A stretch of 53,328 bases of DNA from the NCBI GenBank assembly GCA_947479475.1, contig CANJZW010000026.1, forward strand, positions 1 to 53,328, in the 5' to 3' direction. This stretch comes from Chthoniobacteraceae bacterium (GTDB taxonomy: Bacteria; Verrucomicrobiota; Verrucomicrobiia; Chthoniobacterales; Chthoniobacteraceae). Of the stretch, positions 1-53,328 are shown one piece after another; the stretch's first letter is position 1, and each line of letters opens with the position of its first letter. A program made the translations under genes and the position numbers. Under the pieces are notes generated by a model that did not search any database, had not been told where the DNA came from, and saw nothing but the letters and a program-made list of their open reading frames with translations.

Positions 1-103
1 GAGAGTTATCGCGGCCCCAGGCCGAAGTAGAGACGCCAGGCGGGCATCCATCGGAGTGCGGCGGCGGGAGAAAACGCCCGCCCCGTACTCCGGCGGCCCT
101 CCA

Positions 104-141
104 CTTTCACACCGGCAGGACCCATCCGCTTTCACACCGGC
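104..141. repeat. short direct repeat pair
   Basis: The 13-nt word CTTTCACACCGGC occurs at 104-116 and again at 129-141, a 25-nt period. It lies just downstream (leftward) of the HupE pair. A GC-rich palindrome, GGCGGG-agaaaa-CGCCCGCC, lies at about 62-82. The region could be a REP-like intergenic element, but only two units are visible at the window edge. Confidence 0.45.
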
Positions 142-323
142 CCTCGCAGGGGTTGGACTGTGTCGCAGAATCTGCACTGGTGTGTTTGTCCTTCGTTGCC
201 GAAAACAGAAGGAGAGCCGAAGCAGAACAGCAGGGAGAAAAGGAGGGTGAGGGGGAACGCAGCAGATTTTTCGCGCATCCTGAAGTCTAGTCCAAAACTT
301 CTGTTCAACGCAATGACCCGCAC
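132..323 (-). CDS. possible small exported protein or broken gene start
   Basis: This is a 63-codon leftward reading frame. An internal ATG at 278 would give a 48-residue product starting MREKSAAFPLTLLFSLLF, which looks like a signal peptide ending near SVFG. The mature part is only about 20 residues and contains a CxxC pair (HQCRFCDTV). It lies about 60 nt downstream of the HupE-like pair on the same strand, so it could be a third gene of that operon. Its stop codon falls inside the second copy of the CTTTCACACCGGC repeat, which raises the possibility of a longer gene interrupted there. I recognise no family, and the frame may be fortuitous. Confidence 0.25.
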   Translation of the reverse strand: MRVIALNRSFGLDFRMREKSAAFPLTLLFSLLFCFGSPSVFGNEGQTHQCRFCDTVQPLRGPV

Positions 324-384
324 GCGTGTGGTAAATGAGCAGCCCGAAAGCAGCCTCCAAAAATCGAGACCATCTATGCTTCTG

Positions 385-933
385 TCAGTGCTTTAAAGAT
401 AAAGCGAGGTAGAGAGCGGAGATCGCCGTAATCCAGGAACCAAGAACCCGGAACGCGATTTTCAGCCACTGTTTTGCAGGAACCATTGCCGCATAGTTGG
501 CAAGGTTGAGCAACAAAACAGCGAGACCCGCCCACACTCCCACAAGGATCTTGAGGACAACCCAGACTGCCGTTTCGTCCGGTGCGGAGTCCCAACCCAA
601 CACAAAGCCGCAAGCCGCGAACAAAAGGTTTTCCGCGACGGAAGGCAAGGGCCTCCTGAGCACGACCAAAACCCCGGTCAGGGCTGAAAGCAGACAGGGC
701 AATGAGGCACGGGGCTCCGGCACACCCGGGATCCTGGTGCAGGCAAGACCCAGCGCCGCCGCAAAAAGGAAAACAAGGACCGGCTGTTTAAAACGTTTTC
801 TCTGGCCTGCAAAGAGTCCCAGGCCCACCAGAACGAGGATCTGCGCGGGGGAGCGCAGCGGGTGAAGTAGGCCATTCCAAAGATCTCCGACGCCTTCAAT
901 GGAGCCGTGGGCAAGCGTGATTAAAAAATTCAA
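385..933 (-). CDS. HupE/UreJ-like small membrane protein (second copy)
   Basis: This 182-residue, very hydrophobic protein begins LITLAHGSIEGVGDLWNG and continues LLHPL. That matches the N-terminal signature of HupE/UreJ-related proteins (a His, then a G-x-x-H-P segment in the first helix). Five to six membrane segments can be drawn. HupE/UreJ members are thought to carry Ni2+ or Co2+ across the inner membrane for hydrogenase or urease maturation, but neither enzyme is in the window. It follows the HupE gene on the same strand after 28 nt, so the two are probably co-transcribed. The only start in frame is TTG at 933, with no purine-rich ribosome site, so the true start is uncertain. The family call rests on the N-terminal motif and the neighbour. 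Confidence 0.6.
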   Translation of the reverse strand: MNFLITLAHGSIEGVGDLWNGLLHPLRSPAQILVLVGLGLFAGQRKRFKQPVLVFLFAAALGLACTRIPGVPEPRASLPCLLSALTGVLVVLRRPLPSVAENLLFAACGFVLGWDSAPDETAVWVVLKILVGVWAGLAVLLLNLANYAAMVPAKQWLKIAFRVLGSWITAISALYLALSLKH

Positions 934-961
934 GGAGGGATGGCGGTGGGGCTCTGTCGGC

Positions 962-1609
962 CTAGAGCCAATGCATTAAAAACCCAAAGCCGACGCAGGC
1001 GATAGCCCCGCCACCGGTACGGATAACCACCTGGCCCCAAGGCCAGCGGGCAAGCAGTCCGAGGGAGACCCCGCCCAGATGCAGCAAACCAGTGGATGTC
1101 ACAAATCCGATGGAGTACGTGAGCGGACTTGCCGCCGCCGGCAGTTCAGTCCCGTGCGCATGCCCGTGAAATACCGCAAAAAATCCAACAGTCATTGCCG
1201 CCACCCAAAGAGGGGGGCGCGAGGCGAGAAGCACCAAAAGGCCAAGGACAATGCCGGAGAGAGCGATGCCAGTCTCAATTGCAGGGATCGGCACTCCCAG
1301 AACCCCCATCGCGCCGCCCACCGCCATGACCATTGGAAAAATAACGGGCAACAGCCACACCGCTGGATTGCCCAAGAACGCACCCCAGAGGCCCACCGCG
1401 ACCATTGCCACGATGTGGTCCAGGCCGAAAAAAGGATGAGTGAACCCGCTGATAAATCCCGCTGCAGTTTCGCCGCCGGAATGAGCGTGAGCGTCTACGG
1501 CTCCAGCGCCAAGCAGAAGGCAGGAGAGCAGAAGGTAAATGAGGGGGGATGTTTTGCGCGGCCCAAGACAGGGGCAGGGGCGGGCCTGAGAGAAGGAGAG
1601 GGGTGTCAT
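962..1609 (-). CDS. HupE/UreJ family protein, putative nickel/cobalt permease
   Basis: This 215-residue protein starts with an export signal or first helix (about residues 22-41, ending VDAHAHSG). The HupE/UreJ core follows: GFTHPFFGLDHIVAMVAVGL, the H-P-x-x-G-x-D-H metal-binding motif of the family. A further His-rich element, FHGHAHGTE, is typical of the later helices. About six membrane segments fit. HupE proteins are inner-membrane transporters for Ni2+ (or Co2+) uptake. It is the promoter-proximal gene of a leftward pair with the related gene at 385-933. The ATG at 1609 is the first reasonable start. The family call is firm; the transported metal is inferred from family knowledge. Confidence 0.88.
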   Translation of the reverse strand: MTPLSFSQARPCPCLGPRKTSPLIYLLLSCLLLGAGAVDAHAHSGGETAAGFISGFTHPFFGLDHIVAMVAVGLWGAFLGNPAVWLLPVIFPMVMAVGGAMGVLGVPIPAIETGIALSGIVLGLLVLLASRPPLWVAAMTVGFFAVFHGHAHGTELPAAASPLTYSIGFVTSTGLLHLGGVSLGLLARWPWGQVVIRTGGGAIACVGFGFLMHWL

Positions 1610-1826
1610 AAAAAGGGACTTGAGGGAGTGGTATCACCCGCCGCCCTGATTTCAAGCGCCGGAATTATTTTTGATAATTTGAGTGAGCATAAAATGTTTC
1701 GAACAAGGCAGAAGCAGGGCGAAATGCGGATCTGTGGATGCACAAAATTTGACGCCGTTGGAAAACTGGGTCTGGTGCGTCATCCACCTCGGCGCCCCTG
1801 ATCGGCCCTGGTGCTCACCACCCTAA
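1610..1826. promoter_or_regulatory. divergent intergenic region, presumed promoters
   Basis: This 217-nt gap separates the leftward HupE gene from the rightward glycosidase/PA14 gene and should carry both promoters. An AT-rich island at about 1660-1700 stands out from the GC-rich surroundings. I could not define a -35/-10 pair with proper spacing on either strand, so no exact promoter is called. Confidence 0.4.
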
Positions 1827-4800
1827 ATGAAACCATACCCAAGCCGTCCACCAAACCTGTCTGATCCAGCACAAGCCCCCCGCAGTTTGCCACCACCCTT
1901 GTGGCGCAGCCTGTTTGCGACGCTTCTGTTTCTGGCGACCCTTCTCATTCCCCAGCTTCAAAACACAAGAGTGTTCGGCAGTTGGCAGGGGCAGGGGCCT
2001 GCCACGTTAGTGAACATTTCATCCTCACGCCGCGGCCATATCTTTTACAAGGGAGAAGCCATCGCGCTAAAATTGAGCGGGCCTGGTGCCGCGCGATATA
2101 TCATCCGCGACTACTACGGCAACACCGTTGAACAAGGTCTCGTCAGCGGGACCGTCCTTGCTCCCTCAGTGCGGGAAACGGGATGGTACAAGGTGGACCT
2201 GTATGGCGGTGATCAAGGGATGCCCTTCGGCACCTCCGTTGGCAGTGGAATGTTTTCGATCATCCGTGATGATCCGAACTTTCCAAAAATGCCTGCCCCC
2301 GGGACATCCGGAGGCGCTGGGCTCATCGACGAGGTGACCCGTGGTGTTTTTGGCTACGGTCCACAACGGCACAAAATTGACAACGCAAGCAATGCAGATG
2401 CCGAGATCCCTCGCCTGGCTGCAGAGATTGCCCTCGATCAGCAGTACTATCTGCCCTTCGATTCGTACCGGAAGCGGGATCTGTTGATCGCGTTTCCAAA
2501 CGGAACCTCGGACTTGGCGGGAGTGCGCAAAGTCGTGGAGTACTTCAAAGGAGTCGTCCGGTATTGGGAGCCGCGTAACGAGCCGAATTTCGGCAGCGGT
2601 GCCACCGCGTTCGTTCAGAAAGAGCTGGCGCCGTTTTATCAAACGGTGAAGAGCGTGGATCCTACCCTGAAAGTGATGGCGCCCGGCGCGGTGACCGTCG
2701 GGCCTCCGATGGCTGGCTGGAACGATGAGTTCTTCATCGCTGGGGGCGGGAAGTACATCGATGTGTTTTCGTTCCACGCCTACAACTGCGTAAACGGAGA
2801 TCTTGGTCTGATCCGCACGTCTCTGGACCAGGTCGACGGCTGGTTGAAAAAGTACAACCTCGCCGGTCTCGAAAAATGGCAGACGGAGCAGGGCTACCTT
2901 GGTCCTGTTTATGGAGCCTACCAGCCCCGCATGCAGGGCCGCTGGACGATGCTCCAAATGATGGTCTACGAGCAGTACGGTATTCCTAAGGAGCACAATC
3001 ATTACTGGTACGACCGTAATGGCGGGTTCTGGGATGAGCCGCGCTGGGTACAAAATGAAGACGGTTCCATCAACCCAGTCGGCCCGCTTCTGCGTGTCTG
3101 GTCGGAAGAACTTTATGGAACTCGGTTCGCAAGCTCGCTGAATTTCGGCAACCCAGGAAACAAGATGTTTGTGGGGAGCCTTTTCAACGGGCCAGGAAAA
3201 CAGGTTGCAACGATCATGACCTCTGGCGACACGCGGGGTCAGGTCGTGCTAAACGTCGTTGGGGCGACAAGCGTCAAAGTAATCTCGGCCTTCGGGACGG
3301 AACGCGTTCTGCCTATCGTTAACGGTGCCGCCGTGTTGCCCGTCAGCGAACTGCCAACCTACGTGGAGTACGCGGGCACCCTGACGGTAACGCCCTCGGA
3401 TTGGGGAACCAATTTGGCTTTCCAAACTGGGGTGACCGCAGCCGCTTCGGGTTCGGCGGTTCATCCGATTGATGCCTCCATCAGCAATCTGCCTTCGAAG
3501 GTGATCAACGGCAAGATCGATACCTGGTATTGGGCTCAGGTGAACAGCGACCGCATCTGGGAAGCCAACAACACCACGTACCCCGCGTGGTTCGAGGTGA
3601 GGCTCCCCGCGGCAACGCAGATCGATCGCGTGGTCATCTACGCAGGCATTCCCTGGCAATGGGATGGCTCGATGCTCGACTACGAACTACAGGTCGACCA
3701 GGCCGGGACGTGGGTCTCTATCGAGCACGTCGTGGAGCCCGTGAAGGCGGTCCGCTCCTACACACAGACGAATCGCACGACGATGGATAGTTACTACAGC
3801 GAACGCTGCGTCTTCGTGCACGGCTTCGCTCCAGTGACTACCAGCAAGATCCGACTGCTCGTGAATGACGTGACCTATGGAGGCGCCTCAAACAAGGACC
3901 TCCAGGATGCGGGTTCGCAGAGCGGGCTCCATCAGTTGACCCTTCGCGAGATCGAGGTGTACCGCTCGGGGGTTCCTGTCGCCGTAAACCAGCCGCCCGT
4001 GGCAGCTGCGGATTCTGCGGACTGTTCGCTCGCCGGTACCGTAACGATCCCCGTGCTGGCCAACGATACAAACCCCTCCGGTGGCCCGTACCCGTTATCG
4101 CTGGTGAGTGTGAGTGCGCCAACGCTCGGCACCGTAGCGATCTCGGGAGACAAGCTTGTCTACACCGCCTCGCGGACCCTCAGTGGAGCTGACAAGTTCA
4201 CCTACACGGTGACTAACGGCGCCACCACGGCCACGGGTTCTGTGACAGTCAATGTCTCCAATGTGATCCAGCCGCCCGGACCAGACACGAACGGGCTCAT
4301 GGGTGAGTACTACAACAACATCGATTTCACCGCACTGGCCTTAACGCGGATCGATCCGTACATCGACGCAAACTGGGGGCTCGGCTCTCCGGACCCGTCA
4401 ATGCAGAGCGACTCCTTTTCGATCCGGTGGACCGGGAAGGTAAAAGCCAAGTACAGCGAGTTGTACACCTTCACAACCCTCGCGGATGATGGCGTCCGTT
4501 TGTGGGTGGGCGGCAAGCTGTTGATCGACAACTGGGCGACGCAGGCTGCGACGATAAAGACGGCGGCAATCCAGCTGGTGGCCGGTCAACAGTACGACCT
4601 GAAGGTGGAATACTTTCAGGGCGGCGGGGGATCGCAGATCACGCTCCAGTGGAGCAGCCCGAGCCAACTGTTGGAGGTCGTGCCGTACAACGCTCTCACC
4701 CTCGGTGGAAGTGTAACGGTCGTGCCTGCCGCGAACAAAGCCCCCGTGGCCAGCAATGACACAGCATGGACAACGGTCGGCGTCGCCACACTCGTCAACG

Positions 4801-7745
4801 TTCTTGCGAACGATGTCGATGCGGACGCAGGACCCTCCCCGCTGACAATCACGGCGATCACGACACCCGCGCATGGGAGTGCCGCGCTTGCCGGCAGCAG
4901 TATTCAGTACTCACCCGCAGCAGGGTTCAGTGGTACTGATACGTTCAACTACACGATCAGCGATGGGAATTTGAGCGCCTCAGCAACGGTTACGGTGACG
5001 GTCGCGGCGCCCGATACAACGCGCTTGTCGGGTCTGAAAGGCGAGTACTTCGGCAAGATGGATCTAACCGTCCCGCTGATGACCCGTTTGGATGCAACCG
5101 TCGACTTCGACTGGCTGACCGGCTCCCCAGCCTCGGTGATCCCCGTGGACGGGTTCTCTGTGCGTTGGTCGGGCGCTGTGACGGCGAGGTACACAGAAAA
5201 CTACACGTTCTACGCCAACACGGATGATGGCGTACGGGTGTGGGTAAACGGCGTTAAAGTTATCGACAACTGGACGGACCACGCGGCCACCGAAGTTTCA
5301 GGTAGCGTCAACCTGGTTGCGGGACAGTCGAACGACCTCAAGGTGGAATACTACGAAAACGGGGGAGGCGCGGTCGCTCAGTTGCGCTGGTCGAGCTCGA
5401 AGCAGGCGAAGGAAATTGTTCCCTCGACCCTGCTGAGCACGCCGACGTTCACGGAAACCGTCACTCAGCCAGTAATCGCCAACAAGGCTCCCCTTGCTGT
5501 CGACGATGCCGCTGCAACCAACGAAAGCGTTGCCGTTAAGGTGAATGTGCTTGCCAACGATTCGGACCCTGATTCCGGTCCGTCTCCGCTCGCAGTCAGC
5601 GCCGTGACGGCCCCCGCTCACGGAACGGCTGCGCTCGTGGCTGGCGGTATTTCGTACCAGCCGGCGACCGGCTTCTACGGTATCGACCGGTTCGGATACA
5701 CCATTACAGACGGGTCTGCCACGGCGACAGCCAACGTGGCGGTCACGGTGAACAGCACAGCCAAGGCCTACGACCTCGTGTCGGCGGGTTTTACTGGGCA
5801 GCTCATCGGCGCCTCCACGGGCTCTTCGCGGATTCTGGCCGATGGCAGTTGGGAGCTCAACGGCACCGGAGTCGGCGTCGCCGGTGTTTCGGACGCTGTG
5901 CGTTTCGAATCAGCTCCCGCCACAGGGAACTTCCTCGCGACCCTGCGGGTGCGCAGTGTGACCGGAAACGCGGCCGCGCGCTCAGGCGTGCTTTTGCGCG
6001 AAGGTGCCCTCGTCGGTGACCGGTGCGTGCTGGCCGCAGTCACGTCCGCCGCGCAGTATCGGACCGGTGCCCGCCTCACGGCTGGCGGCGTGTTTGCGGA
6101 AACAACCCCTACCGGGACGGACGCGCAGGTTGTGTTGCCAGAGGGTTGGGTGCAGGTCGAGCGCATCGGTGATGGCGTTCGTGTGCTGGTTTCCAACGAC
6201 GGTATCACGTACAGGCCCGTGGCGTCCTATACGCTCAAGGGTCTGGCAAGCACGGTCCAGGTCGGGGTTTTCGCCGCCAGCGGATCAACCACGGAGACTG
6301 CAACCGGTGTGGTGGACCGGTGGTCCCGCGTGGCTGTGAACGCGGTTGGCGTACCACCCCAGCGTGGTTTGTTGGCGGTCTATTTTCCCACGACCACCCT
6401 GGCTACGCCAGTCGTCGCACGGGTGGAGGACACCGTAAACTACGACTGGGTAAACAGCTCGCCGCATCCGAGCATCGTCGGAGACAACTTCTCCGTGCGC
6501 TGGACGGGGCGGTTGGTGCCGCCCGCTACTGGGACCTACACGTTCTTCACTCAGGCGGACGACGGCGTGCGCTTATGGGTGAACGGGCTGCAGGTCGTCA
6601 ACGACTGGAACCAGCACGCGCTCACAGAATCGTCGGGCACGGCAGTTCTGCAGGCAGGCGTCCCGGTGGATGTGAGGCTTGAGTACTTCGAGGCGGGAGG
6701 CCAGGCGACGTGCAAGTGGCTCTGGGCGGGTCCCGGAATCGCGAAGCAAGTCGTCCCAGTGGACGTGCTGCGGCCCGCAGTCGTCGCAAATGCGCTAGGC
6801 TCCGCCGCAGTGCCGACAGTCAATGTGTTGGCGGACGGAGTGCGCGAGCTTGCGGCTACAGGTGCCGGGTTGAAAGCCGGAAGCGTCGAGCAGGGAGGGT
6901 TCTTGAACCAGCCCCACTCGGGTGACTTCCAGATGGCAGTGCGCGTCCGCTCCCTCACGGGGGCGCCCGCAGCCGCGATCATGCTGCGTGAAGGCTTCGG
7001 TGCCGGAGACCGGTTCGTCGCGTTGCAGCTTGCCGCCGACGGCTCGCTCTCGGTGTGGAGCCGGACGACGCTGGGTGGCGCTGTCACAAGTGCTGTAGCA
7101 ACCGGTTCCCTCGTGATGCCCAACGCCTGGCTGCTGGTGGAAAGGCGCGCGGATCGCTTGGCTCTGGCCATCTCAGCCGACGATGCGACGTACTCCAACG
7201 TCGCTAGAATCCAACTGCCAGGGTTGTCTCAGATGACCTATGCAGGGGCGTTCCTGGGCGGAGGCTCTGGAACCATCGTGGGCAAAGCAGTTCTGGGAGA
7301 CTGCGAAGTCACGCCCATCACGACTCCGGGCCTCACAGGCGAATACTTCGGAGGAATCATCTTGTCCGGCCAGCGCCTGACACGGGTGGATCCCACCGTC
7401 GACTTCAACTGGGGAACCCTCAGTCCCGACCCAAGCCTGACCGCCGATAACTTCTCGGCACGCTGGACAAGCCGCGTCAAAACCCGCGTCGCCGGAACCT
7501 ACACGTTCGCCGTGCAGTCCGATGACGGCGTGCGTTTGTGGCTCAACGGCCAGTTGGTGATCAACAACTGGACGGACCATGCCACAACGGAAAACACGGT
7601 TTCCCTCGCGTTGGGGGCCGGAGCCTGGGTGGACGTCCGCATGGAGTACTATGAGCGTGCCGGGGGTGCGGTGGCCCGCTTGCTCTGGACCACGCCGGGC
7701 CAGCCAAAGCAGGTGATCCCCGTGGAACAGCTGCAGACTCCTTGA
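1827..7745 (+). CDS. large secreted glycosidase-like protein with discoidin and four PA14 domains
   Basis: This is a 1,972-residue protein. A membrane/export segment lies at about residues 25-45. A TIM-barrel glycosidase-like domain follows (about 160-500). YWEPRNEPNF carries the N-E pair of clan GH-A, with E252 as likely acid/base, and WQTEQG offers E354 as likely nucleophile. A discoidin-like domain follows (about 530-710). Then come Ig-like linkers with the VLANDxxP motif (about 716-810, 969-1059, 1219-1308) and four PA14 domains (about 822-955, 1069-1202, 1514-1648, 1835-1971). PA14 copies share GEYF...DDGVRLWVNG. Two concanavalin/DUF1349-like beta-sandwiches lie near 1312-1504 and 1655-1828. 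The likely role is binding and cleaving an extracellular glycan; the substrate cannot be read. The chain stops inside the last PA14 domain, without a sorting signal. It appears monocistronic, with a terminator just downstream. Confidence 0.85.
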   Translation: MKPYPSRPPNLSDPAQAPRSLPPPLWRSLFATLLFLATLLIPQLQNTRVFGSWQGQGPATLVNISSSRRGHIFYKGEAIALKLSGPGAARYIIRDYYGNTVEQGLVSGTVLAPSVRETGWYKVDLYGGDQGMPFGTSVGSGMFSIIRDDPNFPKMPAPGTSGGAGLIDEVTRGVFGYGPQRHKIDNASNADAEIPRLAAEIALDQQYYLPFDSYRKRDLLIAFPNGTSDLAGVRKVVEYFKGVVRYWEPRNEPNFGSGATAFVQKELAPFYQTVKSVDPTLKVMAPGAVTVGPPMAGWNDEFFIAGGGKYIDVFSFHAYNCVNGDLGLIRTSLDQVDGWLKKYNLAGLEKWQTEQGYLGPVYGAYQPRMQGRWTMLQMMVYEQYGIPKEHNHYWYDRNGGFWDEPRWVQNEDGSINPVGPLLRVWSEELYGTRFASSLNFGNPGNKMFVGSLFNGPGKQVATIMTSGDTRGQVVLNVVGATSVKVISAFGTERVLPIVNGAAVLPVSELPTYVEYAGTLTVTPSDWGTNLAFQTGVTAAASGSAVHPIDASISNLPSKVINGKIDTWYWAQVNSDRIWEANNTTYPAWFEVRLPAATQIDRVVIYAGIPWQWDGSMLDYELQVDQAGTWVSIEHVVEPVKAVRSYTQTNRTTMDSYYSERCVFVHGFAPVTTSKIRLLVNDVTYGGASNKDLQDAGSQSGLHQLTLREIEVYRSGVPVAVNQPPVAAADSADCSLAGTVTIPVLANDTNPSGGPYPLSLVSVSAPTLGTVAISGDKLVYTASRTLSGADKFTYTVTNGATTATGSVTVNVSNVIQPPGPDTNGLMGEYYNNIDFTALALTRIDPYIDANWGLGSPDPSMQSDSFSIRWTGKVKAKYSELYTFTTLADDGVRLWVGGKLLIDNWATQAATIKTAAIQLVAGQQYDLKVEYFQGGGGSQITLQWSSPSQLLEVVPYNALTLGGSVTVVPAANKAPVASNDTAWTTVGVATLVNVLANDVDADAGPSPLTITAITTPAHGSAALAGSSIQYSPAAGFSGTDTFNYTISDGNLSASATVTVTVAAPDTTRLSGLKGEYFGKMDLTVPLMTRLDATVDFDWLTGSPASVIPVDGFSVRWSGAVTARYTENYTFYANTDDGVRVWVNGVKVIDNWTDHAATEVSGSVNLVAGQSNDLKVEYYENGGGAVAQLRWSSSKQAKEIVPSTLLSTPTFTETVTQPVIANKAPLAVDDAAATNESVAVKVNVLANDSDPDSGPSPLAVSAVTAPAHGTAALVAGGISYQPATGFYGIDRFGYTITDGSATATANVAVTVNSTAKAYDLVSAGFTGQLIGASTGSSRILADGSWELNGTGVGVAGVSDAVRFESAPATGNFLATLRVRSVTGNAAARSGVLLREGALVGDRCVLAAVTSAAQYRTGARLTAGGVFAETTPTGTDAQVVLPEGWVQVERIGDGVRVLVSNDGITYRPVASYTLKGLASTVQVGVFAASGSTTETATGVVDRWSRVAVNAVGVPPQRGLLAVYFPTTTLATPVVARVEDTVNYDWVNSSPHPSIVGDNFSVRWTGRLVPPATGTYTFFTQADDGVRLWVNGLQVVNDWNQHALTESSGTAVLQAGVPVDVRLEYFEAGGQATCKWLWAGPGIAKQVVPVDVLRPAVVANALGSAAVPTVNVLADGVRELAATGAGLKAGSVEQGGFLNQPHSGDFQMAVRVRSLTGAPAAAIMLREGFGAGDRFVALQLAADGSLSVWSRTTLGGAVTSAVATGSLVMPNAWLLVERRADRLALAISADDATYSNVARIQLPGLSQMTYAGAFLGGGSGTIVGKAVLGDCEVTPITTPGLTGEYFGGIILSGQRLTRVDPTVDFNWGTLSPDPSLTADNFSARWTSRVKTRVAGTYTFAVQSDDGVRLWLNGQLVINNWTDHATTENTVSLALGAGAWVDVRMEYYERAGGAVARLLWTTPGQPKQVIPVEQLQTP

Positions 7746-7781
7746 TTAAACGCGGGCATCCTATGGCCTGCTAGGTGTTAA

Positions 7782-7815
7782 AGAAAAGGGGCGGGGTAAC
7801 TCCCGCCTCTTTTTT
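7782..7815 (+). terminator. rho-independent terminator of the PA14 protein gene
   Basis: A G-rich arm (AGGGGCGGGG) and a C-rich arm (CTCCCGCCTCT) form a stem with a very short loop. A run of T follows at 7810-7815. It lies about 40 nt after the stop of the glycosidase/PA14 gene. Confidence 0.8.
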
Positions 7816-7899
7816 CGCGTCTCGGCCCAAACGCCGGGAAAAGTTCAAAAAAACGCACTTCGCCCCATCCGGGCCCCACCTGGACGGCGAATCTGTAGC

Positions 7900-8112
7900 A
7901 TGCCAAATGTACGCGCTGCCAACAAAGTCAAAATCGGAGCCTGGGTCGATCGGATGGATGCCGCCAACCTCAGGCAATTTGCTGCCAGTCAGGGGCTTCA
8001 CGTTTCCACACTCATCGAGGCTGCCGTGATTAAGAGCCTGCCGATGCTTTTCGCAGAGGCTCTTCGCGGTCTGCCGCCGGAACAGGGCCAGTTTACAGCC
8101 GCCTCAAAATAA
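7900..8112 (+). CDS. small ribbon-helix-helix-like protein (hypothetical)
   Basis: This is a 70-residue frame with an ATG start. A short beta-like strand (KVKIGAWVD) leads into two predicted helices (AANLRQFAASQG and STLIEAAVIKSLP). The layout and length resemble MetJ/Arc-type ribbon-helix-helix DNA-binding proteins, often antitoxins or autoregulators. No toxin-like partner is adjacent. It overlaps the end of the convergent SerB-like gene by 20 nt and follows the terminator of the PA14 gene. The ribosome site is weak. The fold is inferred from pattern only, so the gene should be treated as probable but unproven. Confidence 0.5.
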   Translation: MPNVRAANKVKIGAWVDRMDAANLRQFAASQGLHVSTLIEAAVIKSLPMLFAEALRGLPPEQGQFTAASK

Positions 8113-8743
8113 CGGGCAGCTCCGCCAGACTATGGATGAAAGCGTCCGCCCCCGCTTTCACCCTCTCCCGGACGGCGTATCCGCCGAATCCGACGACTAA
8201 GTCCACGTCGCCCTTCACTTCAAGGTCGCTGGCACCGTCTCCGACCATCACCGAGAGGCTCGCTCCAAAACTTGTCCGGAGGCGCCGGGCCACGGCGTTT
8301 TTCCCCAGGGTCCGCGCCGTCTCGCAGGATGGGTTGAATCCCGCGTACTCACCGAGCGCGTCGAATTCCAAAACCACCGCCTCCACGGTCTCCACCCCCA
8401 GGTAGGCTGCCAGCGGCTGGATCGCCTGCGTAAAGCCTCCGCTGACAATCGCAACAGTCCACCCCTCGGCTTGTAACAGCCGGATCGTTTCCTTCGCCGT
8501 CGGCTCCACATGGGCAATATACTGTGCGCCGATCTCGGAGAGCTCCGCCAATGTCGGCCGGATCAGCTCCAACCGGCGGGCAAAGATGGATTCCATCGAC
8601 GTGCCCCCTTCCATCGCGTCACGCGTCATCCGCTCGACGGCAGAAAACGTCCCGGCCCCGCGCAGGCGGCCCAGCTCGTCGATTCCCTCGATGGCGCTAA
8701 GGGTCGAGTCGCAATCCAAAAGTACTAGCTTGGTAGAGGTCAC
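8093..8743 (-). CDS. serB: SerB-like phosphoserine phosphatase (HAD family)
   Basis: This 216-residue HAD-superfamily phosphatase has all the motifs in place. DCDST gives the nucleophile D10 and general acid/base D12; VSGGF gives S101; K148 lies in LGKNA; VGDGASD gives the Mg2+ ligands D169 and D173. The helical cap between residues 20 and 90 resembles SerB (ERMTRDAMEGG). SerB hydrolyses O-phosphoserine in the last step of serine synthesis in the cytoplasm. The protein lacks the N-terminal ACT domain of some SerB proteins and has the short-form length. It stands alone, divergent from dnaK. Related HAD-IB phosphatases with other substrates cannot be excluded. Confidence 0.78.
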   Translation of the reverse strand: MTSTKLVLLDCDSTLSAIEGIDELGRLRGAGTFSAVERMTRDAMEGGTSMESIFARRLELIRPTLAELSEIGAQYIAHVEPTAKETIRLLQAEGWTVAIVSGGFTQAIQPLAAYLGVETVEAVVLEFDALGEYAGFNPSCETARTLGKNAVARRLRTSFGASLSVMVGDGASDLEVKGDVDLVVGFGGYAVRERVKAGADAFIHSLAELPVILRRL

Positions 8744-8828
8744 GCTTCACTCAAGGCAAAGCCCGCGGATGGGTCAAGGTTCCGGGGCAAGACTTCCGCA
8801 ATCCCGCCAGGCAGCGCCCTATGCCCCT

Positions 8829-8901
8829 TGCGCCGCCAGCGTGAGACAAGTTGGCGCAGTTTTGGCCGCGCATGTGCGCCAGTCACACACCGTGGCGCAC
8901 A
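8829..8901. promoter_or_regulatory. inverted repeats upstream of dnaK, candidate operator
   Basis: In the 282-nt serB-dnaK gap, TGTGCGCCA (8873-8881) and TGGCGCACA (8893-8901) form a perfect 9-bp inverted repeat with an 11-nt spacer. A second, shorter dyad lies just upstream: TGCGCC at 8829-8834 and GGCGCA at 8853-8858. The geometry recalls CIRCE (9-N9-9), but the sequence differs from TTAGCACTC/GAGTGCTAA. It lies about 125 nt before the dnaK start. It may be a heat-shock repressor site or a transcript hairpin. Confidence 0.45.
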
Positions 8902-9025
8902 CGCCAGGACTCCCGTAATTGCATAAATTATTGAACCCAAACGATCTAGCGGCACTCCGCCGGGCTGGCCCGCCGCCTGCTCCAAGTCTTCACCGTCAGA
9001 CCAACGTCTAAGCACCAATCTTCTT

Positions 9026-10972
<1,947 letters not shown>

Positions 10973-11090
10973 GCGGCAAGAGCTTCTCTAAAACTTTACC
11001 CTGCTGAGCGATGGGTTTCGCTTGTTCGAAATCCGCCCGCCGGCTGGTAAACCTGAAAACCAAACCAACAGAACAACCAGAAAGACCACC

Positions 11091-11384
11091 ATGAGTGTTA
11101 AAATTCGGCCCCTCGGTGATCGGGTTCTCGTAAAACCGATCGAGGAAACAGAAGTTAAAAAAGGCGGGATCATTATCCCAGACACCGCGAAGGAAAAACC
11201 CCAGGAAGCTGAAGTCATTGCCATCGGCACAGGCAAACACGACGAACACGGCAAGAAGATCGAGTTCACCGTGAAAAAAGGCGACAAGGTTATTATCTCC
11301 AAGTACGGCGGCACGGAAGTGAAGCTCAACGGCGAATCCTACCTCATCCTCCGCGAAGACGACATTCTCGGAATTCTCGGCTAA
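11091..11384 (+). CDS. groES: co-chaperonin GroES
   Basis: This is a 97-residue GroES beginning [20 protein letters not shown]. It carries the mobile loop around residues 16-32 ([13 protein letters not shown]) and the conserved [19 protein letters not shown] end. The frame is open further upstream, but ATG 11091 gives the standard length and aligns with the family N terminus. GroES caps the GroEL ring during ATP-driven folding. It lies 48 nt before groEL, clearly one operon, and 118 nt after dnaK. Confidence 0.97.
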
Positions 11385-11420
11385 TTGCTAGAGACAAACC
11401 TTTTCAATCTAAACCACTAA

Positions 11421-13064
<1,644 letters not shown>

Positions 13065-13087
13065 GTCGCCAGATAGGTTTAAAAAAA

Positions 13088-13126
13088 AGCGCCGGGTCTC
13101 TGAAAGGAGTCCGGCGCTCTTTTTTT
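13088..13126 (+). terminator. rho-independent terminator after groEL
   Basis: AGCGCCGG (13088-13095) pairs with CCGGCGCT (13111-13118) around a 15-nt loop that can pair further. A T run follows at 13120-13126 and an A run precedes the stem, so it could also act leftward on xer transcription. Confidence 0.9.
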
Positions 13127-13146
13127 GCCTCCCCGGCCGGTTGGCA

Positions 13147-13182
13147 CGTGGAACGTGAAACGTGAAACGTGAAACGTGAACG
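13147..13182. repeat. heptanucleotide tandem repeat (CGTGAAA)n
   Basis: About five units of CGTGAAA, the first being the variant CGTGGAA, run between the groEL terminator and the 3' end of the xer gene. It is a simple tandem repeat, too short and too regular for CRISPR. Confidence 0.85.
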
Positions 13183-13205
13183 CCCTGCGGGCGCGTGTCT
13201 GCGGC

Positions 13206-14108
13206 TCAGGCGCGGGGGTGGGCCTCGTCGTAGGCGGTGCGCAGGCGTTCGATGCTGACGTGTGTGTAGATTTGGGTGGTTGAAAGACTGGCGTGGCCCA
13301 AAAGAGCCTGGACGCTGCGGAGGTCCGCTCCCGCATCCAGGAGATGGGTCGCGAAGGAATGCCGAAGTTTGTGCGGGCTCACCTCCAACGGGATGGTCGT
13401 GTGCCGCAGATAGCGTTTTAAAAGAGACCAGACCGCCGTGGCGCTCAAACGTTTCCGAGCCTTGTTTAAAAAAAGAGGGCCGGCGTCCACCTTCGCCGCC
13501 TGTCTGTATTGCTGGATCGCAACGAGTGCGGGGGCACCCACGGGAACAACGCGTTCCTTGCGGCCCTTTCCGAGCACACGCACGGATTCGGAATACGGGT
13601 CGATATCTGCGGCATTGAGGCTGGTAAGTTCCGCCAAACGCAGGCCGCTTGAATAAAAAAGCTCCAGGATCGCGGCATCCCGCTGCGGCATCCACACTGG
13701 GGCCTGCTTTTCTTTTGGAATCCGCATCGGCGCGCCTAGCAGTTCGTCGATCTGTGCCGCGGTGAGCACAAAGGGAAGCTTCCGGCCAAGTTTCGGCAGC
13801 TGGACTTGTTTGAGCGGGTTATCTTTGAGTGCGAATCGCTCGGAAAGAAAACGGTAGAAGGTGCGGAGCGCTGCAAAATGAAGGCGCACCGTGGGTTTCG
13901 CAAACCCCTCGGCGGCAAGCTTCATCAGGTAACGCCGGAAATCGCCGGGTTTGAGATCGGTCCAGCCGGGAAGATCCTCTCTGGAGGCGCGGAATTTGGT
14001 GAGGGCGTGCCGATAGTTGAGGAGGGTGCGAGGCGACACCCCTCGCTCGACTTCTAAGCAACGGAAAAACTCGGTGGAGTAACGGTCTGGACGGGCTCGG
14101 ATTTTCAC
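13206..14108 (-). CDS. xerC: tyrosine recombinase XerC/XerD
   Basis: This is a 300-residue Xer recombinase. The N-terminal SAM-like DNA-binding domain (about 10-95) contains SPRTLLNYRHAL. The catalytic domain has the full residue set: R157 (SGLRLAE), K181 (GKGRKER), H246 and R249 (SPHKLRHSFATHLL), H272 (LLGHASL) and nucleophile Y281 (TQIYTHV). Length and motifs fit the housekeeping recombinases that resolve chromosome dimers at dif, rather than a phage integrase. XerC and XerD cannot be told apart here, so the symbol is provisional. The start codon is GTG at 14108. It lies alone on its strand between groEL and the PpiD-like gene. Confidence 0.88.
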   Translation of the reverse strand: MKIRARPDRYSTEFFRCLEVERGVSPRTLLNYRHALTKFRASREDLPGWTDLKPGDFRRYLMKLAAEGFAKPTVRLHFAALRTFYRFLSERFALKDNPLKQVQLPKLGRKLPFVLTAAQIDELLGAPMRIPKEKQAPVWMPQRDAAILELFYSSGLRLAELTSLNAADIDPYSESVRVLGKGRKERVVPVGAPALVAIQQYRQAAKVDAGPLFLNKARKRLSATAVWSLLKRYLRHTTIPLEVSPHKLRHSFATHLLDAGADLRSVQALLGHASLSTTQIYTHVSIERLRTAYDEAHPRA

Positions 14109-14250
14109 AAAGGGTGCGCTGGAGGTAAAAATGTGGATTTCGGCGGCTCAGCTTCGGAGAAACAAGTTGCGGGGACTTCCCCTGAGCTTCTACCTTAACA
14201 CGCTTACATCGGCGCTGACGCCACCCTTTTTCCCCAACCCAGTTCCAGCC

Positions 14251-15750
14251 ATGGTTAATATTTTCCGCCGCTTTCAGCAACCGCTGCTGATCATCCTCAC
14301 GGTTTTCGTCATCATCGCTTTCGTCGTCTTGTACGGAGGCCCGGGCACGCGCCTGGACAAGTTGGGATCGGACCGGGTTGCAACCATCTACGACCGGGGA
14401 GTCCAGCCCGCCGAGTACAGCAGCATCGGCCGCCAGTTCGAAATTTGCCGGATGCTTGGGATGTTCGACCTCGTCATTCCATTAGCGCAAAACGCCCGTT
14501 CCATGGCGGACGTGACAGACAACTACATCTGGAACACTTTTGTGCTGCGCCACGAGGCTCTGAAAATGGGGATTCAACCCACTGAACTGCAGGTCACGGA
14601 GGCCATCCAGCGGATGCCAGCCTTTCAAACCGCCGGCCAATACGATCATTCGCGCTATGCGCAGGCCCTTCAGACCGTGTTTGCACCGCGCGGGATGAAC
14701 TCCTCCCATCTCGAAGAACTTGTGCGTGATTCCATTCGCATGCAGGCGATTCGGGACATGCTTTCGGCAGGCTACGGGCCCTCGCCGGACGAGCTGGAGA
14801 AGGCTTATTCCAAACAGTTTCAAAAGGTGGAGGCGGCCGTCGTTCGCATCCCGAAGGAAGAGGTCGCCAAGCAGGTGAAGGTTTCAGACGAGGACCTCAA
14901 GGGCGCTTATGAATCTCGCAAAGACAATCTCAAGACCCCCGAAAAGAGGAAGGTCCAGTTCGCGGCGTTCGTTCTTCCAAAGAAAGAAAAAGACGGTCCG
15001 GCCTTGAATGCGTCTGACATGCAGAAGGTCGCGGACAAGGCCGATGATTTCGCTTCGGCACTTCTGGCCGAGGGAGCCAAGTTCGAGGAGGTCGCAAAGC
15101 GCCTTGGAGTGGAAGTGAAAACGCTTCCCGCCTTTGGTTTGGGAGAGCGCCTCGCCGAGCTTGGCAGCAACCCGCGGAACACCGCCGCCGCCTTCCAGCT
15201 CACGCCTGAAAAACCGTTTTCGGACACTCTGCAGACCCAGGAAGGTTACGTGGTGTTGAACCTTCTCGAAGTCCAGCCCTCCAAGCCGCTGACAATGGCT
15301 GAAGCCAAGGAGCAGTTGCTGGAGAGCTTGAAGCAGGACAAAGTCAGGGAAACCCTCTCCTTGAAAGCCGCGGAGGTGCGCAAGCAGCTCGAAGAAGGCC
15401 TTAAGGCGGGAAAACCCTTCGCGCAGGCAGCCGTGGCCACCGGATTCAAGGCCGAGGTGCTGGAACCTTTTTCACGTTCCGACAGCAAACTGAAGGGCGA
15501 CGATGCCACTCTGATTCAAAACAGCGCGACAGAACTCAAGCCAGGTCAGATCAGTGCGCCGCTTGATGGTCCTGCAGGGCCTGTCCTCGTCTATGTGACG
15601 AAGCGCCAACCCGTGGACCCCGCAGACCTCGAAAAGCAAAAGGAGACACTTCTTCCCATGCTCGAAACTCAGCGCGTCGACGGCCTGCTTTCCGAATGGA
15701 TCGACAGGCAGCGCACCGCAGCCGGCTTGCAGATGAACCAGAGTCGCTAG
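14251..15750 (+). CDS. PpiD/SurA-like periplasmic folding chaperone
   Basis: This 499-residue protein is held in the inner membrane by one N-terminal helix (about residues 10-31, QQPLLIILTVFVIIAF). The periplasmic part has a SurA/PpiD-type N-terminal helical region (about 45-200), then a parvulin-like stretch (about 225-350) with the LGLGERLAELG and QTQEGYVVLNLLEVQPSKP segments typical of PpiC folds. The parvulin core looks divergent, so isomerase activity is uncertain and the role may be chaperone only. ATG 14251 puts the membrane helix at the usual place; longer upstream frames add a non-membrane extension. It heads a rightward cluster with a TPR protein 33 nt downstream, consistent with outer-membrane or secreted protein biogenesis. 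Confidence 0.82.
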   Translation: MVNIFRRFQQPLLIILTVFVIIAFVVLYGGPGTRLDKLGSDRVATIYDRGVQPAEYSSIGRQFEICRMLGMFDLVIPLAQNARSMADVTDNYIWNTFVLRHEALKMGIQPTELQVTEAIQRMPAFQTAGQYDHSRYAQALQTVFAPRGMNSSHLEELVRDSIRMQAIRDMLSAGYGPSPDELEKAYSKQFQKVEAAVVRIPKEEVAKQVKVSDEDLKGAYESRKDNLKTPEKRKVQFAAFVLPKKEKDGPALNASDMQKVADKADDFASALLAEGAKFEEVAKRLGVEVKTLPAFGLGERLAELGSNPRNTAAAFQLTPEKPFSDTLQTQEGYVVLNLLEVQPSKPLTMAEAKEQLLESLKQDKVRETLSLKAAEVRKQLEEGLKAGKPFAQAAVATGFKAEVLEPFSRSDSKLKGDDATLIQNSATELKPGQISAPLDGPAGPVLVYVTKRQPVDPADLEKQKETLLPMLETQRVDGLLSEWIDRQRTAAGLQMNQSR

Positions 15751-15783
15751 AACGAGGCCTGCCGTTTTCCTCTGGAGCACAGC

Positions 15784-16128
15784 ATGGACGCCGCCATTGA
15801 AGAGTTGTTCGACGATGCCAACGGTGACCTTGCCCTTGGAGAACTGGATTCGGCGGTGATCAAGTACGGCCGCTGCACCGAATTGGCTCCGGACTTTTTC
15901 GAGGCGTGGCACGCTCTTGGCATGGCCCAAATGAAAACGGGCCACTTTCCCGAGGCCATCGCCGCCGGTTTACGGGCGGTGGAACTGCATCCCAAAGACC
16001 AGCTTGCCTGGTCGAGTCTCTCCCTCTTTTATGTACGGAACGGGCAGATTCCCGAGGCCGAGGCCGCTGGGGCCAAGGCGAGAGTCCTTGGTTGGGGCGA
16101 ACAGTTGAAGGGGAAGCCGACGCAATGA
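15784..16128 (+). CDS. small TPR-repeat protein
   Basis: This 114-residue protein is made of about three tetratricopeptide-like helical pairs. AWHALGMAQMKTGHFPEAI shows the W-L-G-x-A...G-x-x-x-x-A spacing of TPRs, with a degenerate unit before it and another after it (AWSSLSLFYVRNGQIPEAE). There is no signal peptide, so it is probably cytoplasmic. A GGAG ribosome site lies about 9 nt before the ATG. Its stop codon overlaps the next start as ATGA, indicating translational coupling. TPR proteins are protein-binding scaffolds; the partner is unknown. Confidence 0.8.
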   Translation: MDAAIEELFDDANGDLALGELDSAVIKYGRCTELAPDFFEAWHALGMAQMKTGHFPEAIAAGLRAVELHPKDQLAWSSLSLFYVRNGQIPEAEAAGAKARVLGWGEQLKGKPTQ

Positions 16129-16748
16129 AGACAGGTGTCATCGACGCGGAAAGTGACATCCGTGTGCACGCCGCGCCGCCCGCCATCGGCCGCGTCGGTG
16201 AGATGATTCGGCGTTGCACCCGCGCGCTGTGTGTGAGCGCCTGCCTCGTTGTCTTCCCTCTCACCCACGGCTTTGGCCAGGGCACAGAGCCCGGGTACAA
16301 TTTTGACATCGGCAGGATTGCCGAGCAGGGAGCCGCCGCCCAGGTGGCCGTCGAAGAGGTTGTGCATCCGGAAAAAAAAGGACGGCTTCTGCGGCTTCCA
16401 AAGGCGGTGCTTCCCATTGTCCGAGGCATTTCCGTGCGCTTTGAACGAATTCACGCGGCGGCACTCGATGAAATTCCAGCGGCCGTTCAGGCGCTTGCAA
16501 AAACAACTCGCGTCCAAATGCAACGGGTCGCTTTTTTTGCGCCTGGCGATCCCGTGCCGCGTCTGATGGCGGACGAGGCCGTGGTGCGCTCGCCGGGAGA
16601 GTGGATCCTGAAGGGCGTTTTGCTGGAGGGTCGGCCGAGTGTTCCGGAGTGCCGGCTCGTTTGGAACAAGGGTGAGGCGCGGCTCGCATTTTCAAAAGGG
16701 AAAACACTCGGGTTTGGGGAGTTGCTGGCTGCGAAAGAAGTTCAATAG
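16125..16748 (+). CDS. exported protein of unknown function
   Basis: I do not recognise this 207-residue protein. The ATG at 16125 overlaps the TPR stop codon (ATGA). An internal ATG at 16203 would place a signal peptide at the N terminus (RRCTRALCVSACLVVFPL, cleavage near GFGQG), giving a 181-residue precursor. The coupled start gives the signal a 26-residue leader. The mature part is basic and mixed alpha/beta, with no cysteine pair or metal motif that I can see. Co-transcription with a PpiD-like chaperone and a TPR protein suggests an envelope role. The nearby sialidase-like gene follows after 53 nt. Confidence 0.72.
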   Translation: MKTGVIDAESDIRVHAAPPAIGRVGEMIRRCTRALCVSACLVVFPLTHGFGQGTEPGYNFDIGRIAEQGAAAQVAVEEVVHPEKKGRLLRLPKAVLPIVRGISVRFERIHAAALDEIPAAVQALAKTTRVQMQRVAFFAPGDPVPRLMADEAVVRSPGEWILKGVLLEGRPSVPECRLVWNKGEARLAFSKGKTLGFGELLAAKEVQ

Positions 16749-16801
16749 GCGAGGCTGGAGCTTTAAGCGGCAAACAAACAAAACAGGGAAACCTTCAAAA
16801 T

Positions 16802-18031
16802 ATGCTTAACATTTTCTTTGGACGAATGCTTGCCGGTGTTGTCTGGATCGTGGGTGTTTCAGGGAGTGTCTATGCTCTCCCTCCAAAACAGGGGAACGCT
16901 AAAAAGCCGGAGGTCCAGGGCGTGCGTTCTTTGGAGGTGATCGCAGATGGCAACCGTCTGCACATGCTTTTGGGTGAGTCAGCGGATCCCGCGGCAATCC
17001 CCGTTCTGAGTCATTCCACATCCATGGACGGAGGTGAAACGTGGTCTACGCCGGTGCCAGTGGGTAGCCTCGCCTCGCCGCCCCACGGCCTGCACCGCGG
17101 CTCGGACGCACGCATCGCGGCGCATGGAGACAACGTGGTCGCCGCATGGACTAGCGCAGGCACCGACTCCTGGGGTAGCGGGCCGATCACAGTGGTCACC
17201 TCCGCGGATCGTGGAGCCCACTGGAAACCCGCCGCAAACCCCGCGGACGACGGGCTCACCGACGGCCATAATTTCCTCGCTTTGAATTCGGACGCAACCG
17301 GCCGGTTCCACCTCGCCTGGCTCGATAAACGGGATGGCGAACGCGGCTTGCGTTATTCCTATTCGAAGGACGGAGGCCAGCACTGGGAAGCCAACCACAC
17401 GGCGGCGCCAAAAACATGCGAGTGTTGCTGGAACTCCATCGCGCCACTCTCCAATGGCGGCGTTGCGATCTTGTTTCGGGACCGTTCCCCGCGCGATATG
17501 AAGGTGGTGACCTCCCGCGGCGGCGAGGGCTGGAACACGCCGGTGCCTGTGGGCGACTTTCAATGGCAGTTCAACGCCTGTCCCCATGTGGGAGGCGCTC
17601 TGGTGCGCCGCCCCACCGCCTCCGGGGACCAGTTGCATGCGGCCGTTTGGACGGGTGCGGCGGGAGCTTCGGGGCTCTACCATCTGCGCTCTGAGGACGG
17701 GGGCGGCACTTGGACGAAGCCGCACAAAATGAATGTACCGCTTGCCTGGCATCCCGCCCTTGCGGTCCACGCCGGCGGCCGTTTGGTGGCGGTGTGGGAT
17801 ACGATGGCAGCCGTGGCCCCCGAAACATGGGGCGCCCTATCCTCGGACGGTGGTTCGACGTGGGAGGCGCCGGTCCGCTTGTCGGCTCCGGAGGCTCCTG
17901 CAGCGCATCCCCGGGTGGTGGCGGTTCAAGATGGGTTCCGCGTGTTTTGGACGGAGGAAATTCCGGCTCAGCCCGCCCGCCTGCGCAGCGTCGTTTTTGG
18001 TGCGGGGGCGAAATTGCAGGCGTCTCGATAA
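16802..18031 (+). CDS. exported sialidase-like Asp-box (BNR) protein
   Basis: This is a 409-residue protein with a signal peptide (about 1-25, ending VYA). Asp-box motifs S-x-D-x-G-x-x-W recur at about 74-81 (SMDGGETW), 134-141 (SADRGAHW), 188-195 (SKDGGQHW) and twice more (SEDGGGTW, SSDGGSTW). These mark a six-bladed sialidase-fold propeller. A CECC cluster (206-209) followed by WNS sits in a central blade. The arginine triad and Tyr/Glu of true neuraminidases cannot be assigned by eye, so a non-hydrolytic or other glycan-binding role is possible. It is likely periplasmic or secreted. It ends 14 nt from the convergent exporter operon. Confidence 0.8.
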   Translation: MLNIFFGRMLAGVVWIVGVSGSVYALPPKQGNAKKPEVQGVRSLEVIADGNRLHMLLGESADPAAIPVLSHSTSMDGGETWSTPVPVGSLASPPHGLHRGSDARIAAHGDNVVAAWTSAGTDSWGSGPITVVTSADRGAHWKPAANPADDGLTDGHNFLALNSDATGRFHLAWLDKRDGERGLRYSYSKDGGQHWEANHTAAPKTCECCWNSIAPLSNGGVAILFRDRSPRDMKVVTSRGGEGWNTPVPVGDFQWQFNACPHVGGALVRRPTASGDQLHAAVWTGAAGASGLYHLRSEDGGGTWTKPHKMNVPLAWHPALAVHAGGRLVAVWDTMAAVAPETWGALSSDGGSTWEAPVRLSAPEAPAAHPRVVAVQDGFRVFWTEEIPAQPARLRSVVFGAGAKLQASR

Positions 18032-18045
18032 AAGGCGGTACGCGC

Positions 18046-18969
18046 CTATTTGGCGTTTAAATAAACGTCCATTTGTTGGCCGGCGTAGACGGGAACGTTG
18101 CCACGTTCGAACTGGAAGATGACCTGTAGCACCCGGGTATCGACGCGCTCTCCGCTTTCTCCGGTCAAAGAGCGTTTTGGTAAAATGTAAGGTTCGATCC
18201 GAACGAACCGCAGAGGGATCGGGGCGTGGCGGGAGCCCTTGATAAAAGCAACCCCTTCGCAGCCCGCCTTGACCCGCGGAGCGTTGTCTTCGTCCACGTC
18301 GGTCCGCAGTTGGAAGCTGTCCGTGCGCCCCAGAAGCAGGCTTACCTCGGCGGCGCTGGGAACGGCGTATTCACCGGCGTGGATATTGACCTGAAGAACC
18401 GTGCCGCTTCTCGGAGCGCGGATAAGAAGAAGATCTCGCTGAACCCCGGCCCGGGTCAGTTGCGCGCGTGCTGCGGCAAGTTCGCTTTTGCGGGACTCCA
18501 CGCGGCTGGCCGCCGCGCGCAGGGCGAATTGGGTTCGTTGTTTTTCATCAATGCTCACAACCCGGTTTTCTCCCAGTTGGACGACGCGGTTCCACTGGTC
18601 CTGCTTATCGGCTAGGGCGATGTCCGCTTCCGTGATGGACGCTTGAATTGCCAGGACGTTCGCCTCCTGCACTCCAATCAAGGCTTCCGCATCCCGGGTG
18701 TCCTGTTCGAAGAGCACGTCCCCTGCGGAAACCCCGTCGCCCACTTTCACTTTTACAGATGCCACAAGCCCTGCAATGGCTGGCGCGATCCGCACATTTT
18801 CCTCGATCCCTTCGACGATGCCTCGCGCCCCGATCGAGTCGGCATACGGCGCGGAGGCCGGTTCCGCCAGCGGAGGAACCGGAGGCTCCACTACATTTTG
18901 TTTGCGCACGAGGTTGGCAGCGAGGCCAATGCCAGCGAGCGCTATGAAGAACGAAACACGCTTAAACAT
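18046..18969 (-). CDS. HlyD/DevB-like membrane fusion protein of an ABC exporter
   Basis: This is a 307-residue periplasmic adaptor. An N-terminal membrane anchor (about 1-21, MFKRVSFFIALAGIGLAANL) is followed by a lipoyl-like half (GLVASVKVKVGDGVSAGDVL), a coiled-coil hairpin (about 110-180), the second lipoyl half (IRAPRSGTVLQVNIHAGEY) and a beta-barrel domain. The chosen ATG at 18969 overlaps the end of the ATPase gene by 8 nt; a start at 18987 is possible. It is the last gene of a three-gene leftward exporter operon. Such adaptors link the inner-membrane ABC pump to an outer-membrane TolC-type channel, which is not encoded here. Confidence 0.88.
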   Translation of the reverse strand: MFKRVSFFIALAGIGLAANLVRKQNVVEPPVPPLAEPASAPYADSIGARGIVEGIEENVRIAPAIAGLVASVKVKVGDGVSAGDVLFEQDTRDAEALIGVQEANVLAIQASITEADIALADKQDQWNRVVQLGENRVVSIDEKQRTQFALRAAASRVESRKSELAAARAQLTRAGVQRDLLLIRAPRSGTVLQVNIHAGEYAVPSAAEVSLLLGRTDSFQLRTDVDEDNAPRVKAGCEGVAFIKGSRHAPIPLRFVRIEPYILPKRSLTGESGERVDTRVLQVIFQFERGNVPVYAGQQMDVYLNAK

Positions 18970-19690
18970 AAAGGGATTGGCATGCATCAGGACCATGCAC
19001 CGCTTTGATGTGGCCATCCTCCATTTCTGCGATGCGGTCGGCAAAAGAAAAAATCCGGCTGTCGTGGGTGACGACAATCACGCAGCGGTCTGGTCGGCAG
19101 GCGCGTTCTTTGAGCAGCTCCAAAACGCGTCTACCGGAGGCGGCATCAAGCGCCGCCGTAGGTTCGTCACAAATAAGCAGCCGCGGCTCGTGTACGAGCG
19201 CGCGGGCGATTGCCACGCGTTGTTGCTGGCCGCCGGAAAGCTGGGTGGGTAAGGCCTGCAGCTTCTCGCCAATCCCCACTTCTTTCAACAGAGCGGCGGC
19301 GGCTTTTTCGGCCTCGGAGCGTGAACTGCCATTCAGAAGCATTGGAACGGTTACGTTTTCCAACGCGGTCCACGTGGGGATTAGATTAAATTGCTGAAAG
19401 ACGAAACCAACGTTTTTCCCGCGAAAGGCCGTCAGCTTTCCCTGGCTAAGTTTGGAGAGGTCCTGGCCGAAAACGGTGACGGCGCCGGCGTTGTAGTGCA
19501 GCGTGCCGCAGATGACGCTGAGCAGGGTGGTTTTACCACAGCCCGAAGGTCCTACAATCATGAGAAGCTCGCCGCAACGAGCCTCAAAATCGACGCTCTT
19601 GAGGGCGTGGACTACAGAGTCCCCGTTGCTGTAGGTCTTGCCGAGGCCAGCCGTTTTGACCGCGAAATCCGGAACAGGAGGCGCACTCAT
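18962..19690 (-). CDS. ABC transporter ATPase, DevA/MacB/LolD type
   Basis: This 242-residue nucleotide-binding subunit has Walker A GPSGCGKT (47-54), Q-loop Q99-Q100, signature LSGGQQQR (151-158), Walker B LLICDEPT (171-178) and H-loop H209. The sequence class (GKTYSNGD...VHALKSVDFE, NLIPTWTALENV) is the MacB/LolD/DevA group that powers FtsX-like permeases. It overlaps the permease gene by 4 nt (ATGA) and the adaptor gene by 8 nt, so the three products are translationally coupled. The substrate may be a lipid, lipoprotein, glycolipid or drug and cannot be read. Confidence 0.93.
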   Translation of the reverse strand: MSAPPVPDFAVKTAGLGKTYSNGDSVVHALKSVDFEARCGELLMIVGPSGCGKTTLLSVICGTLHYNAGAVTVFGQDLSKLSQGKLTAFRGKNVGFVFQQFNLIPTWTALENVTVPMLLNGSSRSEAEKAAAALLKEVGIGEKLQALPTQLSGGQQQRVAIARALVHEPRLLICDEPTAALDAASGRRVLELLKERACRPDRCVIVVTHDSRIFSFADRIAEMEDGHIKAVHGPDACQSLYV

Positions 19691-20820
19691 TTGAAGACCA
19701 TCGCCGCCTCGGTGCGCGCGATTTTAATCAGGCCGACCAACGCGGACAAAAGACAGATGAAGACGATCACCACGCCGGTGAATGCCAGAATCTGCCACGG
19801 CATGTAGAAAGGGGGCTGTCCTTTTTGGAGGACCGCGTTCCCAAACAGCGCAGCCAGGCCGACGCCCAGACCGTACCCAATGAATCCCACGGTGAAGGCT
19901 TGGAGAACGACCATTTGGGCGAGTACACCGAAACTGGCGCCCATGGCTTTGAGCGCGGCAAGGTAGCGCATGTTTTCATGGACGAAGAGGTAGAAGGTCT
20001 GCCCTGCAATGGCTATTCCGACAACGATACCGAGGAGCACGACCGTACCGAAGGATATGGGGATGCCTGTGTTGCGGATGTACCAGACGAGCGTGTCCCA
20101 GGCGACTTGATCCGAACTGAAGGCGCGCAACCCACTCAGCGCGGAAATGCGCCGCAAAAGCTCTGGGACGGGCACGCCGGGCTTGGGCTGGACGAGAATA
20201 AAGGAAAGAAGTTTGCGCTGAAGAGGGGCATATTCGAGGGCTCGCGAGTAGGTGGTGAACACGTAGGGCTGCCCCAAAAAAGAACGCTCGGTTTCACAGA
20301 TGCCCACCACGCGGGCTTCCTTGTCATTGATTTCGAAAACAGCCCCGACCTTGAGGCTGATACCCCGCTTCCTGAATTTTTCAAGCGCCACCTGGTCAAC
20401 AATGACTGCGTTGGGGAGGCGTAGATCTTCGATCCGCCCCTCACGCATCTTTGCGGGGCGCCCCACAAGGCTGGCGCTATCGAGCCCCGTCAGCTGCACG
20501 CCCTGAAAGGTTCCGTCCGGGAGCCGTGCCTGGAGGATGTTCCAGAAAAGGGGTACCGCCCACTCTACACCAACCACGGAACGCACGCGCTGCACTTCCA
20601 CTTCGCGCATCGGGACCACTTCGTTGACTTGCTCGACTTTGGAATCCGCCACCCAAATCGGGACGCGGATGTTTCGCACCGTCGCCGTGGTCCAAAGAAG
20701 GAGCCCGCAGAAGACTGAGGTTTGCTGCGACATGAGGAGGGCGCAGAAGCTCAGTCCGCAGACCAGCATTGCGTATTTTGCGCGGTCGCCAAACAGCATT
20801 TTAAGCGCCAGTCGAAGCAT
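19687..20820 (-). CDS. ABC transporter permease, FtsX/DevC-like
   Basis: This 377-residue permease has the FtsX/MacB topology: one N-terminal helix (about 15-40), a long periplasmic domain (about 45-255) and three C-terminal helices (about 257-285, 305-330, 345-370). The end pattern (MRYLAALKAMGAS, then ALVGLIKIARTEAA) is typical of DevC/FtsX proteins, where the P-A-x-x-L-R element contacts the ATPase. It is the first gene of the leftward exporter operon and overlaps the ATPase gene. It starts at ATG 20820, 102 nt from the divergent RND-type adaptor gene. Confidence 0.9.
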   Translation of the reverse strand: MLRLALKMLFGDRAKYAMLVCGLSFCALLMSQQTSVFCGLLLWTTATVRNIRVPIWVADSKVEQVNEVVPMREVEVQRVRSVVGVEWAVPLFWNILQARLPDGTFQGVQLTGLDSASLVGRPAKMREGRIEDLRLPNAVIVDQVALEKFRKRGISLKVGAVFEINDKEARVVGICETERSFLGQPYVFTTYSRALEYAPLQRKLLSFILVQPKPGVPVPELLRRISALSGLRAFSSDQVAWDTLVWYIRNTGIPISFGTVVLLGIVVGIAIAGQTFYLFVHENMRYLAALKAMGASFGVLAQMVVLQAFTVGFIGYGLGVGLAALFGNAVLQKGQPPFYMPWQILAFTGVVIVFICLLSALVGLIKIARTEAAMVFK

Positions 20821-20922
20821 GTGCCTTGATCCAACCAGTGAGGAGCCCTAGCGTCAATGCCCCGGGCTGGATCACTGGATGGCTGTCGTATTTAGGGAAG
20901 GCTTTGAAAAAAGGCGCAATTT

Positions 20923-22119
20923 TTGAGCGTCCCGCGGGTTGTCTTACTACCAAATATTGTGCAAGCCGCTAAAGAACACACTCCAAACGCAGAGCTCCAG
21001 GAAACCTCCGGGCTCGGATTTTACAGCCTTTTGCTGTTGGTCTCTGCGTTGGGCATTGGAGCCTTTTATTTGGGCCTGCTGCCCAAGTTCAAACAGCGAG
21101 AGGTCGTGCTCGCGGACACGCGGGATTTGGCTGTCGTTCGGGTGAAAGTGGCAAAGCCGCTTTCCGCACCGGCCGCGGCTGTCCTTTCCCTTTCGGGAGA
21201 ACTGAAGCCGGCTACCGAAGCGTCGATTCTTGCACGCGTGCCGGGCTACGTCCGCAGCTGGAGTGTAGACATGGGCGACCAAGTCGTGGCAGGACAGGTT
21301 CTTGCAGAACTAGACACGCCGGAGCTTCAGCGGGAGAGCGCCCGCGCCGAGGCGCAGTTGGCACTCGCCGAAGCGGGCAAACATCTCGCGGCCACAACCG
21401 CCCACCGGTGGGAGGAATTGTTGCAAGCGCGCACGGCCTCCAAGCAGGAAACAGATGAAAAACTGGCGGATTTGCAGCTCAAGTCGGCTGCGGTGGACGC
21501 GGCCCGTGCGGAGGTTCAGAGGCTGCAACAAATCGGAAAATTCGCCACGATCACGGCCCCGTTTGCCGGGACCATTACAGCTCGCCGTCTCGATGTCGGC
21601 CAACTGGTGGAAGCTGGAGGCTCCAAGGAGTTGTTCCGCTTGTCTGAAACCAAACGGTTGCGGCTTTTCGTCCGCATTCCGCAGGCTTACGCGCGCAGCG
21701 TCAAAACCGGACAGGAAGCGGAGATCGTTCTGCCTGAGCTACACGGGCAGCGGTTCAAGGCCAGGATTGTGCGCACCGCCGGTTCGATCGACCCTGGTTC
21801 GCGCACCCTTTTGACGGAACTGGAAGTAGACAACACCGGGGGAGAGCTTTTGGCGGGCAGTTACGCGCAGGTGCTTTTGCCAGGCGCCCAGGCGGAGGCA
21901 CCCCTGACGGTGGCGGCTAACACGCTTATTTTCCGCTCTGAAGGCGCCCAAGTGGCTCTGGTTGACGCAGGCGGTGTGGTCGCATTCGTGAAGGTGACCC
22001 TTGGAAGGGACTTTGGCAGCTCGGTGGAATTGGTGGAGGGGGTCACGCTTGAATCGCGTGTCGTCATCAACCCGCCGGATTCCCTCAGCGCGGGGATTCG
22101 GGTGGAAGTGGTGGAATAA
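20923..22119 (+). CDS. RND-type efflux adaptor (AcrA/MexA-like), no pump gene nearby
   Basis: This is a 398-residue periplasmic adaptor. A membrane anchor near residues 30-52 (FYSLLLLVSALGIGAFYLG) is followed by a lipoyl half (GYVRSWSVDMGDQVVAGQVL), a coiled-coil hairpin (about 125-200), the second lipoyl half (ITAPFAGTITARRLDVGQL), a beta-barrel and a membrane-proximal domain ending SAGIRVEVVE. The start used is TTG 20923; a nearby GTG (about 20959) is an alternative. Normally an RND pump gene and often a TolC gene follow, but here an oxidoreductase gene follows instead. It lies divergent from the DevBCA-like operon, so sharing partners with that pump is possible but unproven. Confidence 0.85.
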   Translation: MSVPRVVLLPNIVQAAKEHTPNAELQETSGLGFYSLLLLVSALGIGAFYLGLLPKFKQREVVLADTRDLAVVRVKVAKPLSAPAAAVLSLSGELKPATEASILARVPGYVRSWSVDMGDQVVAGQVLAELDTPELQRESARAEAQLALAEAGKHLAATTAHRWEELLQARTASKQETDEKLADLQLKSAAVDAARAEVQRLQQIGKFATITAPFAGTITARRLDVGQLVEAGGSKELFRLSETKRLRLFVRIPQAYARSVKTGQEAEIVLPELHGQRFKARIVRTAGSIDPGSRTLLTELEVDNTGGELLAGSYAQVLLPGAQAEAPLTVAANTLIFRSEGAQVALVDAGGVVAFVKVTLGRDFGSSVELVEGVTLESRVVINPPDSLSAGIRVEVVE

Positions 22120-22121
22120 GC

Positions 22122-22149
22122 CCGCACTGCCGCAAGGCTGCGAGTGCGG
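22122..22149 (+). terminator. strong stem-loop after the RND-type adaptor gene
   Basis: CCGCACT (22122-22128) pairs with AGTGCGG (22143-22149). The loop can extend the stem (CGCA with TGCG). No T run follows, only AGATAAAAAAC, so it may be a weak terminator or an RNA-stabilising hairpin. It begins 3 nt after the adaptor stop codon. Confidence 0.5.
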
Positions 22150-22196
22150 TTGGCGGGCAGATAAAAAACTTAGGCACATTTTACGGGTGCGCCGAA

Positions 22197-22213
22197 TCTC
22201 TTTGAAAAAGAGA
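22197..22213 (+). other. short hairpin upstream of the oxidoreductase gene
   Basis: TCTCTTT and AAAGAGA form a perfect 7-bp stem with a 3-nt loop, 44 nt before the ATG of the Gfo/Idh gene. It may be in its 5' leader. Function unknown. Confidence 0.35.
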
Positions 22214-22257
22214 GGTGTGTCATTGACAGTCGATTGGGGACGGGGAAAGCATGGGAA

Positions 22258-23646
22258 ATGGACTCCACCTCAGAACTATCTCCCCTCACACGTCGTGATT
22301 TTGTCAGAGCTTCCGGCCTCACCCTGGGTGCCTCCGCTCTGGCTGGAATTTCGATCCCCTACGTACACGCTCAAGGCAGTGACCAACTCCGCATCGCCCT
22401 CATCGGCTGCGGTGGCCGCGGTACAGGCGCCGCAGTCAACGCGATGGCGCAGATCGGCTCCCCGAAACTCGTCGCCATGGCCGATGTCTTTCAGCAAAAG
22501 CTCGACAACAGCTTCAAATCCCTCAGCGCCAAATTTGAGAGCCAGGTGGACGTGGGAGATCGCAAGTTCATCGGCTTCGATGGCTACAAACACGCAATGG
22601 ACGCGCTTCGTCCTGGTGATATTGCGATTTTCACGACGCCGCTGGCTTTCCGCTGGGTTCATTTCAAATACGCGATTGAAAAGGGTCTCAATGTTTTCAT
22701 GGAAAAGCCGCTGACTGCGGACGGCCCGACCTCCCGCCGCATGCTGGATCTTGCCAAACAGGCCTCGGCTAAAAATCTGAAGGTGGGTGTCGGTTTGATG
22801 TCGCGCCACAGTCATGCGATGCAGGAGCTTCACGCTCGCATTCAGGACGGTGAAATCGGTGATATCAATTTCATGCGGGGCTACCGGATGCAGGGTGTTA
22901 TTGGGTCCGCCTTTTCGGAGCCCTGGCCCGGCCAGCCCAGTGAACTGCTCTGGCAGATTTCGCGTTTTCACAGCTTCTTATGGGCTAGCGGCGGCGGCTT
23001 CAGCGACTTTTATGTCCATCACGTGGACCACCTTTGCTGGCTCAAAAATGCATGGCCCGTGAAGTGCCAGGGCGTGGGCGGGCGCACCTCGCGCATCGCC
23101 CCCGGAGGGAAGACCTACGTCGACCAGAATTTCGACTCGTACTCGGTCGAATACACATTCCAGGACGGTGCGAAGTTGTTTATGGACGGCCGCTGCATGA
23201 ACGGTGCGGTCCCGCTTTACTCCAGTTATGCACACGGCAGCAAAGGGATGGCGGTTGTCTCCAAGAACGGCGACTGTGGCCGCCCCTCCAGCACCTACAA
23301 GGGCCAGTCGCCCGTGAAGGAAAACATGCTGTGGACGTCGCCCGATCCGAAAATCGCCGATGATCCCTATTTCAACGAGTGGCAGGACCTTACCGCGGCG
23401 ATCCGCAACAATACCCCCTACAACGAAGTGGAACGTGGCGTGATGGCCAGTCTGGTCACGTCAATGGGCCGTTACGCTACCCACACTGCCCAGGAGGTTA
23501 CCCTCGACGAAATGCTCAACCACGAGCACGAGTACGCTCCCGATGCGGACAAATTCACGATGGACTCGCCCGCCCCCGTCCAGGCCAACGCCAACGGCCT
23601 CTATCCCGTGCCGGAGCCCGGTATCAAAACCAAGCGCGAATACTAA
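22258..23646 (+). CDS. Tat-exported Gfo/Idh/MocA family oxidoreductase
   Basis: This is a 462-residue protein. A Tat signal (TRRDFVRASGLTLGASALAG, residues 11-30) is followed by a Rossmann NAD(P)-binding domain with GCGGRG (50-55) and the family EKP motif (149-151). The C-terminal alpha/beta domain contains the HHVDHLCW segment. The family oxidises or reduces sugars and related polyols with a tightly bound NAD(P); Tat export folds it with cofactor before crossing. ATG 22258 follows a GGGAAA sequence and is preferred over the upstream TTG 22234. The gene stands alone and a strong terminator follows. The specific sugar is not readable. Confidence 0.92.
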   Translation: MDSTSELSPLTRRDFVRASGLTLGASALAGISIPYVHAQGSDQLRIALIGCGGRGTGAAVNAMAQIGSPKLVAMADVFQQKLDNSFKSLSAKFESQVDVGDRKFIGFDGYKHAMDALRPGDIAIFTTPLAFRWVHFKYAIEKGLNVFMEKPLTADGPTSRRMLDLAKQASAKNLKVGVGLMSRHSHAMQELHARIQDGEIGDINFMRGYRMQGVIGSAFSEPWPGQPSELLWQISRFHSFLWASGGGFSDFYVHHVDHLCWLKNAWPVKCQGVGGRTSRIAPGGKTYVDQNFDSYSVEYTFQDGAKLFMDGRCMNGAVPLYSSYAHGSKGMAVVSKNGDCGRPSSTYKGQSPVKENMLWTSPDPKIADDPYFNEWQDLTAAIRNNTPYNEVERGVMASLVTSMGRYATHTAQEVTLDEMLNHEHEYAPDADKFTMDSPAPVQANANGLYPVPEPGIKTKREY

Positions 23647-23668
23647 AAGCGCTGTTTTCAGACCGATG

Positions 23669-23710
23669 ACGTGCGCCTTGGGATCTGCTCCCGGGGCGCA
23701 CGTTTTTTTT
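23669..23710 (+). terminator. rho-independent terminator after the Gfo/Idh gene
   Basis: ACGTGCGCC (23669-23677) and GGCGCACGT (23695-23703) form a perfect 9-bp stem. Part of the loop can also pair (GGGA with TCCC). A run of eight T follows through 23710. It lies between convergent genes. Confidence 0.92.
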
Positions 23711-23748
23711 GGCGGCCGGGCCTGAGTTGCTGGCGTCTCTCAAACGGT

Positions 23749-25128
23749 TTACTCGAAAGGCACCAGCTTGCCGTCCGTCCCGTTCCAGATAAAAACTCTT
23801 CCGTCTGCAGCGCCCGCCGCGATGCGTGTGCCGTCCTTGTTGGAGCTCACGCATTGGAGGACGGCGGTGACCTTGTCGAGCTTCTGGATTTTTGCGGTAT
23901 CCGAGCGTTGCTCGCCCGTGTGTTTTTGAATTGCCGAAAAGACGGAGCCGCCGCCCCGGTCGGTGACGGTCGCCAAACGGCTGCCGTCGGCTGACCAATG
24001 CAGGGCGGAGGTCACCTGTTTTTTATCCCCTAGCACGGCGTCCTGTTCGCGGCTGTCCCGGTCCCAGATTTTGATTTCACGGTCGGCCCCCGTGGTGGCA
24101 AGGCGTGGATTGAGCGGGTCAAAAGCGACGCTCAGAACCTGGTTCGTGTGGCCCTCGTACGTGCCTTTCAGGGCGCCCGAGAGCGGCTCCCAGCGGCGCA
24201 TGAGACGGTCCGCCCCGGCGCTGGCCAGCCAGACGCCGTCTTTGGAAAGTGCGAGGCCGTAGATGGAGTCTTCGTGGGCCTTCCAAGTTTGGAGAATTTT
24301 GCGTTCCGCCGAGGCGATCCGGTGGATGAACCCGCCCCGGCTGGCCAGAGAATCAGCCGCCCAGAGGGTTCCGCCGTTTGTACACAGTGCAGTGACGTCT
24401 CCGCTGAGGCCTTCGGTGATGGCTCCTGCGGCGCTGCCATCGGCGGCATTCCAGAACCTGATCTGGCGGAAGCCGCCTGTGACGAGAGTTTTGCCATCGG
24501 TGGACCAGAGTAGGGACGCCACGGTGTCCACTTCCGCAGCGATGGTACTTTTGAGGGGAAACCGTTCTGCGGTGGCATCGTGCAACTCGACGGCACTGCC
24601 GCGAGCCACCGCCAGCGTTGAGCCGTCGGGAGAAAAGGCGAGAGCAAACACCGGTTTCACGATGGAAGGCAGGGGCCTGAGTTTCACCGGTTTGCCGCGG
24701 GGAGGGCGGTTCATGACGGCCGCATCCCACGGAGCCCCCGCTTCCAGCCAGGCGCGCACTGCCGCGATTTGTGGCTCGGAGAGCTGTTTTTTGGGCGGCA
24801 TATGTGGGTCGCCTTCCTTGGATAGCACCGAATAAAGGAGGCTCTCTGTGGCCTTCCCTGGCACCAGCACCGGGCCTGATTCCCCGCCCGCCTTGAGGCC
24901 AAGCTCCGTACCAAGTTTGAGCCCGCCCTTGTTCTTGCCCGTCCGGTGGCAGGCGACACACTCGTCGCGCAGAACCTCCAAGGCGGCGGCCGCTGTCGGA
25001 TGTGTTTGCGTGGCCGCTGGTGCTGGCGTGGCTGCTGGCGTGGCTGCTGGTGTTGGTGTTTGCGCGGGCGCGCCTCCGCTGAAGAAACTCAGGAGCGCTG
25101 GGAGCAGAAATAAAAGAGGGAGCCGCAT
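23749..25128 (-). CDS. exported cytochrome c-like domain fused to WD40 repeats
   Basis: This is a 459-residue protein with a signal peptide (about 1-22), an Ala/Pro/Thr-rich low-complexity linker (about 23-45) and a planctomycete-type cytochrome c domain. That domain has heme motif CVACH at 57-61 and a later HMPPKK methionine, and ends AVRAWLEAGAPW. From about residue 155 to the end lie WD40-like repeats (VFALAFSPDGSTLAVA, IYGLALSKDGVWLASAGAD, VLSVAFDPLNPRLATTGAD), about six to seven blades. It is the last gene of the leftward DUF1549/DUF1501 operon, 6 nt after the PPC gene. The heme motif suggests periplasmic electron transfer; the WD40 part suggests protein binding. The substrate of the system is unknown. 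Confidence 0.9.
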   Translation of the reverse strand: MRLPLLFLLPALLSFFSGGAPAQTPTPAATPAATPAPAATQTHPTAAAALEVLRDECVACHRTGKNKGGLKLGTELGLKAGGESGPVLVPGKATESLLYSVLSKEGDPHMPPKKQLSEPQIAAVRAWLEAGAPWDAAVMNRPPRGKPVKLRPLPSIVKPVFALAFSPDGSTLAVARGSAVELHDATAERFPLKSTIAAEVDTVASLLWSTDGKTLVTGGFRQIRFWNAADGSAAGAITEGLSGDVTALCTNGGTLWAADSLASRGGFIHRIASAERKILQTWKAHEDSIYGLALSKDGVWLASAGADRLMRRWEPLSGALKGTYEGHTNQVLSVAFDPLNPRLATTGADREIKIWDRDSREQDAVLGDKKQVTSALHWSADGSRLATVTDRGGGSVFSAIQKHTGEQRSDTAKIQKLDKVTAVLQCVSSNKDGTRIAAGAADGRVFIWNGTDGKLVPFE

Positions 25129-25134
25129 ACGGTG

Positions 25135-26844
25135 CTATTTCTTTTTGGCAGGTGCCGGTGCCGGTGCGGCGGCCGCCGGACCAACGGTCACCCAAAGGTC
25201 GCGTGCCACGTCGGAAGCAGAATCGCCGCGCTTGAGTTCGGCGCGCAAGGAGTAGGCCATCCCCACAAAAACCGGGGGTGTTGCCTTGGTCCAAACCGAG
25301 AGGCTTGCCGGAGCGGTTGCGGAAGGCGCGTTGGATGCGGAATGAAGCGTCACTTCAAAATCGCCCCCTTTTTCCGGGACCGCGACTTCCGGCGCGAACA
25401 CACCCTCCGGCAAACCGCCAACACGCAGGACAAGGGGCTCCTTCCAGCCGTTTGTGAACGCAGCCTTCAACTTGATTGCCAACGTCTTCCCAGTATCGAC
25501 ACGGACAGGTTTGCCCTCCACTAAATCAACCGTAAATGTCGGGACCGGCGCCGCGATCTCCACCACAAATTCGCACCCTGCGCCGCCGCGTTGGAAAAGA
25601 TCCCGCACTAAAAGTGTATATTCGCCATCTACCGTCGCCGTCCATGTGACGTTCGGTTCGGTGGTGATGTCGGAGGGATTTGCGTTGGCTGCGACCTGCT
25701 GTGCCGTCGGGCCCTGCACTACCAAATCCCCCTCGATGCCCAAGCCCAGGCTGCGCGACCAGAAGCGCGCCGTCAGACGATCCCCCTTTTTCATCGCAAC
25801 CTTGTACGCCGCCACGGCACCCGCTTTTTCGAGGCTTCCCCCGACCAGCGCTGGCGCCGTTACGATGGCCGGTGTCTCCACCGTCGCGATGGGAGGTGTA
25901 GAAATCGGGTGGCGTGCACGGACGACGGGAATGGGGGCGTTCGCACTCTTTGGAAAAAGCGTCGCCACTTCGCCAGGCCCGCTCAACTGGGCCGCTGTGA
26001 CCTCCAAACGGGCCGGGGCCGCCTCCGCCGTTGCAGCCGCCCCGCGCAGTTCCACGCTTCCTTTTCCCACTGCGGGAACTGCCGCTGGGAAAACTCGATT
26101 CACCGTCGGTCCCAGCGTTGCCGCAATCTGGTATACACACGCCGCGGACCCGGTGAAATTCACGTCCGCCACCGGGGGATGTCCAAATCCCGCGATCTGG
26201 AGGATGTAGACGCCGTCTTCAGGCGGGAGGAAGACCCCTTCGGGATCGAGGTTGCGACCGTCGCTGAAGGTGGCCACCTTGCCACCTTTGGAGTCGAGGA
26301 CGTGGAGGATCAAATCCACCGGCGACCCCAGCGAATAGCCGTCCACCTTGAGGAAAAGCGGCGACCCCTTTTTCAAGGAGAGCGCATAGCCGTCGACGTC
26401 GCCGGCCTTTTCGAGTTTGCCCTGAATCCAGGCGGGAAGCTTTGGAATCGTCTGGGGTGCAGTGAGTTCGTCATTGGGTTCCTTTTCCTCCACCAACGGC
26501 AGCGGGCCCACGGCGAAACGGAGGGGAAGCGTCGCCCCCTCGGCGTTCACGAACCGCACGAGGCGGATCCCCGGCAGGGCGCCGGCGGCGATCGTCGCCG
26601 TGGCGCTGCCGGAGGCGTCTGGGAGTGTGAAAACGAGCCCTGAATCATCGCTCCAGACCTGCCTCGCCTCGCCCTCCAGTTTGCCGGCGAACTTCACGGG
26701 AAAGCTGGTGCCCGGGTTCCCCGCAAACGGGGTCACACCGGTAAGCGTGGGCGGGGCCGCCATCGCAAAAGCGCTATGCATTAAAAGCAAACCCGCCGCA
26801 CCGCTCAATACACGCCGCCGTCCCACCGCTGCCCCAGGGCTCAT
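25135..26844 (-). CDS. exported PPC-domain protein
   Basis: This is a 569-residue protein. A twin-arginine-like start (GRRRVLSGAAGLLLMHSAFA) is followed by an Ig/IPT-like domain (about 30-110) and a bacterial pre-peptidase C-terminal (PPC) domain (about 118-225) marked by EEKEPNDE, GDVDGYALSLKKG and GVYILQIAG. A second PPC-like domain lies near 350-450 (KAGAVAAYKVAMKKG, DGEYTLLVRD). It ends in an Ala/Pro/Lys-rich tail. ATG 26844 overlaps the DUF1501 stop codon by 4 nt and is chosen over longer frames that shadow that gene. PPC domains are extracellular beta-sandwiches without catalysis. Co-transcription with DUF1549 and DUF1501 proteins is common in planctomycetes. Confidence 0.85.
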   Translation of the reverse strand: MSPGAAVGRRRVLSGAAGLLLMHSAFAMAAPPTLTGVTPFAGNPGTSFPVKFAGKLEGEARQVWSDDSGLVFTLPDASGSATATIAAGALPGIRLVRFVNAEGATLPLRFAVGPLPLVEEKEPNDELTAPQTIPKLPAWIQGKLEKAGDVDGYALSLKKGSPLFLKVDGYSLGSPVDLILHVLDSKGGKVATFSDGRNLDPEGVFLPPEDGVYILQIAGFGHPPVADVNFTGSAACVYQIAATLGPTVNRVFPAAVPAVGKGSVELRGAAATAEAAPARLEVTAAQLSGPGEVATLFPKSANAPIPVVRARHPISTPPIATVETPAIVTAPALVGGSLEKAGAVAAYKVAMKKGDRLTARFWSRSLGLGIEGDLVVQGPTAQQVAANANPSDITTEPNVTWTATVDGEYTLLVRDLFQRGGAGCEFVVEIAAPVPTFTVDLVEGKPVRVDTGKTLAIKLKAAFTNGWKEPLVLRVGGLPEGVFAPEVAVPEKGGDFEVTLHSASNAPSATAPASLSVWTKATPPVFVGMAYSLRAELKRGDSASDVARDLWVTVGPAAAAPAPAPAKKK

Positions 26845-28172
26845 ACAAAGAGCTCTTTGATCTGGCGGCCGCCGTTGACCAACTGCACGGGCCGGCCCGA
26901 GGTGGTGTGCAAAACCTGGTGAGGGTCGATGCCCAGTTTGGAGTACAGCGACACGGCAAAATCCTCCGGCGAATAGATGTTGTCCGAGGCGTAGTAACCC
27001 TTCGGATCCGTCGATCCGATGATCGCCCCGCCGGGAATGCCAGCCCCCGCCATAAAGACGGACATAGCGCCGGGCCAGTGGTCGCGTCCGCCGTCTTTGT
27101 TGACTTTGGGCGTGCGTCCGAACTCTCCCAAACACACCACCAAAGTGGAGTCGAGCATGCCGCGTTGCTCCAGGTCGATGATGAGTCCGCTGAGGCCCTG
27201 ATCGAGTTTTTGTCCGTACCCGTCGCGGAAAGTTTTGAAGAGGGTGCGGTGGTGGTCCCATCCGCCCCAGTAGGCGACCGTGAAGGAGACGCCCACCTCG
27301 GTGAGCCTGCGTGCGAGCAAAAGGCGCTGGCCGAAGTCTGTTTCGCCGTATAACTTGCGGATGGCCTCCGGCTCTTTTGAAAGGTCGAAAGCGGCCTGCG
27401 CTTCCTTGGAGCCCAAAAGATTAAAGCCCTGTTTGTAAGACTGGTCAAAGCCGAGGACGGGGTCTTCCGCTGCGGCTTCCTGGATGCGTTTCATGCGGTC
27501 CAAAGACGTGAGAAGGGAGTTGCGGGATTGCGCCCGGCCTTCGCTAATGTCGGCGGGAAGTGTGACGTCCCGCACGCGGAAAGACGCCTGACTTGGATCG
27601 CCTGAAATGACGAAGGGAGAGTGCTGGGCGCCCAGAAAATTCGGGCCGCCGGAGCGCGCCATGGACGGGAGGCTCACGTAAGCAGGCAGCCCGTTGCGCA
27701 CGCCGCGCTCGTGCGAGACCATGGAGCCCAGCGAGGGATGGAAGCTCACAAACGCGCCGCAACCCACCGGCACGGGCGTGGGTGAACCGGTCATCAAATA
27801 ATGGTTGCCGCCGCCGTGGTTGGGGTCCTTGTGGCAGATGGAGCGGACGACGGCGAACTTGTCCGCGATTTTGGCGAGAGTTGGGAGCGTCTCGCTGAAA
27901 TGCACGCCAGGAATGGCGGTTTGAATGGATTTAAACTCGCCCCGGATGTCCGCCGGCGCCTCCGGCTTCGGGTCGAAGGTTTCGTAATGGGAAGGTCCAC
28001 CGTCCAGCCAAATGAGGATGCAGTTGACGTTGCTTGTCGCACCGGACTTGGCCTTGGCCGCCTCGGCCCGGCGCTGCAACAGTTCCGTGAAACCCAGCCC
28101 GCCCAAGGCTCCAAAGCCGAGCTGTAGGAAATTACGGCGGCCGATGCCGTTGCAGTTTAGGGAGGTGTTCAT
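26841..28172 (-). CDS. DUF1501 protein (sulfatase/alkaline phosphatase-like fold)
   Basis: This is a 443-residue DUF1501 protein. The Tat-type signal GRRNFLQLGFGALGGLGF is followed by NCILIWLDGGPSHYETFDPK, the family N-terminal motif, and by HGGGNHYLMTG and CLGEFGRTPK, the usual conserved metal-site-like segments. The family resembles sulfatases and alkaline phosphatases, but its reaction is not established. It lies 4 nt after the DUF1549/1553 gene and overlaps the PPC gene. The pairing of DUF1501 with a DUF1549/1553 protein is characteristic of Planctomycetota and Verrucomicrobiota and is usually tied to polysaccharide use; that link is inference here. Confidence 0.93.
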   Translation of the reverse strand: MNTSLNCNGIGRRNFLQLGFGALGGLGFTELLQRRAEAAKAKSGATSNVNCILIWLDGGPSHYETFDPKPEAPADIRGEFKSIQTAIPGVHFSETLPTLAKIADKFAVVRSICHKDPNHGGGNHYLMTGSPTPVPVGCGAFVSFHPSLGSMVSHERGVRNGLPAYVSLPSMARSGGPNFLGAQHSPFVISGDPSQASFRVRDVTLPADISEGRAQSRNSLLTSLDRMKRIQEAAAEDPVLGFDQSYKQGFNLLGSKEAQAAFDLSKEPEAIRKLYGETDFGQRLLLARRLTEVGVSFTVAYWGGWDHHRTLFKTFRDGYGQKLDQGLSGLIIDLEQRGMLDSTLVVCLGEFGRTPKVNKDGGRDHWPGAMSVFMAGAGIPGGAIIGSTDPKGYYASDNIYSPEDFAVSLYSKLGIDPHQVLHTTSGRPVQLVNGGRQIKELFV

Positions 28173-28176
28173 GGCA

Positions 28177-30414
28177 TTAGTGGTTAAAAACGAATTCCGC
28201 GGTGTTGACCAGCGCCCAGACGAGATCCTGCACCGCCTCGGGTTTCGAAGCCCCCTCCCGGCTCAGGTGTGCCAGAGCGGCTTCCTGCTCCGCAGCCTCG
28301 GGCGGGCGCGCGTACGCCGCCAGGTAGATTTCTCGAACCACCTCCGCGGGAGCCTTGCTGGAGGCCACCCACGCAGCCACGCGACTCTTGGGCGAGGTGA
28401 GTTTGGTCTGCAAGGTGGGCGAATTCATGAGGTGCAGCGACTGCACTACCGTCGGCTTGCGTTCCCTCTCGCAAGGGCACTCCAGGCTGGCGTTGGGCCG
28501 ACCAAAGGCGTCCATAAAGTCCGAGCCCAGCTTGTGGTTCCACGTCTGCACGGCGCGGGAGCTCGCGGGCAGGCCGCCCAAGGTGTCCCGGCTGCCCGTC
28601 AAATCCCCCACCGCGTCCAGCAGCACTTCCGCGGGCAGGCGCCTGCGCAGGGCGTGGGCGAAGTTGCGTTGGTCGGCCAGGTTGGTGGCGTTTGGAAGGC
28701 TGCTGCGCTGGTAGGCCGCTGTTTCCATGATGGTGCGCATCAGGTGCTTGAGGTCGTAGTGGTGGGCCGTGAAGTCCGCCGCCAGCCAGTCCAGAAGCTC
28801 CGGATTGGAGGGCGGGTTGGAGGCCCGGAAGTCGTCGACCGGCTCCACGATGCCCTTCCCCAAAAACTCCCCCCACACCCGGTTCACCAGCGCCCTCGCA
28901 AAAAACGGGTTCTCCGGCCGCACCATCCAGTCCACAAGTTGCTTGCGGGGATCAACTCCCGCGGTGTACGGAAGTTCCGGGCCGTCGGGTGCTTTCGGCG
29001 TCATGACCGCCTCGGTGATCGGGTGCGTCACCCCTTTGCCTGCTGGGTCGTACCACCACATTTCCGCCTCCCCTGAAATGGGGGCGGAGATACCCTGTCC
29101 GCGGGAGCGCATTTTGCCGAAAAATGCCGCCAACTGGAAGTAATCCTCCTGCGTCCACTTCTCGCTGGGGTGATGGTGGCATTTGGCGCACTCCATGCGC
29201 ACGCCCAGAAAGATCTGGCTCACAAAACCACTGGCGTCCACCGGATCCCGTTTGTCGCGCGCGATGGCGACGGGTCCGCTCTGGTGCGAGCTGCCCTGGG
29301 CCGTCAGCAGTTCGCGCACAAGGCTGTCATAGGGCACGTTGCGCCGGAACGCGTCCCGCAGCCAGAGGTCCAGAAGGTAGACCGGTTTGACCCCCACGCG
29401 CGAGGGGTTCGGCCGCACGAGATCCCCCCATTTGACGGCCCAGTGGTCCGCGTAATTGGGGTCGGCCAGGATTTTCGCAAGCCATTTGGAGCGTTTGTCC
29501 GGCGCAGGATCCGCCAGAAACGCGGCCGCCTCTTCGGCCGTGGGCAGGCGCCCGACCGAGTCCAGGGCGCTGCGGCGGATGAATTCGGCGTCCGAACACA
29601 GCGCGGAGGGCAAAATGCCGAGGGCTTCCAGGCGTTTGTAAACGAGGCGGTCGGGCTCGGTCTGGACCGGGAAGTCCTTGAAATCGCCGGCCGCCAGGCG
29701 CTTGGCGGGCGGAATCACGGGCCGCACGACATCCACCACCCCCATGTAGTTGGCCACCACCACCGCCTCGCCCCTCGTGTTGCCCGCCTTCAAAACGCCC
29801 AACTCGCTGACGGCCACCAGCTCCTTGTCGTTGGACGTGTAAACCGTCAGCGCCGAGACGTCTTTGTGGCTGCCATCGCTAAAAGAGGCCGTCACCTTGA
29901 TCGCCGCGCTGCCCCCAGGCTCGAGCACCAACTGTTTGGGAGACACGGCGATGCCAGTGAGGTGCGGCGTTTCAGGGCCGTCAAACGGCGCGCCCTGCTG
30001 GAGCCAGGCGAGCACCTTCTTGTAAGTCTCTGAGTCCTCGCCAAACCGGCTGCCGCCCTCGTGCGGCACCTTGCCCGTCGCCTTCTGCAGCAGCAGGCTT
30101 TCTTCAGGGGCCGCAAAAAACACGCGCCGGCCGCGGCCGTCGGTCACAATCTCGTTAAAATCCAGCTGCGGGTCGTATCCGAAGACGGAGAGCTTAAAGT
30201 TGTTTTGCCCCTCCGGTTTGGCGTGGCACGCGCCCGCATTGCAGCCTGCCTTGGTGAGCAGTGGCATGATTTCATTTAGGAAACTCACCGGGGCCGCCAC
30301 CGTTTCAGCCGCTTCAACGCCGTTGCTGGCGCAGGCCCAGACCCCAAGTATTCGCAGGCCCGTGGCAATAAGGCCGGTGCATAGCAACTTTCGCTTTGGG
30401 GGAGAACGGAACAT
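28177..30414 (-). CDS. DUF1549/DUF1553 cytochrome-domain protein (PSD1 type)
   Basis: This is a 745-residue exported protein. A signal peptide (about 1-36) is followed by a planctomycete cytochrome-like domain with CNAGACH (58-64), an Ig-like Big_2 domain (about 150-235), DUF1549 (about 250-460) with a second CAKCHHHP heme-like motif near residue 410, and DUF1553 (about 500-720) with FARALVNRVWGEFLGKGIVE. The first motif is C-x4-CH rather than the classic CxxCH, as is usual in this family. It is the first gene of the four-gene leftward operon and starts at ATG 30414. Likely periplasmic or outer-surface; a redox role in polysaccharide breakdown is often proposed but unproven. Confidence 0.93.
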   Translation of the reverse strand: MFRSPPKRKLLCTGLIATGLRILGVWACASNGVEAAETVAAPVSFLNEIMPLLTKAGCNAGACHAKPEGQNNFKLSVFGYDPQLDFNEIVTDGRGRRVFFAAPEESLLLQKATGKVPHEGGSRFGEDSETYKKVLAWLQQGAPFDGPETPHLTGIAVSPKQLVLEPGGSAAIKVTASFSDGSHKDVSALTVYTSNDKELVAVSELGVLKAGNTRGEAVVVANYMGVVDVVRPVIPPAKRLAAGDFKDFPVQTEPDRLVYKRLEALGILPSALCSDAEFIRRSALDSVGRLPTAEEAAAFLADPAPDKRSKWLAKILADPNYADHWAVKWGDLVRPNPSRVGVKPVYLLDLWLRDAFRRNVPYDSLVRELLTAQGSSHQSGPVAIARDKRDPVDASGFVSQIFLGVRMECAKCHHHPSEKWTQEDYFQLAAFFGKMRSRGQGISAPISGEAEMWWYDPAGKGVTHPITEAVMTPKAPDGPELPYTAGVDPRKQLVDWMVRPENPFFARALVNRVWGEFLGKGIVEPVDDFRASNPPSNPELLDWLAADFTAHHYDLKHLMRTIMETAAYQRSSLPNATNLADQRNFAHALRRRLPAEVLLDAVGDLTGSRDTLGGLPASSRAVQTWNHKLGSDFMDAFGRPNASLECPCERERKPTVVQSLHLMNSPTLQTKLTSPKSRVAAWVASSKAPAEVVREIYLAAYARPPEAAEQEAALAHLSREGASKPEAVQDLVWALVNTAEFVFNH

Positions 30415-30840
30415 TAGATTAAGAACTACCCTAACTGCGGCTAAAGCTTTGCCCTAAAAAAGGGCCCCGTCCGCCGAGGCAGAAAACGATCCGCCGCACT
30501 TCTGCAAGAAGCTCTATGCGCAAGATAATAAAAGGTTCATTTTTCATTTTAGACCGCCGCTTGACCCCGGTTCTTGCGCGCTTTTTTGACGCTGCTGGTC
30601 TCCCGGAAAAAGGGCTGAAGAAGTCCTTATTGACTCTAACGGAGGACGCCCAGCCGGGCCGTCTTGATAAAAAGTCCTGGGGGCGGTGGAACGCTCGCGG
30701 GCTGGTGTTAAGTTTTTGGTTTAATGAAATATTTGCATTGGCGGTTGCCGGGCGTGTCGGATGGATGGCGGCGGGGTGTTTTTTTGGCAATATTTAAGCA
30801 CTCCGAACAGGGGGCACGGGAGTTGCTTTGTTAGATGGCC

Positions 30841-30863
30841 TGCGAAGGTCTAAAGCCTTCGCA
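30841..30863. other. perfect inverted repeat
   Basis: TGCGAAGG (30841-30848) and CCTTCGCA (30856-30863) are separated by 7 nt. There is no T run, so it is more likely an operator or RNA hairpin than a terminator. It lies about 275 nt before the giant gene. Confidence 0.5.
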
Positions 30864-31070
30864 TTCGTCCTTTCGATGAATTCCCCCTTCAACGGCCGTT
30901 GCTTTTCGCGCGCAGCCAGCTACCAGGATTTGCCCTGGATCTGGCTCGCATGGCTGTTTCCATGTGGGATGCATTACGGGCAGCATGCCTTCCTTGCCAT
31001 ATTGCGGTCCCGTCTAGCCGCGTCAGGCTTCAGCGCTGGCTCTGTCAATTTTGACCGCTTCCCTCAAAAG

Positions 31071-31132
31071 TCAGCCCCCGAAAACGGGCAATTTTTTCTG
31101 ACGAACCTGCCTGGCCGCTCAAAAACGGGGGG
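31071..31132 (+). promoter_or_regulatory. structured leader with alternative pairings at the giant gene SD
   Basis: CCCG-AAAA-CGGG (31077-31088) forms a small hairpin followed by six T (31092-31097), a terminator-like element. The same CCCCCG (31075-31080) is also complementary to CGGGGG (31126-31131), the G-rich Shine-Dalgarno of the giant gene whose GTG starts at 31139. The two pairings exclude each other, so the leader could control transcription or translation. This is inferred from complementarity only. Confidence 0.35.
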
Positions 31133-31138
31133 TGAAGC

Positions 31139-34100
31139 GTGAAATTCCCCGACGGTCGGAATTTTTCTTCCCGAGTGACGCGTTTGACCCCCAAGCGCCG
31201 CCGGCGTCTGGGTGAGGCGTCCCGCCTTTCGCGTTTTCTGGCCGGGGTCAGGGAGTCCGAGGTGGCCACGGCGTGGCGGGAGCAGGGACCGCAGCAGGTG
31301 TTCCGCATTTCCCCTTGGCTCACGCGGTTTGTGAGTTTTCTCTCGCTGCTTTCGTTTTTTGCGGCGGAGTTCCCCGTGCGCGCGGCTACGTGGACCGGGA
31401 CCGACGACCTGCTTTGGACAAACCCCGCCAACTGGGTGTCATCGGCGGCACCCAGCGCGACGAACGGGGGGACCTTTAGCCTAGCGACAGGCACCACGGC
31501 GTACCTGAACTCTGGCACCACGGCTCTTGGGTTGAATTTCGTCGGCGCCGGGACGGTGACGCTACTCGGTGGCACCAGCGGGACCGCAGGCACCGGGACG
31601 CTGACCCTGGGCGCGTCTGGGATTTCCATGACGGCCGGGGCCGGAGCCGTTGTCCTTGGGGATGCCACTCCTTCCCCGACGCGCTTGTTGAACCTCGTTC
31701 TCGCGGCGAACCAAACCTTCGCGAACAACTCCTCCAGCTCCCTCACGATCGCCAACACCATTTCCGGCGCCTTCAACCTGACCTTGGATGGCTCCGGAAC
31801 GGGGCTGAGCACGATCATGGGCACTATCGCCACCGGCGCCGGGACGATTGCCAAAAGCGGACAGGGCACCTGGCTGCTGGCCGGGTCCAACACCTACACC
31901 GGCGTCACAACCATTGGACAGGGCGTCCTGCGTATCTCCAATGCCAGCGCCCTCGGAGGCACGGCTGCCGCAACAACGGTTTCAGCCACGGGGGCGGCGC
32001 TGCAACTTGCCGGTGGAACCGCCACGCTTTCGATCGCCGAACCCCTCACGCTCAACGGGACGGGGATTAATTCGGCCGGCGCCCTGCAAGCCCTCTCCGG
32101 AGTGGATACGGTCACGGGAACCATCACGCTCGCTAGCGCAACGATGATCGGGGCGGATGCCGGGGCGACGCTGAATATTTCGGGTTCCTTGGCGGGGTCC
32201 CAGGCGCTCACCCTGAACGCAGCGGGGATTATCAATCTTAATGGAACCCTTTACGGAACAGCCCCGAGCGCCATCACAAAGATGGGCGGAGGACAGTTCA
32301 ATATGCTTTCATCCAGCGGTTCCTATACAGGAAACCTCACCCTGAATGCCGGTAATACGGTCTTCTCTGGTTCAGGTTTGGTGGGTGGTCCAAGCGCGAC
32401 CCTTACCGTCCAGCCCGGCGCGGCGTTGAGTTTGGACAATACCGCCTTCAATCAGATCAACCGTTTGTCCACCAGGGCGCTTACCCTGTCCGGCGTTTTG
32501 TCTCTGACGGGTTCGGCCAACGCCACCTCCTCTGAATCCCTGGGCGCGTTGAGCCTGACTTCTGGAAACAGCGTCATCACCCTCTCCACCTCCGGCACGG
32601 GGCAGGACAATCTCACCGTCGCCTCCGTGGCCGCTCCCGCCACGGGGGCCTCCCTTCTGTTGCGCGGCACTAATCTCGGCTCCGGCACGCTCACTGCAGG
32701 AACAGCGACTTTCATCAGCACGGCGGCCGTCACATTCCTGGGCGCGGGGACGGGCGCCACCGGCACCGGCACCAAGGGCATCCTGCCGTGGGCCATTATT
32801 GACAACACGGCCACGGGATTCGGTTCCTCCTTTGCCACAGTCAACAGTGCGGCTGGTTTTTCTGGAACGGCGGGAGCAGGGTTCCGCCCGCTTGCCGCCT
32901 CGGAATACACCACGCTTCTGTCTTCCGGAAGTAACGTGGTGCTGTCCGCAGGAACGGTCGTCGTGTCGGCGACCACGATCAACTCCCTGAATCTTGCCGC
33001 CGCCGGCTCCGTGACGATGGCTCCCATGCAAACGCTGACCGTCGCCAGCGGCGGGGTGCTCCTCCAGACGGGCAACGCAGGGATCAGCGGTGGCGTTTTG
33101 ACCTCGGGCACAAGCTCCCTTTGGTTATTCACCCCGACCAGCACCACCTCCATCCAGACCATCACCAGCGTGATCGCGGGAGCGTTTAGCGGGGGCCTCA
33201 CCAAGGCGGGCGCGGGCACCGTCGAACTGGGCGGCTCCATCACTCCGGCGTACTCAGGATTCTCCGCCAACTCCTTCACCGGAACCGTCACCGTCAATGA
33301 AGGCACCCTGCGGATGGCCTCGGGCAACGCGCTTGGCATCACGACAACGATTCCCAACCTAGTCCTCAACGCCGGAGGGGTCAACGGATCCGGCGGCGCG
33401 GTGGACCTCAATGGAAACGTGCTTTTGGTCGGCGCTCTCAGCAGCCAGGGTGCTACAAGCGGCGCCGGGGTCGGCGGCGGCTCCATTTTCTCGAGCACGG
33501 GTGGTGGGAATTTCGTGAGCTCCACCGCTACGAGTTCTGCCTTTGCCGGCGCCATCTCAGGGGCCTCTTTGAACTTTGCCAAGTCCGGCGCCGGTGTGCT
33601 CACCTTGCTTGCCCCCGCCAATTATGGAGGTGCCACCTTCATCAATGGAGGCAGTGTCATCCTCAAGGACGCGGGCGTTCTGCTTGGAACGGGGTCTATC
33701 ACCCTGAATTTCGCCTCCCTGATGCTGGACAACACGGGCCTCAACGATAGCGCAGACCGCGTTTCCAATACGGCGCCGCTGAGTTTGAACGGCGGCAATT
33801 TGATTGTGACGGGGCGCGCTCAAATGGCGTCCACCGAAACCCTGGGAGCCGTGTCCCTCGCCTCCGGTCTTTCGACCCTCACCGTCACGCCGGGCGGCAC
33901 CGGCGTGAACTCCCTCGATCTGACTCTTTCCAGTCTGAGCCAGGCCACTGGCGCCGCGCTGAATGTCCTCGTGGGATCCGGCACTCTGGCTTTCGGCGGA
34001 AACAACCCCCGTATCCAAATCACTTCCGCACCCACGCTGGTTAACAATATCCTACCCTGGGCCACCGTGGGAGGCGCGGATTTCGCCAGTTACATCCCTT

Positions 34101-37100
34101 ATACCAACAACGCGGGGACCATTTCCGGCGGGCTCGGAGCGTTGAGCAGCACGGCGGCGGGTTTTGCGGGTTACACCCAGACGGTGGCTTCCGGCACCGG
34201 GCTACTTTCCTCCGGCACCAGCAATGCCAAGGTCACAGGGTGGACAGGCACGCAGATTCTGCCGGCGGGAACCCTTGCGTTAAACTCCTTAAACTTAGTC
34301 TCTACAGCGGCAGGCAGCCTCACCTTCGCCAGCAACACCGACACTCTCAACCTTGCCTCAGGAGGCCTCCTGCGCAGCGGCAACTTTGCCTCCCAGATCG
34401 GTGCCTCCGCAGACAACGGCTGGCTCACGGCGGGCGGCACGGCGGGCTCCGTCCCCCTTTACATCTACAACAACCAGAGCACGCTTGCCATCAACTCCCG
34501 GATTATCGACAACCCCGCCGGCGGCTCTCTTCAACTGGTGCTTTCCGGCGCCGGTTCCAGTTATAACCTGGGGAGCCCGTCCAATAGTTACACTGGAGGC
34601 ACCGTGCTCAATAACGTCACGCTCGCCCTCAACAACACCGGCGGTCTCGCCGTGGTGCCGGTGGGCGGCCTCACGCTCAATGGCTCCACCGTCACCATGA
34701 CCAACAGCGCCGGGCAGATTGCGGCGGGCAATACGGTCACCCTCAACGGGACGGCCACGCTCACGCTGTTTGGTGGGAACACTCTTGCGGGGATCGCCTT
34801 CAATAGTAATGGCGGCGGCAGCGCACCGACCCTTAACACGGGCAGTATTCTCCTTGTCTCTTCCATCACGGCGGATTCCTCCAACCTCGCTTTCCCAAGC
34901 ATGATCTCGGCCGCCAGCGTGATCGACTTCGGCACCTCCAACGGGGTGTTCAATGTCACGCCCATTCAAATCGCGGGGCAAACCGTGGCTCCTTTAGTGG
35001 CCACACTCAACGTTGCCGGGGGCGTGCGCGGAACCAACGGCCTGACTTTGAATGGCGGCGGCGTCCTCCAGTTAAGCTTGGCGAACGCCTACTCAGGAAC
35101 GACCAACGTGAACGCCGGAAGCACCCTGCAGTTTGGTGCGGCTAACGCCTCATCACCGGTTTCCGCATTAGTCCTCAACGCCGGCTCCTCCCGCCTCAAC
35201 TTAAACGGGTTTAGTGGCGTCATCGCCAGCCTCGCCGGCTCGGGGATTGTCACCAACTCCTCTGCCACCGCGGCTTCGCTTACCTTTGGCACCGATAATA
35301 CGAACACCACCTTTTCCGGAACGTTTGCCCGCTTTAATGAGGCAACGGGTTATGTGAGCAGCTTGAACCTCGTAAAGCTGGGAGCGGGAGCCTTCACCTT
35401 CACCGGCACGAGTTCCGCCGGGGCCTTCACCCTCAACGCGGGCAGCTTCCTCCTCTCGGCCGCTGGCTCCATGGGGGGAACGGGCGCCGTCACCGTCCAG
35501 CCCGGGGCATTGTTGAGCCTGGACAACAGTGCCGTGAATGTAGGCAACCGGCTCGCCAGCCGCACACTCACTTTGGCGGGCCAGTTGACGATGACTGGCT
35601 CCGCAAACGCGGTCTCCGCAGAGTCCCTCGGGATCTTGACGTTGAACCCCGGAAACAGCGTCATCAGCCTGTCCACCTCCGGCACCGGCCAGACCAATCT
35701 CACCGTGGCTTCCTTGGCCGCACCCGCCACAGGCGCCTCCCTTTTGGTGCGCGGGACCAATCTGGGCGCCGGCACGCTCACCGCCGGAACAGCCACCTTT
35801 ATCAGCACGGCGGCCGTCACTTTCCTGGGCGCGGGGAACGGCGCGACCGGAACCTTAAACAAGGGCATCCTGCCGTGGGCCATCGTTGATGCATCGGCGA
35901 CGGGCGTCGGCACCTCCTTTGCAACGGTAGACAGTGTTGCCGGTTTCTCGGGAACGCTTGGCGCTGGTTTCCGACCGCTTGCCTCCTCGGAATACACCAC
36001 CTTGCTTTCTGCCGGAAGCAACGCCGTTCTCTCCCTTGGCACATCCGCCCTAGCCGCCGTGACCCTCAATTCCCTCAACCTGGCTTCAGGCGGCTCCGTC
36101 ACCATAGCGCCGATGCAGACGCTGACGATCTCCAGCGGCGGGGTGCTGCTGCAACAGGGAAACGCCGGAATCCTGGGAGGCGTCCTAATTTCGGGCACAA
36201 GCTCCCTCTGGCTCTTCGCTCCGACAAGCTCCTCTTCAAGCCAGACCATCACCAGTGCGATCGCGGGCGCCCTCAGCGGCGGTCTCACCAAAGCAGGTGC
36301 CGGCACCATCGAACTCGGCTCAACCTCGCAGGCCTACGCCGGATTTTCCGCCAACTCCTTCACCGGAACAGTCACCGTCAATGAAGGCACCTTGCGGATG
36401 GCCTCGGGCAACGCGCTTGGGATCACGACAACCATGCCAAATCTGGTCCTCAACGCGGGAGGCGTCAACGGAACCGGTGGCGCGGTGGACCTCAATGGAA
36501 ACGTACTCCTTATCGGCGCTCTCAGCAGCCAGGGAGCGGCCACCGGCGCCGGGGTCGGCGGCGGCTCCGTTTTCTCCAGCACGGGCGGCGGCAACCTCTT
36601 CTCCTCCACAGCAACCGCCACCTCCTTTTCAGGGGTCATCTCCGGGGCGTCCCTCAACTTCAGCAAATCTTCCACAGCCGTATTGTCCCTGCTCGGAGCC
36701 AACACTTTTGGAGGAAAAACGCTGGTCAACGGCGGCGGGGTGACCCTCAAAGACGCCGGCTCCCTCTCAGGCACAAACGCCCTCGCCATCCAGTTTGCAA
36801 CCCTCACCCTCGACAACACCGGCCTCAACGACAGCTCCGACCGCATTACAGACGCCGCCTCCCTCACCCTGCGCGGCGCCACCCTCACCTACCTCGGCCG
36901 CGCTCAAACCGCTTCCTCCGAAACACTCGGCGCCCTGAACCTCGCAAGCGGCCTGTCCACCGTGACCGTCACACCCGGCGGCACCCTTTTCAACTCCGTC
37001 GACCTCACCTTCGCGAGCCTCAATCAGACGGCCGGCGCGGCACTGAACGTGACCGTGGGTGCGGGGACTCTCGGCTTCGGCGGTAACAATCCCCGCATCA

Positions 37101-40100
37101 AAATCACCTCAACGCCTGTGTTGACCAACAACATCCTCCCCTGGGCCACCACGGCAGGCGTGGAGTTCGCCAGCTACATTCCCTATACAAACGTCGGGGG
37201 GACCATCTCCGGCGGACTCGGGGCGTTGAGCAGCACGGCGGCAGGTTTTGCAGGGTACACCCAAACGGTGGCTTCCGGCGCCAGTCTGCTTTCCTCTGGC
37301 ACCAGCAATGCCAAGGTCAACGCCTGGACAGGCACGCAGATTCTGCCGGCGGGAACCCTTGCGTTAAACTCCTTGAACCTAGTCTCTACAGCGGCAGGCA
37401 GCCTCACCTTCGCCAGTAACACCGACACAATTAATCTTGGCGCGGGCGGTCTTTTGCGCAGCGGCAACTTTGCCTCCCAGATCGGAGCCTCTGCCGACAA
37501 CGGGCGGCTCACTTCGGGTGGAACCGGCGCCTCCGTGCCCCTCTACATTTACAACAACCAGAGCACCCTCTTGCTCAACTCCCGGATCATCGACAACCCC
37601 AATGGCGGCGCCCTTCAACTGGTGCTTTCCGGGGCTTCGACCTTCAACCTCGGAAGCACGGCCAACAGTTATTCAGGCGGGACGGTCCTCAATGGAACAA
37701 CGCTCGCGCTCAACAACACCGGCGGGCTGGCTGTCGTTCCCACGGGCGGGCTGACGCTCAATAGCGCGACGGCCACGATGACACTGACCTCGGGCCAAAT
37801 CGCCGCCGGAAATGTGGTCACCCTCAACGGCAATTCCACGGTCACTTTGTTTCGTGACAACACCCTGGCGGGGCTCGTCTTCAACAACAACGGCGGCGCC
37901 GCCCCGGTTCTAAACTCCGGCGGCGTTCTCACCTTGACCGGCTCCGTGACGGCAGATTCCTCCAACGTCTACCAATCCAGTACCGTCTCCGCGACCAGCG
38001 TGGTCGACTTCGGCACGCTTACCGGGGTCTTTAATGTCAGCCCTATTCTTGCCAATGGGCAGACCATCGCCCCCCTCGTGGCCACCCTGAACATGGCCGG
38101 CGGAATCCGTGGGACCGGCGGCCTCAATGTCTCCGGCGGCGGAGTCCTCCAGCTCAGTCTGACGGACGCGTACACCGGAACGACAAACGTTGCCGATGGC
38201 ACCAAACTGCAAATCGGCGTCGCCAACGGAGGCTCCCCAGTTTCCCAGGTTAATCTGGCTGGGCCCTCTTCCGTGCTCAACCTGAACGCCTTTAGCACCA
38301 CCCTCGGGGGTATCGCCGGAGCGGGGGTCGTCACCAACAGCTCCACAACCTCCGCGACGCTCACCACCGGGTACGACAACACGGACGCCACCTTTTCCGG
38401 ACAGTTCGCCCGCTTCAACGAGGCGACCGGTTATATCAACAGCCTGAACGTCACCAAGGTGGGCACCGGAACACTCACCTTTACTGGCACCGGCACGACC
38501 ACGGGAAACCTGATCGTCAACCGCGGGGCCATGGTTTACTCGGGCTCCGCAAACACCGCGTTTCTTGGCAACACCGTGAACGTGGGAGGGGCTTTGACCC
38601 TGGACAACTCCGGCACCAACGTGAACAACCGCCTTGCCCAGGGCGCCGTGGCCGCGACAGGGGTGGGCGCCACTTTGACCCTTGGCGGCGGGGCCGTGAC
38701 CATCCTTGGCAACGCCCTCGCGCCCACAACTGAAACGCTGGGCAACCTACTGGTGGTGACGGGCACAATCACCACCGGCACCACCACGGTTACCGTCGCC
38801 AATACGACTGGTCTATACACCGGCATGGTGATCACCAGCGGCACGTTGTTCGCAGTCGGCACCACTATTTCCTCCATCAACGGCGGCACCCTGGTTCTGA
38901 GCAGTAGTGCGGTGGCCACGGCCAGTGGCACGGCGATTATAGCGGCGAGTGGTGGCGTTTTAACGCTGGCCGCTGGCGGAAGCACTCTGACCCTCGGTGC
39001 GAACAGTGCGCAAAGGCTCGTGTTCAACACCGGTTCGGTTGGGGCGATTACCGCGGGCGCCTCTTTGCTGTTGAGGGGCTCGAATCTGGGGGGTGGGGTC
39101 GGAGCGGGAATCGCCCAGTTGGTCGCCAACACGGCCGCCCCGGCTCTTGTGGGCGGCGGCGGACTCTCCGGTTCCGCCACCATGTCGGTCCGCCCGGATA
39201 TTCTGGCGGACAATTCCGCCACAGGAAACGGTCTTTCCTTCGCCACCTACATCGGCACCTCCGGCACCTCCTCGACGGGTGGCACCGGTTTCCGCCCCCT
39301 TACCGCCGCCGAATTGAGCTCCTACCTGGGACTGGGTGCCACGGCGAATGTCGCCCTGGGCTCCAATGGCGGTGGCTATTTGACGGCTGCCGCCACCATC
39401 AACTCTCTCGCTTTGAACGCGGGCGGCGGGGTGAATATCGCAGGTAACGTGCCGGATTCCTACGCACTCACGTTGGGCACGGGAGCCAACAACGCGGGCG
39501 GGATCGTCGCTTTTGCCGGCAATAACGGGATCACCGGCGGCCAGATCACCACGGGCAGCGGCGCCCTCTTCCTCTGGACCCCCGGAGCGGACTCGATCTT
39601 GAACTTGAACAGCGCCATCGTCAGCACTGGGGCCGTGGTGAAGGATGGGGCGGGCACGTTGAACATCAATGTGCGCCAGTTAAACGGCTCCGCTACCTAC
39701 CTCAATGGCGGTACGATCCGCCTCTCGGGCGGGGACAACCGGTTGTTCGTCAACGCCTCCGGAACCCCCTACGGCCTGTTCGTCAACAGCGGCATGCTAG
39801 ACCTCAATGGTAACAACCAAGTGGTCGCCGCGCTTTCCAGCTCCAATGCCACTCCCGGCTCGGGCGGGCTTATCACCAACCTCGCCACCGGTTCACCCGT
39901 GACGCTGACCTCCAATGGCGGCGGCACCTTCGCCGGTTCGATCGCCGGCAATCTGAACTTCACCCGCTCCAATACGAGTTCCGTCTTTGTCGCGGACAAC
40001 CCCTACACCGGTGTCACGACCCTGCGCGGCGGAGTCCTCACCCTCCAGCAGGCTGGTAAACTCTCCGGAACTTCCGCCATCAACAGTTATTTCGGCACTC

Positions 40101-43100
40101 TGACCCTCGACAATTCTGCGAGTGTGATCTCCGATATCCCGCAGCGCATCGGCGCCACCGTACCGCTCAGCTTCCTGGGTGGCGCCTTCAACTACACCGG
40201 CTTCCCGAGTGCAGCCTCGGCCATGGCGATCGGGGCGCTCTCCCTCCCTGGTGGAGGCTTCTCGATCAACGCGACCCGTGGGAACACCTTGGGCAATGCG
40301 GTGCTGAACGTAGATTCCCTAACCCGGACTGGCGCGGGCGCCTCCGTGAACTTCGCCGTGGGGAGCGGCGTTCTCGGACAGGCGACGCTGGGGAATTCCC
40401 AGATCTTTTTCAACACCATCGACGGAGTCGCCCCGCTCACCGTGGCGGCTGCCAACAACGGGATTTTGGGCGGCTGGGCCACGGTAAACGCAACGGATTT
40501 CGCGGGCTACCTCGCTTCCAACGGCACCCAGGGCGGTGTGGGTGCGCTCGGCGCCACCGGTTACGCCGCCTATTCGGCCTCCTTTCTCATCAACGGCGGC
40601 GCCACGGACAACATCACGGTGGCTGCCGGAACCACCGGGATCACCAGCCGCACCATCAACTCGCTCCGCGTGACCGCCGTTTCAGCCCTGACGCTCAATG
40701 CCGGCGCCACCCTGAACATCGCCTCGGGGGGCCTGCTTCTCAATGGTGCCGCAAGCGTCATCTCCGGCGGCAGCCTCACCGCGGGTACACTCAACACGGC
40801 CTCCACGCTGTATCCGTACCTGAACAACACGGGGACCATCTCCAGCAATATCGTCGACAATGGAACGGGCGCCTTGTCCCTCTCCAAGGGTGGCGGCAGC
40901 ACGCTGACCCTGAGCGGAACGAACACTTACTCCGGCACTACCTTTGTCAATGCGGGCAATCTGACCCTCAGCAACCTGGCCGCCAACGGCACGAGCCTCG
41001 TGGCGGTCCCGGGAACTCTCGTCATCAACAACGCGACCGTCCAGCTGACAGCTCCCGCCCAGATCAAAAATACCGCGCTCGTCACTTTGAACGGGGGCGC
41101 CACGCTGACCCTCTGGGGCAACAACACCCTGGGGAATCTTGGGATCAACCAGTCCGGAGCCACGGCCGCGGCGGCGGTGAACCTGACGTTTGCCACACCC
41201 GCCACCTCGACCACCGTGTTGGGCAGCAGCACCCTCACCGTGGGCACGGTGCTTGGCATCGCCGTGGGCCAGCCGGTGAGCGGCACCGGGATTCCCACCG
41301 GTGCGATTGTCACGGCGATTTCGGGGACCTCCTCGGTCATCATTTCAGCACCCGCCACCGCTGCGGGCGCCGTGGCGATTACCTTCGGCGGTTCGCTGGC
41401 CTTCACGGGCAACAACCTCACCGCTCAGAACGATGTCTTCGGCCTAGACCCCGTCATCAACGCCGGCGGTTTTATCAACGCCTCGGGTGGCACCCTCACC
41501 GTGAATGTCACGGGCCTGGCGCCTCGCTCCCTGCTCCTGTCTTCCCCAGTGATCAACGGTTCCCTCACCAAAACCGGCGCCGGCGGGCTGGTCTTGAATG
41601 CCACCGGGATTGGGTTCAGCGGCTTGAACGTGGTCGATGGTCTTCTGCAGCTACCTACCACAGCCGGCATCCTGCCCGTGGGCAGCACCTTCACTCTGGG
41701 CGATACGGCCACCCTTGACATCACCAACAACGTGGGAGTCTTTGTCAGTTCACTCGCCGGCAACGGACGGGTGACCGCCAGCGCCAACGCGCAGCCGTTC
41801 GTTTTCGGCACGGACAACACGAGCACGACCTTCGGCGGCCAGTTTGCCGCCTATTCGCGCAATGTTCTCAGTTTTTTGGCGGTGACTAAAGTGGGCTCCG
41901 GGACTACGACACTGACCGGGGTGAGTGATACGATCGGCAACTATCTCGCCAACCAGGGCAACACCGTCCTCTCCGGATCGGGCTCCGTGGCGTTTGGAAC
42001 GACCACCATTTACAACGGCTCCCTCACCCTCGACAACAGCGGCACAAACCTCATCGGCCGCCTTGGCGGGGCTGGGAAAAACCTCACGCTGGCCGGCGCG
42101 CAGTTCAATTTGATCGGCAACGCATCCGGGCTCACCAGTGAAAGCGTGAGCACGCTCAACATCGCCGCGGTTCCAGGCGCCTCCACCATCACCCTGACAG
42201 CGCAGCCCGGCGCCCCGACTTGGCTGAGTGCTTCCACCTTCACTGGCCAGGCGGCTTACGACACCGGCCTGATCCGCGGCACCAACCTCGGCTCCACTCC
42301 CGGCAATGGCGTTGCCAGCATTTGGGCCACCACTCCCTCCCTCGCAGGCGGCGGCGGCCTGCCGGGCACCCCAAACATCAGCGTGCGTTATGATGTTCTC
42401 GCCGACAGCAGCGCCACCGGTCAGGGCACGCGCTTTGCCACGTATTTCGCCGGCGTCGGCTTCCGCGCTCTTGCGGATTCTGAAATGCTCTCCTCCCTGA
42501 CCAATGCCCCGCTATCAACCAACCTTTTCCTCACTAATGCCGCAGCCCTGCCCACGGCTTCGCTCGCCACCATCACTCTGGGTTCCGGCGGCGGTATCGG
42601 GGGCGTGACGCCCTCAAGCACAATCACAGGGGCCTATGGTATCTTGGCACTGCCGGGGAATGCCGGGGTCACAAGCGGCCTCTTCACCACGGCGGGGGGG
42701 ACGACGCTGGACATCCACACGGTGGGCGACCTGCAGTTTGACGCCGCCATTTACAACTCCACGGGCGGTGTGGTGAAGGCGGGCAACGGAGCCCTGACCT
42801 TTGGCCGAGCCCAGTACGGGACCGGCGGGTGGGTCGTCAATCAGGGGACGCTCTACCTTGCTTCCAGCGTGGACAACACCATCCCGGTCATTCCCTCCAC
42901 CACCGTCGCCACGGTGTCCGCGCTGCGCATCACCAACGGGGTGCTCAACCTCAATGGCCGCAACCAAACCGTGGGCAGCATTGACTCCGCCAGCGCTTAC
43001 GCCGGCGGCACCATCACCAACACAGGCTCTCTCGCCACCTTGATCACCGCCGCTTCCGGCGCCACAACTTTCGGCGGCGTCCTGGCTGGCAGCCTCAACT

Positions 43101-46100
43101 TCACCAAGACCGGCAACAATACCACCACGCTGGTCAACCCCCAAACCTACACCGGCTTCACCACGGTGCGCGACGGAACCGTACGTCTCCTCCAAAACGG
43201 CGCCCTCCAGACAACCAGCGGCATCGGCGCCTATTTCGGCACCCTCCAACTGGACAACAGCGGCGTCTATTCCCTCAACGACCGGATTAACGACACCACC
43301 CCAATCACGCTCCGCGGAGGCAATCTCACCCTCACGGGCGGCTACGCGCTCGCGAACGCCGAAAGCCTTGGCGCCGTTACTCTCCAGTCCGGCTACAGCG
43401 TCCTCACCGCCACGCCCGGGACCAACGGCTCCGCCGTGTTGACCCTCTCCAATCTTGTGCGAAACACCGGCGCTGTGGCCAACCTGGTGGGCAACAACGC
43501 CCTTGGCCAAACCGGCCTCAACACCACGCAGATTTTCCTCAACCAGCTCAACGGAACGACCCCCACCCTCACCAACAACCTGTTGGGTGGCTGGGCCATC
43601 GTAAACGGCGCTGACTTCGCCACCTGGAACGCCACCCAGGGCGTAGGGGCGCTGGGTGCCGGCACCTTCGCCGCTTACGACGTCCTCGCTTCCAGCGGCA
43701 CGTTCTCCAGCACCGCCGCCCAAAATGTCAAACTTCTGGCCGCAGGCACTCTCACCTCCGGTGGCCAGACCCTGAACAGTCTCAATATCGCCGGCGCCTT
43801 TGGCCTCACCTTCAGCGCCGGTGCCGATACCCTCACCCTCACGAGCGGCGGTCTGCTCAAGACAGGAAACAGCGCCAGCATCGGAACCGCGGGCACTGCC
43901 GGTATCCTCACCTCCAGCGCCTCCGAGCTCTTCCTGACCAACGCCACCGGCGGCCAGACCCTCTCCGTGTATTCCAAAATCACGGGAGGCACCCTCGTCC
44001 TGAGCGGCCCCGGCTCTTTCCTGCTCGCCCCCACCGTTAGCAATACCTACACCGGCCCCACTTACATCAACGGTTCCCCCGTCACGACAGGCACCGCGGC
44101 GCTCACCGTCATCCCCGGCGACCTCTTCATCAACAACGCCGCCGTCACGATGGGCACCGCCGCCGGCCAGATCGCCTCCGCCTCCAACGTCACCCTCAAC
44201 GGTGGCGGGATCCTGACGCTCTACGGCAACAACACCCTCAACAGTGTCACATTCAACGGGCTGGGCGGCCAGGCCACCCCGACGCTCAGCACTGGCGTGC
44301 AGACGATCACCCCCGGCACCGTCACCAACGGCAGCCTGGTCATCGTCCTCTCCGGCTCCTACAACATCACCGCCGGCCAGCTGGTGAGCGGCACCGGTGT
44401 CATCCCCGGAACGCGCGTTAACGACGTCTCTTCCGACGGTCGCACCGTCACGCTGACCAACCCGATGACCACCTCGACGGCGGCGGCGTTGACCTTCACC
44501 GGCTCCCTGACCCTTGGTGGCACCGCCGCCCTCACCGCCGTCAACGACACCCCCAGCACCACCCCGACTCTCTCCGGCGCTTTGGACATCGGCGCTTCCG
44601 GCCGCAACGTGGACGTCTCCGGGGCTTCCCCCGTGGGGCTGGCCCTCACCGCGGCCCTCCTTGGCAGCGGTTCCCTGACCAAAACGGGAGCGGGACTGCT
44701 TTCTCTCACAGGCGCGAGCACCTTTGCCGGCGGGGTGAACCTCCAGCAGGGCTCGATTGTTTTCGGTGCGACTACCCTATACCTCGGGCTGCTCACCAAC
44801 GGACCGCTGGGGACAGGCACTTTGAATATTGGCGCTGACTCGGTGCGCCTGGTGGGCAGCGGCCAGACCCTCTACAACGCCATCAGCGTCACCAACCCGT
44901 CCAATACGCTCAACATCGGCGGGGTCACCAGCGCCAACAACCTGACCCTCAGCGGCGCGCTCGGTCTGGTGAGCGGCGGCACGATCAGCGTCGACAGTCC
45001 GGCGGTCACGGCAACGCTCGCCTCCACGCTGACCGGTTCCTTCGCGTTCACAAAGACAGGCAACGGCATCCTCGCCCTTGGCAACCCGGCCAGCACCAGC
45101 ACCGGTACAATATCCGTTTCCAGCGGCATTCTGGCCATCGGCGCGACAAACGGCAGCTCTCGCTTTTCCCGCGTGGATCTGGGCGCCAACGGCATGTTTG
45201 ATCTTAATGGCACGGCTGACACTTTGGGCTCTATTACCGGAACGGGCCTCTTCGCCAATCGCGGAGGTAACATTACCGCCCGCGTCGGCTTTGATAATAC
45301 GGACTTCACCTTCTCCGGCCGTTTCGCTGGCAGCACGCAACTCGGCGGCAACCTGAACATCGACAAAATCGGGACCGGCACCATGACGATCGATTCCGCC
45401 GCCGGCACCGGCAGCTACAACCTGGGGAACCTGACGGTCTCCCAGGGCACGCTGAGCCTCTCCGGCGCCGCTGGAAGCACCACCTTCAGCTCTTACGTGG
45501 TCCCGACCGGCGGTCTTCTCCTGCTCGACAACAGCGTGAACAATCTCAACAACCGCCTGGGCGGTCCCAACCGCAATATCACGTTGCAGGGCGGGGAGCT
45601 GAAAATCACGGGGAACGCCTCGACTCCGACGGTCGAAAGCCTGTTCTCTCCGAACCTATCCGCTGGCAGCACCCTGAGCCGCGCCAACGGCATGAGCACA
45701 CTGACACTGGTGCCCGATGCCAACCAATCGCTCAGCCTCAATGTCGGCACGATCTCGAACCTTGGCGGTGCCGACGGGCTTCTGGTGCGCGGCACCAACC
45801 TGGGCGCCACTCCCGGCCCGGGTGTGGCCACGTTCAACGCAGTTGCCGCAAACTTCCTGGCTGCCGCACAGACCGGCGCCGGAACTCCCACCATGTATAT
45901 GCGGCCCGACATCATCGCAGACACCTCCGCCACAGGCACCGGCACGGGTTTTGCCACCTGGCTGCCCACCACCGGCGTGCGGCCGTTGACCGCGGCCGAG
46001 CTTGCGCCAGGCCTCTTCCGGATGGTCAATACAGGCGTGAATCTGGGCATCACCTCTGCGCAGGTGCTTGGAACCACCGCCGCCTATAGCTTGACCCTCA

Positions 46101-49100
46101 ACACCGGAGGCGCGCTCACGGCCATCTCCAACGCGGTGACGTTCACCGACACCTCGGGCGGCATCCTCACCCTCGCCAACGGCGCCTCCAGCATCAACGG
46201 CGGCCTCTACCAGAGTGCCGGCAACCAGATGATCTTCCAGCAGCTCGACACCACCAACGCGCTCAACTTCAACGCCTACATCCTCACCGTCAACCAGGTT
46301 ATCAAAAACGGCGCAGGCACGCTCAACCTTCTGAAGCCGCAGTTCACGCAGAACAACGCCACCGGGGTCTGGAATGTAAACCAGGGTGTATTGGCCTTGG
46401 CCAGCGGGGTGGACAACACCCTCCCTGTCGTCGCCACGGCCACGGCGCCTTACATGCCGACCCTCGTAATGAACGGCGGCACTCTCGATCTCAGGGGTAA
46501 CAACCAGACGATTGGGACCATTTCCAGCCAGAACCCGCTGCCGGGCTTGGGCGGCAATATCCTCAACTCCTCGGGCACCCTCGCCGTCTTCACCACAGCC
46601 GCGGCTGGCACTAGCGTTTATGCCGGTGCGATTTCAGGCAGCCTGGGCTTCACCCGCTCGGGCAACAACACGACCACTCTCACCAACACCAACCCCTACA
46701 CGGGCGCGACGATCATCCGCGGCGGTGTCCTTGAACTGAGGGACAGGGGCGCCCTTTCCAACACTTCCGCCCTCACCGACTATTTCGGAACTCTGCAGCT
46801 CAATGATCAGGGTCTCTACTCGGGCATCAACCGCGTGCCCACCGCTCTCAGTCTGACGCTGGCAGGGGCGACGCTGAACTACCTGGGCAACCAGACCTCC
46901 GCCAACGTCGGCACACTCAACACCGCCGCCGGCCAGACCACCATTGGCGTCACCACCATGACGGGTAATGTCGCGGCCAGCACCCTGACCCTCGCGAACC
47001 TCGCGCGCTCCGGCGCGGGAAGCGCTGTGAACTTTACGGGCACGAACCTCGGTCAAAACGGGTTCGCCACCACGCAGATCTTCCTGAACCAAGTCAACGG
47101 AAGCGCCCCCGCCCTTACCAACGGCATCCTAGGCGGTTGGGCGACGGTAAACGGGACGGACTTCGCAGGCTACCTCGCCTCCAACGGGACGCAGGGCGGC
47201 GTCGGCGCCCTCAACACGCTGGGGTTCCCGTATTACTCGCCCAACCTAATGAGTGGCACTACCGCCACCGCGGACAATATCAACATCAACGCCACCGTCA
47301 CGATGGCGGCCGGCGCGAAAACCATCAACTCCCTGAGGATCGCCGGAGCCTATAACCTGACTCTCGGCACTGCGGACATTTTGACCCTTTCCACCGGCGG
47401 TCTGCTCGCAGCCGGCGCTTCCACAATTTCGGGTGGCACGATTACTTCGGGCAATGCCGAGCTGTTTGCCTACACCAACGCGGCAGTGACCATTTCCAGC
47501 GTGCTCAGTGGTGCCGGTGTTTCTTTGGTCAAGGGCGGTGCCAGCACACTCACACTCACCGGCGCAAACACCTTCACCGGCACCCTCTACGCCAACCAGG
47601 GCACAACGACGCTGAACACTGCCAGCGCCAATGGCAGTACGATTGTGGCAGCCGGAGGCGACGTCGTCGTCAACAACGCCACGCTCGCCCTCTCCACCAA
47701 TCTCCAGCTCAAGAGCACCGCCAATGTCTCCCTCAACGGCGCCGCCACCCTCACCCTGACCGGTTCCACCGCCTTCAACTCGCTCACCTTTAACAACACC
47801 GGCGGGGCCGTCATCCCCACCGTCAGCGGCGGCTCCCTCCTGCTCACCGGCGCCCTCACCGCAAACAACGACAACTTCAGCTTCACCCCGAGTATCACTA
47901 GCGCCGTCGACCTGAGTTCCGGCGCCCGCACCATCAACGTCAACGGACTTTCCCCCAACGGGCTGGGGATCACCGGCATCATCAGTGGCGGCGCCGGGTC
48001 CATTATTAAGACAGGCAACTCCGCCCTCACCCTGAGTGGTGTCAACACGTTCACCGGGGGCGTCACCCTCAGCCAGGGCAACCTGATTATCGGAACCGCA
48101 AGCGCCCTTGGCACAGGCACGCTGACCCTCGCAAACAACACCCGCATCCTGGCCGGCGGCGCCGCCCAAACCTTCTCCAACGCGATCTCCGCCATCAGCG
48201 AACTCAATTTCGCCCCGAGCCAGTTTTCACTGACAGCCAGCGGGTCCGTGACCTTCTCCAGCGGCACCACGGCGGTGATTTCCGTGGACAGCCCGACCCT
48301 CGCGGGCAATGGGGTGAACATCATCACGTTGAGCGGGACCCTGGGCGGCCTGAGCTCCCTCACCAAAAACGGCCTCGGCCGCCTCGACCTCACCAACGCC
48401 AACACCGCCCTCACAGGCAGCATCAACGTCAATGACGGCTTGCTCACCGTGGGTTCCCAGTTCGCCCTTGGGGGAAATGGCAGTTCCGCTCCCTACGTAG
48501 CTGGCCCAGCCGTGACACTCAATGGCGGCGGCTACAACGTGAATGTCGCTAACACGTTTTTCCAAAATCCCGTCACCCTCGCCGGCAATGCCGTCCTAAG
48601 CGCAACGGCAGCGAACACCGCGATCGGCGCGGTCACCGTGAACAACACAGCAACGGCCCTGGGGGTGCAGGGCGGCAATGCCGTTTCCATCTTCGGAGAC
48701 CTCACGCTCAGCGGCACCTCGGCCACCACGATTTATACGACCAACAACCTGCTAGTGTTCGGTTCGCTCCTTGGCACCGCGCCCATCACCAAGGCTGGCT
48801 CCGCCAACCTGCTCCTCTACGGAAACAGCAGCTACTCCGGCGCCATCTCGGTGGAGCAGGGGATCCTCGCCTCTGCAGGGACCGGCGCCACACCGTTTGG
48901 CAGCGGCGCCCTGACCATACAGCCTGCAGGCATCCTCCGCCTCACGGCCGCGTCCAACGTTGTCGGGGCGCTCACCGTTAACTCCGACAATGTCGGGCTT
49001 GGCGTCCTTGGCCTTGCCTATAACGGCGCGATTCCCGCGGCGACCTTCAATTCCACCAACGCCTCCGCCGACGGGATCATCGGGATTGATGCCATCGGCT

Positions 49101-52100
49101 TTGGGACGGCGCTTAGCTTCACCGGTACCAACCGGTACTTGGGCTCCAGCCAGGGCGGCACCTACACGGCTCCGACGCTCGGTGTTGGCGCGGGCAACAC
49201 CTACCGTCTAGGCGGCGGTGGCGGCATCCTGACGCTCAATGCCGCTGTGCTTTCAGGCGCCGGCAACAGCGCGATTTTCGGCGCACTTAACGGTGTGCAA
49301 GGGGCCAACCTGCTCAACAACACCGGCACGGTCGTGCTTAATACCGCCAATACGTTTACGGGTGGCTCCACCTTCAATGGCGGCGTGAGCCTCCAGCTCG
49401 GTGACAACGCCGCACTGGGCACCGGCGCCCTCAACTTCAATGGCGGCACCATCCAGCCCGACACCGCCGGGCTCGGCACGCTCCTCCCCCTCCGCACCCT
49501 ACAGAACGCCATCACCTTCGCCGGCACTCTGGCCACGGCGATGGTCGCCCCAGGCGGCGCACTCATCACCATCAACGGCGCCTACGCGGCGGACGCCTTC
49601 TTCGGCCAGGGCGGCAACACCGACCTCGTGTTGAACGGCCCGGTTGCGCTGGGTGCCGGGATCGAGCGCACCCTCAGTGTGCCCTCCACGACCCGCGTCG
49701 TGACCCTCGGCGGGCAGGTCACCGGCACGGGTGCAGCCGGCCTCATCGCGACTGGCGGCGGCTATTTGAAACTCACCAACGCGAGCAATAGCTACTCCGG
49801 CATCACGGCGGTGAACGCCAGCACCACCCTTGTCGTCGGGGCAATCGGCGCCCTGCCTGCCGCCTCCACGATTGTGGGGGCCGGCGGGAACCTTGGCTTC
49901 TGGGACATCTCCACCACCTTCAACAACAACGTGAATCTGATCGGCAACCTGACCCTGGACATCGGCCTCGGGCAGACCGTGACCCAAGGCTCGGGGGTCA
50001 TTTCCAATACCGGTTCTTTGATCAAGGCCGGCCTTGGAACCTTGGTGCTCAGCGGCAGCAACACCTTCGGCCAAACGGGCCAGGCGGCGCTCAACACCCA
50101 GATCACCATCAATGCGGGAGCCTTGAGCATTGCTTCCGACGCCAATCTTGGACCGGTCGCCCCCCTCGTTGCCATAGGCTCTATCATTCAACCCGGCGGC
50201 ATCACCTTCGGGGGAGGTCAGCTTTTTGTGACGGACAATATTACCTCCCTCCGTGGCATTAATATGAGCGGCGCGGGAAGCATTGTGGTTGCTCCCAACA
50301 AAACCCTGACCTTGAACGCCACTGGGGCATCTGGAACAGGCTTGCTCACGATCGCCGGAGGGACCGTGGTCATCAATCAGGCTTTAGTAAACAACCTCGC
50401 CGTGAGCAACGGCGCGACGTTGCTCAGCAATGCCACAAGCGTCGCCGCTCTCGGAGCGACCGCCTTGACGATCAACGGCGGCACAGTCCAACTCAATCCA
50501 TACGGCGCCGGCGCGACACTTACCGTTCCCACGCTCACCATCGCGGGAGGCGCCACCCTCCGCCTCGACGCACAGGGCGGCTCCGACACGCAGTTGATCG
50601 CCACTACGCTCGCCCGTTCCAGTCAGGGCGCCCTTTTACTTGTCCCGGGTTTTGGCGCCACCTTTGGCAACACCAACAATTCCGATGCCCGTTTGCTCGT
50701 TTCCGGCACTGGCACGATCTTCGGCGTTTCCGCCGGCACCGTGGGTTACGCGCAGCTCAACAACGTCAGCAGCGCCGGCACCGTCAATTCGGGCGCCGGC
50801 ATCCTGGCACCTTACGTTCTGATGCTCGCCTCTCAAACCAATGCGACCGCCAATTTTGTCGCTTACGATCCTACGGTCGGGTTCATACCCGCCACGCCTG
50901 CCGCGCCGCTCCTCAACAACTTCGCCGGCGCCACAAGCGCCTCCGTCTTCTCAGGCACTGCTTCCCTCGCAGCGCCCGCCGGCATCACGGATCTCTTCGC
51001 GCTTCGGACCACCTCCAGCATCACCGCCACCGACGCCACCAGCGTTCTGCGGTTCCGCAGCGTTTCCTCCACCGACATGGGCGGTCTCCTCCTCAACGGC
51101 GTCGGCGGGGCCGCCCCCGTCATCGACCCGGGTCTTGTGTTCGCTAACTCGAATTTCCCAGGCGCGGTGATCGCCGGAGAAGGCCTCGTCTATGTGAGCG
51201 GCGGCTACACCAGCGGCATTGCAACACTCGCCGGTTCGGTGGCTTCCAACAACTTCACGAAGATTGGCAATGGCGCGTTGCGTCTAAACGGCGCGAACGC
51301 CTTGGAGGGCAACTTCGCCATGCAGGCCGGTTTGCTCCAGCTCGGTTCTGCCGCCAGCGGACCGGTCGCGGGCACCTTGTCACTCAACGACACCGCGATC
51401 CTCGACCTCGCCGGGGCATCCGCCACCATCGGCAACCTTGGAGGCTCCCAGGGCCTCATCACCAACCTGAGCGCCGGAGCCGGTCTGCTCCGCGTGGTCG
51501 GCGGCGCCAGCACCACCTTCTCCGGCAACATCACCGATGGAGCCGGCACCACCAAGCTCGTTAAATTGGGTGGCGGCACCCTCCTCCTAAGCCCCCTCAC
51601 GGCCGGTAATTTCAACGCAGGCAACAATTCCTACACCGGCGGCACTGATATTTACTCTGGGATTCTCACCGTTCAAAACCCCCTCGGCCTCGGGGGCGCC
51701 AATGGAACCCTCCCGGGTGCTGTTTCCTTGTACGGGGGCCAGCTCAACCTGCAATCCAACGGGGCCGGTGTGGATGGCACCATTGTTTTCGGCAACCCCA
51801 CCACCAAAGGGCTCGCACTCCAGGTCCGTGGCAACGCCGCTATTTACGTCGACCGCGTTGCCGCCAACACGGGCAACGCCATCCAGGTGGATTCGCTTTC
51901 CCTCGCCAACGCCACCCTGACCATGACCGGCGCCAACAATTACCGCCTGCTCGTCGCCGGGACAACCACGCTGCAGGGCAATGCCGCCCTTCTCAACATC
52001 AACACGGCAGCGCCCTCCGCTGCGCTTGAACTGGCGGGTCTCATCACCGACAACGGAAGCGGCTTCGCACTCAACCGTTCCGGCGGCCAGGGGACGGGCA

Positions 52101-53328
52101 CCGTTATCGTCTCCGGCACCTCCAACAATTACACGGGTGGCACCAATATTTTCACGGGTGCCCTGCAGGTGACCGGCACGGCGGGAACCCCGTTGGGCAC
52201 GGGCCGCGTCCTGGTGAACCCCGCCGCCACGCTGCGTATCGCGGGTAATGGCAGTCTCGGGGGTGTCTCCGGGGTGCAGGTGCTTTCCACCCTCGCGAAC
52301 TTTGGGAACATTGGACTGGACGCGAGTTTCTCCATCGGGGCTGTGGTGAAAAATGCGTTCGTCTCGCCCTGGGGCGGGATGCTGAGTTTGGACGTCCCCG
52401 TATTCAGCGGCATCGTCGACCAGGCATCCACCCGCGACCAGTACCTGGGTGTTTACGGCGCCCAGATTACCAGTTCGGAGTTCATCGGCACGCTCCTTCC
52501 CGGGGCCAAGGGTGCGCTCGGCGACGCCTCCCTCCTTGCACCTGCGAGCGCCACGGGCGCCTACCGCGTCGGGGCCGGCGGCACCGTGGTTTTTTCAGGA
52601 GCCGACAATGTCTTCACCGGCAGCAACCTTCTGATGGTCGGCTCTCCGCTGCGCACCCTCTCCTACGGAGCGATCAGCTTTGGCAACTCTGCCGGGACCG
52701 TCACCATCCGCAATACCAACGACTACACCGCTGGAACCATCGTCAACCAGGCTAGCGTGCTTAACCTCCAGACGGCGGGCGCCATTTCCACAGGCCCGCT
52801 GGAAATCATGAACGGCGCCACCGTCAACGTGCAGGGCGCCCTAGGCTCGCTGACCACCGCCGGCACCGTGACCCTGCGCATCTACTCCAACCTTGTACTC
52901 GACAACGCCAACGGCATTTTCACCGGCGGTTCCCAGGGCCGCTGGACGGATACCACCGGGGTGACCCTCAACGGCGGTAATTTCAAACTCACCGGCGCCG
53001 CCTCTGCGCAAACCGTGGAAACCATCGGCGCCGTCGACACCAGCGTTGGGCCGGGCGGGCTCTTTGTGACGCGTGCCGCGGGCGCCGGCAGCGCCCAGCT
53101 CAATATCGCCAGCCTGACGCGCTTGGGCACAGCCGGCACCAACCGCGGCACGCTGGCAATCAACTCAACAGCCGGTTTGTTGGGCATTCCCGCTACGACG
53201 CCCACCAGCTACGAACGGCTCGTCATCTCCAGCGGCAGCATCAACGGCGCCGCGATCACTCGCGGCGGCACCACCACCAATGGCACGGGTGTCACCCTCG
53301 GCGGGATGCTCGCTCCGTGGATGATCGA
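31139..53328 (+). CDS. giant PATR (autotransporter-associated beta-strand repeat) protein, 3' end beyond window
   Basis: One frame starts at GTG 31139 and has no stop to the window end: at least 7,396 codons. A stop codon precedes the GTG, a G-rich SD (GGGGGG) lies 7 nt upstream, and the first in-frame ATG is about 160 codons later, so GTG is preferred. The N terminus is an extended signal of about 82 residues: an Arg-rich stretch (PKRRRRLGEASRLSRF), then a hydrophobic core (FVSFLSLLSFFAAEF), ending near VRAA. The rest is Gly/Ala/Thr/Asn/Ser-rich beta-helix repeat with about thirty PATR units of the form LTKxGxGTLxLxGxNTYxG, for example near 31840, 33200, 40880, 44680, 47525 and 47998. Members are secreted or surface beta-helices. 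The window stops at GGMLAPWMI, before any barrel or anchor. Confidence 0.92.
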   Translation, partial: MKFPDGRNFSSRVTRLTPKRRRRLGEASRLSRFLAGVRESEVATAWREQGPQQVFRISPWLTRFVSFLSLLSFFAAEFPVRAATWTGTDDLLWTNPANWVSSAAPSATNGGTFSLATGTTAYLNSGTTALGLNFVGAGTVTLLGGTSGTAGTGTLTLGASGISMTAGAGAVVLGDATPSPTRLLNLVLAANQTFANNSSSSLTIANTISGAFNLTLDGSGTGLSTIMGTIATGAGTIAKSGQGTWLLAGSNTYTGVTTIGQGVLRISNASALGGTAAATTVSATGAALQLAGGTATLSIAEPLTLNGTGINSAGALQALSGVDTVTGTITLASATMIGADAGATLNISGSLAGSQALTLNAAGIINLNGTLYGTAPSAITKMGGGQFNMLSSSGSYTGNLTLNAGNTVFSGSGLVGGPSATLTVQPGAALSLDNTAFNQINRLSTRALTLSGVLSLTGSANATSSESLGALSLTSGNSVITLSTSGTGQDNLTVASVAAPATGASLLLRGTNLGSGTLTAGTATFISTAAVTFLGAGTGATGTGTKGILPWAIIDNTATGFGSSFATVNSAAGFSGTAGAGFRPLAASEYTTLLSSGSNVVLSAGTVVVSATTINSLNLAAAGSVTMAPMQTLTVASGGVLLQTGNAGISGGVLTSGTSSLWLFTPTSTTSIQTITSVIAGAFSGGLTKAGAGTVELGGSITPAYSGFSANSFTGTVTVNEGTLRMASGNALGITTTIPNLVLNAGGVNGSGGAVDLNGNVLLVGALSSQGATSGAGVGGGSIFSSTGGGNFVSSTATSSAFAGAISGASLNFAKSGAGVLTLLAPANYGGATFINGGSVILKDAGVLLGTGSITLNFASLMLDNTGLNDSADRVSNTAPLSLNGGNLIVTGRAQMASTETLGAVSLASGLSTLTVTPGGTGVNSLDLTLSSLSQATGAALNVLVGSGTLAFGGNNPRIQITSAPTLVNNILPWATVGGADFASYIPYTNNAGTISGGLGALSSTAAGFAGYTQTVASGTGLLSSGTSNAKVTGWTGTQILPAGTLALNSLNLVSTAAGSLTFASNTDTLNLASGGLLRSGNFASQIGASADNGWLTAGGTAGSVPLYIYNNQSTLAINSRIIDNPAGGSLQLVLSGAGSSYNLGSPSNSYTGGTVLNNVTLALNNTGGLAVVPVGGLTLNGSTVTMTNSAGQIAAGNTVTLNGTATLTLFGGNTLAGIAFNSNGGGSAPTLNTGSILLVSSITADSSNLAFPSMISAASVIDFGTSNGVFNVTPIQIAGQTVAPLVATLNVAGGVRGTNGLTLNGGGVLQLSLANAYSGTTNVNAGSTLQFGAANASSPVSALVLNAGSSRLNLNGFSGVIASLAGSGIVTNSSATAASLTFGTDNTNTTFSGTFARFNEATGYVSSLNLVKLGAGAFTFTGTSSAGAFTLNAGSFLLSAAGSMGGTGAVTVQPGALLSLDNSAVNVGNRLASRTLTLAGQLTMTGSANAVSAESLGILTLNPGNSVISLSTSGTGQTNLTVASLAAPATGASLLVRGTNLGAGTLTAGTATFISTAAVTFLGAGNGATGTLNKGILPWAIVDASATGVGTSFATVDSVAGFSGTLGAGFRPLASSEYTTLLSAGSNAVLSLGTSALAAVTLNSLNLASGGSVTIAPMQTLTISSGGVLLQQGNAGILGGVLISGTSSLWLFAPTSSSSSQTITSAIAGALSGGLTKAGAGTIELGSTSQAYAGFSANSFTGTVTVNEGTLRMASGNALGITTTMPNLVLNAGGVNGTGGAVDLNGNVLLIGALSSQGAATGAGVGGGSVFSSTGGGNLFSSTATATSFSGVISGASLNFSKSSTAVLSLLGANTFGGKTLVNGGGVTLKDAGSLSGTNALAIQFATLTLDNTGLNDSSDRITDAASLTLRGATLTYLGRAQTASSETLGALNLASGLSTVTVTPGGTLFNSVDLTFASLNQTAGAALNVTVGAGTLGFGGNNPRIKITSTPVLTNNILPWATTAGVEFASYIPYTNVGGTISGGLGALSSTAAGFAGYTQTVASGASLLSSGTSNAKVNAWTGTQILPAGTLALNSLNLVSTAAGSLTFASNTDTINLGAGGLLRSGNFASQIGASADNGRLTSGGTGASVPLYIYNNQSTLLLNSRIIDNPNGGALQLVLSGASTFNLGSTANSYSGGTVLNGTTLALNNTGGLAVVPTGGLTLNSATATMTLTSGQIAAGNVVTLNGNSTVTLFRDNTLAGLVFNNNGGAAPVLNSGGVLTLTGSVTADSSNVYQSSTVSATSVVDFGTLTGVFNVSPILANGQTIAPLVATLNMAGGIRGTGGLNVSGGGVLQLSLTDAYTGTTNVADGTKLQIGVANGGSPVSQVNLAGPSSVLNLNAFSTTLGGIAGAGVVTNSSTTSATLTTGYDNTDATFSGQFARFNEATGYINSLNVTKVGTGTLTFTGTGTTTGNLIVNRGAMVYSGSANTAFLGNTVNVGGALTLDNSGTNVNNRLAQGAVAATGVGATLTLGGGAVTILGNALAPTTETLGNLLVVTGTITTGTTTVTVANTTGLYTGMVITSGTLFAVGTTISSINGGTLVLSSSAVATASGTAIIAASGGVLTLAAGGSTLTLGANSAQRLVFNTGSVGAITAGASLLLRGSNLGGGVGAGIAQLVANTAAPALVGGGGLSGSATMSVRPDILADNSATGNGLSFATYIGTSGTSSTGGTGFRPLTAAELSSYLGLGATANVALGSNGGGYLTAAATINSLALNAGGGVNIAGNVPDSYALTLGTGANNAGGIVAFAGNNGITGGQITTGSGALFLWTPGADSILNLNSAIVSTGAVVKDGAGTLNINVRQLNGSATYLNGGTIRLSGGDNRLFVNASGTPYGLFVNSGMLDLNGNNQVVAALSSSNATPGSGGLITNLATGSPVTLTSNGGGTFAGSIAGNLNFTRSNTSSVFVADNPYTGVTTLRGGVLTLQQAGKLSGTSAINSYFGTLTLDNSASVISDIPQRIGATVPLSFLGGAFNYTGFPSAASAMAIGALSLPGGGFSINATRGNTLGNAVLNVDSLTRTGAGASVNFAVGSGVLGQATLGNSQIFFNTIDGVAPLTVAAANNGILGGWATVNATDFAGYLASNGTQGGVGALGATGYAAYSASFLINGGATDNITVAAGTTGITSRTINSLRVTAVSALTLNAGATLNIASGGLLLNGAASVISGGSLTAGTLNTASTLYPYLNNTGTISSNIVDNGTGALSLSKGGGSTLTLSGTNTYSGTTFVNAGNLTLSNLAANGTSLVAVPGTLVINNATVQLTAPAQIKNTALVTLNGGATLTLWGNNTLGNLGINQSGATAAAAVNLTFATPATSTTVLGSSTLTVGTVLGIAVGQPVSGTGIPTGAIVTAISGTSSVIISAPATAAGAVAITFGGSLAFTGNNLTAQNDVFGLDPVINAGGFINASGGTLTVNVTGLAPRSLLLSSPVINGSLTKTGAGGLVLNATGIGFSGLNVVDGLLQLPTTAGILPVGSTFTLGDTATLDITNNVGVFVSSLAGNGRVTASANAQPFVFGTDNTSTTFGGQFAAYSRNVLSFLAVTKVGSGTTTLTGVSDTIGNYLANQGNTVLSGSGSVAFGTTTIYNGSLTLDNSGTNLIGRLGGAGKNLTLAGAQFNLIGNASGLTSESVSTLNIAAVPGASTITLTAQPGAPTWLSASTFTGQAAYDTGLIRGTNLGSTPGNGVASIWATTPSLAGGGGLPGTPNISVRYDVLADSSATGQGTRFATYFAGVGFRALADSEMLSSLTNAPLSTNLFLTNAAALPTASLATITLGSGGGIGGVTPSSTITGAYGILALPGNAGVTSGLFTTAGGTTLDIHTVGDLQFDAAIYNSTGGVVKAGNGALTFGRAQYGTGGWVVNQGTLYLASSVDNTIPVIPSTTVATVSALRITNGVLNLNGRNQTVGSIDSASAYAGGTITNTGSLATLITAASGATTFGGVLAGSLNFTKTGNNTTTLVNPQTYTGFTTVRDGTVRLLQNGALQTTSGIGAYFGTLQLDNSGVYSLNDRINDTTPITLRGGNLTLTGGYALANAESLGAVTLQSGYSVLTATPGTNGSAVLTLSNLVRNTGAVANLVGNNALGQTGLNTTQIFLNQLNGTTPTLTNNLLGGWAIVNGADFATWNATQGVGALGAGTFAAYDVLASSGTFSSTAAQNVKLLAAGTLTSGGQTLNSLNIAGAFGLTFSAGADTLTLTSGGLLKTGNSASIGTAGTAGILTSSASELFLTNATGGQTLSVYSKITGGTLVLSGPGSFLLAPTVSNTYTGPTYINGSPVTTGTAALTVIPGDLFINNAAVTMGTAAGQIASASNVTLNGGGILTLYGNNTLNSVTFNGLGGQATPTLSTGVQTITPGTVTNGSLVIVLSGSYNITAGQLVSGTGVIPGTRVNDVSSDGRTVTLTNPMTTSTAAALTFTGSLTLGGTAALTAVNDTPSTTPTLSGALDIGASGRNVDVSGASPVGLALTAALLGSGSLTKTGAGLLSLTGASTFAGGVNLQQGSIVFGATTLYLGLLTNGPLGTGTLNIGADSVRLVGSGQTLYNAISVTNPSNTLNIGGVTSANNLTLSGALGLVSGGTISVDSPAVTATLASTLTGSFAFTKTGNGILALGNPASTSTGTISVSSGILAIGATNGSSRFSRVDLGANGMFDLNGTADTLGSITGTGLFANRGGNITARVGFDNTDFTFSGRFAGSTQLGGNLNIDKIGTGTMTIDSAAGTGSYNLGNLTVSQGTLSLSGAAGSTTFSSYVVPTGGLLLLDNSVNNLNNRLGGPNRNITLQGGELKITGNASTPTVESLFSPNLSAGSTLSRANGMSTLTLVPDANQSLSLNVGTISNLGGADGLLVRGTNLGATPGPGVATFNAVAANFLAAAQTGAGTPTMYMRPDIIADTSATGTGTGFATWLPTTGVRPLTAAELAPGLFRMVNTGVNLGITSAQVLGTTAAYSLTLNTGGALTAISNAVTFTDTSGGILTLANGASSINGGLYQSAGNQMIFQQLDTTNALNFNAYILTVNQVIKNGAGTLNLLKPQFTQNNATGVWNVNQGVLALASGVDNTLPVVATATAPYMPTLVMNGGTLDLRGNNQTIGTISSQNPLPGLGGNILNSSGTLAVFTTAAAGTSVYAGAISGSLGFTRSGNNTTTLTNTNPYTGATIIRGGVLELRDRGALSNTSALTDYFGTLQLNDQGLYSGINRVPTALSLTLAGATLNYLGNQTSANVGTLNTAAGQTTIGVTTMTGNVAASTLTLANLARSGAGSAVNFTGTNLGQNGFATTQIFLNQVNGSAPALTNGILGGWATVNGTDFAGYLASNGTQGGVGALNTLGFPYYSPNLMSGTTATADNININATVTMAAGAKTINSLRIAGAYNLTLGTADILTLSTGGLLAAGASTISGGTITSGNAELFAYTNAAVTISSVLSGAGVSLVKGGASTLTLTGANTFTGTLYANQGTTTLNTASANGSTIVAAGGDVVVNNATLALSTNLQLKSTANVSLNGAATLTLTGSTAFNSLTFNNTGGAVIPTVSGGSLLLTGALTANNDNFSFTPSITSAVDLSSGARTINVNGLSPNGLGITGIISGGAGSIIKTGNSALTLSGVNTFTGGVTLSQGNLIIGTASALGTGTLTLANNTRILAGGAAQTFSNAISAISELNFAPSQFSLTASGSVTFSSGTTAVISVDSPTLAGNGVNIITLSGTLGGLSSLTKNGLGRLDLTNANTALTGSINVNDGLLTVGSQFALGGNGSSAPYVAGPAVTLNGGGYNVNVANTFFQNPVTLAGNAVLSATAANTAIGAVTVNNTATALGVQGGNAVSIFGDLTLSGTSATTIYTTNNLLVFGSLLGTAPITKAGSANLLLYGNSSYSGAISVEQGILASAGTGATPFGSGALTIQPAGILRLTAASNVVGALTVNSDNVGLGVLGLAYNGAIPAATFNSTNASADGIIGIDAIGFGTALSFTGTNRYLGSSQGGTYTAPTLGVGAGNTYRLGGGGGILTLNAAVLSGAGNSAIFGALNGVQGANLLNNTGTVVLNTANTFTGGSTFNGGVSLQLGDNAALGTGALNFNGGTIQPDTAGLGTLLPLRTLQNAITFAGTLATAMVAPGGALITINGAYAADAFFGQGGNTDLVLNGPVALGAGIERTLSVPSTTRVVTLGGQVTGTGAAGLIATGGGYLKLTNASNSYSGITAVNASTTLVVGAIGALPAASTIVGAGGNLGFWDISTTFNNNVNLIGNLTLDIGLGQTVTQGSGVISNTGSLIKAGLGTLVLSGSNTFGQTGQAALNTQITINAGALSIASDANLGPVAPLVAIGSIIQPGGITFGGGQLFVTDNITSLRGINMSGAGSIVVAPNKTLTLNATGASGTGLLTIAGGTVVINQALVNNLAVSNGATLLSNATSVAALGATALTINGGTVQLNPYGAGATLTVPTLTIAGGATLRLDAQGGSDTQLIATTLARSSQGALLLVPGFGATFGNTNNSDARLLVSGTGTIFGVSAGTVGYAQLNNVSSAGTVNSGAGILAPYVLMLASQTNATANFVAYDPTVGFIPATPAAPLLNNFAGATSASVFSGTASLAAPAGITDLFALRTTSSITATDATSVLRFRSVSSTDMGGLLLNGVGGAAPVIDPGLVFANSNFPGAVIAGEGLVYVSGGYTSGIATLAGSVASNNFTKIGNGALRLNGANALEGNFAMQAGLLQLGSAASGPVAGTLSLNDTAILDLAGASATIGNLGGSQGLITNLSAGAGLLRVVGGASTTFSGNITDGAGTTKLVKLGGGTLLLSPLTAGNFNAGNNSYTGGTDIYSGILTVQNPLGLGGANGTLPGAVSLYGGQLNLQSNGAGVDGTIVFGNPTTKGLALQVRGNAAIYVDRVAANTGNAIQVDSLSLANATLTMTGANNYRLLVAGTTTLQGNAALLNINTAAPSAALELAGLITDNGSGFALNRSGGQGTGTVIVSGTSNNYTGGTNIFTGALQVTGTAGTPLGTGRVLVNPAATLRIAGNGSLGGVSGVQVLSTLANFGNIGLDASFSIGAVVKNAFVSPWGGMLSLDVPVFSGIVDQASTRDQYLGVYGAQITSSEFIGTLLPGAKGALGDASLLAPASATGAYRVGAGGTVVFSGADNVFTGSNLLMVGSPLRTLSYGAISFGNSAGTVTIRNTNDYTAGTIVNQASVLNLQTAGAISTGPLEIMNGATVNVQGALGSLTTAGTVTLRIYSNLVLDNANGIFTGGSQGRWTDTTGVTLNGGNFKLTGAASAQTVETIGAVDTSVGPGGLFVTRAAGAGSAQLNIASLTRLGTAGTNRGTLAINSTAGLLGIPATTPTSYERLVISSGSINGAAITRGGTTTNGTGVTLGGMLAPWMI
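32320..35419 (+). repeat. super-repeat 1 of the giant protein (first copy of close duplication)
   Basis: About 3.1 kb, in frame. It opens with a PATR unit and TVQPGAALSLDN...NRL, contains ETLG/ILPWA modules at about 32534-32960 and 33836-34230, and closes with FGTDNTNTTFSGTFARF and a KLGAG PATR unit. It is co-linear with the next copy at an offset of 3,081-3,087 nt. Confidence 0.8.
35420..38499 (+). repeat. super-repeat 2 of the giant protein (second copy of close duplication)
   Basis: About 3.08 kb, the closest relative of super-repeat 1. A 104-nt block at 37325-37428 differs from 34241-34344 at three positions, all silent. Its modules lie at about 35621-36040 and 36920-37320. It closes with GYDNTDATFSGQFARF and a KVGTG PATR unit. 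Confidence 0.8.
38500..41929 (+). repeat. super-repeat 3 of the giant protein
   Basis: About 3.4 kb and clearly diverged from copies 1 and 2, but in the same order: LDNSGTNVNNRL, module with ILADNSATGNG (about 39195), LNGNNQ PATR segment, module with ILGGWATVNATDFAGY (about 40463), and the closing FGTDNTSTTFGGQFAAY with KVGSG. Confidence 0.7.
41930..45409 (+). repeat. super-repeat 4 of the giant protein
   Basis: About 3.5 kb. Order: LDNSGTNLIGRL, module with VLADSSATGQG (about 42390), NGRNQTVGSI PATR segment, module with LLGGWAIVNGADFATW (about 43580), and the closing GFDNTDFTFSGRFAG with KIGTG. Confidence 0.7.
45410..48420 (+). repeat. super-repeat 5 of the giant protein
   Basis: About 3 kb. 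Order: LDNSVNNLNNRL, module with IIADTSATGTG (about 45900), LRGNNQTIGTI PATR segment, and module with ILGGWATVNGTDFAGY (about 47125). The closing DNT...TFSG junction is not evident, so the right boundary is approximate. After it the protein changes to a looser PATR arrangement. Confidence 0.6.
50550..50930 (+). repeat. divergent ILPWA-type module in the 3' part of the giant gene
   Basis: The ILAPYVLM segment (from 50801), followed by ATANFVAYDPTVGFIPAT, matches the type 1 pattern ILADxSATG...FATY...GFRPLTA. It is preceded by LARSSQGALLLVPG. It is isolated from the five-fold array. Confidence 0.5.
53005..53328 (+). repeat. last, truncated ILPWA-type module at the window end
   Basis: QTVETIGAV (from about 53010) leads to GGMLAPWMI at the final codons, the expected spacing between the ETLG and ILPWA anchors. 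The module continues beyond the window, so another super-repeat or the C-terminal region begins here. Confidence 0.6.

Follow-up and report, generated by a model that had tools for sequence, protein, structure and literature searches.

Five tandem two-half blocks within a giant PATR-type gene of a Chthoniobacteraceae bacterium

The closest described systems are the PATR classical (type Va) autotransporters (PF12951/TIGR02601; IcsA 5ke1, fusolisin 8axg, Ssp), and PATR has been reported to aid passenger secretion (PMC9977779). The protein that we analyzed resembles them in its PATR units, its predicted all-beta passenger and its export-signal-like N-terminus, and two ORFs from the same genome end in PF03797. 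It differs from them in being at least 7,396 aa long, in having its PATR units scattered in two-half blocks, and in carrying an extra beta module with no Pfam, NCBIfam or significant PDB match. We found no N-terminal TPS domain of the kind expected for a two-partner secretion (type Vb) exoprotein, and PATR was the sole Pfam family at E <= 1. Periscope Proteins, as outlined in PMC9704523, are similar in concept: the more tandem units they have, the longer the surface stalk. Their units are described there as ~50-165-residue domains of high identity, whereas our blocks have ~1,030-1,165 residues, with 73% identity for the best pair and 38-44% for the other nine. The long-signal-sequence autotransporters outlined in PMC2805444 are alike in that their hydrophobic signal is preceded by an extended N-terminal segment; the PQQxFR..LTR motif of our protein is confined in its genome to giant PATR-type ORFs. 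Huge proteins are described as relatively frequent in some PVC bacteria (PMC11573180). Among the papers listed in our literature searches, mostly outside subscription journals, no title or abstract opening describes such a block. To our knowledge, the route by which a single huge protein grows has seldom been laid open.

By "the window" we mean the whole stretch of DNA that was analyzed (53,328 nucleotides), which is the whole of contig C26 in a genome of 5.07 Mb in 214 contigs. The source bacterium probably lives in fresh water, as read from the isolate names of related MAGs (lake/pond). A single frame of 7,396 codons fills 31139-53326 and is still open at the contig end. The gene and the features outside its repeat array are:

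31139-53326, + strand: giant PATR-type passenger gene, recognized from its ORF and PATR matches, with the 3' end lost at the contig end (53328).
31283-31393, + strand: putative export-signal-like N-terminal segment with PQQxFR..P.LTR, a hydrophobic stretch and an A-x-A-like end, common to five other giant ORFs of the genome.
48770-52897, + strand: passenger region that follows the array; it contains no full block and aligns collinearly to the G003 gene, at 64-76% among the tiles listed.
52898-53326, + strand: a further LDN module starting at the contig end, with a weak block-profile match (24.1 bits, positions 404-524).

PATR is the only family that Pfam and NCBIfam find in this protein: across two parts of the sequence, PF12951 matches 10 and 15 stretches and TIGR02601 matches 10 and 14, with no other Pfam at E <= 1 in either part. 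Of the residues, 61% are G, T, A, S or N, and Cys and His each round to 0.0%. The hydrophobic stretch and A-x-A-like end of the putative signal were read by inspection of the sequence and its kin, and all 6 matches to the PQQxFR..LTR motif in the genome lie in giant PATR-type ORFs. The window DNA had no match in Rfam. In looking for the continuation of the gene, we found no >=21-mer from the window end recurring in the sequence examined from 12 contigs; the only other match to this end in the genome is inside contig C83, at 72% identity.

The original prediction placed a five-fold super-repeat of 3.1-3.5 kb at 32320-48420 of this gene. We confirmed five contiguous blocks, homologous end to end, inside the one gene, and corrected the limits of the array to 32432 and about 48769. 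The blocks start at 32432, 35519, 38600, 42029 and 45524, a spacing of 3,081-3,495 nt:

32432-35518, + strand: block B1 (position 1), 1,029 aa; type 1 half 32432-33724, type 2 half 33725-35518.
35519-38599, + strand: block B2 (position 1), 1,027 aa, 73% identical to B1; type 1 half 35519-36808, type 2 half 36809-38599.
38600-42028, + strand: block B3 (position 2), 1,143 aa; halves join at 40105/40106.
42029-45523, + strand: block B4 (position 3), 1,165 aa; halves join at 43249/43250. An extra stretch repeats the match to the block end (profile 844-1020).
45524-48769, + strand: block B5 (position 4), about 1,082 aa; halves join at about 46798/46799, and the DNTxxTFSG closing junction is absent.

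A self dot-plot of the protein (60-residue windows, BLOSUM62 sum > 90) gave 2,161 high-scoring windows, compared with 0 in one shuffled copy. Of these, 1,070 had offsets of 1000-1049, with more at 1100-1199, 2100-2249, 3150-3349 and 4300-4399, so that the plot has long parallel diagonals at one period and not scattered PATR similarity. When the threshold was > 110, the 1025-1049 bin was dominant in this ORF alone (990/1,519 windows) among 18 giant PATR-type ORFs; the ORF of C83 was spread over 950-1149 and multiples, and the remaining giants had other periods or none. All ten block pairs aligned locally far above shuffles, with scores of 958-3719; none of the 20 shuffles made for each pair scored more than 412. 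B1 and B2 were 73.1% identical over 1,024 almost gap-free columns, and the other nine pairs were 37.9-44.4% identical over 932-1,042 columns (scores 958-1584). Blocks aligned to the non-block parts of the protein scored 206-334 with 31-37% identity, slightly above shuffles. In DNA pieces of 300 bases, B1 and B2 matched at 68-88% and the other block pairs matched only in short patches; the array is therefore not one stretch assembled twice. BLAST of the whole protein against itself returned no pairs and was replaced by tiles and diagonal sums, and Tandem Repeats Finder, with its maximum period of 500, is blind to a repeat of this length.

The elements first described for the repeat were found, with some corrections. 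ILPWA anchors are present in B1 and B2 (32780, 34049, 35867 and 37133) but those of B3-B5 differ. Their type 2 anchors are ILGGWA or LLGGWA (40463, 43580 and 47126), and their type 1 anchors are RPD in B3 (39191), RYD in B4 (42386) and RPD in the same alignment column of B5. The NGxNQ element occurs as such in B3 and as NGRNQ in B4, but is RGNNQ in B5 and NGNVLL in B1 and B2. All four closing junctions were found (DNTxxTF at 35294, 38375, 41813 and 45293). The end-to-end alignment bears out a hierarchy above the PATR unit, with a block of ~1,030-1,165 residues.

Each block is itself made of two homologous halves: type 1 halves (A3, seven rows) match type 2 halves (A4, five rows) over 377 columns with an hhalign probability of 99.4% and an E value of 7.9e-22. 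Structure prediction of one block, which had been proposed as a check, gave an all-beta AlphaFold2 model of B2 (12 other blocks in the alignment; pLDDT 84.0, pTM 0.85). In this model, residues at about 155-430 and 660-1027 form short, regular strands, and the strands are longer at about 1-150 and 440-655, which is where each half starts. From the model, we read each half as opening with a predicted beta module, of about 150 residues in type 1 halves and about 230 in type 2 halves, that leads into a predicted beta-solenoid with PATR units. One such module was folded alone:

36812-37513, + strand: type 2 beta module of B2; its copies stand at the start of the other type 2 halves, and the type 1 halves begin with a related module.

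The best of five models of the lone module had a pLDDT of 78.6 (range 57.5-78.6). This module of ~230 residues had no Pfam, NCBIfam or significant PDB match, and a fold search with it gave 61 matches at E <= 10, of which 0 were at <= 0.001 (best 0.0092). At E <= 1e-12 the module was present in at least 23/288 genomes of the phylum and 19/152 genera, the window's included, with up to nine candidates scored per genome, and the open frames that contain it go down to 611 residues in length. A Foldseek search of PDB with the whole B2 model gave 69 matches with 0 at E <= 0.001, the best being the Hbp passenger (E 0.029). By our count, autotransporter or two-partner passengers account for about half of the 50 matches listed (of 69), none with E <= 0.001. 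The block profile matched only IcsA (positions 857-932) and fusolisin (850-994) among PDB sequences, each with an E value of 0.0014 and near the block end; against a viral library the block had 181 matches at E <= 10 and 0 at <= 0.001.

We then searched for the block in other PATR proteins, which the original prediction had also suggested. The source genome has 25 block matches of > 200 bits in seven giant ORFs, on contigs C26 (5), C7 (5), C83 (4), C2 (4), C70 (4), C79 (2) and C117 (1); the five in C26 follow by construction. Five other giant ORFs (C60, C38, C72, C90 and C137) have weak matches of < 50 bits. The C2 ORF has 20,385 residues, stops at both ends, the N-terminal PQQxFR..LTR motif and a C-terminal PF03797 (E 3.9e-30), and the C60 ORF, open on its 5' side and intact at its 3' end, also ends in PF03797 (E 1.6e-23). 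Counting the window's genome, block matches were found in 9/12 genomes of the genus at E <= 0.001 and 4/12 at E <= 1e-40, and at the latter threshold in 15/40 genomes and 6/9 genera of the family. In the phylum, the whole block was found in at least 5/288 genomes, a lower bound because at most two candidates were scored per genome. Block number and arrangement vary widely among the related genes, both between species (one genome per species) and between paralogues. Internal duplications at other spacings were seen in C2 (4,437-4,449 residues) and in contig C25 of G010 (3,610-3,642).

We consider it quite probable that the product of the gene is a very long all-beta protein, secreted as a passenger of the PATR autotransporter type and built as a stalk of tandem two-half blocks, and that the gene came about by the following steps. 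Block copies would have been gained via unequal recombination between homologous blocks, short tracts would have been exchanged between B1 and B2, and near the half-block boundary a half may have passed from one gene to another. An outer-membrane autotransporter barrel, as in C2 and C60, would form the missing C-terminus, and the protein would serve at the cell surface as a long stalk or adhesin, with a length that follows from the number of blocks. The most likely form is a surface stalk consisting of a very long beta-solenoid, a reading that draws on the PATR units and N-terminal motif of the protein, on the structure model and on the C-terminal barrels of C2 and C60; a role in adhesion is suggested by the class of protein. 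L042, a block-bearing relative, has a C-terminal tail that we take by eye to be PEP-CTERM-like, with no PEP-CTERM NCBIfam model matching it at E <= 0.01. Because of this tail, the anchoring of our protein may not be a barrel.

The history of the blocks was read from a tree of 22 chosen blocks, mostly near full length, with 8/19 inner branches drawn open. B3, B4 and B5 each join one block of the paralogue C83 and one of the related species G003 (100/99, 100/100 and 100/99), in the same order along all three genes. At positions 2-4 our copies are 75, 77 and 70% identical to those of G003 and 52, 50 and 47% identical to those of C83. These three positions are thus shown by the tree to predate the split from the paralogue and from the G003 species. 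B1 and B2 are sisters at 100/100 and look like one lineage-specific doubling. Position 1 blocks do not form a clade: seven other blocks fall among its four, and C83_b1 joins B1 and B2 at only 94/91. Growth by block duplication, as first proposed, is thus supported by the alignment and the tree yet incomplete, since three of the positions are older than the paralogue and species splits and signs of exchange between copies and half-blocks have to be added to the doubling.

Residues 2401-7396 of our protein are collinear with the G003 ORF (53-92% among tiles listed), which has about 6,400 extra residues upstream. At positions 2-4, dN against G003 is 0.17-0.22 and dS 1.3-1.8, and between B1 and B2 the values are 0.20 and 0.89. 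The silent sites are near saturation and so allow only rough dating. A dN well below dS against the G003 copies points to purifying selection. These data bear on whether length could simply have drifted neutrally, with block number irrelevant and selection keeping only a solenoid that can be folded and secreted. We hold this to be rather unlikely. The wide variation among related genes fits it, and so does the match in only 4/12 genomes of the genus at the stricter threshold; the collinearity with G003, which spans positions 2-4 and roughly 1,500 residues beyond, speaks against it, and so does the low dN, although neither shows that block number is under selection.

Across 30-site windows, fourfold-site identity between B1 and B2 ranges from 0.20 to 0.93, a variance reached by 0/2,000 permutations; the same test on five other pairs (three orthologous) gave P values of 0.07-0.85. 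This suggests that conversion tracts have passed between B1 and B2. The same patchiness, with silent identity near the orthologue level outside the high patches, would also be expected if B1 and B2 were an old pair homogenized by gene conversion, in an older five-fold array from which G003 and C83 each lost a block. We judge this improbable, because it requires block losses in both comparison genes, and one duplication with some conversion is the simpler account of 1,024 nearly gap-free columns with both halves alike (77 and 71%). That the similarity is compositional or at the level of PATR units only, in a G/T/A/S/N-rich solenoid that seems repetitive at any period, is barely credible: the 61% share of these residues and the slight excess over shuffles outside the blocks fit it, but not the block-pair scores, the diagonals at one period, the other periods or none of the other PATR giants, or the position-wise kinship in the tree.

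Position 1 also shows signs of exchange at the level of the half. Compared with B1/B2, the block that G003 carries at position 1 has 40% identity in its type 1 half and 60-64% in its type 2 half, with the change near the half boundary, and the stretch before the block (aa 241-360 of our protein) is 62% identical to G003. The type 1 half tree groups the G003 block with L041 and L042 (100/99); for the type 2 half, a single branch set the expected group apart in 40% of 200 bootstrap trees, too few to resolve the tree. The simplest reading is that the two species have apparently swapped one half, and only the type 1 tree resolves this. The 40% identity of the type 1 halves opposes a plain orthologue of B1/B2 at this position. 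We also rejected the G003 upstream block (G3_m1) as the nearest kin of our type 1 half, at 55-56% compared with 56% for C83 and 57-58% for C2. Contigs C7 and C70 carry two different giant genes. The ends of these contigs share 83.5% identity over 2.4 kb, with the last 129 shared bases exact, and lie near the half boundary, at profile position 413-414; we take this as a sign of what may be recent exchange or duplication between genes.

It is a tentative idea, and one that we would sooner doubt than adopt, that the half-block is an exchangeable cassette and that giant surface genes are reshuffled within the genome by swaps and conversion with breakpoints at half-block boundaries. If true, some 25 solenoid blocks, distributed among seven or more giant genes, would make up a set that changes within the lineage and renews the bacterial surface in a modular way.

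In this gene, several steps of growth can be read, from a module found in at least 23/288 genomes of the phylum to a two-half block, an old array and one later doubling, with signs of conversion and half-block exchange. The related giant genes point to the copying and swapping of blocks and half-blocks as the way in which proteins of this kind grow and change. The block offers a defined unit for work on folding and secretion and a marker for strain comparison.

The giant gene of the window, whose PATR-type passenger runs off the contig end, is one of some 20 ORFs with strong PATR matches in its own genome, ranging in size from 1,431 to 20,385 residues. A hand sum of the frames, in which each contig contributes one ORF, puts their combined length at about 115,000 residues, so that they take up roughly 7% of the genome. 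The largest has stops at both ends and carries a C-terminal autotransporter barrel:

G000 contig C2, 25306-86460, minus strand: giant ORF of 20,385 residues (loci L045-L048)

The N-terminal part of the window's giant ORF contains a short motif:

Window 31283-31393: PQQxFR..P.LTR followed by a hydrophobic stretch

At E <= 0.1, this motif had six matches in the genome, including the window's own, and all six lie within giant PATR-type ORFs. The giant PATR-type ORFs on contigs C7 and C90 of the same genome, and on C25 of genome G010, have different beginnings without the motif.

Contigs C7 and C70, and contig C8 of genome G015 (locus L080), end at nearly the same position of the block profile (410-414), immediately ahead of the type 2 half. 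It is as if near-identical DNA common to these ends had broken the assemblies there.

A 2.3 Mb genome of the window's class but another family (G141) has an open frame of 17,232 residues with block and module matches (contig C2, locus L076). A 5-kb contig under the label Planctomycetaceae (JAIYDQ010000486.1, locus L041) codes for about one and a half blocks, and this is either an inter-phylum transfer or a misbinned contig.

Two further features of the window lie upstream of the giant gene:

1827-7745, plus strand: 1,972-residue protein with PA14, GLEYA, Big_9 and cadherin-like domains
9026-15750: consecutive genes for dnaK, groEL and a SurA-like PPIase

The first product is likely another surface protein. 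From the chaperone and PPIase row it is about 15 kb downstream to the giant gene; in a related species (G003) with a partly collinear giant gene, a PPIase 64% identical to the window's lies about 1 kb from the giant gene's start. Perhaps these chaperone and PPIase genes are linked to export of the giant protein.
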